Assembly: GCA_028532985.1 (NCBI GenBank)
Contig: JANCIK010000009.1
Span: 2,728,001-2,792,000 of the forward strand
From: Stropharia rugosoannulata
Taxonomy: Eukaryota > Basidiomycota > Agaricomycetes > Agaricales > Strophariaceae
Reading direction: 5' to 3'
Length of the DNA stretch: 64,000 nucleotides
The notes under the pieces were generated by a model. It did not search any database, was not told the DNA's origin, and saw only the letters and a program-made list of their open reading frames with translations. This document shows positions 1 to 64,000 of the stretch, in pieces (the first letter of the stretch is position 1; the number at the start of each line of letters is the position of its first letter). A program made the position numbers and the translations under genes.

Positions 1-81
1 AGATTGACATATATTCCACGGCTGTTGTGGGGTCAGTTCACCAGTTTGGTGAGATGGGGAGGCTCCTCTGTTTCGTTGTAA

Positions 82-818
82 TTGGCCAACCTTGTTTACT
101 TTACTACTACCAATTTACAGCCTGAACCTACGAGCACATTGACCATACGCGTTGTGTACACTCTACATAGATTAGATAATAATTTTGATAACTGCCATAC
201 CCACATACAATCCTTCAACCGTGTTAGTCGGTGTTCTTTCCACTTTACCATGACCTTCTCTGCATTCAACACCTCTGCTGAACTCTTTACATCACGAGTC
301 TTGCCGGAACTTGATAGTCGTGCTATCAACCGTTATATCAATGTCGACGGAGAAAGCGGCTGGAGGAGTATGAGGTATGCGACGCCTAGGCTCCCATGTG
401 ATAGCTTCTGTGAAGGCGTCAGTCGAGGTGCGATTCAGAAGAAATGTCAATTCCAATTGTCAAGCAGGAGTACCAAGGACGTCCCTATTCTAGCGCCATT
501 CTTCGACAGAGTGGTGACGAGGAATATCGATAAACGGTTCTCTGCAAAGCAAGCTCTTCGGGTTTTTGAAGACGTTATATTGCCTAACGTGACGGAAGAT
601 CAGTTGAAGACACCATCGATTTCTGGAAAGGGAGGAAATCCAGCTTTGAGTTCTATGGTCGCTGGGTTGGCTTAACCGAGGAGTTCAAGACGAAATGGAA
701 TGCATATCGTGAACCTCTTGTCATTCCACCTAGCAGGAAAATCATTCGTTATCTTGTAAGAATCGAGTGGTTCCTGTCGATGATGATTCTGCGAACACGT
801 CTGTTCTTTTACGGGTGA
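82..818 (+). pseudogene. Fragment of basidiomycete protein-kinase-like gene (frameshifted)
   Basis: An open frame from 82 to 675 ends in a stretch (about 476-609) that reads like the C-terminal end of the kinase-like proteins abundant in Agaricomycetes: a conserved LAPFFDRVVTRNI-type segment, then RFSAKQAL and an acidic helix. Near 608-612 the similarity jumps to another frame, which continues as FEFYGRWVGLTEEFKTKW and REPLVIPPSR to a stop at 816-818. This tail is also characteristic of that family. The upstream part of the frame has no recognisable kinase lobe, no HRD and no DFG motif. I read it as a decayed 3' fragment with one frameshift; an unresolved intron is the alternative. The family assignment is from memory of its typical tail and is moderately uncertain. 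Confidence 0.4.
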
Positions 819-2321
819 AGTTGTATCTGCCTGTGTTTTGGAGACGCTTCGTAGGATTAACACAGTTCTCGCTGACTGCGATTGTTGAAGGTCAATTGAA
901 GGACACACAAAGTATCTGAAGTAGTTAGTATGTAACCCATTTTGTAAAATTAATTCATTTAGATCAAACGTCAAAAGTGCAGTAGATGTGCATACTATGC
1001 GATGAGCTCGCACGACGGACACGATGACCCTGTGTAATGGCACGGTTTCCGTGAAAATATATGTCAACAAGGCAGACTTGGAACTTCTGGACGTTGGATG
1101 GTTCTACCGCAGCAGAGATAAACTGAAAGATACAACGAAATTTACAGGACCATTAGCTTAGCGTATTTATTGACTCTTTGGTGCGTACTTGAAAATGTAG
1201 TTTGAGCTGGTGCGTTGTCAACCACTATGGAACGTGAACAGACTGGAATGTTAAACGTTATGTGCTCAAGGTGATTTTCCCTACGCAGGCTCGGGTGTCA
1301 AGTGTATCTCACACGACGGTGGCAGGTGTGGAGACTAACGAGGCGTGAGTTCAGGAATGTTAGAAACAAGTATAAGTGCGCCTAACGCTACTTGTTGCAT
1401 TAGGTGATCGGTCGCTGAGATGTTTGAAGAAAGCGAGCGGCTGCGGGGCCAGAAAGGCTGAGCCTGTGGAAAGACTGGATACTATTTCAGCAATCGCTTG
1501 TGATGTGCTGCTTCTTGAAGTAGACGAGGCGCGTCACTCAACAATACATAAGATATACTTGGGTCTTTCTGGCCCTGCAGTAGGGTCTGTCACGGCAGGG
1601 ATCCAATGAATGAGTGGCGAAGGCTGAAAATACCATGGCTGTGAGGGGCACATAGAAGTTTCTCCTGATGAACGAAACAGCACGAATATGCGATATCAAA
1701 ACTCAATATCTTGTTGTTGTGTGGCAAGTAAGTGTTGAGCAGTTTGATGGCCCTGTTTCAGGGAAGTTGTAATGCACAATTCTCAGGATATGGTAGACAC
1801 TGGGTGAAAAGAACAATGTTAGATCTGAACACTACGCGCGATGAGGATTTATGCATACCACGGCCTCTCAGTCGACATTTTCCAATTTACCGCTGTTGAT
1901 GGGCTCCGATTGCAAATTATACGACCGTCATCCGGCTGTTGTGAGCTCATAAGGCGCAGCGGTTACACCACCAGAGGCGGATAAACCAGCATAGCCGGAG
2001 ATGAGCAAGCCGTAAGGTGGATGCTTTGTTTCGTCATTGCCCGCGGTGCGTATGGACGGGACAAGGATGATCCTTGAGTATAGAGAACGCTGGTCAGGAT
2101 AAGTGGATATGGAAGGCTCCTGATTGGACCGAACACTGCGTAAGAATGGGGACGCGGGGCCACAGGCTGATTATCAAGAGCCAATGAGCAGGATGATGTG
2201 GTGGTGGGGAGAGAGAGCACCCGGGATTGTGCCGACAAGGTCCGGCGAGAAGCGGAGTGCACGTGACCTCTGACACTACGAATTTTGGCGGGGCAGGACT
2301 GCCTTCCATCCTCCTCCCAAA
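819..2321. other. Intergenic DNA upstream of KGD1, no gene supported
   Basis: Only short frames (77-137 codons) occur here, without recognisable domains or convincing splice partners. The last few hundred bases before 2322 must hold the KGD1 promoter and 5' leader. I see no clear TATA box there, only pyrimidine-rich stretches just before the ATG. Confidence 0.5.
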
Positions 2322-5300
2322 ATGTTGACCAGGCGTGTCGTTGGGCGCTTGGCCGTCGCTGCGCGTGCGCAGCGCCGCTCGCCCGGCCTCCTCAGGTCTC
2401 TTGCCTCCCAGCCCCCGTCCCCCAACGATCCCTTCGCCAACGGCACCAATGCATACTACGCAGACGAGATGTACCGGCTCTGGAAGCAGGATCCAAACTC
2501 GGTCCACCCTTCATGGAATGTCTACTTTGCCGGCATGGACAAGGGCCTCTCCAGCTCCCAGGCCTTCCAGCCCCCGCCCTCCACACACCTTCCCCACCCC
2601 GCCGATGGCGCACCTGCCCTGCACGTCGGCCAGGGCGCAGAGCTCGATGACCATCTCAAGGTACGTAACGTAATCGCTTGCCGCTGTCCGCCATTCTCAT
2701 CTCTGACAGGTCCAACTGCTCGTCCGCGCCTACCAAGTGCGTGGCCACCATGTCGCTGAACTTGACCCCCTTGGCATCCTTGACGCCGATCTGGCGGATG
2801 TCAAGCCCCCCGAGCTCGAGCTCAGTCGCTACGGCTTCACTGAGCGCGATCTCGACAAGGAAATAACGCTCGGCCCTGGTATTCTCCCCCACTTTGCCAC
2901 AGAGGACAGAAAGTCTATGAAGCTCCAGGACATCATCAAGCTCTGCAAGCGCATTTACTGTACGTCATTCCTAATTTTACTTGGCACTAGCTGACCCCAC
3001 TCTCCCTAGGCGGTGCCGTAGGCATCCAGTACGTCCACATTCCCGACAAGGAGCAGTGCGACTGGATCCGTGAGCGTGTCGAGGTGCCCAAGCCATGGAA
3101 CTACACCGTCGACGAGAAGCGCATGATCCTCGACCGCCTCATCTGGTCCGAATCTTTCGAAAAGTTCATTGCGAGCAAATACCCCAACGAGAAGCGCTTT
3201 GGTCTCGAGGGATGCGAGGCCCTCATTCCTGGAATGAAAGCCCTCATCGACCGCTCCGTTGACAACGGAGTCAAGCACATTACTATTGGCATGCCCCATC
3301 GTGGTCGTCTCAATGTCCTTGCCAATGTCATCCGCAAACCCATCGAAGCTATCCTTAATGAATTCTCTGGTGACGAAGACGGTAATTGGCCTGCCGGTGA
3401 TGTGAAATACCATCTTGGTGCCAACTATGTCCGTCCCACTCCCTCCGGTAAAAAGGTCTCGCTCTCTCTCGTCGCCAACCCCTCGCATCTCGAGGCAGAG
3501 GACCCCGTTGTCCTTGGAAAGACTCGTGCTATTCAGCACTTCGAGGGTGATGAGGCTACACACAACACTGCTATGGGAGTCCTCCTTCACGGAGACGCCG
3601 CGTTCGCTGGTCAAGGTATCGTTTACGAAACTATGGGTCTCCACAACCTGCCCTGCTACGGAACTGGAGGAACCATCCATTTGATCGTCAATAACCAGAT
3701 CGGCTTTACTACGGACCCTCGTTTCTCTCGCTCTACGCCCTACCCCTCGGACATTGCCAAAACCATTGATGCACCGATCTTCCATGTCAACGGCGACAAT
3801 GTTGAAGCGGTCAACTTCGTATGCCAGCTGGCTGCAGACTACCGTGCTAAATATAAGAAGGACGTCGTCATCGACATCGTGTGCTACCGCAGATACGGAC
3901 ATAACGAAACCGATCAGCCGAGCTTTACCCAGCCGCGCATGTACGAGGCGATCAAGAAGCAGCCGACTCCTCTCACTCAGTATACCAAGTTCCTGGTCAA
4001 TCGCGGCACCTTCACCGACAAAGACATCGAGGAGCACAAGAAGTGGGTATGGGGTATGATGGAGAAGGCCGCTGCTGCTGCCAAGGACTACGTTCCCACC
4101 AGCAAGGAGTGGCTTTCCGCTGCATGGCAAGGATTCCCCTCGCCCAAGCAGCTCGCGGAGAACACGCTTCCTACTCGTGCTACTGGAACTGATGAACAAA
4201 CTCTCAAGCGCATCGGTAAGGCCATCTCCAGCTACCCCGCCGGCTTCACTCCCCATCGTAACCTGGCGCGCATCCTTTCGACCCGCGGCAAGTCAGTCGA
4301 GGACGGCACCAACATCGACTGGTCGACCGCTGAGGCTCTTGCCTTTGGTTCTCTTGTCCTCGAACGCAACCATGTGCGCCTGTCTGGTCAGGACGTCGAG
4401 CGCGGAACGTTCTCGCAACGTCATGCCGTCATTCACGATCAGGTCAACGAACAGCAGTACATCCCCTTGAACGACCTCGGCTCGTCACAGGCGCGCTTCG
4501 TCGTTTGCAACTCGTCTTTATCTGAATATGGCACCCTTGGCTTTGAGCTCGGTTACTCTCTTGTGTCTCCTGACTCCCTGACTGTTTGGGAAGCGCAATT
4601 CGGCGACTTCGCGAATAACGCGCAGTGCATCATCGACCAGTTCATTGCCGCTGGCGAGCGCAAGTGGTTGCAACGCACTGGCCTAGTTATGAGTCTCCCC
4701 CATGGATATGATGGACAGGGTCCAGAGCACTCGAGCGGTAGGATTGAGCGATTCTTGCAGCTCTGCGATGATCACCCGAATCACTTCCCGTCGCCCGAGA
4801 AGATCGAGAGGCAACATCAGGATTGTAACATGCAGGTTGTCTATCCTACGTATGTGAACTTTATTATTTGTTGCTCTTGCCTGTGCTGACCCTCATTACA
4901 GGACCCCGGCCAACTACGTATGCATTGTATTTGATTCTGATGAAAGCGTATACTGAGTTTCCTTTTAGTTCCACGTTCTACGTCGCCAGATCCACCGCGA
5001 CTTCCGCAAGCCTGTACGTATCCTTTCCCCCGCGAGCCATAATATCTTGACTGACGTCAATACCAGTTGATCCTGTTCTTCTCCAAGAGCTTGCTGCGTC
5101 ACCCCAAGGCTCGCTCGGACCTCTCCGAGATGGTCGGTGACTCTCACTTCCAGCGTTACTTGCCCGAACCCCATCCTGCTGAGCTCGTTGCACCCGAGGA
5201 CATCAAGCGCCACATTCTCTGCACAGGTCAGGTCTACTTCGCTCTCCTTCAGGCTCGTGAGGAACGCGGCATCAAGGACATCGCGATCAGCAGGATTGAG

Positions 5301-5701
5301 CAACTGTCGCCGTTCCCTTACGATATGGTGCGCCTTGGTCCTTATCGTTTATGATATAGTTCACTAACTTTATCACTTCATAGATTACTCCTCACCTTGA
5401 CACCTACCCTAACGCGAGCCTGCTATGGTGCCAAGAAGAGCCGTTAAATAACGGTGCATGGAGCTATGTTGGCCCCAGAATTTATACGGCTGCATCGCAG
5501 ACGGAGCACCATAAGGGCAAGTACCCCTTCTATGCAGGCCGTGAGCCAACAAGCTCGGTCGCTACAGGAAGCAAGGTACGTTTGTATGTTCTGTTCGATT
5601 TGAGCTCTTTTGTTGATCATCCTCTTGCGCAGTCTCAACATAAGAAGGAGATTGAGGCATTCATTAATGCGGCGTTCGACCTGTCGCTTACACGTTATTA
5701 A
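2322..5701 (+). CDS. KGD1: 2-oxoglutarate dehydrogenase E1 component, mitochondrial
   Basis: Thiamine-diphosphate-dependent E1 subunit of the TCA-cycle 2-oxoglutarate dehydrogenase complex; it decarboxylates 2-oxoglutarate and succinylates the E2 lipoyl group in the mitochondrial matrix. Eight exons with canonical GT-AG introns join in frame: 2322-2660, 2710-2959, 3010-4849, 4902-4917, 4969-5013, 5067-5327, 5384-5575, 5633-5701. This gives 1003 aa, the usual length for the family. The Arg/Ala-rich N-terminus without acidic residues fits a mitochondrial presequence. It is followed by the E1 N-terminal motif ([13 protein letters not shown]). Family signatures are present in order: [29 protein letters not shown], the VNNQIGFTT region, a VNGDN cofactor-binding region, [13 protein letters not shown], the pyrimidine-binding [11 protein letters not shown] region, and the C-terminal [11 protein letters not shown] region. 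The fourth exon is only 16 nt. No damage is seen; this is the only clearly intact host gene in the window. Confidence 0.97.
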
Positions 5702-5856
5702 GCTCCGTGATAGTTTTTTCTTTATGGCTTCTTGCTTCTACTTGTGGTTAACACACAGTGGAAGTATAATTAGTGAATAAGCGGTCTGAAGATAGTAGTA
5801 TCTTGGTCGCGCGGTTGTAGTTATGCTTTCCTTAATAATAGTAATCTGGACGGACC
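5702..5856. other. KGD1 3' flank
   Basis: AT-rich sequence just after the KGD1 stop codon. It holds the 3' untranslated region and the convergent end of the doubtful minus-strand gene at 5857-6130. No other feature is recognised. Confidence 0.4.
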
Positions 5857-6130
5857 TTAGGCGCTGATATACTTGGTGAAGACCCCCTGGTTTCGGTCTT
5901 TCGTCCAAACAGCATCCCTTGCGATGGTGGAGTAGGGCGCTCTTGCAGCGGTTGCAGACCCCAGGTTTGCGAGGCTATGCCAGATTGGTCAGTATAAAGT
6001 TTGAACTTTAAACAGTTACAAGATTAATACATACCTTCTTTATAACTAAATTCCCATTTGCATCAATTGACCTCCAACTCACCGCTTTCACATAGGACAG
6101 TGGCTGGTGTCGGAGATTTGATAAAAACAT
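5857..6130 (-). CDS. Possible small two-exon host gene, phase conflict
   Basis: On the minus strand an ATG at 6130 opens 32 codons (MFLSNLRHQP..., ending IDANGNLVIKK). They stop at a perfect donor (gtatgt, exon end 6035). A plausible branch point (ctgac) and acceptor (ggcatag, exon start 5974) follow. The downstream exon has one sensible short frame, with RAPYSTIARDAVWTKDRNQG and ending KYISA, stop at 5857-5859. The frames do not join: exon 1 ends in phase 0 and this frame needs phase 2. Either a base is wrong, the splice site differs, or the gene is broken. I do not recognise the product. It would be convergent with KGD1. Confidence 0.28.
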
Positions 6131-6392
6131 GCCGACTGCGGGCCGGTGTGACAACTAACGTGGGATATTAGCAATATATTCCGTGATGAGAGCTGCGCTC
6201 TCATCTTAGGATAAGATAAGCCAGAGGAACGGGCAAGCCAGGATCAAAAATGATTGCTCGATGCCATGTCAAAGGGCATCACCCGAGCGCTGGGGGCAAT
6301 GGCGCCATTACGTGGACGAGCCTTCACATCCTTCAGGCGTTTTCGCAGTTCTTTGTATTGCTCTAAAAATTTTCTTTCATTTATCCTTCATT

Positions 6393-7832
6393 ATGGTACA
6401 AGATGTCGACATGGAGAACCACCAAGGCGCCCATATTGAACAAGATGCTAACAAAGAACAACCCCCCCTGTTTGGCCGCACACACAAATCGGCTGAGCAC
6501 TCCTCTTTCCTTAAAAACTTAGATCTTATACACAAACTTAAAATTAACAAAGACATCGAAACCAGGAACATGGTTAAGAGAGACAAGACCATCCAGGCTA
6601 AGATCGCTGGAATCAATTTAGCGGAACCCCTTTCGGATGAGGAGTCAGAGGTGACCGTCGAAGAAGAAGACACCATCATCCTTTTGGACGACTTCGTTAA
6701 AGAAAAATATGCACCTCACCTTAGCCTTAAGGTATTACAATGGCTGGCTTCCATGAAGTACGATGCCAAAAACGATACACCCGACTCTTCACTTGGCAAG
6801 CAGGGACCTCACATCACCATTGAAAAGCCTGCGCCAAAGCAGTGTTTGATTGACGGCAGCGACATATTACCACGCACATTCGGTGAACCCGAGCGACTGA
6901 ATTTCCCACTCATTCTGCGCAACACCGAACTAGCCGGCTTTCACGTCCCTTTAACGGCTTTCCTGCCCAAGAACCTGTGCTACATAAACGCCAATACAGC
7001 GTCCATCCCTACCACGAAGTCAAACCCGGCTGAAGGACAATCTAAAGGCACGGTCGTCATTGACTTCAATAAGCTGATTAATATTCTAAAGGCACCCGAG
7101 TTATCGCTTACCCACAGCGAATGGGAATCAGCGGCTAAATATATGTACCAGTTTCACGTTTTGATGGACAAAGATGGCGAAGAAGGGAGACACGCAACTT
7201 TTTTCCGAGAACATTTCTTCTTCTTTCACAATTTACGAGAGAAATTAGAAACTTATGTTTATTGGAAACAGATTGAACTTGAGCTCAGACAGATTTTCCA
7301 TCTCGAAAGACTCGAATTCAATAGGTCGTTCTACCAAGCAAAATACGATCATGCTGTCACACAAGGGAGAACACGAGCCGAATTAGAAATCGAAATTGAG
7401 GCTAGAATTTCGGCGGCCAAGCTAAGGCAAGGCAGTTCTATTAATAACTCCAACCAGGGCTCGAGGCAGTTCAAAAATAACCGTTCATCATCGTCCCAGT
7501 CCTTTCTGGGCTCCAAAAACGCCACTAAGACGCACATCTGCCTCATGTGTGCCGAACCCGGCCACATGGTATTTGCCCACTGCTCGGACGACTCCCTTCC
7601 TTCCACCTTCGCAGGCAGCGCCCCTTTCGCATGCAAAATCGATGCAGGCAGACGCCTTGTTTCCAAGCCCGGAGGCAAGGACATCTGTATCCCTTTCAAC
7701 ACCCGCGGTAACCAATCCAATTGCACCCACTGTGACGACCGGATCCACATGTGCATGTTCTGCAGAAAACCCGGCCATTTCACTTTCTTGTGGACTTGCA
7801 GGTCCCAACCAAACGGTCCATCCAACCTTTGA
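6393..7832 (+). CDS. DIRS-like element gag protein with zinc knuckles
   Basis: Capsid-like protein of about 479 aa, using the ATG at 6393 (the frame is open from 6261, but the first 44 codons look like leader). An acidic, Lys-rich N-terminus precedes a helical middle (LINILKAPELSLTHSEW, KYMYQFHVLMD) and an Arg/Ser/Asn-rich linker. Two or three Cys/His clusters lie near the C-terminus: CLMCAEPGH followed by Cys, CTHC, and CMFCRKPGHF followed by Cys. These are retroviral-type knuckles for binding RNA. The following RT frame overlaps its end in another frame, so RT is probably made by frameshifting or splicing. No internal stop is present. Confidence 0.6.
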   Translation: MVQDVDMENHQGAHIEQDANKEQPPLFGRTHKSAEHSSFLKNLDLIHKLKINKDIETRNMVKRDKTIQAKIAGINLAEPLSDEESEVTVEEEDTIILLDDFVKEKYAPHLSLKVLQWLASMKYDAKNDTPDSSLGKQGPHITIEKPAPKQCLIDGSDILPRTFGEPERLNFPLILRNTELAGFHVPLTAFLPKNLCYINANTASIPTTKSNPAEGQSKGTVVIDFNKLINILKAPELSLTHSEWESAAKYMYQFHVLMDKDGEEGRHATFFREHFFFFHNLREKLETYVYWKQIELELRQIFHLERLEFNRSFYQAKYDHAVTQGRTRAELEIEIEARISAAKLRQGSSINNSNQGSRQFKNNRSSSSQSFLGSKNATKTHICLMCAEPGHMVFAHCSDDSLPSTFAGSAPFACKIDAGRRLVSKPGGKDICIPFNTRGNQSNCTHCDDRIHMCMFCRKPGHFTFLWTCRSQPNGPSNL

Positions 7833-8181
7833 GGATTTCCTCAAGGCCAGTAGTAAAAAACCGCCCCTTGCTTACACTGACTTCTCTGCTTCTATCGCTC
7901 ATAGACCTTGCTTCAACCCATCTGTGCACCTGAACGAAGAAATATTCGACCGTATTGTCCACCCTTACAATACCGAAGCCTTTAAATCTCTACTTGTTAA
8001 ACACAACTTGACTGACTCTTACCCTTTGCTTATCGACAACCTTAGAAATGGCTTCCCTCTGGGCGAAATGCCACGTATCGAGAAGACGCTTATCATCCTG
8101 AATAACCGATCTTTCTTAGACTTCAAAGACGACATCAGAAATCACTGGTTTTGCTACAGCCACCTACACAGCACTCTATAG
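7833..8181 (+). pseudogene. DIRS-like RT frame, first fragment
   Basis: In the frame open from 7549 to 8181 the segment after 7833 matches the region just upstream of DIRS reverse transcriptases. It contains NEEIFDRIVHPYNTEAF, then LLIDNLRNGFPLGEMP, a hallmark linker of fungal YR retrotransposons, then SFLDFKDDIRNH. It is broken at about 8182 by an inserted element and resumes at 9434. The part of this frame before 7833 overlaps gag and is probably not translated as such. Confidence 0.6.
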
Positions 8182-9433
8182 CCGTGTAGCACTGTAGCGA
8201 ATCCCCCCCTCTTGACAGCACACCCGAGAAGCTACATAGGGCAATGTGTTTGCTACATATTACTATATAGCACAACTGATATAGCTATGTAGCGCTACAG
8301 AGAAAGTTGCAGAAATTATACATTGCACCTAAAAACTAGCCTTATATGATTGTGTCTTCAGTTAACATCACACTTTATGTACTTCAGAAAACAATTTATA
8401 TTGCATGGTTATACATATGTACTATAAGCGATAATGATGCTCTACTACCTACGAACAGACAGGCAACTGCAAGGGCCCACATACCTTCCTCCGACATTTT
8501 TGAGTTAGGCTGGGATCAGTCATGCACATGGATGCACGGGCGCAGGTAGCTGTGACAGGTGTGATGCATGGATGCATGCAATAGTACGGAATACGGATAC
8601 AATAAGGCTACGCACTGACGGGTGGTGGGCAGGGGTATTAATCTGCACAAGTAAGCTAGTTTGGCCTGGTCTGGTCAGGCTGTGTTGTGTTGATGATGGA
8701 TGGTGATGATGGACCGGGATGATGGAGGAGATAATGTTAGGTGTATAGTGGAACGTCAAGATGCCTGGAGCATGTGGACATGAGAAGAGAGGGAGTGGGA
8801 GAGGGGTGGACAGGTCAAGCAAGGCGAGGGGGGCAGAGCAGGCAGATAGGGGTGGAGAAGATGGAGAGAGGCAAAGAAGGCAGGGCGGGGGTGACAGGGC
8901 GTGGGTGCGAGCATCAGGGTGTCTGGGATAGGGGATGGTCAACAGGGAATTCAAACAACGACGGCTAGCACTCACTTTCATGCTGGCCACCTGTGTGCAT
9001 CTAGATTCTACAGGTCATGCAACAGCACCCCTCCATCATCCTTTCCATGGAGCACAATATCCATGCATGGGTTGGGTGTGGTGACTAACGAGCAGTGGAG
9101 GATAAAGTTGGGATGAAGGAAAGCCGCAAGCGGCGCCGTGATGTGGCGGCCATGAACATATCACGTGCTGCATTTAGGGCGGCTCTAGTGGACTTAAAGC
9201 GAAGAAAATATGCTTGTGGCAAGTTTGAGCAGAACTTGCCACGAAATTGGTTCAGCTTGAACTTATTTCCCACGCATCATTAATTGGTTATAGCTGGTGT
9301 ATGTATGGTATACATCTGTGTAGCAACCAAGTACAACTCTGTAGTACTGTATACTTATAAATAAATAAATTGTAGCGCTACGTAGTTTATGCCATAACTA
9401 TAGGTGCTAGTACATGCTACAGTGCTACAACAG
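8182..9433. mobile_element. Non-autonomous TIR element inserted in DIRS RT
   Basis: About 1.25 kb without a credible gene separates two pieces of the DIRS RT frame. Its ends carry imperfect inverted repeats around a shared TGTAGCACTGTAGC core (left near 8184-8200, right about 9412-9430). TGTAGC/GCTACA hexamers recur near both ends, a subterminal-repeat layout typical of non-autonomous DNA transposons. The interior (8500-9000) is purine-rich with CATGGATG-type repeats. A 156-codon minus-strand frame there is Pro/Ser-rich and not convincing. No clear target duplication was found, so the exact ends and superfamily are open. Confidence 0.5.
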
Positions 9434-9640
9434 TCTTACCCTGCGACTATGATCAACTACACCAAAAATCCGGATTTTCTGATGGAAATCCTGCTTTATA
9501 TCCAAAAAGAAGTGACGGCTGGTAGAATGTCAGGCCCTTTCACAAAAATCGAAGTTGAATGTACACTCAGAGGCCCTTTCGTCTGCTCACCAATCCTTGG
9601 AGTGGCCCAATCACAGCCTTACCCGTTACCAGATAAAGTA
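9434..9640 (+). pseudogene. DIRS-like RT frame, second fragment
   Basis: The frame resumes with MINYTKNPDFLMEILLYI, then KEVTAGRMSGPF and SPILGVAQSQP. The GRMSGPF motif is highly characteristic of the region just before RT domain 1 in YR retrotransposons, which fixes this piece as the continuation of 7833-8181. It stops at 9641 where the next insertion begins. The expected K(Y/F)R-x-LS segment of RT motif 1 is not seen. Confidence 0.6.
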
Positions 9641-11220
9641 TGAGTCTGCTGCAACCTGTCGAAGGAGTCGAAGAAGGGCAGGCCTTCAGTGAATTCCCAT
9701 ATCTTGAAGACCCAGTGGGTCTTCAAGATAACGTTCGATTCTGACGCCTGGAAGCCATACAACTGTGATGTGCTCCTCCTGCCCCTGGACTGCCTCTGCT
9801 TGTAAGTGCCATAACTCCGGATCCTGTCCACCTTTACTCCTAATTCCTTTTGCACCTTCAAGACCATCTTAGTCCTCTGCCAAATGTCTCCAAGATCATG
9901 CCAATTCATCCAGTACTTGCCAAGTATCATCTTATAGGTGTCAAGTCCCCCTAGGACGCATTTTCCCTCATATATCTGTCAATACCCGGCCAAACAGTAT
10001 GATCTTTGCATTTCCTGGTTCGTCTCATTAATACCTATCGAACAGTACCATTAATTGCGCGATTTGACAAGCTTGAGGGTGATCTCACTCTGTGTGTCCT
10101 CCTACCCCTAGGTGGGACAAATTAATTCATAGGTGCGCTTCTAGATGTCCTGAGTGTCTCAAACTTTGGGAAAACTTACTCAACTACATAAGGTACCCTC
10201 TCCTGTGACGGATTAATTTTTGGGGCCACCAAGCGTCCTTCATCTCAAGTTGCTAGTCAACTTCGGAGTTTTGGAGTATTTCTTTGATTCTGACATAGGT
10301 TCGTCTCCAATCTCCTTAATTCTTTCTATGATGAACTCACCTTGATTGTAGCTTTCTAACGAGCCCTTAAACGCTATATATTGTCGCTTGGAATCCAAAA
10401 ATCCGCCATGTGCTCCTCCTCCCCCTCCCTCCTCCAGGTAAAGTACTTCATATCTTGGGTTCCAGTTCGTATTTTTGGCTAATTCTTTTTGGAGTCTTTT
10501 ACTATAGATATGTATCGACTAATCGACCAGTTTACGGCGTCCGATACGCCCTCAATATCCGATGTCCCTATTGACCATATGACTACTATTGCAGAGTTGA
10601 ATATCATCTCCTTCCTTCAATTTTCAACAAAGGCTTTCGCAACTTGGCACGTTTATTCACCATTTATGTGGGGTTTGAACGCGTTCCTTACACAAATTTT
10701 GAGACTCCTGGATGCCTGTGAGTAGCCATGTCCTCCTCCATCTCCCTGTCTTGGACTAATTTTGCTCTAAGTCAAGAACAACTTCTTCAATTGCGTCGCG
10801 GTTTTTTTGAGCCTCTTCGCGTTAATTCAGGCTTTCTAACGAGCCCCTGAACGCGTTATTCCGTGCAGAATTACCATCTTCATAAGCGCCCTATCACTGT
10901 GTTGTATTATATGTATCTACATGAATACTGTATTATCTAGTGTAGTTAGAGTCAATATATAACTTGTTTTTTATAAGAAGTTTGAATAGTACTTGTTAAA
11001 TGGCATTATATATAAACATCTTTGAATGATACAAGGTACATCTGGTGGATCCTAGGATGCCTTGAGCTGCCCTGGATTGCCTTGGGAAAGTTGTACCTGG
11101 TTGTTTGCAGAGGGACCTTGCCCTGAGTGCACCTAAGGGCCCTGGCTGCTTTGCATGCCCTGGCTGCCTTAGGATCTCTAAGGCTGTGCCAGGGAGATAC
11201 AAAGCCCCTGGGGACAAAAG
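9641..11220. mobile_element. Unclassified insertion in DIRS RT, repeat-rich
   Basis: About 1.6 kb interrupts the DIRS RT. It starts with a possible minus-strand coding remnant (about 9640-9930; includes GKYWMNWHDLGDIWQRTK, unrecognised). A perfect 15-bp inverted repeat with a 1-nt centre lies at 9700-9730. From about 9767 to 10750 a TGTGCTCCTCCT-like segment recurs at 9767, 10097, 10408 and 10727, roughly every 310-330 bp, suggesting a decayed tandem repeat. The right third (11040-11200) is rich in CCTGG/GCCTTG. No terminal repeats or target duplication were found. It may be more than one insertion. Confidence 0.35.
9700..9730. repeat. Perfect 15-bp inverted repeat, 1-nt centre
   Basis: Bases 9700-9714 and 9716-9730 are exact reverse complements around a single G at 9715 (left arm TATCTTGAAGACCCA). 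The transcript could form a perfect hairpin. It lies in the unclassified insertion. Confidence 0.85.
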
Positions 11221-11279
11221 TCATTTTCCTGATGCATTTCCCCACCCAGTTAGACACGGCTTCCATGGTGGCCGATATT

Positions 11280-11507
11280 GTGAGTCCCTTCTTTTCTTTT
11301 GGGCCATGGGGGCCTTTGTTACAGCGTCTTTCGGGACCTACCCAGTGCTTGGACCATTGTGGCGGCACTTCATCGCCATGAGGGCGTAGCCATGTGGGCA
11401 TTGCCATGAGGGCAAGTACCTAGTGCCCGTTAGGGCCTGTACACAAGCGCGCTGTCGCTTAGGCTTTTGGCCCTTTATGAAGTCAGTGATTGACAGACCT
11501 TTGTTAG
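11280..11507 (+). other. Intron-like interruption of DIRS RT
   Basis: Removing this 228-nt, GT...AG-bounded segment joins MVADI to VAHAPPGTQA in frame, exactly as expected for RT motif 2 of YR retrotransposons (…ADIVA-APPGTQA). The segment starts GTGAGT, ends TTGTTAG, has a length divisible by three and contains stops. It could be a true intron or a small insertion. Confidence 0.4.
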
Positions 11508-12719
11508 GTTGCCCACGCCCCCCCTGGGACGCAGGCCTGTACTTTCGACATTGCCAAGTTCCATAGAACTTGCCCCGTTCTACCAGACCATAAGCCGTGG
11601 TTGGTCGTTCAGGGAGAGCCGGGTGATTTTTACATCGACCATGCCCATCCTTTCAGTGTTTCTTGCACTAGCAGTAATGCGGGCATGATTGCAAACTGTG
11701 CAATGGACATCTTACATGCAGAAAAGGTTGAACCCACACCAAAATACGAGGACGACATCAATGTCTTCTGTACACCATCCATGTCAGTGCCTGGCCCCTT
11801 TCCCGAGGGCCCCTACACGTACGATTATGACCGCAAGGAGGTGCTTAGATGTATTGCACCCCTCGGCATCCCATGGCATGAGGACAAAGGAGATGACACA
11901 TTTGTATACATCACAACATTCATCGGTTTCGAATGGGACTTACCCAACAAGACGGTATCCCTTCCTGAGGACAAAAAGAAGAAGTTCTTGGACAGGGTAC
12001 GACAGTTCCTCGATAGGTTCAGCAGTGGACATTACTGCCAGTTGATCGATGTGCAGCACATCCACGGATCCCTTTGCCATATATCCTTCGTATACATGGA
12101 TGGCCGCTCCCACTTAGCCTCCCTTTCGAACTTTGCATCAAGGTTCGATGCTAATGACGAGTACAACACACGATGCCCCCCTCCATCTGTCCTCACTGAC
12201 CTCTGTTGGTGGTTTAACGAATTGTCTAAACCCCCAAGAATGTGCCAACTTCACCCTTGTACGGTAACCCGCGATCTGGGCATCTTCGTGGACGCTTCAA
12301 CATCTTGGGGCATCGGCATCATGTTCGACAGTTGTTGGTCAGCTTACCGCCTTTTAGAAGGCTGGAAGATTGTGGGCCGCGACATCTGCTGGCTAGAAAC
12401 GGTAGCTGTAGAGCTACTTGCGTACATCCTGGACGAACTAGGTATGAAAAACACCCGTATCCGTATACATTCTGACAACAACAGTATGATCGGCTCCATG
12501 GACAAGGGCCGTAGCCGTAACCATTATATCAATGCATTGATTGGCCGCACTTACGCAGTTTTCATGCCTCTATTTATCACGCCTGATTTCCTTTACATAC
12601 CTTCTGCTGAGAATCCTGCGGATCCCATTTCCCGAGGAATACTCGGTCCTGCTAACCTTAAATATGTTCCTTCGTTCAACTTACCTTTCGAACTTGAAGA
12701 CTGCTTGTTACATGTCTAG
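11508..12719 (+). pseudogene. DIRS-like reverse transcriptase and RNase H
   Basis: The frame runs from APPGTQACTFDIAKFHRT (first RT catalytic aspartate region) through FSVSCTSSNAGMIANC and KYEDDINVFC, where the EDD is the second catalytic pair. RNase H follows: LGIFVDASTSWGIGI, a glutamate in LETVAVELLAYI, and HSDNNSMIG. The C-terminus (PSAENPADPISRG) matches the tail typical of DIRS RNase H. The stop at 12717-12719 overlaps the recombinase ATG at 12712, so the next gene is probably read by reinitiation. The catalytic residues look intact, but the upstream half of RT is destroyed by insertions. Confidence 0.75.
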
Positions 12720-13572
12720 AAACATCCCTTTCGAGAACCCATTTGTCATATCCACCAATAAAGTTGATGTAGCGTCCTCAAACTTACATTCCAGATATCC
12801 TGTTCTGAAGGGTTATAAAAAACCAACACTCCCATTTCCGTACAGCAGCAGTGTTTTGCACCGAGACAGCACACCCAACCTGCACCCAGAACTGTCTTCG
12901 ACATTCACAGAGCCTACACACCGCACCCCACCTTCTCCACTGCCAGTTGGCTTTCCCCCTGCTTTGGGCCGTGTTATTCGTGCTTGCAAACCTAAGGCTG
13001 GCCGAGAGATTGAACCAAGCCCGCTGCGGCCACACGTCCCGGCCCAAGACCGTTTGTTCTGCTGGGACACCCCATATGGTATAGAAAAGAAGAAAGAGCT
13101 GAGGAAGCTCATTCCCGATGACATGATTGAGCCCACACTCATGACAGTGCGCAGCACACTGGCACCGAGCTCGAAAAGCACATATGCTGCAGGCCCCTTG
13201 CAATGGACCAAGTTTTGCGACAGAAAGAAAATTCCCGAAGAAGAACGGATGCCTGCCTCCTTCGCCCTTGTAGTCGCTTTCATATCTGAAGTTAGGGGCA
13301 AACACCCATACAACACAATCTCCTGCTGGTTATCAGGCATACGAAGCTGGCACTTGGTGAATCTGGTGCCATGGTGCGGCGACGGTACTGGACACCCATG
13401 GCTAGATTTTGCACAAACTTCGGCAAGGAAAGAGGGTGCAATATTGAAGCGCCTGATCAGAGCTCCAGTTTCCATTGAACACCTATTATGCTTACATCAT
13501 TTGCTAGACATCACAACACCCCTCCATGCCGCGATTTGGGCAGTAGCAATGTGCACCTTCTGGGGTTGCTGC
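12712..13572 (+). pseudogene. DIRS-like tyrosine recombinase, N-terminal part
   Basis: Starts ATGTCTAG, overlapping the RT-RH stop. A Pro/Ser-rich linker leads to a SAM-like core-binding domain (TLAPSSKSTYAAGPLQW, SFALVVAFISEV, SCWLSGIRSWHL). It then enters the catalytic domain (HLLDITTPLHAAIWAVA, CTFWGCC) and is cut at 13572 by GyA with a 4-bp duplication CTGC. Continuing at 34728, the frame reads C-C-C-L-G-E where the family has R-L-G-E. Confidence 0.7.
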
Positions 13573-14787
13573 TGACAGGGCTGCTTTTTGGCTACGGGTG
13601 TAAACAGTTAGAAGGTCCGTTAGTGGGATAGCTGCGTGTGGGAAACACAGAGAGACTAGAGTTGAGCCTGCCTCATAGTCTATAGCTATCAGCGCGCGAG
13701 CATCATGACTACAAGCGCCTGTGCGCACTGTATCGCGAGAAGGATTGGTCAGCAAGCTGCACAGTCTAGAGTGCATAGTTTGGCCGTCTGTGCAAGCGAT
13801 CAGGAAAGCGTAGAACGGTTAAGCACCAGCAAAGAGCAGTGTGAGTACAGCTGAGCAGATACCAAAGGCGGTGTGAAGGGCTGTGTGCATATCTCATATG
13901 CGCGCATTGCGAAGGCAGAATTTGTCTAAGTCCACACATCATGTGACCGTGGCGGCGCGCATCAAAAGACGCGCAAAAGCCCGAGGGAATGAACGACATG
14001 CGCGCAGCGAATGCCAAGGGATCAGGACACTTGAAGGGAAGCCCGGATGCGATGCACGGACCTTTGGCCGCACGTTGCTAGTATTTACTTTACCTTATTA
14101 TTAGTACACATGCGTGCATCGCATATAAACCTGTATCCTCCTCTATAGTAATTTAAGCAATTGTCTACCCACTAGATCTGTGTGCTGGGTTCTGTCCCAG
14201 GCCGTCAGCGGGCTGTGTTTAGCTTTTGTTAGGGTTTTAACTGTGAAGTGTTTTGTGAATCATAGGAGTTTTGGATAGCTTCTGACCACCGGGTCATTTG
14301 GAGAGCTCAGTGAGGAGTCAGTACAACCGTGTACGGAAACTTGCACTGTAGTGTTTAGATTGTGAGACTGCACCGCTGGGTGAAAGACTTTGGAGAGTCT
14401 TGGATTATTGGACTTTGGAGAGTCCGTGCATCGTACGAGGTCACCGGACCCGGAAGTGCGCGCAGCGAAGCTGTTCGCTAAAAACAACTTATTTCATTTA
14501 TCATTTTGCTTTGTGCACGCCACTAGCAACCGGGCTCTATCCGAGATTTACTAGAATTAAACCCCTCCTTACAAACGAACTTGCAGGCACTACTTGCTAT
14601 TACAAAGACTAGAGGACACGAGGTGCGTGCATCGCATGCCCAGAACGGGAACCAGAGCAGGGCATAGATTATACTACCATTTAGTTGAGGGTGTTCGCTC
14701 GATCTAAGGGATAGGATCTCGCTCCGCTGGGTGTGTGTGTGTGTTGTGTTTCGCGATTTCGAGTCTAGCTACGCAGTAGACCTCTCA
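13573..14787 (+). repeat. GyA 5' LTR
   Basis: 1215 bp, TGACAGG...CTCTCA. Pairs with 33535-34723 (1189 bp); much of the length difference is an extra copy of a TTGGAGAGTC segment near 14390-14425. Contains several GCGCGC-type motifs, some changed to GTGTG or GCGTGC relative to the 3' LTR. Confidence 0.92.
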
Positions 14788-14789
14788 TC

Positions 14790-14807
14790 TGGAGCCCACC
14801 GCGAGGG
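14790..14807 (+). promoter_or_regulatory. GyA primer-binding site
   Basis: TGGAGCCCACCGCGAGGG begins two bases after the 5' LTR. The TGG start matches complementarity to a tRNA 3' CCA end. The identical 18 bases occur at the same place in GyB. Confidence 0.75.
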
Positions 14808-14968
14808 GAAGGTTCAGAAATCTCAATTAGTGTTTTGGGAACTACGGCTTGCGCCTATTACAATACATTACAAAAATTTCAAATAAAACGGGGACAAGTA
14901 ATAAGCGAGGCAAATTTCCTGCGCCTTCATCGCTTGCCGAGCCAGAAGAAGCCAGACCATCCTTTGGA

Positions 14969-16303
14969 ATGGTGCCTTCACGCGAGAGAACCACGAGGAG
15001 CAAGAAAGACGCTGAGCTGGTAGAGCCGTTGGTAATTACACCGACACGAGATAGAAAAGCAAAGAAAAGAGCGAGGGAGGAAGCGCAGTTGCATATCAAT
15101 ACCCAGGGATTAGCGCAGCGCATCCCAGGTGCGCTCACCGAAAGCGACTCGGAATTAAGAGTAGGGACTAGTGGATTTTGGGGACCACCATCTGGCATTG
15201 AATCAGAAGGCCAATTAGTGGACGGTGATATTACACTTGAAACCGCACCATTCAGTACTTCTGATAGCCAAGCTACCCAAGACACCCCTCCTCCATTCTC
15301 GGAAGTATTTGGGACTGCTAAGACATCCGTGCAGCGCACGGCAGAAAATAGCGAAAGTGAAGCAGAGCGTGTAGCGAGAGATATATTTGAAGGAGACTTG
15401 TCAGATCTCTCAGAAAGCGAACGAAATTCACCACCTCGAGCAACAGAAACTATGCCTAAGGATATGTCCATGCCAGTACGCGGTGCGCACAGCGCGCCGA
15501 GCTTCGATCCTGCTGCAGAGCGCGATGAGCTGCTGCGGTACTTCGAGGATCTGGAGGATTGGTTTAAGCGCGCGGAGGTGACGGAGGACGATGAAAAGAG
15601 GGGATATGTAATAAAATATGTACCCATGCAGACGGCGGAGGAGTGGAAGAATTTACCAGGTTATGATACCAAGGGGTACACGGAGCTCAAGAAAATGATT
15701 CTCAACGAGTACCCGGAGGTGATCAGCATTCAGACGGGGTCCATCGCGTGGCTCAAGAAGCTCTGCAAGGAGAATCAGCGCATCTCGGAGGAAGACCGCC
15801 AGGTGTTGCTAGACTTCAAGCACGCGTTCTTGGCCGAGGCCGCTAAGCTCATGAAGGCACCTACTCTGCTTGCAAATCATACCCTGGTGACTTACTTCAC
15901 CAATAGTCTCACTGCGGGGTTCAGGGATCGTTTGTTTAATAAACTGGACATTGATTACACGATGCGTGCATCGTTTGACAAGTTCTTGACTGAGCGCAAT
16001 ATACAGTTCACTGCACCTACTGGGGTGACGGTAGAAGCGCGCACCGAGGACATGTACCCTCTCAAACAAGTAGCCGAGATGGCGGAACAAATGGCCCGCA
16101 CAAAGAACCCAAGCACTACGCTGAGCCTAGGGCACAATAGCACTGATGGACTCGCACTTCAGCAAGAGCTGGAGAGTAAGAAGGCGTTTCTGAAGGAGCG
16201 CACATTGGCGAAGACGCCTGAGAAGGTGATAGAGGAACAGCATCAGCTAATAGCGACTATGAAAGCCGAACGCGATGCTGCGCTCAGTCAGGGTTTCAAT
16301 TGA
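14969..16303 (+). CDS. GyA Gag
   Basis: Capsid-type protein. The frame is open from 14849, but the first ATG is 14969, giving about 444 aa. A basic, Ser/Thr-rich N-terminal third is followed by a helical capsid-like core: ELLRYFEDLEDWFKRA, WKNLPGYDTKGYTELKKM, LTAGFRDRLFNKLDIDYTM. This resembles Gag of large fungal Gypsy elements and the comparable region of GyB Gag. It ends at a TGA (16301-16303), beyond which the coding sense continues in the -1 frame. No zinc knuckle is seen before the stop. GCGCGC-type motifs fall inside the frame (for example 15479-15500). Confidence 0.7.
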   Translation: MVPSRERTTRSKKDAELVEPLVITPTRDRKAKKRAREEAQLHINTQGLAQRIPGALTESDSELRVGTSGFWGPPSGIESEGQLVDGDITLETAPFSTSDSQATQDTPPPFSEVFGTAKTSVQRTAENSESEAERVARDIFEGDLSDLSESERNSPPRATETMPKDMSMPVRGAHSAPSFDPAAERDELLRYFEDLEDWFKRAEVTEDDEKRGYVIKYVPMQTAEEWKNLPGYDTKGYTELKKMILNEYPEVISIQTGSIAWLKKLCKENQRISEEDRQVLLDFKHAFLAEAAKLMKAPTLLANHTLVTYFTNSLTAGFRDRLFNKLDIDYTMRASFDKFLTERNIQFTAPTGVTVEARTEDMYPLKQVAEMAEQMARTKNPSTTLSLGHNSTDGLALQQELESKKAFLKERTLAKTPEKVIEEQHQLIATMKAERDAALSQGFN

Positions 16304-16954
16304 GTCTGATGAAGGGAAACGCGGGCAGAGTTATGCGTAGCGGCTCTGATAAACCCAAGAACCCGGAGGGCGCAAACAAGAAGTTACCAATCAAGAATAT
16401 ACCCAGAGCATCAGTTGAGGACGCGAGTGATGATGAGGAAGATGAGTTGCGAGAAGTAGTGGAGGAGCAAGGTGCGCGCAGCGCACCAGTAAAGAAAAAA
16501 GTAGTGTTTGAGGTTCCTGCAAAGGCTGGGCCTAGTGCACGACCAGCAGCAGTGCCATATGTAATGGTACCTCCGCTGCGCGTACTGGAGAAAGTAAAAC
16601 CTAAGGTTAGGGAGGAACCCATACCTGTAGTAGAGAAGAGGAAGCCGGCCTATAAGCTGCGCACACCTATCGAAGATGAAGCACAGGCTGACGCAGTCCT
16701 CAAGCACTTAGAAAATCAGAAAATTGAGATCATGCAGGGCCAGTTGTTAGGCATCTCGACTAATCGCACCATCTGAAGGCGGTGTTTCCTCTCATCAACG
16801 GCAAGGGACACGCGGAGACGTTGCTCGACAGTGGATTGCAGATTGTGTCAATGGCACAGGACACCGCTGAGCGCTTAGGACTTAGTTGGGACCCGGACTT
16901 CACTATACGGATGCAGAGTGCGAATAAGCAGGTGGAATCCACCAAGGGCTTAGC
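16300..16954 (+). pseudogene. GyA linker and N-terminal half of protease (frameshifted, interrupted)
   Basis: A frame at 16300-16776 encodes a charged linker and stops. From about 16770 another -1 frame continues as FPLINGKGHAETLLDSG, a retropepsin with the DSG active site, to IRMQSANKQVESTKGLA. There GyC is inserted at 16955. In GyB, Gag, linker and protease are one uninterrupted frame, so the two frame changes here look like indels rather than programmed shifts. The protease resumes after GyC at 23185. Confidence 0.65.
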
Positions 16955-17417
16955 TGTAAGGGGACGCTGTGCGTCACCCTTTATTTTATTTCATTTTGTC
17001 TTCCTTCACTTTCTTTTATTTTATTTTATTTTTATTTCTTACGCCGCGCGCAGCCCGTGCAGTGTACACTATGCTCTGCAGTGTGTACTGTGCACAGGCG
17101 CGCGCGGTTTACATCATGTGACGTACTGATGGGACACGTCCATCATGTGTTGTGCATATGATGTATGATGCACATCACATGAGGACGTGATGTGGTGGCT
17201 TCTTGTGGCGGATCAACTGTATAGTTTATTCTCACGCATCAATCAACACTTCTATTATGTACTGTGGCGCCCAGCAGCGGGTTTCCTTAGGCTTTTGTCT
17301 TCGGAATCCCTCTGCTAGGTGCGCTTCTATTGTATTTATAGTTTACAGCTTAATAAACTTCGGAATCCCTCTGCTAGGTCTCGTGTGAGCTCGACACTGC
17401 GCAGAGTCGCCCTTACA
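16955..17417 (+). repeat. GyC 5' LTR
   Basis: 463 bp; pairs with 22709-23179 (471 bp). Most of the length difference is in a TTTTATTTTATTT-rich run near the start. Each LTR contains a direct repeat, CTTCGGAATCCCTCTGCTAG, about 60 bp apart (near 17299 and 17360). It also holds a dense set of CATGTGA/ATGATG words. Confidence 0.92.
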
Positions 17418-17445
17418 GTACAAAAGCCTCTGCCTGGGACCAGTT

Positions 17446-18717
17446 TTGGACGCCTACTGCCTTCGGAAACGGCCTAGGACTCCAACACCCCTCCCTGCTT
17501 CGATGTCGATGGATACAGACGCCTCTGCGAGCCCTGAGGCGGGAAATACCTTGTCCAGACCCGCCCTCACCCTCACGTCGCTTCTGGAGTACGTCGACCA
17601 CAATAACGCGATTTTTCGGAAGGAATTGGCCGACGTTTCGAGCTCCCTTCACACTATCCGCACCCTCCTCGAGACTACACTTGCCAGCTCGCATTCTGCA
17701 CCTGCACCCGCCCCTCCTGCGCCTCGTGATCCCCCTCCTCATCTCGACGCCCACACGGCTCCTGCAGCTGCAGTTCCCACTGTCTCTCGCCTCAAACCCG
17801 CGTCTCCCAAACCATTTGATGGTTCACGCGAAAAAGGGCGCTCTTTTCTTAATTCTTGCACCATTTATTTCGCCCTGGCTGGCTCGCAGTTTCCTGACGA
17901 ATTCTCTCGAGTTCTTTGGGCCCTTTCTTTCATGAATGAGGGCCGCGCCGCCCAGTTCTCGAAACGCGGCATGATGTCTGGATTTTCCGACTTCAATCTG
18001 CGTAGCTGGGACGCCTTTGAAGCCGTGTTCATTCGCGATTTTTGCGAGCAGCACGAGGCCGAGCACGCTCAGCTCGCCCTCGAGAGCACCTCCTACCATC
18101 AAGGCCGCCGCTCTGCTGAAGAATACGTCGACGCCTTCAAGGACCTTGTCCTCAAGTCTGGGTACATTGACGAGAAGGCATTGATTATGAAGTTCCGTCG
18201 TGGTCTATCCCCTTCGCTGGACAGTCAAGTCGCCAACCTGCCCTCGGAGAGTCGACCCGCCTCGCTTCAGGGATGGTATGAACGCGCCGTGGAGGTTGCT
18301 CGCAACTGCGAGACCAACCAGCTCTTCCGCGCGGCACACCCTACGCCTTCTGGTCCCCCCGTGGCTTCGCGTTCATCCGCCTCCCCTGCGACCGTTCCAC
18401 GTGCTTCTCTGCCCATTATTCCTGCCCCTCGCGCGCCCGCTGCCCCTGCTCTTCCTCTGGGCGCTCCCATGGACATTGATCGTGCTCGTAGTGCTGGGAA
18501 GACACCCCCTACCTGCTATCGCTGTGGTAAACCTGGTCACATCTCTCGAGATTGTCCCCGGGCTTTCGACATTCGCCACATGACTCTCACGGAGCTTCAG
18601 GAGCAACTCGAGCACATGCGCACTGCGGAGGGCCAGGAGGATGCTATTCCGCCGGTGGATGAAAGGAAGGAGGATGATGTCCAGGAGGAGGAGGATTTTG
18701 TGCATCGTGACGAGTGA
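17446..18717 (+). CDS. GyC Gag
   Basis: 423 codons from the first frame position; the ATG at 17446 follows the 5' LTR by 28 nt. A Ser/Pro-rich N-terminus is followed by a retrotransposon Gag core (KPFDGSREKGRSFLNSC, FMNEGRAAQFSKRG, RSAEEYVDAFKDL, LIMKFRRGLSPSLDSQV). A single CCHC knuckle (CYRCGKPGHISRDC) lies near residue 360 and the tail is acidic. The stop TGA at 18715-18717 abuts the pol frame, which is -1 relative to gag. Confidence 0.92.
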   Translation: MDAYCLRKRPRTPTPLPASMSMDTDASASPEAGNTLSRPALTLTSLLEYVDHNNAIFRKELADVSSSLHTIRTLLETTLASSHSAPAPAPPAPRDPPPHLDAHTAPAAAVPTVSRLKPASPKPFDGSREKGRSFLNSCTIYFALAGSQFPDEFSRVLWALSFMNEGRAAQFSKRGMMSGFSDFNLRSWDAFEAVFIRDFCEQHEAEHAQLALESTSYHQGRRSAEEYVDAFKDLVLKSGYIDEKALIMKFRRGLSPSLDSQVANLPSESRPASLQGWYERAVEVARNCETNQLFRAAHPTPSGPPVASRSSASPATVPRASLPIIPAPRAPAAPALPLGAPMDIDRARSAGKTPPTCYRCGKPGHISRDCPRAFDIRHMTLTELQEQLEHMRTAEGQEDAIPPVDERKEDDVQEEEDFVHRDE

Positions 18718-21700
18718 GCGGCGTGCCCTCGTTCGCGCGTGGCAGTCGTTATAGTGTACTGTCGGTAGAGCCCTGCGAATCTATTTCTGTTCCAGACCTA
18801 CCTTCACGACTGCCTGACACGCCTAAATCCCCTGCTCCCAAGTCTCTCTCCATTGCTGCGTTACGCATCCAGGCCCGTGCTCGCCGCTGGGAGCGCGCAC
18901 TTCCCTCTCATTACACCATTGCCGCTACTCCGAGTCCCAACTCCCTTCACCTTCCAGTGGAGATCGAGACCACGGACACGGGCCAGCATTTTCGCCTCAG
19001 GCCCCTGGTTGACTGCGGCACTGACCAGTGCTTCATCAGTCGCAAGTATGTCCAGCAGCACAAGCTGACGGAATGCCCTCTCTTGGTCCCCATTCCAGTC
19101 CACAACGTTGATGGTTCACTCAATGAAGACGGCTCTATCACGTCCATTGTGGAGCTCATCCTTCGCTACAAGGACCACACTGAATGCGCCGTCTTCCCCG
19201 TCACCAACCTCGGATGTCAGGATATGATTCTGGGCCACACTTGGCTTCGAGAACACAACCCTGAAGTGGACTGGATCACTGGAGAGGTGAAGATGTCACG
19301 GTGCCCACGCCGGTGCTCCACGTGCCATGATGAGATCCGTGCGGAGAAGTCTAAGCTTCGCGCAGAGATCAGAGCGGTAGAGACCTGTACCCAGGGCCCT
19401 ATGCCCCTCCTTATGGAGCTGGAGGACGATGACGACGAAGTCCCCGAGATGGAGTTGGAGGAAGTTGAACCGCTGCCTGCTCCTAAGGACGCTTGCAGCT
19501 TACTAGAGGCCCTCCACTCTGTCTGGGAGGACGACGACAACCGGCTGTTTGCGGCGTCGTTACCCCCCGAGTCCCAGTTCATTCAGTCTACCTCCACCGT
19601 GTCCCAGCGGCTCGCAGAAGCCTTTGCGTCCAACTCTGGACAGAAGGACTTCCGCGACGACGTTCCTAACCATTTGCATGACTTCAAGGACGTCTTCTCA
19701 AAGGAGTCCTTTGATGTCTTGCCAGAACGTCAACCTTGGGATCACGCCATTGAACTGGAACTCGGAGCGACACCCAGCAACTGCAAGGTGTATCCTATGA
19801 CGCTTCCTGAGCAGAAGGAACTAGATGTGTTCTTACAGGAGAACCTTGCCACTGGCCGTATTTGTCCCTCTAAGTCTCCGATGGCGTCTCCTGTCTTCTT
19901 TATCAAGAAGAAGGACGGGTCATTGCGCCTCATCCAGGACTACCGTGTGCTGAACGCCATGACCATCAAGAACCGCTACCCGCTTCCTCTCGTCTCTGAC
20001 CTCATCCAACAACTCCGTGGTGCCAGCTACTTCACCAAGCTTGACGTGCGGTGGGGGTACAACAATGTGCGCATCAAGGAGGGAGATGAGTGGAAGGCGG
20101 CGTTCCGAACAAACCGCGGTCTGTTCGAGCCTACGGTTATGTTCTTTGGTCTCACCAACTCGCCTGCAACGTTCCAGACCATGATGAACGAGATATTCAA
20201 CGACCTCATTTTCAAGGGCATTGTCTGTGTCTACCTTGACGATATCCTCATCTACACCAAGACCCTCGAGGAACATCGTCGGGTGACACGTCTGGTCATG
20301 GAGCGTCTGCGACTCCACCGGTTGTATCTCAAGCCGGAGAAGTGCGAGTTTGAGAAGCGTCGCATTGAGTATCTGGGGCTCATCATCTCGGAAGGTCAGG
20401 TGGAGATGGACCCGGTCAAGATTGCGGGTGTAGCAGAGTGGCCGGTTCCCAAGTCATGCAAGGAGGTACAGAGCTTCTTGGGCTTTGTCAACTTCTATTG
20501 CCGCTTCATCGAGGACTTCTCTCACCATGCCCGTCCGCTTTTTGAGCTGACATGTAAGGACACTCCCTGGTTGTGGTCTTCTGATGCTCAGGCCGCCTTT
20601 GACATGTTGCGTACTGCGGTGACTTCGGCTCCCATCCTGGCTTTCCCTCGTGACGACCTGCCCTACCGCGTTGAGGCAGACTCCTCGGACTTTGCTACTG
20701 GTGCTGTGCTCTCTCAGCAGTCGCGTGAAGATGGGAAATGGCACCCTGTCGCCTATTACTCCAAGAGCCTCAGTCCCGTACAGCGTAACTACGAGATCCA
20801 TGACAAGGAGATGCTGGCGGTGATTCGAGCCCTGGAGGAGTGGAGACACTTCCTTGAAGGTGCAGCTCATCCGGTGGAGATCTGGACAGACCACAAGAAT
20901 CTGGAGTACTTCATGACAGCCAAAAAGCTTAACCGCAGACAGGCCCGCTGGTCCCTCTACCTCTCTTGCTTCGACTTCACGCTCCGCCACCGCCCTGGCC
21001 GTTCCATGGGGAAACCTGATGCCCTCTCGCGACGAGCTGACCATGGAGACGGCACTGGGGATAATGCTGAGATGACACTCCTCAAGCCTGCCTTCTTTGC
21101 TATCCGGGCGCTTGAAGCGGTGGAGTTGGTGGGCGAAGAGAAGGACTTGTTGCACGAGATCCGGAAGGGAAACCGCCAGGGGAAACATGAGGAGATGGTC
21201 GTGAAGGCAGCAAAGGGTCTGTTGAGCAGTGGGGCCTGTTCTGTGCGATCCTCGGAGTGGAGGATGCAAGATGGTCTCCTCAGCTTCCGGGATAAGATCT
21301 ACGTCCCCAACGACCCTGATCTCCGCCGCCGTATTGTCTCCTTACACCATGACACCAAGGTGGCTGGTCATGCTGGACGTTGGAAGACACTGGAGTTAGT
21401 ATCGCGCAACTACTGGTGGCCCCAGATGTCTCGGTACATTGGACAGTACTGCAAGACCTGTGACCTCTGTATTCGCACCAAGATCCAGCGTCACCGCCCG
21501 GTTGGTGAGCTTCATCCTCTCCCTATCCCTGAGCAGCGCTGGGCGGTTATCAGTGTGGACTTCATCGTGGAACTCCCTCTCTCCAATGGACATGACACCA
21601 TCATGAACGTGATAGACTCAGTCTCCAAGCGCGGTCACTTTATCCCAACGACTACCACTGTTAGTGCACTTGGAGCGGCCCGGCTCTATCTCTGTTATGT

Positions 21701-22697
21701 CTGGCGCCACCATGGTCTCCCTTGGATAGTCCTCTCGGATCGTGGGCCTCAGTTCATTGCCGAGTTCACCAGAGAGCTTTACCGGTTGTTGGGAATCCGC
21801 CTGGCGACGTCCACTGCCTACCACCCCCAATCTGATGGTCAGACGGAGCGCGTTAACATGGAGTTGGAACAGTACTTGCGGACCTTCGTGAATGAGCGTC
21901 AGGACGACTGGGAGGATCTCTTGCCTCTGGCCGAGTTCCAGTACAACAACCATGTCCACGCCTCCACCCAGCATACGCCTTTCATGCTCGACACTGGACG
22001 ACACCCTCGGATGGGCTTTGAACCTCATGAAGCTCCATCGTCTCTGGAGACTGTGAATGAGTTCAAGGAGCGGATGGCTAGTACGTTGGAAGAAGCCAAG
22101 TCAGCGCTGGCTAAGGCCAAAGATGACATGGCTCGCTTCTACAACCGGCGACGTGACCCTCTCCCGGTGTACAAACCAGGTGACAAGGTCTACCTGGATG
22201 CGTCAGACATCCGTACCTCCCGTCCCTCCAAGAAGTTGTCCCACCGTCTCCTGGGCCCGTATACGGTCGAGGCTGCTGTTGGATCTCATGCCTACCGTCT
22301 CAAACTCCCGGTTTCTCTCAAGCGTCTCCACCCTGTCTTCCCTGTTGTCAAGCTCACGCCCTGTCTCCCTGACCCTATTCCGGGCCGCATTGCAGTGCCT
22401 CCTCCGGAACCTGAGCTGGTGGATAACGAGCTGGAGTACGAGGTTGAGGCCATCCTCAACAGCCGCATCCATCGAAACAGGCTTCAGTTCCTCGTCAAAT
22501 GGAAGGGGTATGGGTATGAGGAGAACTCCTGGGAGCATGCGGAAGACGTCTTCTCACCTCAGCTGGTGGCCAAGTTCTACCGGGAACATCCTGATGCTCC
22601 GCGGGTTATTGGCTCCCTGGCAATTGAGCCTGGACAGTATAGAACAGTCAATGGTGGCGAGTGGATCACCTTGCCACGCCGGGACGCCGTGTCTTGA
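18711..22697 (+). CDS. GyC Pol: protease, RT, RNase H, integrase, chromodomain
   Basis: About 1327 aa. Landmarks by residue: retropepsin LVDCGTDQCFI near 96; RT YRVLNAMTIKNRYPLP near 410 and VYLDDILIY near 506; RNase H EADSSDFATGAVLSQ near 654; integrase zinc finger (H..H, CKTCDLC) 877-920; catalytic D in SVDF near 947, D in LSDRG near 1006, E in DGQTERVN near 1041; chromodomain EYEVEAILNSR...FLVKWKGYG near 1241-1295. There is no ATG before the protease; the frame opens at 18711, just before the gag stop. Expression therefore needs -1 frameshifting or another recoding event near 18711-18717. All catalytic residues are present, so this copy may be competent. Confidence 0.95.
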   Translation, partial: RVSGVPSFARGSRYSVLSVEPCESISVPDLPSRLPDTPKSPAPKSLSIAALRIQARARRWERALPSHYTIAATPSPNSLHLPVEIETTDTGQHFRLRPLVDCGTDQCFISRKYVQQHKLTECPLLVPIPVHNVDGSLNEDGSITSIVELILRYKDHTECAVFPVTNLGCQDMILGHTWLREHNPEVDWITGEVKMSRCPRRCSTCHDEIRAEKSKLRAEIRAVETCTQGPMPLLMELEDDDDEVPEMELEEVEPLPAPKDACSLLEALHSVWEDDDNRLFAASLPPESQFIQSTSTVSQRLAEAFASNSGQKDFRDDVPNHLHDFKDVFSKESFDVLPERQPWDHAIELELGATPSNCKVYPMTLPEQKELDVFLQENLATGRICPSKSPMASPVFFIKKKDGSLRLIQDYRVLNAMTIKNRYPLPLVSDLIQQLRGASYFTKLDVRWGYNNVRIKEGDEWKAAFRTNRGLFEPTVMFFGLTNSPATFQTMMNEIFNDLIFKGIVCVYLDDILIYTKTLEEHRRVTRLVMERLRLHRLYLKPEKCEFEKRRIEYLGLIISEGQVEMDPVKIAGVAEWPVPKSCKEVQSFLGFVNFYCRFIEDFSHHARPLFELTCKDTPWLWSSDAQAAFDMLRTAVTSAPILAFPRDDLPYRVEADSSDFATGAVLSQQSREDGKWHPVAYYSKSLSPVQRNYEIHDKEMLAVIRALEEWRHFLEGAAHPVEIWTDHKNLEYFMTAKKLNRRQARWSLYLSCFDFTLRHRPGRSMGKPDALSRRADHGDGTGDNAEMTLLKPAFFAIRALEAVELVGEEKDLLHEIRKGNRQGKHEEMVVKAAKGLLSSGACSVRSSEWRMQDGLLSFRDKIYVPNDPDLRRRIVSLHHDTKVAGHAGRWKTLELVSRNYWWPQMSRYIGQYCKTCDLCIRTKIQRHRPVGELHPLPIPEQRWAVISVDFIVELPLSNGHDTIMNVIDSVSKRGHFIPTTTTVSALGAARLYLCYVWRHHGLPWIVLSDRGPQFIAEFTRELYRLLGIRLATSTAYHPQSDGQTERVNMELEQYLRTFVNERQDDWEDLLPLAEFQYNNHVHASTQHTPFMLDTGRHPRMGFEPHEAPSSLETVNEFKERMASTLEEAKSALAKAKDDMARFYNRRRDPLPVYKPGDKVYLDASDIRTSRPSKKLSHRLLGPYTVEAAVGSHAYRLKLPVSLKRLHPVFPVVKLTPCLPDPIPGRIAVPPPEPELVDNELEYEVEAILNSRIHRNRLQFLVKWKGYGYEENSWEHAEDVFSPQLVAKFYREHPDAPRVIGSLAIEPGQYRTVNGGEWITLPRRDAVS

Positions 22698-22708
22698 AGG
22701 GGGGGTGA
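22697..22708 (+). promoter_or_regulatory. GyC polypurine tract
   Basis: A run of seven G in AAGGGGGGGTGA immediately before the 3' LTR, the expected plus-strand primer site. It begins at the end of pol. Confidence 0.7.
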
Positions 22709-23179
22709 TGTAAGGGGATGCCGTGCGTCACCCTTTATTTTATTTTATTTCATTTCGTCTTCCTTCACTTTCTTTTATTTTATTTTATTTTTATTTTTTC
22801 TTACGCCGCACGCAGCCCGTGCAGTGTACACTATGCTCTGCAGTGTGTACTGTGCACAGGCGCGCGCGGTTTACATCATGTGACGTACTGATGGGACATG
22901 TCCATCATGTGTTGTGCATATGATGTATGATGCACATCACATGAGGACGTGATGTGGTGGCTTCTTGTGGCGGATCAACTGTATAGTTTATTCTCACGCA
23001 TCAATCAACACTTCTATTATGTACTGTGGCGCCCAGCAGCGGGTTTCCTTAGGCTTTTGTCTTCGGAATCCCTCTGCTAGGTGCGCTTCTATTGTATTTA
23101 TAGTTTACAGCTTAATAAACTTCGGAATCCCTCTGCTAGGTCTCGTGTGAGCTCGACACTGCGCAGAGTCGCCCTTACA
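22709..23179 (+). repeat. GyC 3' LTR
   Basis: 471 bp, TGTAAGG...CTTACA, followed by target duplication TTAGC at 23180-23184. Near-identical to the 5' LTR. Confidence 0.92.
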
Positions 23180-23184
23180 TTAGC

Positions 23185-23491
23185 GCGCAACGTACTGTTT
23201 GTGTTTAACGGACTGATGGTGTACTTACAAGTGCATGTCATCAGTGCAGCGGCTTACGAGGTGCTCTTGGGCAGGCCGTTCGAGATCCTCACGGAGAGCA
23301 ATGTGAAGACACGCGGCAATGGAACGGTTGAGCTTACGCTCACCGATCCCAACACACAGCGCAAATTGGTAGTACCCACTTATAACCGAGGGTGCGGTCC
23401 CAAGATTGTGCAGCACGAACCTAAGTTGCAGGACCCTGGCACAACGGAAAACCCTAACGCAGATCAGGATTTTCAATCCTCGATGATTTGA
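23185..23491 (+). pseudogene. GyA protease, C-terminal half
   Basis: After GyC the protease frame resumes as ARNVLFVFNGLMVYLQVHV and AAAYEVLLGRPFEI, closely matching LYFQVHVVDKAPFQVLIGR in GyB. It ends with TGA at 23489-23491. That stop overlaps the pol ATG as TGATG, a stop-restart arrangement suggesting reinitiation for pol. Confidence 0.7.
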
Positions 23492-26400
23492 TGCGTCAAG
23501 GAGAGGTCGCATTGATGTTTGACAGAGATGATCGCACGGGGAAAATAGAGATAGCGGGGTACGTGCTACCAAAGAATAAGAAGCGGTTTGGGAGCGCTGA
23601 GCTCAGGGATGTATACATGGCTCAAGCAGTACACGAGGCAAAGATGGAGGATGATGAGAAAGAAAGAATATACAAGTATTTTCAGCAGCGCGAATGGCGC
23701 AAGGAAGAAGTAGTCAAAGGAGAGCCTAGAGGGCAGTTCCGCGCATCGCACGAGGAACAGGTCCCTAGTAAGAGACGAGGAGTAATGCGTAAGCGCCTGA
23801 CTGGCAAGAATGCCACAACCGTTACGGTGCTCGCAGGAAAGAAGTATAAGCCAGTGGCTGAGAAAGTCAGGCCCATCTATCAAGATTTACCAGAGAAGTT
23901 TAGAATAGTGAGGGAGATAAAAGGAGACCCACTAAAGGACATGCTGCAATTGTCACCACATCTGCCAGACTTCGTACCTACAGGTCGGTACACCGCTGAG
24001 CGCATGGAAGGGATTGACAAAGCGCATGAAGGGGATTTCCTGTGGTCCGAGGAGCGCAAGTTGGTGCATCAAGTTTTCATGCAGCAGAACGAGGCGTTCG
24101 CGTGGGATGACACAGAGAAGGGTAGATTCCATACGGACTTCTTCCCTCCAGTAGACATTCCCACTGTAGAGCACACGCCTTGGGTATTGAAGAACATTCC
24201 GATACCACCTGGGATGTATGAGCGCGTATGTGAATTCATCGCCACCAAGATTCGTGCAGGCACGTATGAGCCCTCGAGCTCGTCGTACCGGTCGCGCTGG
24301 TTTACAGTGACTAAGAAAGACGGGGTCTCGTTCAGAATTGTGCACAGTCTTGAGCCGTTAAATGCAGTAACCATTGCACATTCAGGACTACCTCCAGCAG
24401 CGGAGAGTCTAGCAGAACATTTTGCGGGGCGCGCATGTGGCAGCATCCTGGACTTGTATGTTGGGTACGATGAGCGGCTGTTAGCTGAGTCCTCTAGAGA
24501 CTTGACTACATTCCAGACACTGTTTGGTGCGCTGCGCTTAGTAACCCTACCTATGGGATGGACGAACTCCGTGCCCATCTTTCATGAGGATGTCGCATAT
24601 ATATTACACGATGAAATACCTGAAGTTACAGAGCCCTATATAGACAATGTACCTATTAGGGGACCTAAAACGCGCTATGAGTTAGAAGGGGGAGGATACG
24701 AGACGATACCAGAGAACAAGGGAATAAGGAGATTCGTATGGGAGCACATGTTGAATGTCAACAGAATCGTGCAGCGCATGAAGTATTCGGGAGGAACATT
24801 TAGTGGAAAGAAGTCCATACTGTGCACGGCTGAGATAGTAGTGGTGGGGCACTTGTGCACATACGAAGGGCGAAAGCCAGCACCTGATAAAGTGCATGCA
24901 ATCCTCAATTGGGGGCCATGCAAGAACATCAGTGATGTGCACGCATTCATGGGTACAATGGGTCTGCTCTGTATTTACATCTCAGACTATGCGAAGCACG
25001 CAGAGCACATACAGCGGCTATTGCGTGGGAAAGAGCCCTTTGAGTGGGGGCCCGCTCAGCAAGCTAGCATGGACTCGCTGAAAGACGGTGCGCGCAACGC
25101 ACATTGCGTGAAACCACTGGACTACACACTACCGGGGCCGATTACTTTGGCTGTAGACACATCCTGGCGAGCGGTAGGGTTCTATATTTATCAGCAGGAC
25201 CCACAAGATTCGAAGAAGAGGGTATATGCGCGCTTCGGATCAATACTGTTAACGGAACGCGAGCAGCGCTTCTCACAGCCCAAACGGGAGTTGTATGGAC
25301 TCTTACGTGCGCTACAAGCCTGTTATTACTGGCTCATCGGTGCGCGCAAGCTGGTGGTGGAAACGGATGCCAAATACTTGAAGGGCATGTTGGATAATCC
25401 GGGCATGGGCCCTAATGCGACTATTAATCGCTGGATAGATAAAATACTTATGTATCACTTCCAGTTGAAACATGTTGCGGGCAAAACTTTTGGTGCGGAT
25501 GGTTTATCGCGTAGGGAAGGGCAACCTGGAGATGAGGCGTACGCGCACTCCGAAGAAGATGATGATCAGGCGGTGGGACCGCTCGAATATGAGAAAGTCT
25601 ATGAAGATGACCCAGATCCCCTGGACTTTGAGGAATTCAAGGAACAGATCGATGATCGCGGAGGGTATCTATATACAGGACTCCTCAACGAGTTGTTTGA
25701 AGGTCCCACTGCGCGCAAGTTACCAGAAGCGCGCTCTATGGGCTGTTTCCAGCAGGAGCTCGAGCGCGCACGGAAAGAGACGGAAGCGGAAAAGCGGGCC
25801 GTGCGGGACTTCATACAGAAAGAGAGTGTGCTGCTCGCGCAGCGCGAGTACTTAGAGAAATTCATACTAGCGCACGCGATACCCGACTCCAGAATAGAGG
25901 ATCTGGAGGATGAGGAGTACGATGAGCGCAACAGGACGTCTGCAGGAAAAGATATGGATGAGAAATTGCCGATGATACGCTACTGGTTGCAGAATCCAAC
26001 CACTAGGCCTAAAGGCATGACAGAGCGAGAATATCAGAATTTTACGAGGAATGCTCGTAACTTCTTCTTAGACAAGGATGGGCGGATGTACCGGAGATCC
26101 ATAGACGACGCACATAAGTTGGTGATAGATCAGGCGCAGCGGACACGCATGCTGCGCTCAGCGCATGACAGCTTGGGGCACAGAGGAGCGTACGCTACGC
26201 GCAAATTGCTAGCTGAGCGTTTCTGGTGGCCTGAGTTGGAAAGGGATGTCTACTGGTATGTGAAAACATGTCATGTCTGTCAGTTAAGGCAGAAGACAAT
26301 CATCCAGATCCCGCGCACCGAGACACACACGCCGTCTATCTTCCAGCAACTACACGCGGACACTATGCACATGTCCCCGGCCTCCAATGGGTATAATTAC

Positions 26401-27426
26401 ATAGTGCACGGAAGATGTGTGCTGAGCTCATGGGCAGAAGGGCGGCCGTTAAAGAAAGAGAATGCCCGTGCGATAGTGCAGTGGATATTCGAGGACATTA
26501 TCTGCCGTTGGGGCTGTCTACAAGAAATCATCACAGATAACAGTGGACCATTCCGCGCAGTGCTCAAGTATTTAGAAAAGAAGTATGGGATTACAGGGAT
26601 TACTATCTCCGCGTACAACTCGCAAGCGAATGGAAAAATAGAGCGTCCTCATTGGGACATAAGACAGATGTTGTGGAAAGCATGTGGAGGGACAGAAGGC
26701 GCGCATAAGCATTGGAGTAGATTCTTTTACCATGTGTTGTGGGCGGATCGTATCACTGTGCGACGAGGATTCGGGTGTTCCCCATTCTTCATGGTAATGG
26801 GCACGCACCCCATACTACCATTCGACATAGCAGAAGCGACTTGGCTGGTGAAACTACCAGATCGCGTACTGACTACGGAGGAGTTAGTAGGGTATCGTGC
26901 ACGCGCACTAGCCAAACATCGCGACACAGTAGAGGAGATGCGCGCACGAGTATCAAAGACGAAAAGAGATGCGATCAGGGCATTTGAAAAGAAGCACTCG
27001 GCTAAAATCCGTGACTATGTGTTTAAGCCAGGAGATGTGGTGCTGATGAGGAACTCGGGCATAGAATCCAGTCTGAACCGTAAGATGCTCGCACAATGGA
27101 ACGGGCCTTACATCGTTATCGCACGAAAAGACGGTGGAGCATACTTAGTGGCAGAGATGGATGGCTCTGTGTTGAAGGATAAGGTGGCGGCGTTCCGCCT
27201 CATTCCTTACTTTGCACGGAGGCAGCTGCGCTTACCGGACGGTTTGGATGATATAATTGATCAGACCAAGGAGAACCTAGCTAAAATGTTAGAGGCACCG
27301 GACTATGAGCCAGCTATTCCCAAAGATTATATCTTTGATGAGCCCGGTGTACCCTCGGGTAGCGGTGCGCTTACAGTAGAAGAAGATGAAGAAGACGATG
27401 ATGACTGGGGGGAAGAAGACACTTAG
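23491..27426 (+). CDS. GyA Pol: RT, RNase H, integrase (RT active site altered)
   Basis: 1311 aa from the ATG at 23491. The N-terminal region (VLAGKKYKPVAEKVRP, GDPLKDMLQLSPHLP) leads to RT with RIVHSLEPLNAVTI near residue 282. The RT catalytic motif is Y-I-D-N (residues 383-386, 24637-24648), where GyB has F-V-D-D. RNase H (LAVDTSWRAVGFYI) lies near 553. The integrase has an HHCC finger (HDSLGH...CHVCQ, about 890-930) and the triad D in HADTM, D in ITDNSGP, E in NGKIERP (about 954, 1014, 1047). It ends in a GPYIVIARKDGGAYLV region and an acidic tail, without a chromodomain. The frame is otherwise open, but D-to-N at the second catalytic Asp should abolish polymerisation. Confidence 0.88.
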   Translation: MRQGEVALMFDRDDRTGKIEIAGYVLPKNKKRFGSAELRDVYMAQAVHEAKMEDDEKERIYKYFQQREWRKEEVVKGEPRGQFRASHEEQVPSKRRGVMRKRLTGKNATTVTVLAGKKYKPVAEKVRPIYQDLPEKFRIVREIKGDPLKDMLQLSPHLPDFVPTGRYTAERMEGIDKAHEGDFLWSEERKLVHQVFMQQNEAFAWDDTEKGRFHTDFFPPVDIPTVEHTPWVLKNIPIPPGMYERVCEFIATKIRAGTYEPSSSSYRSRWFTVTKKDGVSFRIVHSLEPLNAVTIAHSGLPPAAESLAEHFAGRACGSILDLYVGYDERLLAESSRDLTTFQTLFGALRLVTLPMGWTNSVPIFHEDVAYILHDEIPEVTEPYIDNVPIRGPKTRYELEGGGYETIPENKGIRRFVWEHMLNVNRIVQRMKYSGGTFSGKKSILCTAEIVVVGHLCTYEGRKPAPDKVHAILNWGPCKNISDVHAFMGTMGLLCIYISDYAKHAEHIQRLLRGKEPFEWGPAQQASMDSLKDGARNAHCVKPLDYTLPGPITLAVDTSWRAVGFYIYQQDPQDSKKRVYARFGSILLTEREQRFSQPKRELYGLLRALQACYYWLIGARKLVVETDAKYLKGMLDNPGMGPNATINRWIDKILMYHFQLKHVAGKTFGADGLSRREGQPGDEAYAHSEEDDDQAVGPLEYEKVYEDDPDPLDFEEFKEQIDDRGGYLYTGLLNELFEGPTARKLPEARSMGCFQQELERARKETEAEKRAVRDFIQKESVLLAQREYLEKFILAHAIPDSRIEDLEDEEYDERNRTSAGKDMDEKLPMIRYWLQNPTTRPKGMTEREYQNFTRNARNFFLDKDGRMYRRSIDDAHKLVIDQAQRTRMLRSAHDSLGHRGAYATRKLLAERFWWPELERDVYWYVKTCHVCQLRQKTIIQIPRTETHTPSIFQQLHADTMHMSPASNGYNYIVHGRCVLSSWAEGRPLKKENARAIVQWIFEDIICRWGCLQEIITDNSGPFRAVLKYLEKKYGITGITISAYNSQANGKIERPHWDIRQMLWKACGGTEGAHKHWSRFFYHVLWADRITVRRGFGCSPFFMVMGTHPILPFDIAEATWLVKLPDRVLTTEELVGYRARALAKHRDTVEEMRARVSKTKRDAIRAFEKKHSAKIRDYVFKPGDVVLMRNSGIESSLNRKMLAQWNGPYIVIARKDGGAYLVAEMDGSVLKDKVAAFRLIPYFARRQLRLPDGLDDIIDQTKENLAKMLEAPDYEPAIPKDYIFDEPGVPSGSGALTVEEDEEDDDDWGEEDT

Positions 27427-27553
27427 ATGTGCGAGCACCGTAGGAAGAAAAGTGACCACAATATAATATATTGGGTAAAGGAGATGGGGAATACAAAGAG
27501 AGCTAGCTACAGACGCCCCTTTAAGGCGCGCAGCGCACATTGAGCCAGGCTAT
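27427..27553. other. Convergent spacer between GyA pol and antisense gene asA4
   Basis: 127 bp separate the pol stop from the stop of asA4 on the other strand. The corresponding spacer in GyA2 is 120 bp (63263-63382). It should hold both 3' ends. Confidence 0.6.
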
Positions 27554-28871
27554 CTACTGGGCCGGTTTGTCCTCGGTGGCAGTAACGCCAGTAACGTCGA
27601 GGCTGCGCTGCAAGATGACAAGCTGCTCGACGAGGAGCACGCGGCGCTTGAGGATGAAGTCGACCTTGTGGAGATCACAAATGATCTCTGCTTGTAAATC
27701 ACCAATGAGACGGCACGTCACCAACTCGGAAGGGTTACCCGTATTAAGGGGCTCCTTAAGGAGGTTAGCGGCGGCATCAAGACAAGCATTGACCTTGTCA
27801 TTGTCCAAAACGAGAGAAGTGCCTGAGGGAGAAGGGTTAGAAAAGATTAGTAAGAGAGTGGTGCGATGCACGCACCTTGCATAATAAAAGGAGAGTCGGG
27901 GAACGTAGGAACGCCCTCTGAGCCCAGCCTGGCTTTCTTAGGAGAGGCTTCACCTGCGGCGGCGTCACGGAATGAGCAACGAAGCTCGGTCTGACGATAA
28001 GTCATGCCTCGACCAAGGGGACGAGAGCGGTAACCAGGAGTGTCTCCGCGCTCGCGCTGGTATTTCTATAAGAATCTAAGTGCACGCAGCGGAGACGGGT
28101 CAAACACACACCTGTTTAGGAGTATCAGGAGGCGCAGCGCGCTTCTTGTTAGGACTCGGCTCGGGAGTATGCTGCCTGCTGGGAGGACCTCCCTCAGTCG
28201 CGGCTTCAACTTTATCGTCAAGGGCCATCTTTTTGAGGAGCATGTAAAGTTGCATGTTAGTGATGTCTGGTAAAGAAACCAAGGTTAGCCACACCTTGTC
28301 ATCGTCAGAGTCAGGAGATGTAGTACCTCCAGGCGCGGAGGCGGTCTCAAGGTCCGCGGTTGCGGAACGCGTAAGAACGCGAACGTTGCGCTGCGCGCAC
28401 CAAAAAGGGAGATTAAGTATAGAAAGGGTTAGGGAAGGAAGATGAACATACTGGTCCAGTAGGGGTATGGGTGCGCTGACGAGAAGCGGCAGCCTTGGCC
28501 TTGAGGACTTGTTCATGCAAGTTGATAAATGCGTTGGCGGCAGGAGAGAAGGAGCGAATGTGGTGGTCAGCCTCGAGCGACGTATATATGGCTCGAGTCT
28601 CATTGAGTATCTCGATAGCCTCATTGTTGTTTATAACGCGAGTGATACCGCCGTGCGCGTCGCGCCAGCGGTTCTGCAATCGTGCCAGACGAAGTCAGTA
28701 ACATACCACACGGGAACTGCGCGATGCACGCACCAAATCGACAGCAAGTAGCTCCAGACTGCCGGTGTAATTCGCAGGAGTGGCAGAAGCCAACCCACGA
28801 ATGTCCTGGATCAGTGAGAGTTGATGCTTGACATTGGTGAAGTTAAACAGAGGAGCATGAGTAGTAGCCAT
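27554..28871 (-). CDS. asA4: antisense accessory protein of GyA, 365 aa
   Basis: Five exons on the strand opposite to pol, all introns GT-AG: 28734-28871, 28452-28673, 28112-28390, 27876-28065, 27554-27822 (138, 222, 279, 190, 269 nt). They join in frame to 365 aa. The N-terminus (FNFTNVKHQLSLIQDIRG) and C-terminus (NDKVNACLDAAANLLKEPL, GDLQAEIICDLHKVDFIL) look helical and coiled-coil-like. The middle is Pro/Ser-rich with a short basic patch. GyA2 has the same gene with exons 1, 2, 3 and 5 of identical length and closely similar protein (for example TNMQLYLLLKKMALDDK). I recognise no known family. The start 28871 is preferred over 28913 because the TATA box at 28931-28937 would sit too close to the latter. 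Confidence 0.8.
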
Positions 28872-28930
28872 AGTGGTGGTTGAGGAAGTAGGAATAAAAG
28901 GCGATGCGCTCATACAGAAACGGCGAGTGC

Positions 28931-28937
28931 TTATATA
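28931..28937 (-). promoter_or_regulatory. TATA box of asA4
   Basis: TATATAA on the minus strand about 60 bp before the chosen ATG. The relative in GyA2 has TATATATATA 35-44 bp before its ATG. Confidence 0.6.
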
Positions 28938-29370
28938 GCATTCACTGGGATGATCAGCGCTGCGCGCAGCTGGTGACTGACCGAACAGCAGGCCCAAGGA
29001 GTTAAAGGATGGACTTTACAAAAGGGTCCAGATGGGTCATAGCATAGGGCTACACCTGTCTAACGTTACATTCACGGAGATTGAGTGGGATGGAAGGGAC
29101 CTGAATACAAGAGCCCATATAGCAACGAGAAGAAAGGGGAAGATCGTGCGCGCATCGCAGCAAAAGAGTGCGCGCATCAAGGGAGATGCAGGTCTTTCCC
29201 CGTTTGGCAAAATGATGTCCGCTTTGGGAATTGATGCCGAAATTGCATAACAATGTTACCCGACAGTCTTATTTCAAATACAGGGTCATGACACATGTAC
29301 CAAGGAATAGATGCTAGCTATGACTATAGATAGTTATCAATGGAAAGACAGCAAAATGTCAGTTCGGGAA

Positions 29371-29918
29371 TTAAACATCCTAAGAAGTGATTGTCAGGGT
29401 CAGCGCAGCGCACGAGGAGAAAGACCCACAGGAAAGAATTCCTCCTGGTAAAAGACCTGGGCGGCATAGTGGAGTTGTTGGAAGTGTTCAGAGTGAGGAA
29501 GGGTGCTGTAGCGCTCAGCATCTGTAGTACCACACAAGCGCAGGACGAGCTCGCTATAGTGAAGCTGAGCGCACAAGTGCGAGATGCGAGGCGAGTGACA
29601 GGTAGCTTCGGTCAGCGCCAGAGCCCGCTACAAGGATGTCAGAGCTGCGCACGGAAAGGCTGGAGAAGGGGGACATGCGCGCACCGCATGGTCTTGAACG
29701 TGACGCATCATGTCTAGGCAGATGGTCATGGGAAGCAGCGGTTCAGTCGCAGCCTCAAGAATAAAATGAAGGGCGCCTATGTAGATGCGGCAGACGCGCT
29801 CATGATCATCGAGCGGAATATCAGCTAGCGCCCGCTTGGGTAGAGCAGCTAAGCGCAAGAAGGAAGGATCGGACCTTGCGCGTTGAAGGAGATTACTTTC
29901 GGTATCGAAGGAGGGCAT
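29371..29918 (-). CDS. asA3: antisense accessory protein of GyA, 146 aa
   Basis: Three exons: 29685-29918 (234 nt), 29430-29627 (198 nt) and a 9-nt last exon 29371-29379 encoding Asp-Val-stop. Splice sites are GT-AG. The protein is helical (ALADIPLDDHERVCRIYI, MMRHVQDHA, HYSELVLRLCGTTDAE, HYAAQVFYQEEFFP). The GyA2 copy preserves exon 2 at exactly 198 nt and the 9-nt exon (also Asp-Val-stop), which supports the model over simple read-through to a stop at 29400. Exon 1 has the same length (78 codons) as exon 1 of asB1 in GyB, and both end in a His/Asp-rich helix; distant relation is possible. No known family recognised. Confidence 0.75.
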
Positions 29919-29947
29919 AATGATAAAAGACATTCATTTGAAGGATC

Positions 29948-29954
29948 ATATATA
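29948..29954 (-). promoter_or_regulatory. TATA box of asA3
   Basis: TATATAT on the minus strand, 30-36 bp before the ATG at 29918, in the short gap after the asA2 stop (29988). Confidence 0.6.
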
Positions 29955-29987
29955 GCACTAAACGATCCATCAGAGCCGCGCACGGGC

Positions 29988-30468
29988 TCAATCGTAGCTA
30001 ATATCATCTACTACAAGGGCAGCATCGGGATCTAAGTCTAGAAGGGCGGTCCCTGTTGGTTCCGAGGGTGGGAGATTGTGAAAAGGCATGCCAAGATGGC
30101 TGTACCGATCGAGAATGTGAAGAGCGGCGTTGCTGAGCATGCGCGCATCGAAATGATCATCGCTGAATCTGCGCTGAGCGCGGCCTTCGTAAAACACGAT
30201 CGTCATGACTAAAGACAGGAATTGGCGGTTGAAGTCGATAAAGCGCAAAGGCAGTGTAATGCGATCCTGGAGGAAAACGTCAGTAGAGGAAGCGCTTGCA
30301 TGAGCATAAGGACTTTACCAGTGCGCGCACGAGGGACTGAGCAGACTGTAGAGGAAAGTGAAAAGGGCCGTTGTTGCAGTCCTCTGCGAGCTCTGCATGA
30401 ATGGCGAGTTGTCTCAGTAAAACAGTGAATTGGCGAGCGACAGCGGTGCGCTGATATCGGAGAGACAT
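29988..30468 (-). CDS. asA2: antisense accessory protein of GyA, 142 aa
   Basis: Two exons, 30319-30468 (50 codons) and 29988-30266 (92 codons plus stop), joined by a GT-AG intron of 52 nt. Exon 1 is basic and helical (RYQRTAVARQFTVLLRQLA); exon 2 contains LRFIDFNRQFLSLVMTIVFY and ends in an acidic tail (DLDPDAALVVDD). It lies between asA1 and asA3 with its own TATA box. I do not recognise a family; size and two-exon layout resemble asB2 and asB3 of GyB. Confidence 0.7.
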
Positions 30469-30506
30469 GTAAGGCAGTAAAGAAACTGTCAACTGGGGAC
30501 AGTTGA

Positions 30507-30513
30507 ATTTATA
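30507..30513 (-). promoter_or_regulatory. TATA box of asA2
   Basis: TATAAAT on the minus strand, 39-45 bp before the ATG at 30468. It sits beside a G-rich tract (30514-30525) resembling the GyA polypurine tract at 33521-33534. Confidence 0.55.
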
Positions 30514-30529
30514 GTGGGGGGGAGAGATG

Positions 30530-30877
30530 ACCTAGCCAAGCACAGATAAAACTAGGTGCTTAAGGAGATACGGCAGGAAGATCAGAAGCGCCGTTTGACG
30601 GGCAAAGACAAGCAAGTGTGCATCCCCTACATGCGCGCTTCGCACGGACGCACGTTCAAGAAGAGTCAGTTGCTAGGAACTCCCTTAAGAAAACAGAACA
30701 CTTAGAATTAGGATCACACAAGAGGGAGACAAAAGAATCATTAGAAAGCATATAATAGTAAACATAACTATTCTACATATGCTAGATAGAATAGTAAGGA
30801 GGAGACAAGAAGAAGATAAAAGTCAAAGCGCCTAATGCGCGCATCGCAGCACGACCCAAGAACACATAACAAAACAC
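30530..30877. other. Spacer between asA1 and asA2
   Basis: About 350 bp between the stop of asA1 and the promoter of asA2, AT-rich, with GCGCGC-type motifs at about 30632 and 30838. No gene seen; it should contain the asA1 terminator. Confidence 0.5.
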
Positions 30878-32981
30878 CTAGGCTCCCGTCGCGTTCTCCT
30901 CCTCACCACCAGAAGCCTCAGGGCTCGACTCGGGAACCACGGATGCGGACTTATAAGGACGAGAGGGAGCTTTCCCTTTGCCTTTTGAAGGAGCTTTCCC
31001 TTTGCCTTTCGAAGAACTCGCTTTGGAGGCGGTGGGACTGGAAGTGCGCTGCGCGCGCGGGACAGCCTTGGTAGTGGTGGAAGGTTGGCCAATGGACTCC
31101 GAGTTAGGGGGCTCGAGACAGGGATGTGCGGGATCATAAAAAGACGCGCGAGGAACAAACTCGATGGGATACTCGGGATCCAAGGGCTGGCAAAGCGCAT
31201 CGTACGACGCGCAGAGAGCTGCGACATCCATGGACCGGAGCGCATCAAAAGTCTCGCAGTCAGCAAAACGAGACCCAATGATGACGTTAGTAGGCATAGT
31301 TGTTGCCATAGCCTGGGCCAATTGCACGAGCTGAATAAGTTCAGCAAAGTGGAGACGCTCGAGGCCTCGACGAGTCTCCTCCGCAGCGCGCGCCTGCTGT
31401 CGGTAGGCCTCGAGACGAGCGAACGATGCGCGTAGCTCTAAAAAAGACAAGTCAGAAAGGAAGATGGAAGGAAAAAGGAAGCGCGCACCGGTGGGGGATG
31501 TGCGGTGCCAACCTGCGGATCCCTCTAAGGCGCGGTCGAGCTCGGGGCCAGTCATTGCCTGGAAACAGGGACCGCGACTGTCGAGGCGGCATTTAGCGCA
31601 CTTCTTACCAGGACCGCGCAGCAAGCAAAAGATCCTATGAGGTGCTAACTTGCCAGAACTGTCGGAAGAACGATCGCACAGAGAACAGGAGAGACCAGGC
31701 TGGATAAAAACATAAGTCAAGCAGAAGTAACCGAAAAGATGAGGAAAACTTACCACAACTGCAGCCTCTAAGTGATTCTCAGAGGGGAGCTGAGCCATGG
31801 AAATGGCATCTGGAAGGGGTTGGCCAGCTAAGGCTAGAGAAGCCGAATAGACTCCTGGGAGTAGGTTGTACACAGGGTAAGTGGAGTCATAGGTGACCTT
31901 GGAAGAGTCAACTCCCTCGAGACGGGAGAGCTCGGCCACACCGCTAGAGGAAGGAACTAAAGGGACGACCTTGGTGCGCGCACCCTTTTTCGTCGGAGCC
32001 GATGCGCGCTTTTTAGAAGGCCTGGCGAGCACCTGTGGGGCAGCTAAACGGGTATTAAGTACGAGACAAAAAGCCAGGAAAGAACACATACCTGGGGGGG
32101 GAGCGCCTTTGCGCGCACGCGGGACCTTGGGGACGGGGGGAACAGGCAAAGTCGAGAGAGGAACGAGGCCAGTGCGCTTACGCTTGACGGAAGCAGCAAT
32201 GGGGGTATCGATAACCTCGGGAGAAGCCCGCGCGGAAGGTGGTGGGGTGGCGACGGGAGACGGGCGCTTACGCTTGGAGAGGGCCGTGGGCGCGGGATCG
32301 ATGATTATGGGGGACAGGGGCCGAGCAGGAGGAGAAGGGGAAGGAGGCGGGGGAGTGGAAGATGCGCGCATCTGTTCGGGAGGGGGTGGGAGTATCGCTT
32401 CGACACGACCGCTCACCTCCCCCTCCGGCGCCAGCATCTCGACGTCGCGCGTGGACGATTCGAGGGGTATGAATTGCAGACGGGGCTCTGGTTGAGCCCT
32501 AGGCGACCAGGAGGAGGGGAAGGCGGTAGCAAAGGCGGCCTTATAAGAAGTCAACTATGGAAGGGGGGCGCTCAGCGCAGGTTATGATGAGAAAGGCGAG
32601 AAGGGAACTTACAGGTTCTAGCACAGGCTCTGTAAACCATAAAGCCCGCCGAGTAATGTCCTCGGAGTTCCAGCCAAAGACAGGGTCGTTGTCATTAGCA
32701 GCCAAGTGGGACAATATGAGGGCGAGCTCACGCGTTCCGGCGTGGTGAGTACCGTCGATGGGGAATGCGCGCACATGCCTCTCGACGGCGAGGCCGAATT
32801 GTTCGCGGAGAGATGCGAATTGAAAGACTTCTTCGGGGGTCAATTCATTCCGAGCGCCAAAGTCCTCGAAGGCATCATATTGGGCAAGGATGGGGCGGAG
32901 TCTGTGGAAGTGATCAGCGCGATCCAGTGTGCGCTCGTCTTTCTGAGTCTTGAGGAACTTGTTCACGCCGCAGAAAGCCAT
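30878..32981 (-). CDS. asA1: antisense protein of GyA with cysteine cluster, 630 aa
   Basis: Five exons with GT-AG introns: 32613-32981, 32092-32554, 31754-32043, 31489-31699, 30878-31437; they join in frame to 630 aa. Introns 2-4 (48, 54, 51 nt) are multiples of three without stops, so one long frame also spans them. Intron 1 (58 nt) is not, and fixes the link to the N-terminal domain (KDERTLDRADHFHRLRPILA, TPEEVFQFASLREQFGL). A long Pro/Ser-rich, basic-patch region (several K-R-K-R clusters) follows, then a cluster C-x2-C-x16-C-x8-C-x2-C-x7-C (exon 4), a coiled-coil-like stretch, and a Lys/Ser-rich tail. The Cys cluster plus basic regions suggest a zinc- and nucleic-acid-binding nuclear protein. 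That is inference. asB4 of GyB has a similar cluster. Confidence 0.75.
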
Positions 32982-33082
32982 GAAGCGTTTGTGATTCGGG
33001 GTAAGAGAAATGTGAGAGAAGCAGGGAGGATTTAATAGAGGGAAGCGAGAGAAAGAAAGAACGAGAAGGACAGAGGAACTTG

Positions 33083-33089
33083 TTATATA
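33083..33089 (-). promoter_or_regulatory. TATA box of asA1
   Basis: TATATAA on the minus strand, about 102-108 bp before the ATG at 32981. The leader between them is rich in C and T, as in many fungal 5' leaders. Confidence 0.5.
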
Positions 33090-33520
33090 GGCAGAAAAGA
33101 ATAGCGAAGGAAAGTTCTGGAGTAGGGGAGAAGCGGACGGCGATGAGCGCATGTCGAATAAACTTACCGGCGATATGCTAGGACAGCGTGACGGAAAAAG
33201 AAGGTCCAACAAGGTCCGGAAAGGGAAAGAAAAGGGCCTGACTAGGGAAATGACCCAAGCAGGAGGTCAACGGGGAGCGCGAGGCGCATATGAGTGCGGT
33301 GGCGGTTGTCTAAAAATAAATTAGTCGAGAAAAATGGGCGGGGATGCCTAAAGAGGAAACCAAGGGGGTTGGGTAGAGATAGTGTCTCGGACAGAGGCGT
33401 CGTAATGGATCACATAAGGCAGTAGCTGGGCCTTCTGAATACAGAAGTAGGGAAGCCTGGTGAATTGCTAGTGAGGATGCGATGCGCGCACCTGAAATTG
33501 ACTGAGGACAGTCAAGATTT
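33090..33520. other. GyA upstream region of antisense block
   Basis: About 430 bp between the asA1 TATA box and the polypurine tract. No gene is supported. It holds GCGCGC-type motifs (for example near 33484). Confidence 0.4.
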
Positions 33521-33534
33521 TAGTGGGGGGGAGA
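33521..33534 (+). promoter_or_regulatory. GyA polypurine tract
   Basis: TAGTGGGGGGGAGA directly before the 3' LTR. A diverged copy of this tract and its left flank occurs internally at about 30485-30530. Confidence 0.7.
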
Positions 33535-34723
33535 TGACAGGGCTGCTTTTTGGCTACGGGTGTAAACAGTTAGAAGGTCCGTTAGTGGGATAGCTGCGCG
33601 CGGGAAACACAGAGAGACTAGAGTTGAGCCTGCCTCACAGTCTATAGCTATCAGCGCGCGAGCATCATGACTACAAGCGCCTGCGCGCACTGTATCGCGA
33701 GAAGGATTGGTCAGCGAGCTGCACAGTCTAGAGTGCATAGTTTGGCCGTCTGTGCGAGCGATCAGGGAAGCGTAGAACGGTTAAGCACCAGCAAAGAGCG
33801 GTGTGAGTACAGCTGAGCGGATACCAAAGGCAGTGTGAAGGGCTGTGCGCGTATCTCATATGCGCGCATTGCAAAGGCAGAATTTGTCTAAGTCCACACA
33901 TCATGTGACCGTGGCGGCGCGCATCAAAAGACGCGCAAAAGCCCGAGGGAATGAACGACATGCGCGCAGCGAATGCCAAGGGATCAGGACACTCGAAGGG
34001 AAGCCCGGAAGCGATGCGCGGACCTTTGGCCGCACGTTGCTAGTATTTACTTTACCTTATTATTAGTACACAGGCGCGCATCGCATATAAACCTGTATCC
34101 TTGTCTATAGTAATTTAAGCAATTGTCTACCCACTAGATCTGTGTGCTGGGTTCTGTCCCAGGCCGTCAGCGGGCTGTGTTTAGCTTTTGTTAGGGTTTT
34201 AACTGTGAGGTATTTGTGAATCATAGGAGTTTTGGATAGCTTCTGGCCACCGGGTCAATTGGAGAGCTCAGTGAGGAGTCAGTACAACCGTGTACGGAAA
34301 CTTGCACTGTAGTGTTTAGACTGTGAGACTGCACCACCGGGTGAAAGACTTTGGAGAGTCCGTGCATCGTACGAGGTCACCGGACCCGGAAGTGCGCGCA
34401 GCGAAGCTGTTCGCTAAAAACAACTTATTTCATTTATCATTTTGCTTTGTGCACGCCACTAGCAACCGGGCTCTATCCGAGATTTACTAGAATTAAACCC
34501 CTCCTTACAAACGAACTTGCAGGCACTACTTGCTATTACAAAGACTAGAGGACACGAGGTGCGTGCATCGCATGCCCAGAACGGGAACCAGAGCAGGGCA
34601 TAGATTATACTACTATTTAGTTGAGGGTGTTCGCTTGATCTAAGGGATAGGATCTCGCTCCGCTGGGTGTGTGTGTGTGTTGTGTTTTGCGAGTTCGAAT
34701 CTAGCTACGCAGTAGACCTCTCA
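33535..34723 (+). repeat. GyA 3' LTR
   Basis: 1189 bp, TGACAGG...CTCTCA, followed by duplication CTGC (34724-34727). It contains eight GCGCGC hexamers (near 33596, 33653, 33682, 33861, 33917, 33962, 34073, 34393). Confidence 0.92.
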
Positions 34724-34727
34724 CTGC

Positions 34728-35129
34728 TGTTTAGGTGAAACCACAGTGACTAATGGTGCAGCTTTCAACCCCTGCTTCAATGTCACCCGTACAACTCATG
34801 TTCATTTCAAATCAACCACTGATGGCACCGAGTCGGCACATTTCCGCATCCCATGGACAAAATCCACAAGGGAAGAGGGTGGTTCAGTAATACTCACAGC
34901 CAGGAGGGACGAGCTGTGCCCAGTCCGAGCTTTACGAAATCATTTGGCAGTGAATGACGGCCTCCCTAGCAATGCCTCTCTTTTTGCTTACTGCACGGAT
35001 ACAAAAGGTGGCTTCTGTAACATGTTGAAATACACTTTTCTCTCTATCACTGGCGACATATGGAAAGCAGCCAACCTGGAACATGTTCATGGCCACAGTT
35101 TACGAATCGGAGGAGCAGTTGAACTCCTC
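34728..35129 (+). pseudogene. DIRS-like tyrosine recombinase, catalytic part
   Basis: Continues the recombinase frame of 12712-13572 once GyA and one CTGC copy are removed. Recognisable segments are LGETT, the RIPWTKSTREEGGSVIL beta region, ELCPVRALRNHL and GHSLRIGG, which supplies the H-x-x-R catalytic pair. The first catalytic Arg position is Cys (TGT where CGT is expected). The final Tyr box is missing because the frame is cut at 35130 by the TIR element. Confidence 0.75.
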
Positions 35130-36071
35130 CATCAGGAAAACCACTTTTTGGAAAAGAGACTTTTTGAGACATCTATATGTCTCTTGGGAAATTTACTGTC
35201 TTTTTGAGACATCAATATGTCTTTTGGTGAATTTTATGTCTTTTTTATACTTTTAAAGGTCTCCTAGAGACTTTAGGGAAATATGTAATTTTTCCAATGT
35301 CTTTTTAGGTCTTTTTATGTCTTTTTATGTCTTTTAAAGTCTTTCAAATTTTCTAAGTATTTAAATGTATTGGTGTAATTGTATAAATCTTTTTATGTCT
35401 CTGAAAGATTGTAGAAATGTCTCATAAAGTGTATTAAAAAGCTACAAAAAGACTCAAAAAGACATTTAAAGACATAAAAACCTGGGAAAAAATTGACTTA
35501 TGAATAGCTATTGTCAACTATTACTTGTAATCTACATTGTAGGTCTTATATAAAATACATTTGAACATGACTAAATTCAATGACTTGTAATGTAATAAAT
35601 TAATGTAGTCTAGAGCTTTACCATCATATTTGACCTGCAGTGAGTCTATATACACAGGCACATGGTGTAGGGGGAAGCATGCTGGTTTTAAGTCATGCAT
35701 GAAGCTGTTGGTTCAATTCCTGGCAAATGCAAATTATTTCCACAACATAAGTTCCCCTTCCTATTATACCCAAGTTAATGTGATGGTTTATTTACCATTG
35801 TATCTTTATGTAAGATGCTGACTAATATAGTTACTTCATGACAAATCTTAAGTACATTTAAATATACCTAATTACCTGCTTACAAATACTGTTACAAATA
35901 CAATCTAATCTATGTAGTAGTGATTTGGCTAAGATAAGGTCATGTTTTTAATGTTTTTATAAAGAAAAAATGTAACATTAAAAGACATTTAGAGACATCT
36001 AGAGACATTATGGACAAATAAAAAGACATTTAAGAGACTCCTAGAGACATAAAAAAGTCTTTTTCCTGATG
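35130..36071. mobile_element. TIR element copy 1 with internal tRNA-like sequence
   Basis: 942 bp bounded by CATCAGGAAAA...TTTTCCTGATG. It is AT-rich and dominated by GTCTTTTT/AAAAAGAC words near both ends. A second copy lies at 60797-61837. This copy lacks roughly 100 bp just inside its right end compared with copy 2. It has no coding capacity, so is non-autonomous. Left flank is the DIRS recombinase and right flank is the interior of GyA2, with no shared duplication. It therefore sits at a rearrangement junction. Confidence 0.75.
35657..35730 (+). other. tRNA-like sequence with pol III A and B boxes
   Basis: TGGTGTAGGGGG (35663-35674) fits an A box and GGTTCAATTCC (35710-35720) is a perfect B box, at tRNA-like spacing, with a possible anticodon-type stem (GCATG/CATGC) between them. 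The acceptor and T stems do not pair well, so it is tRNA-derived rather than a working tRNA. Copy 2 keeps both boxes (61320-61331 and 61367-61377). Confidence 0.55.
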
Positions 36072-36430
36072 CCCATGAGTGTCTGCCTCCCGCTGCTTAA
36101 CCAAGTTCAAGATCACGCCATAAGCCCCTTCTCTGCTGGCCATGCACTCCCACTGAGTAGTCTGCGCAGCAAGACCTAGAACTGACCGAGTCCACCTGTC
36201 ACTCACCACATCTGTCTCATCTCTGCACTCAGCTCTATTACACCGAACTTGTGCTGCATCTGTGTGGTACCAACAATGCTGAGTGTTATGGCATTCTTAT
36301 TCACACCAGACACTTTCAATGCCTCCACTATGCTGCCCAGCATTTCTACCAGGAGGACTTCTTTCCTGTCTATCCCTTTTTCTCTTCATTCTCTGCTGTG
36401 CTGAGACCATGATTATGTCAGGACGTTTGA
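36072..36430 (+). pseudogene. asA3': antisense accessory gene of GyA2, 5'-truncated
   Basis: Reads as the end of exon 1 (36072-36119, PMSVCLPLLNQVQDHA against PMTICLDMMRHVQDHA in asA3), exon 2 (36170-36367, 198 nt, with HYAAQHFYQEDFFP) and a 9-nt exon 3 (36422-36430, Asp-Val-stop). Exon lengths equal those of asA3. The first donor is AT instead of GT and exon 1 is cut by TIR copy 1, so this copy is broken, but exon 2 has no stop. Confidence 0.75.
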
Positions 36431-36704
36431 GGTATTGTGCCCCCTCCTTGGTTTACTCCGTAGGGTACCCTTGTTACAGTAACCAGAGTAAATGACTTCT
36501 ACATGTGGTGCCTCCTTTGCTATTTGAAATGACAAGTATCTAGTTAGGCACTATGTATTGTCAGTGCCAGTACCCGATTCGGACATAATTTTTCCAAATG
36601 CGGTAATCACACGATCAGCCTCCGCTGAGTGCTTTCAGCTAGGTGCACCTCTCTGCTGGATCTCATTTCATCTATTAACTGCTCCTGCTCTGCACCCCGT
36701 TTTA
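36431..36704. other. GyA2 spacer downstream of asA3'
   Basis: 274 bp between asA3' and CopA without a gene, corresponding to part of the 500-bp gap between asA3 and asA4 in GyA. The last five bases (TTTTA, 36700-36704) are the CopA target duplication. Confidence 0.5.
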
Positions 36705-37130
36705 TGTTGGAATTCTGAGAGCCAAGGACAAATAACAACACGAGGATTGCTGCTGCCACACGGAGTTCTTTCTGTATCAAATGTATATTTTTAGTACTCT
36801 CGTTACATATGCAATTGCTAGCTTCAATTACTAGCTATTTAACTACATGTTCATACATACTTAAAAACCTTTTACTCTTCATGTTTCTTACTACTTGTGA
36901 ATGCTCTTCTCAAGCTCTTATTCTTCTCATTTTCAGTATATAATGTTGTGTACAAATCTGCTACACCTCAGTCGTTTGCACCCTCTTCGAGGCAACAAGC
37001 TGAGGTGAGCACAAGTTCTTTTACTCATATTTATGTACTCGTATTTACATGACTTTGTAGGCTATTCTTACAGGTAAATACATAGTCGTTTGCACCCTCT
37101 TCAAGGCAATGAGCTGAGGCTATTCTTACA
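36705..37130 (+). repeat. CopA 5' LTR
   Basis: 426 bp, TGTTGGAATTC...TTCTTACA. It contains two near-identical TAGTCGTTTGCACCCTCTTC-type segments about 105 bp apart. Confidence 0.93.
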
Positions 37131-37187
37131 GGTTATGAGCCCTGGTTGTTACCACTGCCTCTGATTGTTTTTTGCGACTCACCGAAA

Positions 37188-39040
37188 ATGTCTACAATCA
37201 CTGCTACTTCTCTCACGGATACTCTTCCTTCTTCGGTTCCGAAACTCGACACAAGCAGCGTCAACTGGGCTATTTTTGCCGTTTGGTTCCAGGATGCTGT
37301 CGAGGCAAAGGGGTTCTGGGGGCACTTCGACGGGACGTCTTCACGTCCAACTGAGGCGCCCGCTGTTGCACTGTGCGTGGCTACTGCGACTACCACGGCG
37401 CCAGGTGCTGCTGCTGCTGCTGAGCCCAAGGCCAAGCCTGACAACAATACTGCTGCTTTAATCCGTCAGTGGGAGAAAGATGAAAAATCAGCCAAATCAT
37501 TGCTTACCCAAAAGATTCCCGACTCTACGTTGATGCGTGTTCACATGAAGCCAACCATAAAGGACTGTTGGGATGCAATTGTGGCTGAATACATGGAGAA
37601 AGGTGCTTATGCACAGACTGATCTTCGTACCAAGTTCTTGGAGTCCAAGTGCCACGAGAAGGGCAATGTTCGAGAGTTCCTGGATGCCTTACAGGTCAAG
37701 TGCGAGGAGCTGGTGACCGTTGGCGTGGACATCGATGAGAAGGACTACAGATCCGTGATCATATCCTCCTTACCTTATTATCTCTCCAACTTCGCATCAT
37801 CACAGCTTGCTGCAGCCCGGATGTTTGCTCAGACCAAGACCATTGCCCCCGATTCACTCATTTCACTCATTTCCGAGGAGTACAAGCACCAGAAAACCCA
37901 GCGCAACAGGCGCTATGGTGGCTCTAAGTCGAAGGACAGTGACAAGGACGAGGCACTTGCTGTAGGTCACACATCGAAGGGCGGCAAGGGCAAGGCGAAA
38001 CTACCCCGTGGTGTATGCTGGAACTGCGGCGAGAAAGGTCACTACAAGGACAAGTGCCCCAAGCCCGCAAAAGACGACAAGGGCAAAGGGAGTTCCGCCA
38101 AGAAGACCACAGAAGCTGCAAATGCTGTAGCAGCTGGCGATTCCGATGCAGACAGCGATTGCATGCTGGCTGCGGATAGCGATGTCGAGGATTCTGATTC
38201 TGACTCTTGCTCTGTGGATCTTTCTTCTATTTCTTGCTCTGACTCTGATTCTGAGACTGACGACTCTGATTGCAAGAGCAGTGTGGCTAATGCTAGCGAC
38301 TGGTTCTCTGACGATGAGGATGGTGAGGTGGATGATGTTGAGCACTGCTCCGACGGCAGCTGGGACAGAATTTCTGATGGGGAAGACATGCAGTCAGCCA
38401 GTGATTCCGAGGACTCACTCTCCGAGGTTTTGGCTACTCACCCCACTTCGGAAACCCCAGACACTGCCTGCATAAACCTCATGGACTCTGGTACATCCCG
38501 ACACATCTCCCTGTACCGTGATGACTTCGAAAACTTCCACGAAATCCCTCCGAAAGCCTTGCGCACTGCAAACAAGGGCAACTTCAGTGCTACGGGCGTG
38601 GGAAGCATCACAATAGACATACCAAATGGGGTTGACATCACCAAACTCTGTCTTGATGAGGTCTTGTATTCTCCGGAGGCGGGCTACACTCTTGTGTCAG
38701 TTGGGAAGCTTGATGAGCTTGGGTTTACGCTCACATTCGGAAATGGGAAGTGTACCATCACTGGGCCAGACGGCAAGCACATGGGACAGCTTCTGAAATC
38801 TTCAAAGGGCCTGTATCACTTCACGATGGAAGGCAACATTGTAAATGCAGTGGATACTATCATGTTGGATCAGTTTCACCAACGAATGGGCCATATCTCA
38901 CCTGTGGTTGTGCAACGGCTTGTTGCCAACAAGTTTGTGACTGGAGTTCGTCTTGAGGACACCCCAGCTGGCGAGCCTTTCTTCTGCAAGTCCTGTGTGT
39001 ACGCAAAGGCTACAAGAAAGCCTGTCTCTCGTGAGCGCAA
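37188..39040 (+). pseudogene. CopA Gag-Pol part 1: Gag, protease, pre-integrase
   Basis: From the ATG at 37188. Gag contains IKDCWDAIVAEYMEKGAYAQ and LRTKFLESKCHEKGNVREFL. A CCHC knuckle (CWNCGEKGHYKDKC) lies near residue 280, followed by a long acidic Ser/Asp-rich spacer. The protease (LMDSGTSRHIS, DSG) is near residue 432. The GAG-pre-integrase finger (HQRMGHISPVVVQRL, then CKSCVYAKATR) is near 562-612. It breaks after CGC-AA at 39040, where GyB inserted; the next codon continues at 56174. Confidence 0.9.
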
Positions 39041-40005
39041 TGTGAGGGGCTGGGGCTGGCCCCTCGTGAAAACAAGAATAATCATAAGGTTTACAACATA
39101 GATACACAAGAAGCGACATATCCGCCATAACAATCGGAAACTACTATCGGAAACTGAAAGAACAAGAAGAAGCACGAAATATGAAGTCTAAGATATGAAG
39201 ATGCAAGTTTATTCGAAGATATGAAATATGTACATGATGAAACAAGAAGACAAGCACAAGGAAGACTCAAGATGTTATTACAACTCAATGGCAGATCAAG
39301 AAAGACAACAGCATCAGAGCAATATTGGACTTCTGATGCCGACAACATCAGATCAATATTAACAATCTGATGTAACTATGGACCCACAAGGAAGTCAATC
39401 ACATGGAAATACTCATACATACGACCTGGGACAAAAATGGTGACGGATTCCGACGATATGCAAGGGTTTCCGACGACATGCAGGCGTGGGGTAGCAGAAA
39501 GCAGAAGAATCTCGATACAAACACAAGGGACATAGGTGTGGAGAGAGGGTTGGAGGAGATGTATGTTTAGGGGTGAACATGGAGATGATCCGGCCACAGG
39601 AAGATTTCTTGTGCTTGGGCTTGGTTTCCGAAGATAAGGAAATTTGTGGCCAAGATATGAAGCATGCTGTAGTGCAGCAGGGTTTCCGACGAGATAAAGA
39701 CAGCACAGGCAGTCGGATCTTCGTGGATGTATATGGAACGATCTGGGCATGGCAACCAAACGGGTATTTAAGGAGTAGAATATCTCTGTACTTCCCCAGC
39801 TTCCTTCAGGGTTAAATTCTACCTACACACATCATACCAGTTCGCATTAGAAACCGTTGTTTAAACCTTGTACACTGGAAGCTCCTTGTTTTAAAACAAG
39901 TAAAACCTTTTCAACGTGCTATCGTTGTACACACGTTGCCTTCGCACATTGTGAACTATAGAGACAGGCTTTTCAGACCAGTCCAACCCAACTTCGCACC
40001 TCACA
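39041..40005 (+). repeat. GyB 5' LTR
   Basis: 965 bp, TGTGAGGGGC...CACCTCACA. Five exact TCGGAAA/TTTCCGA heptamers occur (39134, 39147, 39477, 39625, 39683), against about 0.12 expected by chance on both strands. An open frame of about 127 codons on the minus strand recurs in every copy but looks like a consequence of repeat identity. Confidence 0.93.
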
Positions 40006-40008
40006 ACG

Positions 40009-40026
40009 TGGAGCCCACCGCGAGGG
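40009..40026 (+). promoter_or_regulatory. GyB primer-binding site
   Basis: TGGAGCCCACCGCGAGGG, three bases inside the 5' LTR and identical to that of GyA, so both families use the same primer tRNA. Confidence 0.75.
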
Positions 40027-40195
40027 TCTACAGTTCACAATAGATCTGTCTGTTCCAGACTGTCGGATAACTCGTCAACTTGCTGCAGAATTTGCTATAC
40101 CCCTACAACCTCCTGAAGCGCCCATCAAGAGAAGAAGGAAAAGACCGACACCGTCAGGAAGCCAAATATCTTCAGTACTCAGCCATATATCGGAA

Positions 40196-42178
40196 ATGGA
40201 TCACGGAATTGAAGCAAACCCTTTTGAAGTTCAAACCGTGGCACCCAAAGTCAAGCCTTACCCAAATTGCAACTCAAAAGATGCTCCATCGTTTACAGGA
40301 CCCACTACTCCTTTACATCGATACCTAGAGGACATCGAGGAATTATGCAAAGACAGGGGAGACACATCGGATATCACACAGATTACAAAAACCCTGTGGT
40401 ATGTGGATTACCGATACCACGAAACATGGAAGAATATTCTAGATGAAAACAAATCCTGGAAGGAGAATAAACAAATATTACTGGAATATTTCCCTGGGTT
40501 GGATTCGCTCTACAAATACTCAGTCAACGATCTGCATAAATTAATACAGAAGTTTTCGAGCAAACCCATGGATAATCAAGAACTTCTAGCAGAATATCAT
40601 TGTGAATTCATGATTATAGCTACTTATCTGGAGAAGGAGCAATTATCATCAAGAGACGACATCAACAGAAACTATGTTCTAGGTCTTCCAAAAGAATTCA
40701 GGGCGAAGGTTCTTACTCAATTAACAGTTGAAGACCCGAAGCGGAAACCGGGCCTGGTTCATGATTATCTTCAAGTTAATCGAGCGGCTCGATATGTTCT
40801 TCAAGATAACGCTTATTCTGACAGGTATGGCCTTGAAGACACACCTCGTGAACAGACGAAAACCGAAGAAACTGCTCTTGAGCTCATGCTAAGGAAAATG
40901 ACATCGGAATTAGGATCAATAAAGATGTTCATGCAAGGCCAACCTAATACATCTTTTCCGACGCAAGAAAGACCTATGTATTGTTCCACTCCGCGCTACG
41001 CCCCTGGTTGCTTGTTTTGCGGAGACATTAATCATATTATGAGGTCTTGCAACTTGCCGGATGAATTTATAAACAAGGGAATCATCAAACAAGGACCAAA
41101 TGGTAGATTTACAATGGCTAACGGCGACTGGATCAATGGAACTGGAACAATAAAAGAAAGGATCGAAAACATCCTCAAACTACAATGTGCTCGAGATGCA
41201 CCCCCTCACCTGTCGCCAGCTACCACGATGATGTTTTCCTGTACTACGGCTGAAACCTTGTTTAATTCTTCCAGTAAACTCGAAGAAGTTGACGAAGAAA
41301 TCGGTGAGGTTTATCTGAAGACAAGGTCTTTGCCCCAAGACAAACCTGGACCAGGCAAAAACTCATCTGCTTATGAAAAAGTCCCTGAAGTCGTGATTGC
41401 CGAAAGGAAATCGGAAAAAACAATACCAGAAGCACATGTAAGATTTGAACCGGCTAAAGGACCCCAGTACAGATTCACCTCAGGAGCGGAAAATCTGGAT
41501 CTTCTTAAGAAAGTCATATCAAAATCTTTGGATGCAGAAATTACTATTTCTCAAAGAGAGTTGTTGGCTATTTCTGGAGAACTTCGGAAATATTTCAAGG
41601 AAACAACTACACCAAAGAGAATTCCGACAGTTAGCTATGTCCATGGTGAAGAAAATGAAGGGTCTTATGTGCTACAATTTGCTTCGGAAAATGGGCCATC
41701 AGATAGAGTCCTTTTGACGGCTTCTCCCCTCATGAAACTCAGGGTGATACCTGCGTTTCTAAACAGTGAATTCACGGCAGAATGTGTCTTGGACCAAGGA
41801 TTGGAAATCATGGCAATGGACAAGCACATATGGAGGAAACTGTCTCACAATATAAACCCAGAAAGGAAAATATATATGGAGTCTGCCAACACAGAATTAT
41901 CGCAAACGGATGGAATGTGCGAAAACCTTAAAATCACTATTGGAAGCCTTGAACTCTATTTTCAAGTACATGTCGTGGATAAAGCCCCTTTTCAAGTTCT
42001 GATAGGACGACTGTTCTTTGTGTATACTGGATGCACTACTAGGGATTATACAAATGGCGACCAGGAAATTACTTTGACTTGCCCCAACACGCAAAAGGTG
42101 GTTACTATTCCAACTCAGCCCAGGAATAAGGTTTCCGAAAAAGAGTCAGCGGATTTTCCAGAATCCCGACTGAATTAA
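40196..42178 (+). CDS. GyB Gag-protease
   Basis: 660 aa in one frame. The Gag core includes LEDIEELCKDRGDTSDITQ, QILLEYFPGLDSLYKYS and RNYVLGLPKEFRAKVL. A CCHC knuckle (CLFCGDINHIMRSC) lies near residue 281. The C-terminal retropepsin region has VLDQGLEIMAMDK where GyA has LLDSGLQIVSM, then LYFQVHVVDKAPFQVLIGR. D-Q-G in place of D-S/T-G is unusual. The frame stops 14 nt before the pol ATG. No frameshift, unlike GyA. Confidence 0.88.
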   Translation: MDHGIEANPFEVQTVAPKVKPYPNCNSKDAPSFTGPTTPLHRYLEDIEELCKDRGDTSDITQITKTLWYVDYRYHETWKNILDENKSWKENKQILLEYFPGLDSLYKYSVNDLHKLIQKFSSKPMDNQELLAEYHCEFMIIATYLEKEQLSSRDDINRNYVLGLPKEFRAKVLTQLTVEDPKRKPGLVHDYLQVNRAARYVLQDNAYSDRYGLEDTPREQTKTEETALELMLRKMTSELGSIKMFMQGQPNTSFPTQERPMYCSTPRYAPGCLFCGDINHIMRSCNLPDEFINKGIIKQGPNGRFTMANGDWINGTGTIKERIENILKLQCARDAPPHLSPATTMMFSCTTAETLFNSSSKLEEVDEEIGEVYLKTRSLPQDKPGPGKNSSAYEKVPEVVIAERKSEKTIPEAHVRFEPAKGPQYRFTSGAENLDLLKKVISKSLDAEITISQRELLAISGELRKYFKETTTPKRIPTVSYVHGEENEGSYVLQFASENGPSDRVLLTASPLMKLRVIPAFLNSEFTAECVLDQGLEIMAMDKHIWRKLSHNINPERKIYMESANTELSQTDGMCENLKITIGSLELYFQVHVVDKAPFQVLIGRLFFVYTGCTTRDYTNGDQEITLTCPNTQKVVTIPTQPRNKVSEKESADFPESRLN

Positions 42179-42192
42179 CACAGTCGGGAAAG

Positions 42193-42960
42193 ATGTTCAT
42201 GTTAAATATAGTGCACGAGAAACGACATGAACAGCACAAGAAGGATATTCCTTCAGCACTATCATTTGGACGATTTATAACTCCCTTATTTGCAGCAAGA
42301 ATAGATGATGAAAGAGGATCATCATATCACAAAATATACCCTACTAATTTTAATTTTGAAGTTTCGGCCAGATTTATCGGCCAATGTTTACAGAAGACTC
42401 ATGCTTACTCTTTTCAACAAAGAGCACTAATAATAAAAGCCAGGAAAAAATATAAACCTGTGGCGAGACGGACGTTTCCTGTGTCAACTACGCTTCCCGA
42501 AGAATATCGTGTTATTAGAAGAATTCCATCAGATCCTCTGGCTAATATGAAACTGTTACCTTTTAAAGTGGACCATATTGAACCAGGAATACGCTATACT
42601 AAAGAACGAATGGATGCCTGGAACATAAATGAAGATGGCTTCTTGACACCGGATGAAGCTCGTCTAGTTCAATGGATCATTAAAGAACATGAGATGGGAT
42701 TTGCCTGGAATGAGATGGAGAAAGGTGCCTTCAGAGAAGACTATTTTGAACCTCTAAAGATACCCGTTGTACCACATGAACCATGGGCGGAAAAATCGAT
42801 ACTGATACCTCCAGGCATCGCTAAAGAAGTCACGAGAATTTTTCAAGATAAAGTCGCAAGCAAAGTATATGAACCTTCTAGTTCACCTTATCGGTCCAGG
42901 ATCCTATATGTGCCAAAGAAAAGTGGAGCAATACAGGTAGTGCATGACCTGAGAAGTTGA
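42193..42960 (+). pseudogene. GyB Pol part 1: N-terminus and start of RT
   Basis: Contains KARKKYKPVARRTFP and YEPSSSPYRSRILYVPKKSG, the RT fingers. It ends VVHDLRS-stop at 42960, where the family has VHDLR-x-LNAVT. A one-base deletion just before 42957 shifts the frame; the next fragment begins LNAVTI. Confidence 0.85.
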
Positions 42961-44880
42961 ATGCAGTAACCATAAAAGACTCAGCTCTACCGCCAGTTGT
43001 AGAACTTTATGCAGAATCTTTCGGTGGAAGAACTATCTATGCCATGTTTGATTTGTTTGTAGGATTTGACCATCGGGTTCTTCATCAAGATTCAAGAGAT
43101 TATACTATGTTCTCTTCGCCTATCGGAAACCTGGGATTGACCCGTCTACCACAAGGATTTACAAATTCGGTTCAAGTCCAACAAGGAGATGTGTCATTTA
43201 TCCTGGAGCCGGAGATTCCTGAATTTACGGCACCTTTTGTGGACGATGTACCGGTCAAAGGACCACGATCTTATTATCAAGATGAGAATGGGGTCTATGA
43301 AACGATTTCTGAAAACCCTGGTATCAGAAGATTTGTCTGGGAACACTTGAACAATGTACATCACATTATTCAAAGGATACAGCATGCTGGAGGAACCTTC
43401 AATGCCTCGAAATCCTTTTTGGCTGTACCAAGAATTAATGTTGTTGGCCATATGTGCAGCATCCAAGGAAGGACGGTTGATGAGTCAAAAGTCAGAGTTA
43501 TCAGGGATTGGAAACCTTGTGAAAACTTGACAGAAGTTCGCTCATTCTTGGGAACATTGGGTGTAATGCATATCTTTATAAAAGATTATGCAATGCATTC
43601 AAGACCGTTAACTGAACTAACAAAGAAGGACGTTGAATTCACATGGGGACAAAGAGAACAAGAAGCAATGGACAGTTTAAAGCGTCTCTTAATTCAGTCT
43701 CCAGCATTAACAGCATTGGACTATGAATCTGAAGGACAGATAATAATGGAGGTGGACTCAAGCAACATAGCTGTGGGTTTTATTTTATCTCAGGTTAAAG
43801 AAGACGGAAAGGAACATCCTGCGCGGTTTGGTTCTATAACTTGGAACAAAAGAGAATCAAGATGCTCACAAGCCAAGATCGAGTTATATGGCCTATTTCG
43901 CAGCCTTAGAGCATATCAGATATACCTGGTTGGAGTGGAAAACTTGATAGTCAGGACTGATGCGAGTTACCTCAAGGGAATGTTAAACAACCCCGATATA
44001 CAACCTAATGCTACGATAAATCGCTGGATAGCCGCCATACTTTTGTTTGACTTCAAGCTAGAACATGTCCCTGGAAAATCACATTCACCAGACGGTCTGT
44101 CAAGAAGGAGACAATCAGAATGGGATCCTCAAGAAGATTCCGAAGAAGAAGTAGAAGACTGGATCGACAGGGCATGCGGCTTCGGAATCTGGGTCTTAAA
44201 CAAAAATGACGATCGGAAATTCACTCACATGTCCATGGTACAGAAGAAAATACTGGGATCGTCATTGTCTTACAAGGCTATGGTACTTATTGCAGCTAAA
44301 TCGGTACCTCACCGTTCGGAAATTACTACAATGCTTAAGTTACCGGTTTCCGACAGAGGGGCTGACATGGATGAGGAATTAAAGAAGGTCAAAGAATTTC
44401 TAGGCGACCCCGAAAGACCCGCATGGATTCGCACAAGAAAGGAGTACGACCACTTTCTCAAGAAAGTAAGGCAATTCTTCATACTGGACAGAAAACTATG
44501 GAAAAGGTCCGACGATGGTGAACATAAACAAGTAGTACAACAAGAAGATAGGTTTCGGATACTCCAAGAAGTACACGATAACTTAGGACATAAGTCTTAT
44601 TTCACTGTGTGGAATAGGCTCACGAAGCGTTTTTGGTGGCCTAACATCAGTAATGATCTTACGTGGTACTTGAAGACTTGCAATATATGTCAGCGACAGT
44701 CAAGGGTAAAGAACCTCATTCTGCCAACGGTAGCTCGTCCATTGTCGCTATTTGTCAAGGTTCATGCGGATACTTTCTTTATGCCCAAAGGAAAAGGGGG
44801 AAAACATCTCTGTCTTCATCTACAATGTTCACTTTCGGGAATGCCTGAAGCTCTGGCTGTAGCGTCGGAAAACCATACGG
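42957..44880 (+). pseudogene. GyB Pol part 2: RT, RNase H, integrase N-terminal half
   Basis: Opens LNAVTIKDSALPPVVEL. The RT active site is F-V-D-D (APFVDDVPVKGP), intact. RNase H: IMEVDSSNIAVGFILSQ and RTDASYLKGMLNNP. Integrase finger: HDNLGH...CNICQRQ; first catalytic D in HADTFF. It is cut at 44880 by an inverted GyB solo LTR (duplication ACGG) and continues in frame at 45850. Confidence 0.88.
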
Positions 44881-45845
44881 TGTGAGGTGCGAAGTTGGGT
44901 TGGACTGGTCTGAAAAGCCTGTCTCTATAGTTCACAATGTGCGAAGGCAACGTGTGTACAACGATAGCACGTTGAAAAGGTTTTACTTGTTTTAAAACAA
45001 GGAGCTTCCAGTGTACAAGGTTTAAACAACGGTTTCTAATGCGAACTGGTATGATGTGTGTAGGTAGAATTTAACCCTGAAGGAAGCTGGGGAAGTACAG
45101 AGATATTCTACTCCTTAAATACCCGTTTGGTTGCCATGCCCAGATCGTTCCATATACATCCACGAAGATCCGACTGCCTGTGCTGTCTTTATCTCGTCGG
45201 AAACCCTGCTGCACTACAGCATGCTTCATATCTTGGCCACAAATTTCCTTATCTTCGGAAACCAAGCCCAAGCACAAGAAATCTTCCTGTGGCCGGATCA
45301 TCTCCATGTTCACCCCTAAACATACATCTCCTCCAACCCTCTCTCCACACCTATGTCCCTTGTGTTTGTATCGAGATTCTTCTGCTTTCTGCTACCCCAC
45401 GCCTGCATGTCGTCGGAAACCCTTGCATATCGTCGGAATCTGTCACCATTTTTGTCCCAGGTCGTATGTATGAGTATTTCCATGTGATTGACTTCCTTGT
45501 GGGTCCATAGTTACATCAGATTGTTAATATTGATCTGATGTTGTCGGCATCAGAAGTCCAATATTGCTCTGATGCTGTTGTCTTTCTTGATCTGCCATTG
45601 AGTTGTAATAACATCTTGAGTCTTCCTTGTGCTTGTCTTCTTGTTTCATCATGTACATATTTCATATCTTCGAATAAACTTGCATCTTCATATCTTAGAC
45701 TTCATATTTCGTGCTTCTTCTTGTTCTTTCAGTTTCCGATAGTAGTTTCCGATTGTTATGGCGGATATGTCGCTTCTTGTGTATCTATGTTCTGAACCTC
45801 ATGGTTTTTCATGTTTTCACGAGGGGCCAGCCCCAGCCCCTCACA
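44881..45845 (-). repeat. GyB-family solo LTR, inverted, inside GyB integrase
   Basis: 965 bp, the reverse complement of the GyB LTR, same length, flanked by ACGG at 44877-44880 and 45846-45849. A complete second insertion of the same family into this copy, later reduced to one LTR by recombination. Confidence 0.93.
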
Positions 45846-45849
45846 ACGG

Positions 45850-46349
45850 TTATAGGAGAATTTCTGTTGGATGTTATGTCGCGATGGGGAGCTATGGCTA
45901 TTATCGTGACAGACAATGGCACACCTTGGGTTAAAGCCGTGAACTATTTGGTGGAAAAATATGGAATCTACCACATCAGAATTTCGGGATATAATTCGCA
46001 GGCAAACAGCTTGATTGAAAAACGACATCTAGATGTTAGGGAAGCAATAGTCAAGACTTGTGAAGGCGACTTATCAATATGGCCATTAATTCTCCGATTT
46101 GTTTTATGGGCTGAACGTGTTATGGTACAAAAATCAACAGGTTATACTCCCTACTACATTGCGCACAGAGTGGAACCATTATTCCCATTTGACATCACAG
46201 AAGCGACCTTCATGTTTCCCGATCAAGTTGATATGATTTCCGAAGAAGAGCTAATAGCACGAAGAGCTAATAGCAGGAAGAGCTATAATGCTGCAGAAGC
46301 GACCGGAAGATCTTGAAAGGGTCAAGGACAAAGTGGAGCAAGCACGGCT
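45850..46349 (+). pseudogene. GyB Pol part 3: integrase core
   Basis: Continues as IGEFLLDVMSRWG, then IIVTDNGTPW (second catalytic D) and SGYNSQANSLIEKRH (catalytic E), and GYTPYYIAHRVEPLFPFDI. Near 46270 the frame slips: the good sense resumes as QKRPEDLERVKDKVEQARL in another frame up to 46349, where the foldback element inserted. Confidence 0.82.
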
Positions 46350-47227
46350 CACATAGTGTAGCTACACTGTACCGACATAGTCGTACCTAGGGACACTACA
46401 GTGTAGTCGACAGTGTCGGTCCCTAGGAACACCCTTGTACCCACAGTGTATATGGCCTAAATAGGACAAACTACACTGTAGTCGATATACTCGTACCCGG
46501 GTACGGGCCCTATATGCCGCATTATGCCGTGCAGTCAAGCAGCATTGCATTGCAATAGTGGGCGGCATTACATTATACTGATGTGCGGCATAGTGAAAAA
46601 ATGAATTATGCCGCATTATGCCATGTGGTCATGCAGCATTGCATTGAGATAGTGGCCAGCATTACATTTTACTGATGTGCAGCATGAGGAAAAAAGGAAT
46701 TATGCCGGAAATCATATAGAATTGGATAGCTGCATGAATCACGTAGTATGTAGACTGGTTGTGATAATATGAGTTTGCCAATGTGGTGTCACATATTTAA
46801 CTTGCAGCAATCTTTCCAGATGTATTCACATATGAATTACTCATTACAATAGTACTGATCATCCACATATTGCTGCTTCACATATTTACCTTGCAGCATT
46901 CATTAAAAATGTAGCCAAAAAGAATGCAAAATCGAAATATTCATTACAGCAGTATTGATCATCTATTCCTTGCGGCAATTGCTGCAAATGTAGCCCAAAA
47001 GCATCCACAATCAAAATATTCATTACAAAAGTACTGATCATTTATACATTGCTGTTTCAAATATTTACCTTGCGGCAATCATTGGAAATGTAGACAAAAA
47101 TGCAGGGATTTCCAATAAAGAATGTATCACTATGTGAGATGGCCACAAGTCAGATAGTTTGGATAGCATACATGTTATGGCAAGTAAAGTTGGATGAGAG
47201 AATAGTATCGTGTGTAGATTGCCACTG

Positions 47228-47960
47228 ATGAATGTATAACTACATAAGATGGCCGCAAATATGCATAGATTGCCACTATTAAATGTGCCACTATGTGAAA
47301 TGGCGCAAATATCCATAGATTGCCACTGATGAATTTATCACTACATGAGATGGCCGCAAATGTGCATAGACTTCCACTGATGAATGTATCACTATGTGAG
47401 ATGGCCGCAAATGTACACAGATTACTACTGAGGAAAATATCGCTACATGAGATAGCCACAAGTCATAGTTAGATAAGGGAGTTCTATTCTACATAGATTG
47501 CCACTGATAAATGTATCACTATGTGAGATGGCCACAAAAATGTGTAGATTGCCACTAGTAAATGTACTACGTGAGATGGCCGCAAAAATGTGTAGATTGC
47601 CACTAGTAAATGTACTACATGAGATGGCTGCAAAAATGTGTAGATTGCCACTAGTAAATGTACTACTACGTGAGATGGCCGCAATAATGCATAGATTGCC
47701 ACTGATAAGTGTGTCACTACATGAGATGGCCGCAAAAATACGTAGATTGCCACTAGTAAATGTACTACTATGTGAGATGGCTGCAATAATGCATAGATTG
47801 CCACTGATAAGTGTCTCACTACATGAGATGGCCGCAAAAATACGTAGATTGCCACTGATACGTGAACTACTATGTGAGATGTCCTCGAGTTACAGTTGGA
47901 TCAGGGAGTTCTATTCTGCATAGATTGCCACTGATACATTTATCACTATGTGAGATGGCC
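47228..47960. repeat. Tandem 48-51 bp repeat array, left foldback arm
   Basis: Units of 48 or 51 bp built on TAGATTGCCACTAGTAAATG, then GTGAGATGGCCGCAAAAATG. Because units are multiples of three, both strands show long frames with 16-17 aa repeats (for example MCRLPLVNVLREMAAK); these are by-products, not genes. Mirrored at about 49383-50115. Confidence 0.85.
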
Positions 47961-48232
47961 ACAAATATCCCACTGATAAATGTGCTACTATGTGAGATTG
48001 CCGCAAATATGTGTAGATTTTCACTAATAAATATACTACTATGTGAGATTGCTGCAAATATGCGTAGATTGTCACTGATAGATGTACTACTATGTGAGAT
48101 GGCCTTGAGGAATCTTAAAGATGTATTTGGAATGTAGAGGCAATAAGATATGATGAGTATGGCTTGTGAGTAGCATAAATAGTGTAAAATACCACTGGAT
48201 GCTTAATGGGCACTTAAGCATAATCTCTTGCG

Positions 48233-48514
48233 CATTACAGCTTGTGGCATGAAATACCAAATATATAGCACAACCTGCAGTAGCTAATATACAATATACA
48301 TTCAGAACTAACCTGACTCTGGTGGCATACCAAAATGCACGGGAACAATGTTATTTGAACATATATGACAGAAAAGAGAGGAAGCTTGCTGTATCAATGC
48401 TCTGTCTCCCCTTACATATCCAACTCCAGAGCCACCTCAGATAGATGTGACATAGATTAACTTACACCACAAATTGTGCTACATGTTTGGTATTTTATGC
48501 CACAAGCTGTAATG
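48233..48514. repeat. Small inverted-repeat element in foldback spacer
   Basis: 41-nt arms 48233-48273 and 48474-48514 (starting CATTACAGCTTGTGGCAT) are reverse complements with few mismatches, around about 200 bp. Looks like a MITE within the foldback element's centre. Confidence 0.65.
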
Positions 48515-49382
48515 CCATCCAACTGTAACTTGCAGTGATACAGTTGTGTATACTGCGACCACAGAAATCATAAAGAAATCATGGACACAACATACACAAG
48601 GTGTACAAAGGCGAGGTTTTTCCACATGGCTTCCAACCAAACCCCAAAACAATACACGAAGGCAAGCCGGAACAAGCTAAAAACAATACCAAAACGCGAG
48701 AGTGTAAGCTGCTACAACAGCTTCAAACCACTCTTAGATGCTGGATGCAACCAAGACACAATAGGGATGGTAAAACCGTGTATTTTGATTGTAATAGCAC
48801 CTAAAAGTCCCTATTCTTATTGTTCCTGGACCTGCATGCATGGAATGTGTCGGAATACTATGATCTGTGCAGCACATGTACAATGTGAGGCAGGCATTTA
48901 ACAGGCACTTAATCTGGAACATGCCAAAACATGGTTTCCGAGCAAAGTACAGCAGCATGCTCATCAGTGGCCATCTCATGTAGTAGTATATTAATTATTG
49001 TAAATCTATGTTAGTGGCAATTTACACAAAATACAACTTTTTTATCCAAGTGTCACTTGCAGCCATCTGACATAGTAATACATGAATCAATGGCAATCTA
49101 CACATATTTGCGGCAATCTCAAATCGTAGTGCATTTATCAGTGGCAATTTAAATGTTTTTACAGCCATCTCATATAGTGATAAATGTATCAGTGGCAATC
49201 TACATAGAATAGAACTCCCTGATCCAACTGTAACTCAAGGCCATCTCACATAGTAGTACATCTATCAGTGACAATCTACGCATATTTGCAGCAATCTCAC
49301 ATAGTAGTATATTTATTAGTGAAAATCTACACATATTTGCGGCAATCTCACATAGTAGCACATTTATCAGTGGGATATTTGT

Positions 49383-50115
49383 GGCCATCTCACATAGTGA
49401 TAAATGTATCAGTGGCAATCTATGCAGAATAGAACTCCCTGATCCAACTGTAACTCGAGGACATCTCACATAGTAGTTCACGTATCAGTGGCAATCTACG
49501 TATTTTTGCGGCCATCTCATGTAGTGAGACACTTATCAGTGGCAATCTATGCATTATTGCAGCCATCTCACATAGTAGTACATTTACTAGTGGCAATCTA
49601 CGTATTTTTGCGGCCATCTCATGTAGTGACACACTTATCAGTGGCAATCTATGCATTATTGCGGCCATCTCACGTAGTAGTACATTTACTAGTGGCAATC
49701 TACACATTTTTGCAGCCATCTCATGTAGTACATTTACTAGTGGCAATCTACACATTTTTGCGGCCATCTCACGTAGTACATTTACTAGTGGCAATCTACA
49801 CATTTTTGTGGCCATCTCACATAGTGATACATTTATCAGTGGCAATCTATGTAGAATAGAACTCCCTTATCTAACTATGACTTGTGGCTATCTCATGTAG
49901 CGATATTTTCCTCAGTAGTAATCTGTGTACATTTGCGGCCATCTCACATAGTGATACATTCATCAGTGGAAGTCTATGCACATTTGCGGCCATCTCATGT
50001 AGTGATAAATTCATCAGTGGCAATCTATGGATATTTGCGGCCATTTCACATAGTGGCACATTTAATAGTGGCAATCTATGCATATTTGCGGCCATCTTAT
50101 GTAGTTATACATTCA
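49383..50115. repeat. Tandem 48-51 bp repeat array, right foldback arm
   Basis: Mirror image of 47228-47960 with only a few differences, including a small indel near 50030-50050 relative to the left arm. Confidence 0.85.
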
Positions 50116-50999
50116 TCAGTGGCAATCTACACACGATACTATTCTCTCATCCAACTTTACTTGCCATAACATGTATGCTATCCAAACTATCTGACTTGTG
50201 GCCATCTCACATAGTGATACATTCTTTATTGGAAATCCCTGCATTTTTGTCTACATTTCCAATGATTGCCGCAAGGTAAATATTTGAAACAGCAATGTAT
50301 AAATGATCAGTACTTTTGTAATGAATATTTTGATTGTGGATGCTTTTGGGCTACATTTGCAGCAATTGCCGCAAGGAATAGATGATCAATACTGCTGTAA
50401 TGAATATTTCGATTTTGCATTCTTTTTGGCTACATTTTTAATGAATGCTGCAAGGTAAATATGTGAAGCAGCAATATGTGGATGATCAGTACTATTGTAA
50501 TGAATATTTTGATTCTGCATTCTTTTTGGCTATATTTTTAATGATTGCCGCAAGTTTTCAAGCAATTTATGTAGAGCAGCAAACTCACTTTTGTATCACA
50601 TTTAAAGGGTATCCTATAATGGTTTTTTGTAGTGCAGCAATTATTATTACATTTAAAGAATATGCCGCCATGGTTTTTAGTGGCGCAGCAGGTAACATTT
50701 GAAAGGCATGTTGCAAAACAATTTTAGTAGTGCGGCAAACTATTTCCAATAATTATATGCGGCAAAGCAAATTAAGGGATGCCACATAACAAACACTTTC
50801 AAGGCTTATAGTACTATACAGGATTTGACTAGTCTAATCATTACCCACTAAGTATAAGCGGCAATTTCTGGCATGTCCAAATATGGACAGGAAGGCCGCG
50901 GGTACGAGAGTGTTCCTAGGGACCGACACTATCGACTACAGTGTAGTGTCCCTAGGTACGACAGTATCGGTACAGTGTAACGTGCCTACCTGCACGGCT

Positions 51000-51363
51000 G
51001 AGGCAAGCTCGTTATTTTGAGCAATACAATAAGCATTGCATCGTGTTACAAGATTTCGCACCAGGTACTTTGGTCCTAGTCAGAAATTCACCAGTTGAAA
51101 AATCACTTGATCGGAAAACAAAACTGTGATACTTTGGGCCTCTAATGGTGTTACGACGAACGAAAGGGGGGTCTTACATCTGTGCTGAACTCAGTGGAGC
51201 CATATCCTACAAGAGATTTGCTGCATATTGCCTAATACCTTATATATCAAGAGAACCGCTTGAAATACCATGGGAACTATTGTCTCAACCCAAGGATCTA
51301 ATTAAAGGCATGGTACGCAAAGAGGTACCTGAGGACTTGCAAGTGGCGCCTGATGATGAATAA
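51000..51363 (+). pseudogene. GyB Pol part 4: C-terminus
   Basis: After the foldback element pol resumes as RQARYFEQYNKHC, DFAPGTLVLVRNSPVEKSLD, then an in-frame TGA (51127-51129) where GyA and GyA2 encode the WNGPYIVI stretch. It continues with YFGPLMVLRRTKGGSYI and CLIPYI and stops at 51363. The sequence matches the GyA pol tail (PGDVVLMRNSGIESSLN). With the earlier frameshifts this makes GyB pol non-functional. Confidence 0.82.
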
Positions 51364-51620
51364 CAAGTTTCCGACAACGCCTACACAACTTATATTTCTT
51401 AATGGAGCTTCAACAGTTTCAAGTTTTTTTTTTTTTCTTTTCATTTGTTAAATAAACTTTCTTTCTTTAGGTTATGTTCCTGTTTTACAAGACTGAGAAA
51501 TTATTGCTTCCAAAAATAAAAATATATGTTGATCAAGACAAACAATTATCTACAAGATACTACAGAAAGTTTTGCGAAGAAAGGGGATCGGGATTATAAA
51601 AGAACTACACATAAATTTCC
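51364..51620. other. Convergent spacer between GyB pol and asB4
   Basis: 257 bp with a T-run (51427-51437) and AATAAA near 51451, plausible 3'-end signals for pol. Pol and asB4 converge here as pol and asA4 do in GyA. Confidence 0.5.
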
Positions 51621-52574
51621 TTATCTCCTGCGGAATCTGTTTACCTCCCCGGCCATCCTGCGGATTTCTTCAACATGCTCCATGGCTAGCTCGACGAGGT
51701 CGCGAAGATGGGCTTCCATGTCGGTATAATGTCGCAAGTTTCGGTTGCAAAGGATCTCCAGTTCGTCGAGTCTGCTTGAAGGGTCGGCAGCAGTTTGCCA
51801 CTCTCGGAAATCCTGTATCAACCTTGTGTACGGCTCGTAGGTGGGCAAACCTTCATCGTGACCGTTGGAAATTGGGCTCGTACTGGATCTTGAAACACCT
51901 GAAGAGAATGTTAAATAACTGGAGAGGAAGAAAGGGAAGTTAATGCTTACCTGATGGTCCTGCCCCGGTATCTTCTTGCACAAGAGATATGGTATCGGTA
52001 TACCCGAAAAAGTCTGAGCCACTGACATCCATGGCGTTGTCTTCACCCCTTACGTTGCCTGCTTCTTCGTGTTTGTCACCGTGTTCAATCTTGTCCGATT
52101 TGTGGCTTTCCCCAGTGCTGATATCGTTGCTCTCTTCTTCGGGCTCGGGGTAAACTGTGCGCGATCGTTGGTCGTAAGAAAAGTCGCTGCCAGCCAGTGC
52201 ACGTGTCAAGAAATCTCCTGGCTGTTGTTTCTAGATTATTGTGGATATTATCAGCAAGAAAGTGACCGAAAAGAATAAACAGAACTTACACATGCAGTGG
52301 TGTTATTGCTGCAATTCTTCTTATCGACTTTGCAGTTGGTGCATGCTCGGCTCCAGCACGGTGTGTATTGCAATGTACACATATAACCTGGGTGGCTTTT
52401 GCACCAAGAGCACTTCTGGATCACTGTCTTAGAATGACTGAAACTCAATATGGCTTAATTACTCACTTGGTCATACTCATACCACCCTTCAGCAAGACCA
52501 AGAATTTGCAGGGTGGCCCAGCGCATATCGACTTCGTACATTGAAGCAGGACGAGCAGTGTGACGAGGAGGCAT
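51621..52574 (-). CDS. asB4: antisense protein of GyB with cysteine cluster, 267 aa
   Basis: Four exons: 52467-52574, 52290-52427, 51951-52230, 51621-51898 (108, 138, 280, 278 nt), GT-AG introns of 39, 59 and 52 nt, joined in frame. Exon 1: MPPRHTARPASMYEVDMRWA. Exon 2 holds the cluster C-x2-C-x7-C-x6-C-x4-C-x2-C-x6-C. Its end, C-x2-C followed six residues later by Cys in a basic context, recalls fungal zinc-cluster proteins and the asA1 cluster. Exon 3 is acidic; exon 4 ends in a coiled-coil-like helix (RLDELEILCNRNLRHYTD) and a basic R-F-R-R-R tail. The 39-nt first intron is short, so that join is least certain. No known family recognised. Confidence 0.75.
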
Positions 52575-53194
52575 TTTTATGAAGTAGATAATGGATGGGG
52601 GAGGAAAGAATGGTGAAAGCATGAGTGGAATAGGCAGGCTTTTTATATTCTTTTAGGACCGCAGTTCAGCATGTTTTCGGAAATCGGCTAGCTTTGAATG
52701 AGTTCGGCACCATGCACGGATGGCACTATGAAGAAACCGATAGAATGCTGTGGATTCTTCTCTATGACTCGGTCCTATACATTGGACAATTGGGCTGCCT
52801 TTACTGGAACTGCGATAACTTCGATGCGAATCTTGTTCGGATTTTCTATTTTTAGGTCGGAAATCACCGTGGCTCATGTTCTGGAAAGTGGCGTTGCCTA
52901 ATCAAGTATGACAGCGTGATGGCGCCGGTTTTATGGTGACATGCTGTGCTGCTTTAGGAAATGGCATTACCTCTTTTGTCTGCCGTCGGGTTGTTGTTGC
53001 GGCAATGCTCTGGGCCGCCGCGGATTTTCAACTGACCTTTTCGGCCGTAATGGCGTATGTGTAGGCTAGGCGGCTTGTTCAGTTTCACTTCGGCATCTTC
53101 CATTTTCATTCGGCCTTTTTCAGCATTGTATGGCAGCGTCAAATTTGCGTGCGGAAATCTATCATAATGGTTTTACATCTATGGGCAGCTGTAT
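52575..53194. other. Region between asB3 and asB4
   Basis: 620 bp with the asB4 promoter at its left end. Two minus-strand frames (52653-52877, basic, starts MSHGDFRPKNRK; 52954-53142) might belong to a further antisense gene, but no splice pair or TATA box makes this convincing. Confidence 0.35.
52641..52647 (-). promoter_or_regulatory. TATA box of asB4
   Basis: TATAAAA on the minus strand, 67-73 bp before the ATG at 52574; a pyrimidine-rich leader follows. Confidence 0.6.
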
Positions 53195-53705
53195 CTACGC
53201 CTGTTTGGCTTGTTTTTCAATCCAGTCCCTCCATCTCTCCACTCCATCTATGGTGAAGTCAGTCTCGCACAAGTAACAGTGGCGGAAACCTTGCAACTGC
53301 TTCTCAGCTGCTTTGAGTAGGCTTAATGCCTTATCCTGCTCGCTGTCTACAAGAACGGCTCCGTATTCACTCATGATCCGGCGAAGCAAGAGTAATGTCC
53401 ACGATGACCGGGGTCGAAATTGTTTTGCGGATATATAATCTTCAAAATGGTCATTCTGTGCACAATATGTATTGTCAATTGGGTTTGATTTTAACAGGTC
53501 AAGTGGGACAACTTACAATGTAATGGCACAGGGCGGCAAGTGTCCGATGTGTTTCCATCGTGTCTGTTGCGGAACGGGATAGCATTTGATCGGATACCAA
53601 TTGGTCTATGGTGGGCCGAATGGCATGCTCTAAGACCTGCATGATGTCCGTCGGATTCTTCACAGCTGTGGTCAATAATGTGGTGAATTGAGTGGTGGTG
53701 CTCAT
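53195..53705 (-). CDS. asB3: antisense accessory protein of GyB, 149 aa
   Basis: Two exons, 53517-53705 (63 codons) and 53195-53455 (86 codons plus stop), joined at GT-AG across a 61-nt intron in phase 0. Helical throughout: VKNPTDIMQVLEHAIRP, METHRTLAALCHYI, WTLLLLRRIMSEYG, DKALSLLKAAEKQLQGF, and a CYLC pair before a Trp-rich C-terminus. Own TATA box at 53737-53743. No family recognised. Confidence 0.75.
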
Positions 53706-53736
53706 TTCTGGTGTTTGGACAGACTAGTTGCCTTTA

Positions 53737-53743
53737 TTTTATA
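53737..53743 (-). promoter_or_regulatory. TATA box of asB3
   Basis: TATAAAA on the minus strand, 32-38 bp before the ATG at 53705. Confidence 0.6.
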
Positions 53744-53847
53744 CAGAGTATAGGTGCTGGGCTACTTGGCATTGGACGATCTGGACGCATGGCTACATGT
53801 CACTTGTCTGGAGATTATCTAGCTAATTTCCGACAGTCGGATGTCGG

Positions 53848-54336
53848 TTATGGGTCGCCTACTCTGCACACACATGCCTGCTGATACTGGAAGAAAACAT
53901 CGTCCATGCCTTCCTTGATTTCCGCAATCTCGTGCCCGGTGTATCCAAATGCCATCGTCATGTATCGCATATGCATTAACACCCTCAATTCGTCCATGGT
54001 GATTTGCTCGCTAGGCGATTGCTGTATAGCTACATGCTGACAACCATGCCATGCTATATACTATGATGGTGTTAGGGCGGCACGTCACCTGGAGAAGTTG
54101 CTTACTGCTATGGTTTGTCCTAGGAACAAGAAGGACCGGAGATCGGTTATGACAGGCTGCAAGTTGTGTGTATCAAGCTGGTGTATTCGTGTGTATTCGT
54201 ATTCTAGGGCTTCGACAAAGGGATCAAGGCAATGTTTGAAGACATATGGGATCGGAAATCGCGATCGGAAATCGTTTAGATCGGTGGGCAACTCGAGCAC
54301 TAATGATTGAAGATATAGACGTAAAGGCACTTGCAT
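53848..54336 (-). CDS. asB2: antisense accessory protein of GyB, 147 aa
   Basis: Exons 54106-54336 (77 codons) and 53848-54060 (70 codons plus stop) join in phase 0 across a 45-nt GT-AG intron. The ATG at 54336 is chosen over the longer frame from 54423 because a TATA box (54375-54381) lies between them. Features: MQVPLRLYLQSLVLELP, PFVEALEYEYTRIHQL, MDELRVLMHMRYMTMAFGY. Helical, no recognised domain. The promoter overlaps the stop codon of asB1. Confidence 0.75.
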
Positions 54337-54374
54337 TGTGGGTGCTACAGAACTATCTACTAGTGCTCTATGCA

Positions 54375-54381
54375 TTATATA
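54375..54381 (-). promoter_or_regulatory. TATA box of asB2, containing the asB1 stop codon
   Basis: TATATAA on the minus strand, 39-45 bp before the asB2 ATG. Its last three bases are the TAA that ends asB1. Confidence 0.65.
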
Positions 54382-55118
54382 TCCATCTCTCGCACCGATG
54401 TTCGGAATCTGGTGTGTGGACATTGGGTGGGCACGGCCGTTTGAAGATGAAAGATTGCCGCTGGGATTTCTTCGATATCTGATGTGTCTTCGGGTGTTGC
54501 AGCTGGCCTGAATGCAGGCAGGTGCTCTTCAAGGGGGTCTTCGGCTTTGACACGGTTTGAAAACTGTATCCACCACCGACTGTTGCTGTCCAGTTCATTA
54601 AATTCTTTGAAGTCGACTTGGTTTTCTTTGGTTGCATCGGCGGTGTCCTCAGCATATAGCGCCATGAACCGCAGTATGGTCGACCAATACTCAAACCCTT
54701 CATGATCCTCCATCGGAAACATTTCCAGTAAATGCCTGGCACTTGCACTTAGGTAGCAGCATTCAGGTGGAATCATGTGCTCAATTTCACGCTCGTTTGA
54801 TGGCCGCATGTTGACACGAGAGCATAGCAATAAGCGCTGTGCTATCATTAGCAGGGCTAGCTGTGAAACGGGTCGAGGGCTTACCATGTGATCGAGGTGA
54901 TCATGGATGTATGCTTCCACTTGCGCATGGTCGATTATGTTCAGTTCTCGTACACTGCAGGTGCGGATGTCCTTGTAGATGGCGAGGCACAGGATTTCAT
55001 GTTGGTGACAGATGGACAATGCAAATTCATGCATGGTCGTTGGTACCACGAATGCATGGCTTCGGTTTCCTGGAGCAAAACAGAGCGAGCGAAATATTCT
55101 TTCTGCTGCGGGGTCCAT
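54375..55118 (-). CDS. asB1: antisense accessory protein of GyB, 231 aa
   Basis: Exons 54885-55118 (78 codons) and 54375-54836 (153 codons plus stop) join across a 48-nt GT-AG intron; the intron is in frame without stops, so it might be retained. The ATG at 55118 lies only 86 bp from the 3' LTR. Segments: TMHEFALSICHQHEILCLAI, VEAYIHDHLDHM, LLEMFPMEDHEGFEYW. Exon 1 has the same 78 codons as asA3 of GyA and the arrangement of helices is similar, suggesting but not proving homology. The C-terminal half is acidic. No known family recognised. Confidence 0.72.
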   Translation of the reverse strand: MDPAAERIFRSLCFAPGNRSHAFVVPTTMHEFALSICHQHEILCLAIYKDIRTCSVRELNIIDHAQVEAYIHDHLDHMVSPRPVSQLALLMIAQRLLLCSRVNMRPSNEREIEHMIPPECCYLSASARHLLEMFPMEDHEGFEYWSTILRFMALYAEDTADATKENQVDFKEFNELDSNSRWWIQFSNRVKAEDPLEEHLPAFRPAATPEDTSDIEEIPAAIFHLQTAVPTQCPHTRFRTSVREMDI

Positions 55119-55150
55119 GGTGCTTGATGGCGACAACACTTTTGGCTGAA

Positions 55151-55157
55151 ATTTATA
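55151..55157 (-). promoter_or_regulatory. TATA box of asB1
   Basis: TATAAAT on the minus strand, 33-39 bp before the ATG at 55118, in the 86 bp between asB1 and the 3' LTR. So the antisense block has its own promoter outside the LTR. Confidence 0.6.
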
Positions 55158-55191
55158 GGTTTCTGACCACCCAGGAGGGTGGTATTTTAAA

Positions 55192-55204
55192 AGTTGGGGG
55201 GACA
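55192..55204 (+). promoter_or_regulatory. GyB polypurine tract
   Basis: AGTTGGGGGGACA immediately before the 3' LTR. Confidence 0.7.
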
Positions 55205-56169
55205 TGTGAGGGGCTGGGGCTGGCCCCTCGTGAAAACAAGAATAATCATAAGGTTTACAACATAGATACACAAGAAGCGACATATCCGCCATAACAATCG
55301 GAAACTACTATCGGAAACTGAAAGAACAAGAAGAAGCACGAAATATGAAGTCTAAGATATGAAGATGCAAGTTTATTCGAAGATATGAAATATGTACATG
55401 ATGAAACAAGAAGACAAGCACAAGGAAGACTCAAGATGTTATTACAACTCAATGGCAGATCAAGAAAGACAACAGCATCAGAGCAATATTGGACTTCTGA
55501 TGCTGACAACATCAGATCAATATTAACAATCTGATGTAACTATGGACCCACAAGGAAGTCAATCACATGGAAATACTCATACATACGACCTGGGACAAAA
55601 ATGGTGACGGATTCCGACGATATGCAAGGGTTTCCGACGACATGCAGGCGTGGGGTAGCAGAAAGCAGAAGAATCTCGATACAAACACAAGGGACATAGG
55701 TGTGGAGAGAGGGTTGGAGGAGATGTATGTTTAGGGGTGAACATGGAGATGATCCGGCCACAGGAAGATTTCTTGTGCTTGGGCTTGGTTTCCGAAGATA
55801 AGGAAATTTGTGGCCAAGATATGAAGCATGCTGTAGTGCAGCAGGGTTTCCGACGAGATAAAGACAGCACAGGCAGTCGGATCTTTGTGGATGTATATGG
55901 AACGATCTGGGCATGGCAACCAGATGGGTATTTAAGGAGTAGAATATCTCTGTACTTCCCCAGCTTCCTTCAGGGTTAAATTCTACCTACACACATCATA
56001 CCAGTTCGCATTGGAAACCGTTGTTTAAACCTTGTACACTGGAAGCTCCTTGTTTTAAAACAAGTAAAACCTTTTCAACGTGCTATCATTGTACACACAT
56101 TGCCTTCGCACATTGTGAACTATAGAGACAGGCTTTTCAGACCAGTCCAACCCAACTTCGCACCTCACA
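55205..56169 (+). repeat. GyB 3' LTR
   Basis: 965 bp, near-identical to the 5' LTR, followed by target duplication GCAA (56170-56173). Confidence 0.93.
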
Positions 56170-56173
56170 GCAA

Positions 56174-57159
56174 GGGGGAGCGTGCGGCCGAATTTGGCGG
56201 CGAGATACACTCTGATCTCTGGGGACCAGCACCTATACGCACAAAGGGCGGAAAGTGTTATTACATCACCTACATGGATGACAAAACTCGACTCACCAAC
56301 ATTGACTTCTTGAAGAAGAAATCGGAGACCTTCAACTCATACAAGGAGTACGAGGCCTGGGTGGACACACAGCATGGCATGAAGATCAAGATATTGCACT
56401 CTGATCGAGGCAGCAAGTACGAGGGGAAGGAGTTCACACTTCATCTCAAGAAACGCAGCATGCATGCGAAGCGCACTGTTCACGACACCCCACAGCATAA
56501 TGGCGTTGCAGAGCGGTGAAACCGAGTCATCATGGAGCGCGTGCACGCATTGTTGCATGCCAGCAGCCTCCCGAAATCTCTCTGGGCCGAGGCAGCGCGG
56601 CATGTAGTGTGGTTACTCAATCACACTTCGACTAAGGCTGTTGACAGCAAGACACCATACAAAGCTGCTTACGGAAAGAAGCCTGACCTCAGCAAGGTTC
56701 AGGAATGGGGCGAGAAGGTCTGGGTACGGGTTGAGGGCAGTACAAAGCTGGGAGGACGGGTATGGCAGGGCAGGTGGATGAGCATTGATGAGAACTCGAA
56801 GGGTGTGAGGGTATACTGGCCGGAAAAGGGTACCGTCTCCGTGGAACAGAACGTCTACTATGACAAGACGGGAGCACTGTCAGCCCCTCATCTCGAGGGG
56901 GAGCCACATCAGCCACCAATAATGCTCGAGATGGATGCTGACAAACATACCTCGAATCCGACAGCACCAGCTGCTTCCAGAGCATCCACAGCACCCCCAG
57001 AACACTCGACAAAGCTTGAGGAGCCCGCCGAGGACCCGAAGCGATCCAAACGCATTTGCAAACCGTCGCAGCGCATACAGGATGTGCTTGAAGGGCATGG
57101 TACCATGGGACAAGGGGCCGGGAAGCTAGTCGCAACAGGCATTCAATTACCATCTATGC
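56174..57159 (+). pseudogene. CopA Gag-Pol part 2: integrase core and C-terminal region
   Basis: Resumes in frame after GyB. Integrase triad: D in GGEIHSDLWGP, D in ILHSDRGSKYEG, and E in HNGVAER directly before an in-frame TGA at 56517-56519. Downstream, VIMERVHALLHASSLPKSLW and TPYKAAYGKKPDLS continue the integrase. A WVRVEGSTKLGGRVWQGRW segment and a Pro/Ser linker lead toward RT. It is cut at 57160 by a solo LTR. Confidence 0.88.
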
Positions 57160-58576
57160 TGAGAGGTCTGCCGCAGGGCTAGACTCGAATCACAAGAAAC
57201 ACAACACACACAACCCCAGCAGAGCGAGATCCTATCCCTTAGATCAAGCAACGCTCTTCAGCTAAGCGGATTATAGATGTCTACACTTCTCCTGGTCCTC
57301 TCCGCTGAGCAGACTGTGATGTTTTAAGAGTCTCGTGAGTTCAGTCCAGATGTCCGCTGTACAGTGCCTGCAAGTTTGTTTTTAAGGAGGGGTTTAATTC
57401 TAGAAGTCTCAGATTAATGTCTGGGCAACCTCTGCTGAGTGCAGGGTATCAATAGTAATGTATAGTTTTGATGGTGGCTCCGTGGGGCTTATTCTGCTGA
57501 GTGGGTTTGAGGTCCGGTGACCAATGCAGATGCTCACACAAGCTGGTATTCCCAATTGTGCCTTGCTCCACTGACTATCCAAAGTCGTTCTGCTGGGACT
57601 GTCCAAAGTCCTATTCCGCTGAGGCTATCCAGAACCTCATTCACCTGGTGGTGCAGTCTCAATTCACAAAACACTACAGTGCAAGTTTTTGTACATGGTT
57701 GTACTGACTCCCTGCTGAGCTCTCCAAATGACCCAGTGGCCTGAAGCTATCCAAAACTTCTATAATCCACAATACACTTCACAGTTAAAACCCTAACAAA
57801 AGCTAAACACAGCCCGCTGACAGTCTGGGACAGAGCCCAACACACAGATCTAGTGGGTAGACAATTGCTTGATTTCCGTAGTTACAATTACAAGTTTATA
57901 TAGACGTGCGCTGTGTACTAATTTAGGTGGAGAGTAAATACTAGCAACGCCGGACCAAAGATCCGCTGAGCGCATGTGCCTCCGCTGGGCGTTTTGATGA
58001 CTACTCCGCTGAGCACAACCTGACCTCGTTGTGTTGCCAGCCTCTGCCGAGAGATGCCGTTAAACTCCGCTGAGCGGTTCCTTCCTGGTTATTGGGGTCT
58101 GGTTACTGCTGCCAAAGTTCCCCAGCGGAGTCCGTGCTGTGTGCATTATTTATTTCCCTCGGGCATCACACGCTCCAGTGTGCACGCCACAGTCACCTGA
58201 CGAGTGGACTTAGGCAAATCTCACCTTCGTGATGTGTTCCGCTGAGCCCCCTTTGGGACACTGTCTACACAGTCCTGCTCGTCGCCTTTGATATTTCTTG
58301 CTCAGCTGTACTCCTGCCTTCCGCTGAGAAGACAGTAACCGTTATGTGCCCTGCTGGCAGTTATTCCGGGTCCTTCAACTGTGTACTTATGGCTGGTACA
58401 GTCTGCTGAGCCCCCACACAACCGCCTGCTGAGCACACACGTGATGATTTGTGATGCATGTGCTGAGCGCCGAGACGGCTGACCAGGCTAGTCACTGCTC
58501 CGCTGTACCCTTGCACTTCAGCCCAAACCGCCTGCTGTGGCTATATTACAGCCTTGGTGTAAACGCAGGCCTGTCA
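57160..58576 (-). repeat. Solo LTR of the GyA2-type family, inverted, inside CopA
   Basis: 1417 bp. In reverse it starts TGACAGGCCTGCGTTTACAC and ends GCAGACCTCTCA, matching both ends of the GyA LTR with diverged interior. Duplication ATGC at 57156-57159 and 58577-58580. GCTGAG occurs 13 times on the plus strand (first 57304, last 58462) against about 0.35 expected. The same hexamer is common in GyA2, so this is probably the GyA2 LTR, whose own copies are not in the window. Confidence 0.85.
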
Positions 58577-58580
58577 ATGC

Positions 58581-60385
58581 CAGAGCAGGTCTTGAGTGTG
58601 AGCACTGACTCCAACGCTGCAGACTCCATGCCCATGACCGAGTTAGCTGAAGTCTTGATGGCCGTGGATTTTATGGAGGAATATGCTATGGCAGCCGAGA
58701 TCAGCGAGGTCGAGGCACTCGAGCCTACATCACTTACTGATGCGCAGGCGCGGCCGGATTGGCCACTGTGGGAGGCAGCTATTCAGGAGGAACTGTCGGC
58801 ACTACGAACTGCAGGAACATGGGAGCTAGTCAACACACCCAAGAACGCCAACATTGTAGGCTCGAAGTGGGTTTTTCGGGCCAAGAAGGATGCAGCAGGG
58901 AATGTCGTGAGGTACAAGGAGCATCTGGTCGCGCAGGGGTTCTTGCAGGTTCCAGGGGTCGATTATTTCGATACATTTGCGCCCATGGCGCGTCTATCTT
59001 CTATCCGGACTGTCCTTGCAATTGCAGCTGCAGAGGACCATGAGATTCATCAAATCGACATTAAAGGGGCTTATTTAAATGGGGTACTCACCTCAGACGA
59101 AATCATATACATGCAGCAGCCCCCCGGTTACCCATCCCCTTCGTCTTCTGGCATGGTTTGCAGGCTGAAGAAAACCTTATATGGCTTGAAGCAATCTGGG
59201 AGGAGGTGGTATCAGAGGCTGGTCGAGATCATGGTGAAGGAGCTAGGATTTACTAGGTGCGAGGTGGACCAGGCTGTGTTCTTCAGGAGACGTGGCAACG
59301 GAGACTTCATGGTGGTACTGGTGCATGTTGATGACTGTACCATTGTGGGATCAACAAATGATCTCATCACTGATTTCAAACTCAGCATCACACGGCACAT
59401 GGACATCACGGACTTGGGGGAAATTCACTGGATTTTGGGCATCGAGGTGTGCTGTGATCGAGAACAGCACTCCATACATCTCTCACAATGTTCCTACATT
59501 AACTCTATACTCATGCAATATAATCTTGTGGATTTACGGCCCGTTTCCATCCCAATGGAAACAAATATCCATTTTTCGACTGCACAAAGTCCATCTACCA
59601 CGGAAGAAATAGCAAAAATGCGGCACATGCCATACCACGAGGCTGTTGGATCTCTCATGTATGCAGCGCAGGGTACGTGCCCAGATATTGCTTATGCTGT
59701 TCAGACTGTCTCGAGATACTCATGCAATCCTGGCGAAGCACATTGGACTGCTGTTAAGCAGATTTTTCGGTACTTAAAGGGGACTATTGATCTTTGGCTT
59801 ACATACAGCTCTCAGGCGACAGAATTAACCGGCTATGCGGATGCCGATGGGAATATGGCCGAAGATAGGCACGCTATTTCTGGCTACACATTTTTATTGC
59901 ACGGCAGAGCTGTTTCTTGGTCTGCTAAATGCCAGGAAATTATTTCACTGTCAACCACGGAAAGCGAGTATGTTGCGGCAACATATGCGGCTAACGAAGC
60001 ACTTTGGCTTCGTTCCCTTATATCCCAAATTTACAACACATCTCTGGCGGCTACAACTCTATTTTCAGACAACCAATCAGCCATTGCTCTTACAAAAGAT
60101 CATCAATATCACGCACACATGAAACACATTGACATCTGTTTCCATTTTATCTGCTGGATCGTCGAGAACGGATCCCTTCGTCTTGTGTATTGCCCTACAG
60201 ACGAGATGATTGCTGACACGCTTACTAAGCACTGCCTTCCCCAAAAGTCAAACATTTCACATGTGAACTTGGGCTTGTGTCAATTTGAGGGGGAGTGTTG
60301 GAATTCCGAGAGCCAAGGACAAATAACAACACGAGGATTGCAGCTGCCACACGGAGTTCTTTCTGTATCAAATGTATATTTTTAG
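58581..60385 (+). pseudogene. CopA Gag-Pol part 3: RT and RNase H
   Basis: Copia RT: WPLWEAAIQEELSALRTAGTW, GSKWVFRAKKDAAGNVVRYK, IDIKGAYLNGVL, YGLKQSGRRWYQRLV, active site LVHVDDCTIVG. RNase H: GYADADGNMAEDRHAISGY and LSTTESEYVA, then HIDICFHFI. The protein appears complete by CQFEGE, but the frame has no stop there: it passes the polypurine tract and ends at 60385, inside the 3' LTR. RT and RH residues are intact; the element is disabled by the insertions and the integrase stop. Confidence 0.92.
60285..60295 (+). promoter_or_regulatory. CopA polypurine tract
   Basis: TTGAGGGGGAG directly before the 3' LTR, inside the pol reading frame. Confidence 0.65.
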
Positions 60386-60721
60386 TACTCTCGTTACATA
60401 TGCAATTGCTAGCTTCAATTACTAGCTATTTAACTACATGTTCATACATACTTAAAAACCTTTTACTCTTCATGTTTCTTACTACTTGTGAATGCTCTTC
60501 TCAAGCTCTTATTCTTCTCATTTTCAGTATATAATGTTGTGTACAAATCTGCTACACCTCAGTCGTTTGCACCCTCTTCGAGGCAACAAGCTGAGGTGAG
60601 CACAAGTTCTTTTACTCATATTTATGTACTCGTATTTACATGACTTTGTAGGCTATTCTTACAGGTAAATACATAGTCGTTTGCACCCTCTTCAAGGCAA
60701 TGAGCTGAGGCTATTCTTACA
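60296..60721 (+). repeat. CopA 3' LTR
   Basis: 426 bp, differing from the 5' LTR at only a few positions (for example GAATTC-C against GAATTC-T at the start), followed by TTTTA (60722-60726). Confidence 0.93.
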
Positions 60722-60796
60722 TTTTATGCAAGTCTGCATGTGATGGTCTGTCTCTACCTCCAGTGTTCATGCCATAACTCTGCTGGGAGCCTGGTC

Positions 60797-61837
60797 CATC
60801 AGGAAAACCACTTTTTGGAAAAGAGACTTTTTGAGACATCTATGTGTCTCTTGGGAAATTTACAGTCTTTTTGAGACATCAATATATCTTTTGGTGAATT
60901 TTATGTCTTTTTTATACTTTTAAAGGTCTCCTAGAGACTTTAGGGAAATATGTAATTCTTCCAATGTCCTTTTAGGTCTTTTTATGTCTATTAAAGTCTT
61001 TTAGTTTTTCTAAAAATTTAAATATATTTGTGTAATTGTATAAATCTTTTTATGTCTCTGAAAGATTTTTAAAATACTTTATGAAGCATATTAAAAAGCT
61101 ACAAAAAGACTCAAAAAGACATTTAAAGACATAAGAACCTAGGAAAAAATTGACTTATGAATAGCTATTGTCAACTATTACTTGTAATTTACATTGTAGG
61201 TCTCATATAAAATACATCTGAACATGACTAAATTCAATGACTTGTGATGTGATAAATTAATGTAGTCTAGAGCATTACTATCATATTTGACCTGCAGTAG
61301 GATTATATACACAGGCACATGGTGTAGGGGGAAGTATGCTGGTTTTAAGTCATGCATGAAGCTGTTGGTTCAATTCCTAGCTAATGCAAATTATTTTCAC
61401 AACTAAGTTCCCCTTCCTATTGTACTAATGTTAATGTGATGGTTTATTTGTCATTGTATGTTTATGTAAGGTGCTGACTAATATAGTTACTTCATGACAA
61501 ATCTTAAGTACATCTAAATATACCTAATTACCTATTTACAAATACAATCTATTCCATGTAGTAGTGATTTGGCCAAGATAAAGTGATATTTTTAATGTTT
61601 TTATCAAGCAAAAATGTGACATTAAAAGACATTTAGAGACATCTAGAGACATTATGGACACATAAAAAGACATTAAAGAGACTCCTAGAGACATAAAAAA
61701 GTCTTTAAAAGTTTGATACCTGGAGACTTTGCTTTAAAAGTCTCCTAGAGACCCAGGTCTCCTGGGGTCTTTTTAAGTCTTTTTGAGTCTTTTTAAAAAA
61801 TTAAAAGACTTTTTTCAAAAAAGTCTTTTTCCTGATG
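60797..61837. mobile_element. TIR element copy 2 with internal tRNA-like sequence
   Basis: 1041 bp, CATCAGGAAAA...TTTTCCTGATG, highly similar to copy 1 (35130-36071) but with about 100 bp more near the right end, made of GTCTCCTAGAGAC and GTCTTTTT words. The tRNA-like block has A box 61320-61331 and B box 61367-61377. Inserted in GyA2 between asA3' and asA4'. No clear target duplication. Confidence 0.75.
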
Positions 61838-61904
61838 TCTGCTGAGATGCCACATTCTTTGTTGCTGGCCGCCTCTTGTTAGGTCCTCTGCGTTCTGCTG
61901 AGCC

Positions 61905-61914
61905 TATATATATA
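61905..61914 (+). promoter_or_regulatory. TATA box of asA4'
   Basis: TATATATATA, 35-44 bp before the ATG at 61949; the equivalent of the asA4 TATA box in GyA. Confidence 0.65.
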
Positions 61915-61948
61915 CCCTACTCTCATACTTTCAATCACTCAGCCACTC

Positions 61949-63262
61949 ATGTCCAGTGCACCTGCTCTGCTGTACAACTTTAGTAATGTCAAGCACCAGC
62001 TGGCATTAATCCAAGATATCAGAGGCTTGGCTTCTGCCATGCCTTCCAACTATACCAGGAGCCTCAAGCTTCTGGCTATTAACTTAGTATGCACAGCACT
62101 CAGCTGGTCTGCTGGGTCTTTTACTCTGCTGACCACTCGAACTTTGTAGAACCACTGGCATGATCCCCATGGCAGCATTACTCGTATCATTAATAACAGC
62201 AAGGCTGTTGATATTCTTAACAAGATGCATGCCATCTACACCTCCTTAGAGGCGGATCACCACTTCTGCACTTTCTCTCCCACTGCCAATGCTTTTATCA
62301 CTCTGCATGAGCAAGTTTTAAAAGCAAAAGCCGCTGCTTCGCACCAGCACATGCATACTCCCACTGGACCTGTACATTATGCACTTGCTGTCTCTCTTTA
62401 TCTTTTAACTGCCTGCTCAGCACAATGTTTGCCTCCTCTCGTGCTCCTCTGCCGATCCTGAGATGGTCTCTGCCCCTGGAGGTACCTCATCCCCCGATTC
62501 TGATAATGACAAGGTGTGGCTGACTTCCTTCACCTTTTTAGATATTACTAACATGCAGCTGTACCTCCTCCTTAAAAAGATGGCCCTCGATGACAAGATC
62601 GAGGCTGCCACTGAGGGCAGAGTACCTAGCCGCCAGAATACCCCAGAGCCTAGCCCCTCGAATAAGCGCTCAGCACCTCCTCCCGACACTCCTCGTCAGG
62701 TTTGTTCTGTTGCATTTTCCTTCCCTTGTTACTTTCTCATTTCTATGTCAGCAGGAGCATACTGAGGCCAGTGGACATTGCACTCGTGTGCTTGGCCACA
62801 GCATGACACTCTGCTCTTCTGACAACCGGTGCTCTCCTTGCGACACACTGTTCCATGATGCTTCCTCTAAGAAGGCCTGTCTCGGCACTGACAGTGTTCC
62901 TACTTTCGCCGATTCTCCTTTCATTGTACAGTGTGCATTCTTTGCCCTTATTCTTCTCTGTTGTGTCCACTGAACTCTTTCATCTTCTTTTAGGTACCAA
63001 TCTTACTCTCTCGAACAACAAGGTCAATGCCTGTCTCGATGCTGCTACCAACCTCCTTAAGGAACTGCTGAACACTGGGAACCCATCCGAGCTCGTCACT
63101 CGCCATCTCATCGGAGACTTGCAAGCTGAGATCATCTGTGACTTGCACAAGATTGACTTCATCCTGAAGTGCTATGCTCTGCTCGTTAAAGAGTTAGAGA
63201 CTTTACAGCACAGCTTGGATTTGACTGGGACCAGCCCTGCTGAGGAGCCTGCGCCACAGTGA
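61949..63262 (+). pseudogene. asA4': antisense accessory gene of GyA2
   Basis: Counterpart of asA4. Exons 61949-62086 (138 nt), 62150-62371 (222), 62421-62699 (279), about 62752-62936 and 62994-63262 (269); four of five lengths equal asA4 exactly. Protein identity is high at both ends (NFSNVKHQLALIQDIRG; SNNKVNACLDAATNLLKEL; GDLQAEIICDLHKIDFIL). Exons 1, 2, 3 and 5 have no stops. The exon 4 donor appears damaged: CAG-TGTGC where CAG-GTGTGC would be needed, so the splice to exon 5 is lost or out of phase. Classified as a probable pseudogene for that reason only. Confidence 0.78.
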
Positions 63263-63382
63263 TGGCCCTCTTAATTATTCTGCTGAGCACCTCAAAGTGG
63301 TCCTTAGCTAGTTTCTTTTGTACCTTTCCCTTTTAGTTTACCCAATATATTCTATTGTGGTCTCCTTTTCTACTTTGTGCCT
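63263..63382. other. Convergent spacer between asA4' and GyA2 pol
   Basis: 120 bp, equivalent to 27427-27553 in GyA. No gene. Confidence 0.6.
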
Positions 63383-64000
63383 CTAAGCATTGGGCTCCGC
63401 CCACCCATCCTCATCATCATCTTCTTTGTCTGCTGAGACTTGGCTGTTGCCTGAAACCATTCCTGGTTCATCAAAGATGTAGTCTTTAGGTATGGCCGGC
63501 TCGTAGTCTGGTGCTGACATCATCTTGCTGAGGTTCTTGCACGTTTGATCAATGATATCGTCTAAGTCTGCTGGCAGCTTCAGCTGGCGCCTGGCAAAGT
63601 AGGGTATTAAGCAGAATGCTGCGACTTTGTCTTTCAGCACCGACCCATCCAGCTCAGCAACTAGATAAGCACCTCCTTCCTTCCGCGCAATGACAATGTA
63701 TGGTCCATTCCAGCACACCAACATTTTGTGATTTAAGCTGGACTCAATGCCAGAGTTACGCATTAGCACAACATCACCAGGTTTGAATGCATAGTCCCTA
63801 ATCTTAGCAGAGTGTTTTCGCTCAAACTCTCTGATAGCATCCCGCTTTATCTTTGACACCTGCTGACACATTTCCTCCACTGTGTCCCTATGCTTGGCCA
63901 GCACATGCGCATGATACCCTACTAACTCCTCTGTGGTAAGTACGCAATCTGGTAACTTGACCAGCCACATCGCCTCAGCGATGTCCAGCAGTAGTATCGG
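63383..64000 (-). CDS. GyA2 Pol, C-terminal part (runs off the window)
   Basis: About 205 codons, open to the edge. Reads DIAEAMWLVKLPDCVLTTEE, FKPGDVVLMRNSGIESSLN, WNGPYIVIARKEGGAYLVAE and ends PKDYIFDEPG plus an acidic tail, closely matching GyA pol residues from about 1110 to the end. No stop or frameshift in the visible part. It identifies GyA2 as a GyA-family element in opposite orientation. Confidence 0.9.
   Translation of the reverse strand, partial: PILLLDIAEAMWLVKLPDCVLTTEELVGYHAHVLAKHRDTVEEMCQQVSKIKRDAIREFERKHSAKIRDYAFKPGDVVLMRNSGIESSLNHKMLVCWNGPYIVIARKEGGAYLVAELDGSVLKDKVAAFCLIPYFARRQLKLPADLDDIIDQTCKNLSKMMSAPDYEPAIPKDYIFDEPGMVSGNSQVSADKEDDDEDGWAEPNA

Follow-up and report, generated by a model that had tools for sequence, protein, structure and literature searches.

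The Ty3/Gypsy retrotransposon GyA, an element of about 15 kb within the 64,000-nucleotide stretch of Stropharia rugosoannulata DNA analysed here (the window), carries four spliced antisense genes (asA1 to asA4) between pol and its 3' LTR. Comparison of its copies shows that these genes are under purifying selection. It also shows that the backbone varies far less than asA1 and the region upstream of it, which together make up a cassette whose variants are old and recombine. We give roughly even chances to the view that the four genes constitute an accessory module whose target is the element that carries it, and in which asA1 would be an exchangeable specificity gene. The initial annotation had proposed an intron-bearing, conserved accessory gene set convergent on gag-pol and present in two families, which is borne out below; it did not include the most unusual parts, namely the allelic asA1 cassette, the polypurine tracts that border it on both sides, and the dispersed motifs particular to each family.

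Table 1. Features of GyA and of the related GyA2 copy, in window positions.
Feature	Position	Strand	Basis or detail
5' LTR of GyA	13573..14791	+	95.2% identity to 33535-34726
Nested 6.2-kb Gypsy element inside GyA, outside the antisense block	16955..23178	+	borders from sequence
Rest of GyA pol (RT, RNase H, integrase)	23179..27426	+	PF17919, PF17917, PF17921
Antisense gene block asA1-asA4	27554..32981	-	gene models and copy comparison
asA4, 365 aa	27554..28871	-	exons 28871-28734, 28673-28452, 28390-28112, 28065-27876, 27822-27554 (138/222/279/190/269 nt)
TATA box of asA4 (CTATATAA)	28931..28938	-	TATATAA in 20/20 copies
asA3, 146 aa	29371..29918	-	exons 29918-29685, 29627-29430, 29379-29371 (234/198/9 nt)
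TATA box of asA3	29948..29955	-	TATATAT in all 19 copies listed
asA2, 142 aa	29988..30468	-	exons 30468-30319, 30266-29988 (150/279 nt)
Internal dyad TCAACTG-GGGA-CAGTTGA	30489..30506	.	in most site-bearing copies and GyA2 L029
TATA box of asA2 (TATAAAT)	30507..30513	-	18/18 covered copies; between dyad and tract
Internal polypurine tract AGTGGGGGGGAGA, left border of cassette	30513..30525	+	tract search, breakpoints
Hyper-polymorphic asA1 cassette	30560..33480	-	62-99% identity between GyA copies vs ~95% upstream
asA1, 630 aa	30878..32981	-	exons 32981-32613, 32554-32092, 32043-31754, 31699-31489, 31437-30878 (369/463/290/211/560 nt)
TATA box of asA1	33083..33090	-	TATA at -99 to -119 in 19/21 copies
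3' dyad TTGACTG-AGGA-CAGTCAA	33498..33515	.	sequence
3' polypurine tract AGTGGGGGGGAGA, right border of cassette, adjoining LTR	33522..33534	+	tract search, breakpoints
3' LTR of GyA	33535..34723	+	rich in motif TGCGCGCA
asA3 3' part, window's GyA2 copy	36072..36430	+	interrupted by insertion
asA4, window's GyA2 copy	61949..63262	+	exons 138/222/279/(exon 4, donor unfit)/269

GyA combines an LTR pair with a polypurine tract ending directly at the 3' LTR, as LTR retrotransposons do, and its domain order, RT-RNase H followed by integrase, is that of Ty3/Gypsy elements; Ty3 is the top match of its pol among solved structures (5.9e-29). The Gypsy element nested within it has direct repeat pieces (78-96%) at its ends. 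That the minus strand holds four real spliced genes, as had been claimed from the window, follows from the conservation of frames and splice sites in the copies; the introns number 11 rather than the ten first counted. All seven introns of asA2-asA4 differ by 2.5-8.8% substitutions, most with small indels, and every GT/AG is unchanged in 20 copies, some partial. Two splice models of asA2 are compatible with the window, and only the 150/279 model has invariant GT/AG in the copies: the splice sites of an intron at 30346-30295 vary, those of 30318-30267 are constant. Likewise, asA1 allows five 630-aa models in the window, and the alternative exon sets were dropped in favour of the one whose exon edges recur in other types. 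Its exon-3 donor GT, exon-4 acceptor AG and exon-5 acceptor AG are each found in 21/21 copies; at the homologous base, the donor GT is present in 17/21 for exon 1 and 15/21 for exon 4, and absent in 4/21 and 6/21, respectively.

TATA boxes upstream of the genes, noted initially, recur in nearly all copies (Table 1), that of asA2, about 39 nt before the start codon, reading TATAAAA in the GyA2 copy L029. For asA1, the first 200 nt upstream contain no TATA in the copies L024 and L029. Since a separate TATA box precedes each gene, four antisense transcription units are likelier than one, judging from sequence; in the earlier picture of two convergent units, the convergence on gag-pol stands and the single antisense unit is the less likely part.

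The frames are more than chance open frames, as codon-position bias, low pN/pS and the invariant intron GT/AG of asA2-asA4 attest. Across the 20 copies fetched from the same genome, some of them partial, in which the expected conservation of frames and splice sites was indeed found, divergence at codon positions 1/2/3 is 1.9/0.8/7.0% in asA4, 2.6/0.9/5.1% in asA3 and 5.0/1.2/6.8% in asA2; the end of pol gives 1.3/1.9/7.8%. In frame, pN/pS is 0.12-0.23 for asA2-asA4 and 0.11 for pol. Control values are 0.65-3.3 in same-strand shifted frames of asA2-asA4 and, on the sense strand, 0.60-1.09 and 3.0-3.1, with 0.17-0.35 in the frame that has common third positions. Indels are rarely gained in the antisense exons. 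The asA4 C-terminus has 97 matches genome-wide, of which 90 span at least 73 of 84 residues and 95 are stop-free; asA4 is present in about 90 copies. One copy, L018, is decayed, with CpG loss and a deletion of about 390 bp in asA4.

The second family, GyA2, extends this conservation. Its copy L029 has all four genes in the order of GyA, with amino acid identities of 77% for asA4 (one stop), 68% for asA3 and 60% for asA2. Between families, dN/dS is 0.09 for asA3 and 0.05 for asA4, the latter, a comparison proposed at the outset, being not near 1; the asA1 exons give 0.27-0.62 with synonymous sites near saturation, pointing to weaker constraint than on asA3 and asA4. The exact exon lengths reported for the window's GyA2 copy hold for asA4 (138, 222, 279 and 269 nt) and for the 9-nt last exon of asA3; for asA3 exon 2, an AG permits 198 nt along with five other lengths. 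A mechanical model search of this asA4 returned nothing because the exon-4 donor does not fit, and the exon lengths were instead read off from the exon boundaries. This copy is truncated, 36072 falling mid-exon and adjoining a terminal-inverted-repeat insertion.

The proteins resemble little that is known. Pfam returned a convincing match for none of the four, and TRP28 (PF04195) matched none of the spliced proteins at E up to 1. The asA1 protein has basic KRKR runs, a six-cysteine stretch in exon 4 and a long helix in exon 5. The six cysteines are present in 11/11 rows, with a first loop of 14-16 residues. In the Zn2Cys6 (Gal4-type) cluster the first half is CX2CX6C; with that loop and no Pfam match, asA1 does not fit this profile. 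Alignment A2 was misaligned and excluded from folding, the exon-4 rows alone being used. The predicted model of exon 1 is poor (pLDDT 62); that of exon 5 comprises a 45-residue helix plus short helices, and matches no fold better than E 2.2. Solved structures searched by sequence with the asA1 exon-1 profile and with asA4 gave no match. Protein searches found no homologue of asA4 or asA1 and 1262 relatives of pol, an absence that says little because the collection appears to have been called without introns. Scans of viral contigs with pol, A3 and A4 yielded no confirmed relatives.

Within GyA, asA1 is hyper-polymorphic: copies that share about 95% identity upstream diverge by as much as 37% in this part. 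Cassette statistics are based on 19 GyA-type copies, including the window and L030, plus L029, correlations and types being drawn from the 19. Exon 1 falls into 13 types in 19 copies. Between types, dS is near-saturated at 1.3-1.8 and dN/dS is 0.08-0.15, which excludes relaxed constraint within GyA, and the asA1 pieces have no stop codons across types. Hypermutation is likewise rejected, since same-type pairs (6-14 per exon) have a mean pS of 0.06-0.08, resembling the 0.08-0.12 of the backbone. In sliding windows over 16 copies (without L029, L026, L030 and L021), the average mismatch stays at 2-7% as far as 30.4 kb, apart from a final bin of 10%, rises to 17-38% between 30.55 kb and the 3' tract, and falls to 8-10% in the LTR. 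Pairwise identity inside the cassette is uncorrelated with that upstream (r 0.02, 19 copies), exons 1 and 5 correlate with a rho of 0.05, and their trees differ in groupings; three GyA2 rows stay separate from the GyA types. GyA2 repeats the pattern: in 27 paired of 32 copies, identity is 90-100% (median 98) for the asA4 C-terminus and 50-100% (median 53) for asA1 exon 1. An asA1 partner was found for 44/57 GyA and 27/32 GyA2 asA4 matches, fragments and other-family rows being excluded. It is the depth of the alleles, by itself, that suggests balancing selection on asA1 types; introgression from unsampled lineages would resemble it.

A polypurine tract and a dyad flank the cassette on either side. 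The outer bases of the internal dyad are mismatched in L010 and L018, and a search of the window, L029, L030 and the 20 fetched GyA copies did not find the tract pair in L011, L020 and L024. Genome-wide, 153 tract-plus-dyad sites were found and none for the reversed pattern; among 100 matches listed, 70 make 35 same-strand pairs 2.8-3.15 kb apart. Breakpoints were taken from the first 70 listed type-different pairs whose cassettes are at most 0.80 identical, L026 and L029 being left out. On the left, 48 lie at +14 to +92 nt of the internal tract, none left of it, and 22/70 deeper in the cassette; on the right, 36 lie at -101 to -21 nt of the 3' tract, 27/70 deeper and 7/70 beyond it. We found neither a fused nor a reciprocal tract junction, and a simple loop-out of the cassette between the tracts was rejected on that account. 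Lentiviruses and Ty1 have central polypurine tracts, which the internal tract resembles as a second purine-tract copy, with plus-strand priming putative here; unlike those, it overlaps a TATA box. The internal tract may accordingly be only a promoter, and it is a serious contender, somewhat short of even odds, that tract and dyad serve asA2 alone, as a duplicated relic that contributes neither to reverse transcription nor to the exchange of cassettes. In both families it is the internal copy that contains the TATA box, at the distance from asA2 given above; none is present in the 3' copy. Nevertheless, a TATA promoter could dispense with the 13-nt purine tract, yet the tract is kept at both places and changed identically in GyA2 (AGTGAGGGGGAGA), and the cassette border falls just past the internal tract in most pairs (48/70).

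Each family also has its own dispersed motif. TGCGCGCA occurs 25 times in GyA against 0.5-1.5 expected, and not at all in GyA2; CCGCTGAG occurs 19 times in GyA2 against 0.4-0.9 expected, and the core CAGCGGA 41 times in GyA2 (1.6-3.7 expected) and six times in GyA (2.6-2.9 expected). GCGCGCA sites per kb amount to 9.3 in the 3' LTR, 5.7 in the 5' LTR, 7.6 in antisense noncoding DNA, 3.6 in antisense exons, 3.0 in pol and 1.6 on the gag side, and TGCGCGCATCGCA is found 337 times genome-wide, its reversed pattern never. Only 3/18 motif positions are common to both families (2.4 expected, P 0.41), from which we conclude that sites were gained independently. VANDALs are DNA transposons. In the accessible text on VANC/VANDAL of Arabidopsis, VANC21 binds a dense, family-specific short motif in noncoding parts that differs between related families (PMC5735166), as the motifs of GyA and GyA2 do. 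It is possible, if rather unlikely, that asA proteins bind the scattered motif (TGCGCGCA in GyA, CYCAGCGGA in GyA2) and, like VANC, hold the element in an active, unmethylated state, with asA1 diversity reflecting an arms race with the host. The motif excess, particular to each family, its noncoding density and its independent gain favour this. Against it, motif CpGs are as divergent as other noncoding CpGs (8.9 and 9.1%, P 0.51, a weak test with 24 motif sites against 84), giving no sign of selection on the sites; these figures leave out the decayed L018, which a second calculation includes. Moreover, the motifs of GyA and GyA2, known from sequence alone, are dispersed while those described for VANDALs are often tandem repeats (PMC5735166), and GyA copies of different cassette types have the same motif, so asA1 is not an obvious motif reader.

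Under the reading we favour, that of an accessory module acting on GyA itself, antisense orientation would let introns be retained through retrotransposition, because the genomic RNA would carry them in reverse. The asA proteins would be nuclear and would target the DNA or RNA of the element that encodes them, with asA2-asA4 as common machinery and asA1, given its basic runs, six-cysteine stretch and coiled-coil-like helix, as a specificity factor determining which copies are restrained or protected. Rare asA1 types would be favoured, much as in Ty1 copy-number control or phage immunity types, the latter a parallel for rare-type advantage, and many types would therefore persist. When co-packaged genomes are reverse-transcribed, cassettes may pass from one copy to another, a process that a second plus-strand start at the internal tract would assist. 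A bolder form, which we hold to be distinctly unlikely, makes asA1 a multi-allelic self/non-self locus of the retrotransposon. Negative frequency-dependent selection between copies of the element would keep its alleles diverse, and the locus would be swapped in one piece because the two polypurine tracts delimit a plus-strand DNA segment of its own during reverse transcription.

The diversity could instead be neutral or introgressive, old asA1 blocks of several diverged lineages having been recombined onto a recently expanded backbone without selection. We regard this as improbable, though well short of negligible: mosaic Ty1-Ty1' elements are documented, as far as the accessible text goes (PMC7055915), and recombination in the cassette is frequent, judging from the low rho and discordant exon trees. 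However, the pattern is present in both families, it touches a single block, the end of pol, asA2-asA4 and the LTR varying far less, 13 exon-1 types exceed the yield of few donors, and the three GyA2 rows remain apart. That the genes are captured host genes, passive cargo without role for the element, would suit the lack of known domains and the gene capture by retroelements discussed in the accessible part of PMC7264820; purifying selection near that on pol, conservation between families in the same order and the many asA4 copies make it very improbable. The same partial source allows that antisense RNA may regulate some retroelements (PMC7264820). An RNA acting through dsRNA silencing, with incidental open frames, is nevertheless extremely improbable here given the codon-position pattern, the frame-keeping exons and the exact splice sites.

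HTLV-1 HBZ is spliced. A single antisense gene, where GyA has four, it is likened to them by layout, not by sequence; it encodes a nuclear protein of an LTR retroelement, according to the accessible text (PMC11963269). The accessible descriptions of plant Grande and Retand place antisense ORFs between pol and the 3' LTR, the position and orientation seen in GyA, and report for Grande gene23 its own promoter and a nuclear product with a suggested regulatory role. Most Retand antisense ORF clusters encode TRP28, for which asA proteins lack a Pfam match, and those descriptions mention neither introns, of which asA1-asA4 have 11, nor an allelic cassette, which GyA has. The function of such plant genes is unsettled in the available portion of PMC7264820. 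Among fungi, Boty-like Gypsy elements of Botrytis have the antisense gene brtn (Zhao et al. 2011, cited in PMC7264820, PMC8365987), the one additional gene named in the accessible text against four in GyA, the comparison being by description. The initial claim of novelty is narrowed by this precedent; it holds insofar as our searches of the open-access literature found no fungal Gypsy element with an antisense block of several spliced genes. Ty1 copy-number control offers a self-encoded specificity factor with diverged versions on recombinant mosaic elements, a pattern that asA1 shares, its specificity role being putative; in the accessible text the Ty1 factor is gag-derived with two main gag types (PMC7055915), while GyA has a separate antisense gene of many types. 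Antisense accessory genes are thus already known from Grande, Retand and Boty brtn, and what is unusual in GyA is the allelic asA1 cassette.

The spliced antisense layout provides a clean natural case of intron keeping by a retroelement, and the roughly 90 copies within a single genome, the existence of two families and the marked allelic structure make function approachable by population genetics and open to testing. Should the self/non-self reading be true, asA1 would be to retroelements what immunity regions are to phages or mating-type genes to fungi, in parallel in two families. If asA1 is a specificity cassette, retroelements would hold a system akin to immunity types, by which selfish elements recognise their own kind.

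GyA, the Ty3/Gypsy element of the window, measures about 15 kb once a nested 6.2-kb Gypsy insertion is discounted. In its pol, Pfam identifies RNase H and integrase domains; an RT stretch can be aligned with Ty3, the closest relative of solved structure. Metagenomic collections hold 1262 proteins related to this pol (64-89% identity among the 120 listed); the majority of those 120 have no RVT_1 (PF00078) or rve (PF00665) match, and by sequence the relatives appear to be a large, barely named Gypsy clade.

Coordinates of GyA and of other repeats in the window
Feature	Position	Remarks
GyA, Ty3/Gypsy element	13573-34723	LTRs 95.2% alike
Nested Gypsy element in GyA	16955-23178	upstream of remaining pol frame; 300-bp LTR piece 96% alike
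GyA pol	23488-27426	
asA4, asA3, asA2, asA1	27554-32981	minus strand, between pol and 3' LTR
asA1 cassette	30560-33480	hyper-polymorphic
AGTGGGGGGGAGA, internal	30513	
AGTGGGGGGGAGA, 3'	33522	
0.94-1.04-kb element, inverted ends (CATCAGGAAAA...TTTTTCCTGATG)	35130-36071; 60797-61837	two copies
965-969-bp sequence	39041-40009; 44877-45845; 55205-56169	three copies at 99%, middle one inverted
Satellite-like 51-bp units	46835-50554	within large inverted repeat
Arms of this inverted repeat	47304-48109/49234-50039; 46835-47304/50040-50509	100% complementary

The initial annotation had proposed four intron-bearing genes, asA1-asA4, antisense to gag-pol. When positions 29000-30000 were used as a query against the genome (48 Mb, 20 contigs), 74 candidates were obtained and 40 matches scored; 20 copies besides that of the window, some partial, were read. 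Across copies, substitutions in asA2, asA3 and asA4 fall mostly at third codon positions, as in pol, and pN/pS is 0.232, 0.168 and 0.124, respectively, against 0.113 for the pol end. Control frames on the same strand, shifted by one or two bases, gave 0.65-3.3, and those on the sense strand 0.60-1.09 and 3.0-3.1. The sense frame that shares third positions gave 0.17-0.35, above the antisense frame in every case, with stops in 9, 5 and 4 copies for asA4, asA3 and asA2 vs. 1, 1 and 3 for the antisense frame (1/19, 1/20 and 3/20 copies; 4/17 for the pol end). Exon indels are few (8, 1 and 3 nt in asA4, 3 nt in asA3, 2 and 1 nt in asA2) and outnumbered by those in introns, and the GT donor and AG acceptor are unchanged at all seven asA2-asA4 introns. 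The predicted TATA-like boxes were found ahead of asA4 in 20/20 copies, of asA3 in all 19 printed, of asA2 in 18/18 covered and of asA1 in 19/21. Third-position bias, low pN/pS and invariant splice sites in asA2-asA4 bear out the antisense proposal. The four genes are real; their introns stand as well, at 11 in total rather than the ten first counted.

The RNA stage of the retrotransposon cycle is expected to remove spliced introns from sense genes. The introns of asA2-asA4 are kept in the copies, local deletions aside, and would survive retrotransposition because the genomic RNA does not carry antisense introns as introns. The anatomy fits an element that moves by its sense RNA and uses the asA genes from the opposite strand.

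All four genes are also present in L029, the copy from which the second, diverged family GyA2 was read, with intron breaks at the same places wherever both families can be aligned. Amino-acid identity to GyA is 77% for asA4 (which has one stop in L029), 68% for asA3, 60% for asA2 and 37-53% for asA1 exons. Synonymous sites are at or close to saturation in these comparisons. The asA4 exon lengths said to be common to GyA and the window's broken GyA2 copy were indeed measured (138, 222, 279 and 269 nt). One of the two elements with inverted ends adjoins the broken asA3 exon 1 of that copy.

The asA1 cassette behaves differently from the backbone of the element. Blast alignments of most copies to the window are lost from ~30.58 to 33.0-33.47 kb, being unbroken in L022 and L017. 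Among 16 copies, mean mismatch is 2-7% at 26.5-30.4 kb and 10% in the bin preceding the internal polypurine tract. Between 30.55 kb and the 3' tract it climbs to 17-38%, falling back to 8-10% in the LTR; 20-base bins place the steps near both tracts. Among 19 copies, cassette identity is uncoupled from upstream (r 0.02) and LTR (r 0.06) identity, and each segment falls into 9-13 types at a 93% cut (13 for exon 1). Types agree between exons 3 and 4 (rho 0.86); those of exons 1 and 5 do not (rho 0.05), and copies group differently in the trees of these two exons, so recombination has also occurred inside the cassette. Genome-wide, median identity of paired GyA copies (44/57) to the window is 96% at the asA4 C-terminus vs. 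76% at asA1 exon 5, and that of paired GyA2 copies (27/32) to L029 is 98% vs. 53% at asA1 exon 1. In L030 (G000:C8:1006500-1013600), asA1 is GyA-like at 88% and the asA4 C-terminus reaches just 71%, suggesting that variation may, in rare cases, extend to asA4.

Decay of the asA1 types is ruled out by a median dN/dS of 0.08-0.15 between them and by aligned pieces free of stops; genome-wide, 7 of 97 exon 5 matches contain stops. Hypermutation is likewise ruled out, as 6-8% of synonymous sites are substituted in same-type pairs (6-14 per exon), comparable to the backbone. With median dS of 1.3-1.8 between types, these are therefore old variants under constraint.

The cassette borders are marked by the polypurine tract AGTGGGGGGGAGA, found twice in the window (0.03 expected allowing up to one mismatch), each time preceded by a dyad of 7-bp arms around a 4-base centre. 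The dyad arms are unlike (internal TCAACTG/CAGTTGA, 3' TTGACTG/CAGTCAA); both occur in L029, where both tracts read AGTGAGGGGGAGA. A pattern covering the GyA and GyA2 forms has 153 genomic sites, and its reverse none; among the 100 sites listed, 70 form 35 same-strand pairs spaced 2.80-3.15 kb. For 70 type-different pairs of copies, the left change-point lies 14-92 nt past the internal tract in 48, deeper in the cassette in 22 and before the tract in none; the right one lies 21-101 nt ahead of the 3' tract in 36, deeper in 27 and beyond it in 7. No fused or reciprocally joined tracts were found genome-wide by exact pattern. The internal copy may be a promoter, a plus-strand primer, or both; a promoter role is possible since the asA2 TATA box sits within it. 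If it acts as a primer, plus-strand synthesis would yield the inter-tract stretch as a piece of its own, which co-packaged genomes could naturally exchange as a unit.

Each family is also studded with its own motif. TGCGCGCA, often followed by NCGCA, occurs 25 times in GyA (0.5-1.5 expected) and is absent from GyA2; L029 carries CYCAGCGGA, with 41 CAGCGGA cores (1.6-3.7 expected) vs. 6 in GyA (2.6-2.9 expected). GCGCGCA is densest in LTRs and antisense noncoding parts, at positions not common to the two families. Genome-wide, TGCGCGCATCGCA has 337 sites (reversed control, 0), and the 100 listed cluster at GyA copies or in LTR-like triplets. The GyA copy L018 has mostly lost GCGCGCA (5/0/3 in upstream/cassette/LTR vs. 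9-24/5-17/6-17 in other GyA copies), as if decayed by deamination. L026, which joins a pol-side part with GyA2-type motifs (15 CAGCGGA) to a GyA asA part, would be either a recombinant or two abutting elements.

None of the asA proteins has a convincing Pfam match (best, asA3 at E 0.12). asA1 contains basic KRKR runs, six cysteines in 11/11 exon-4 rows and a modeled 45-residue helix (mean pLDDT for the whole model, 79.7), features that would fit a nuclear, dimeric, nucleic-acid-binding regulator; membership in the Zn2Cys6 family is ruled out by cysteine spacing and by profile. Its allele structure argues for a role in specificity, and self-regulation with a specificity cassette appears most likely. 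Ty1 copy-number control provides a precedent for a factor of this kind that diverges and is spread by mosaic elements (PMC7055915). An anti-silencing role of the asA module comes next, and both could be true at once. The motif pattern of the two families resembles VANC target motifs (PMC5735166); motif CpGs vary among copies as much as other noncoding CpGs, which counts against reading them as binding sites.

The block had been thought undescribed in fungal Gypsy elements. This holds for multi-gene or spliced antisense blocks, none of which came up for fungi in searches of open-access literature, and not for single genes: one has been named in Botrytis (PMC8365987), and plant elements carry antisense genes in the same place (PMC11963269, PMC7264820). 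Searches of that literature for tract-related recombination or for mosaic and balanced retroelement variants gave none either, and the asA1 cassette may prove to be more than a variation on known antisense genes.
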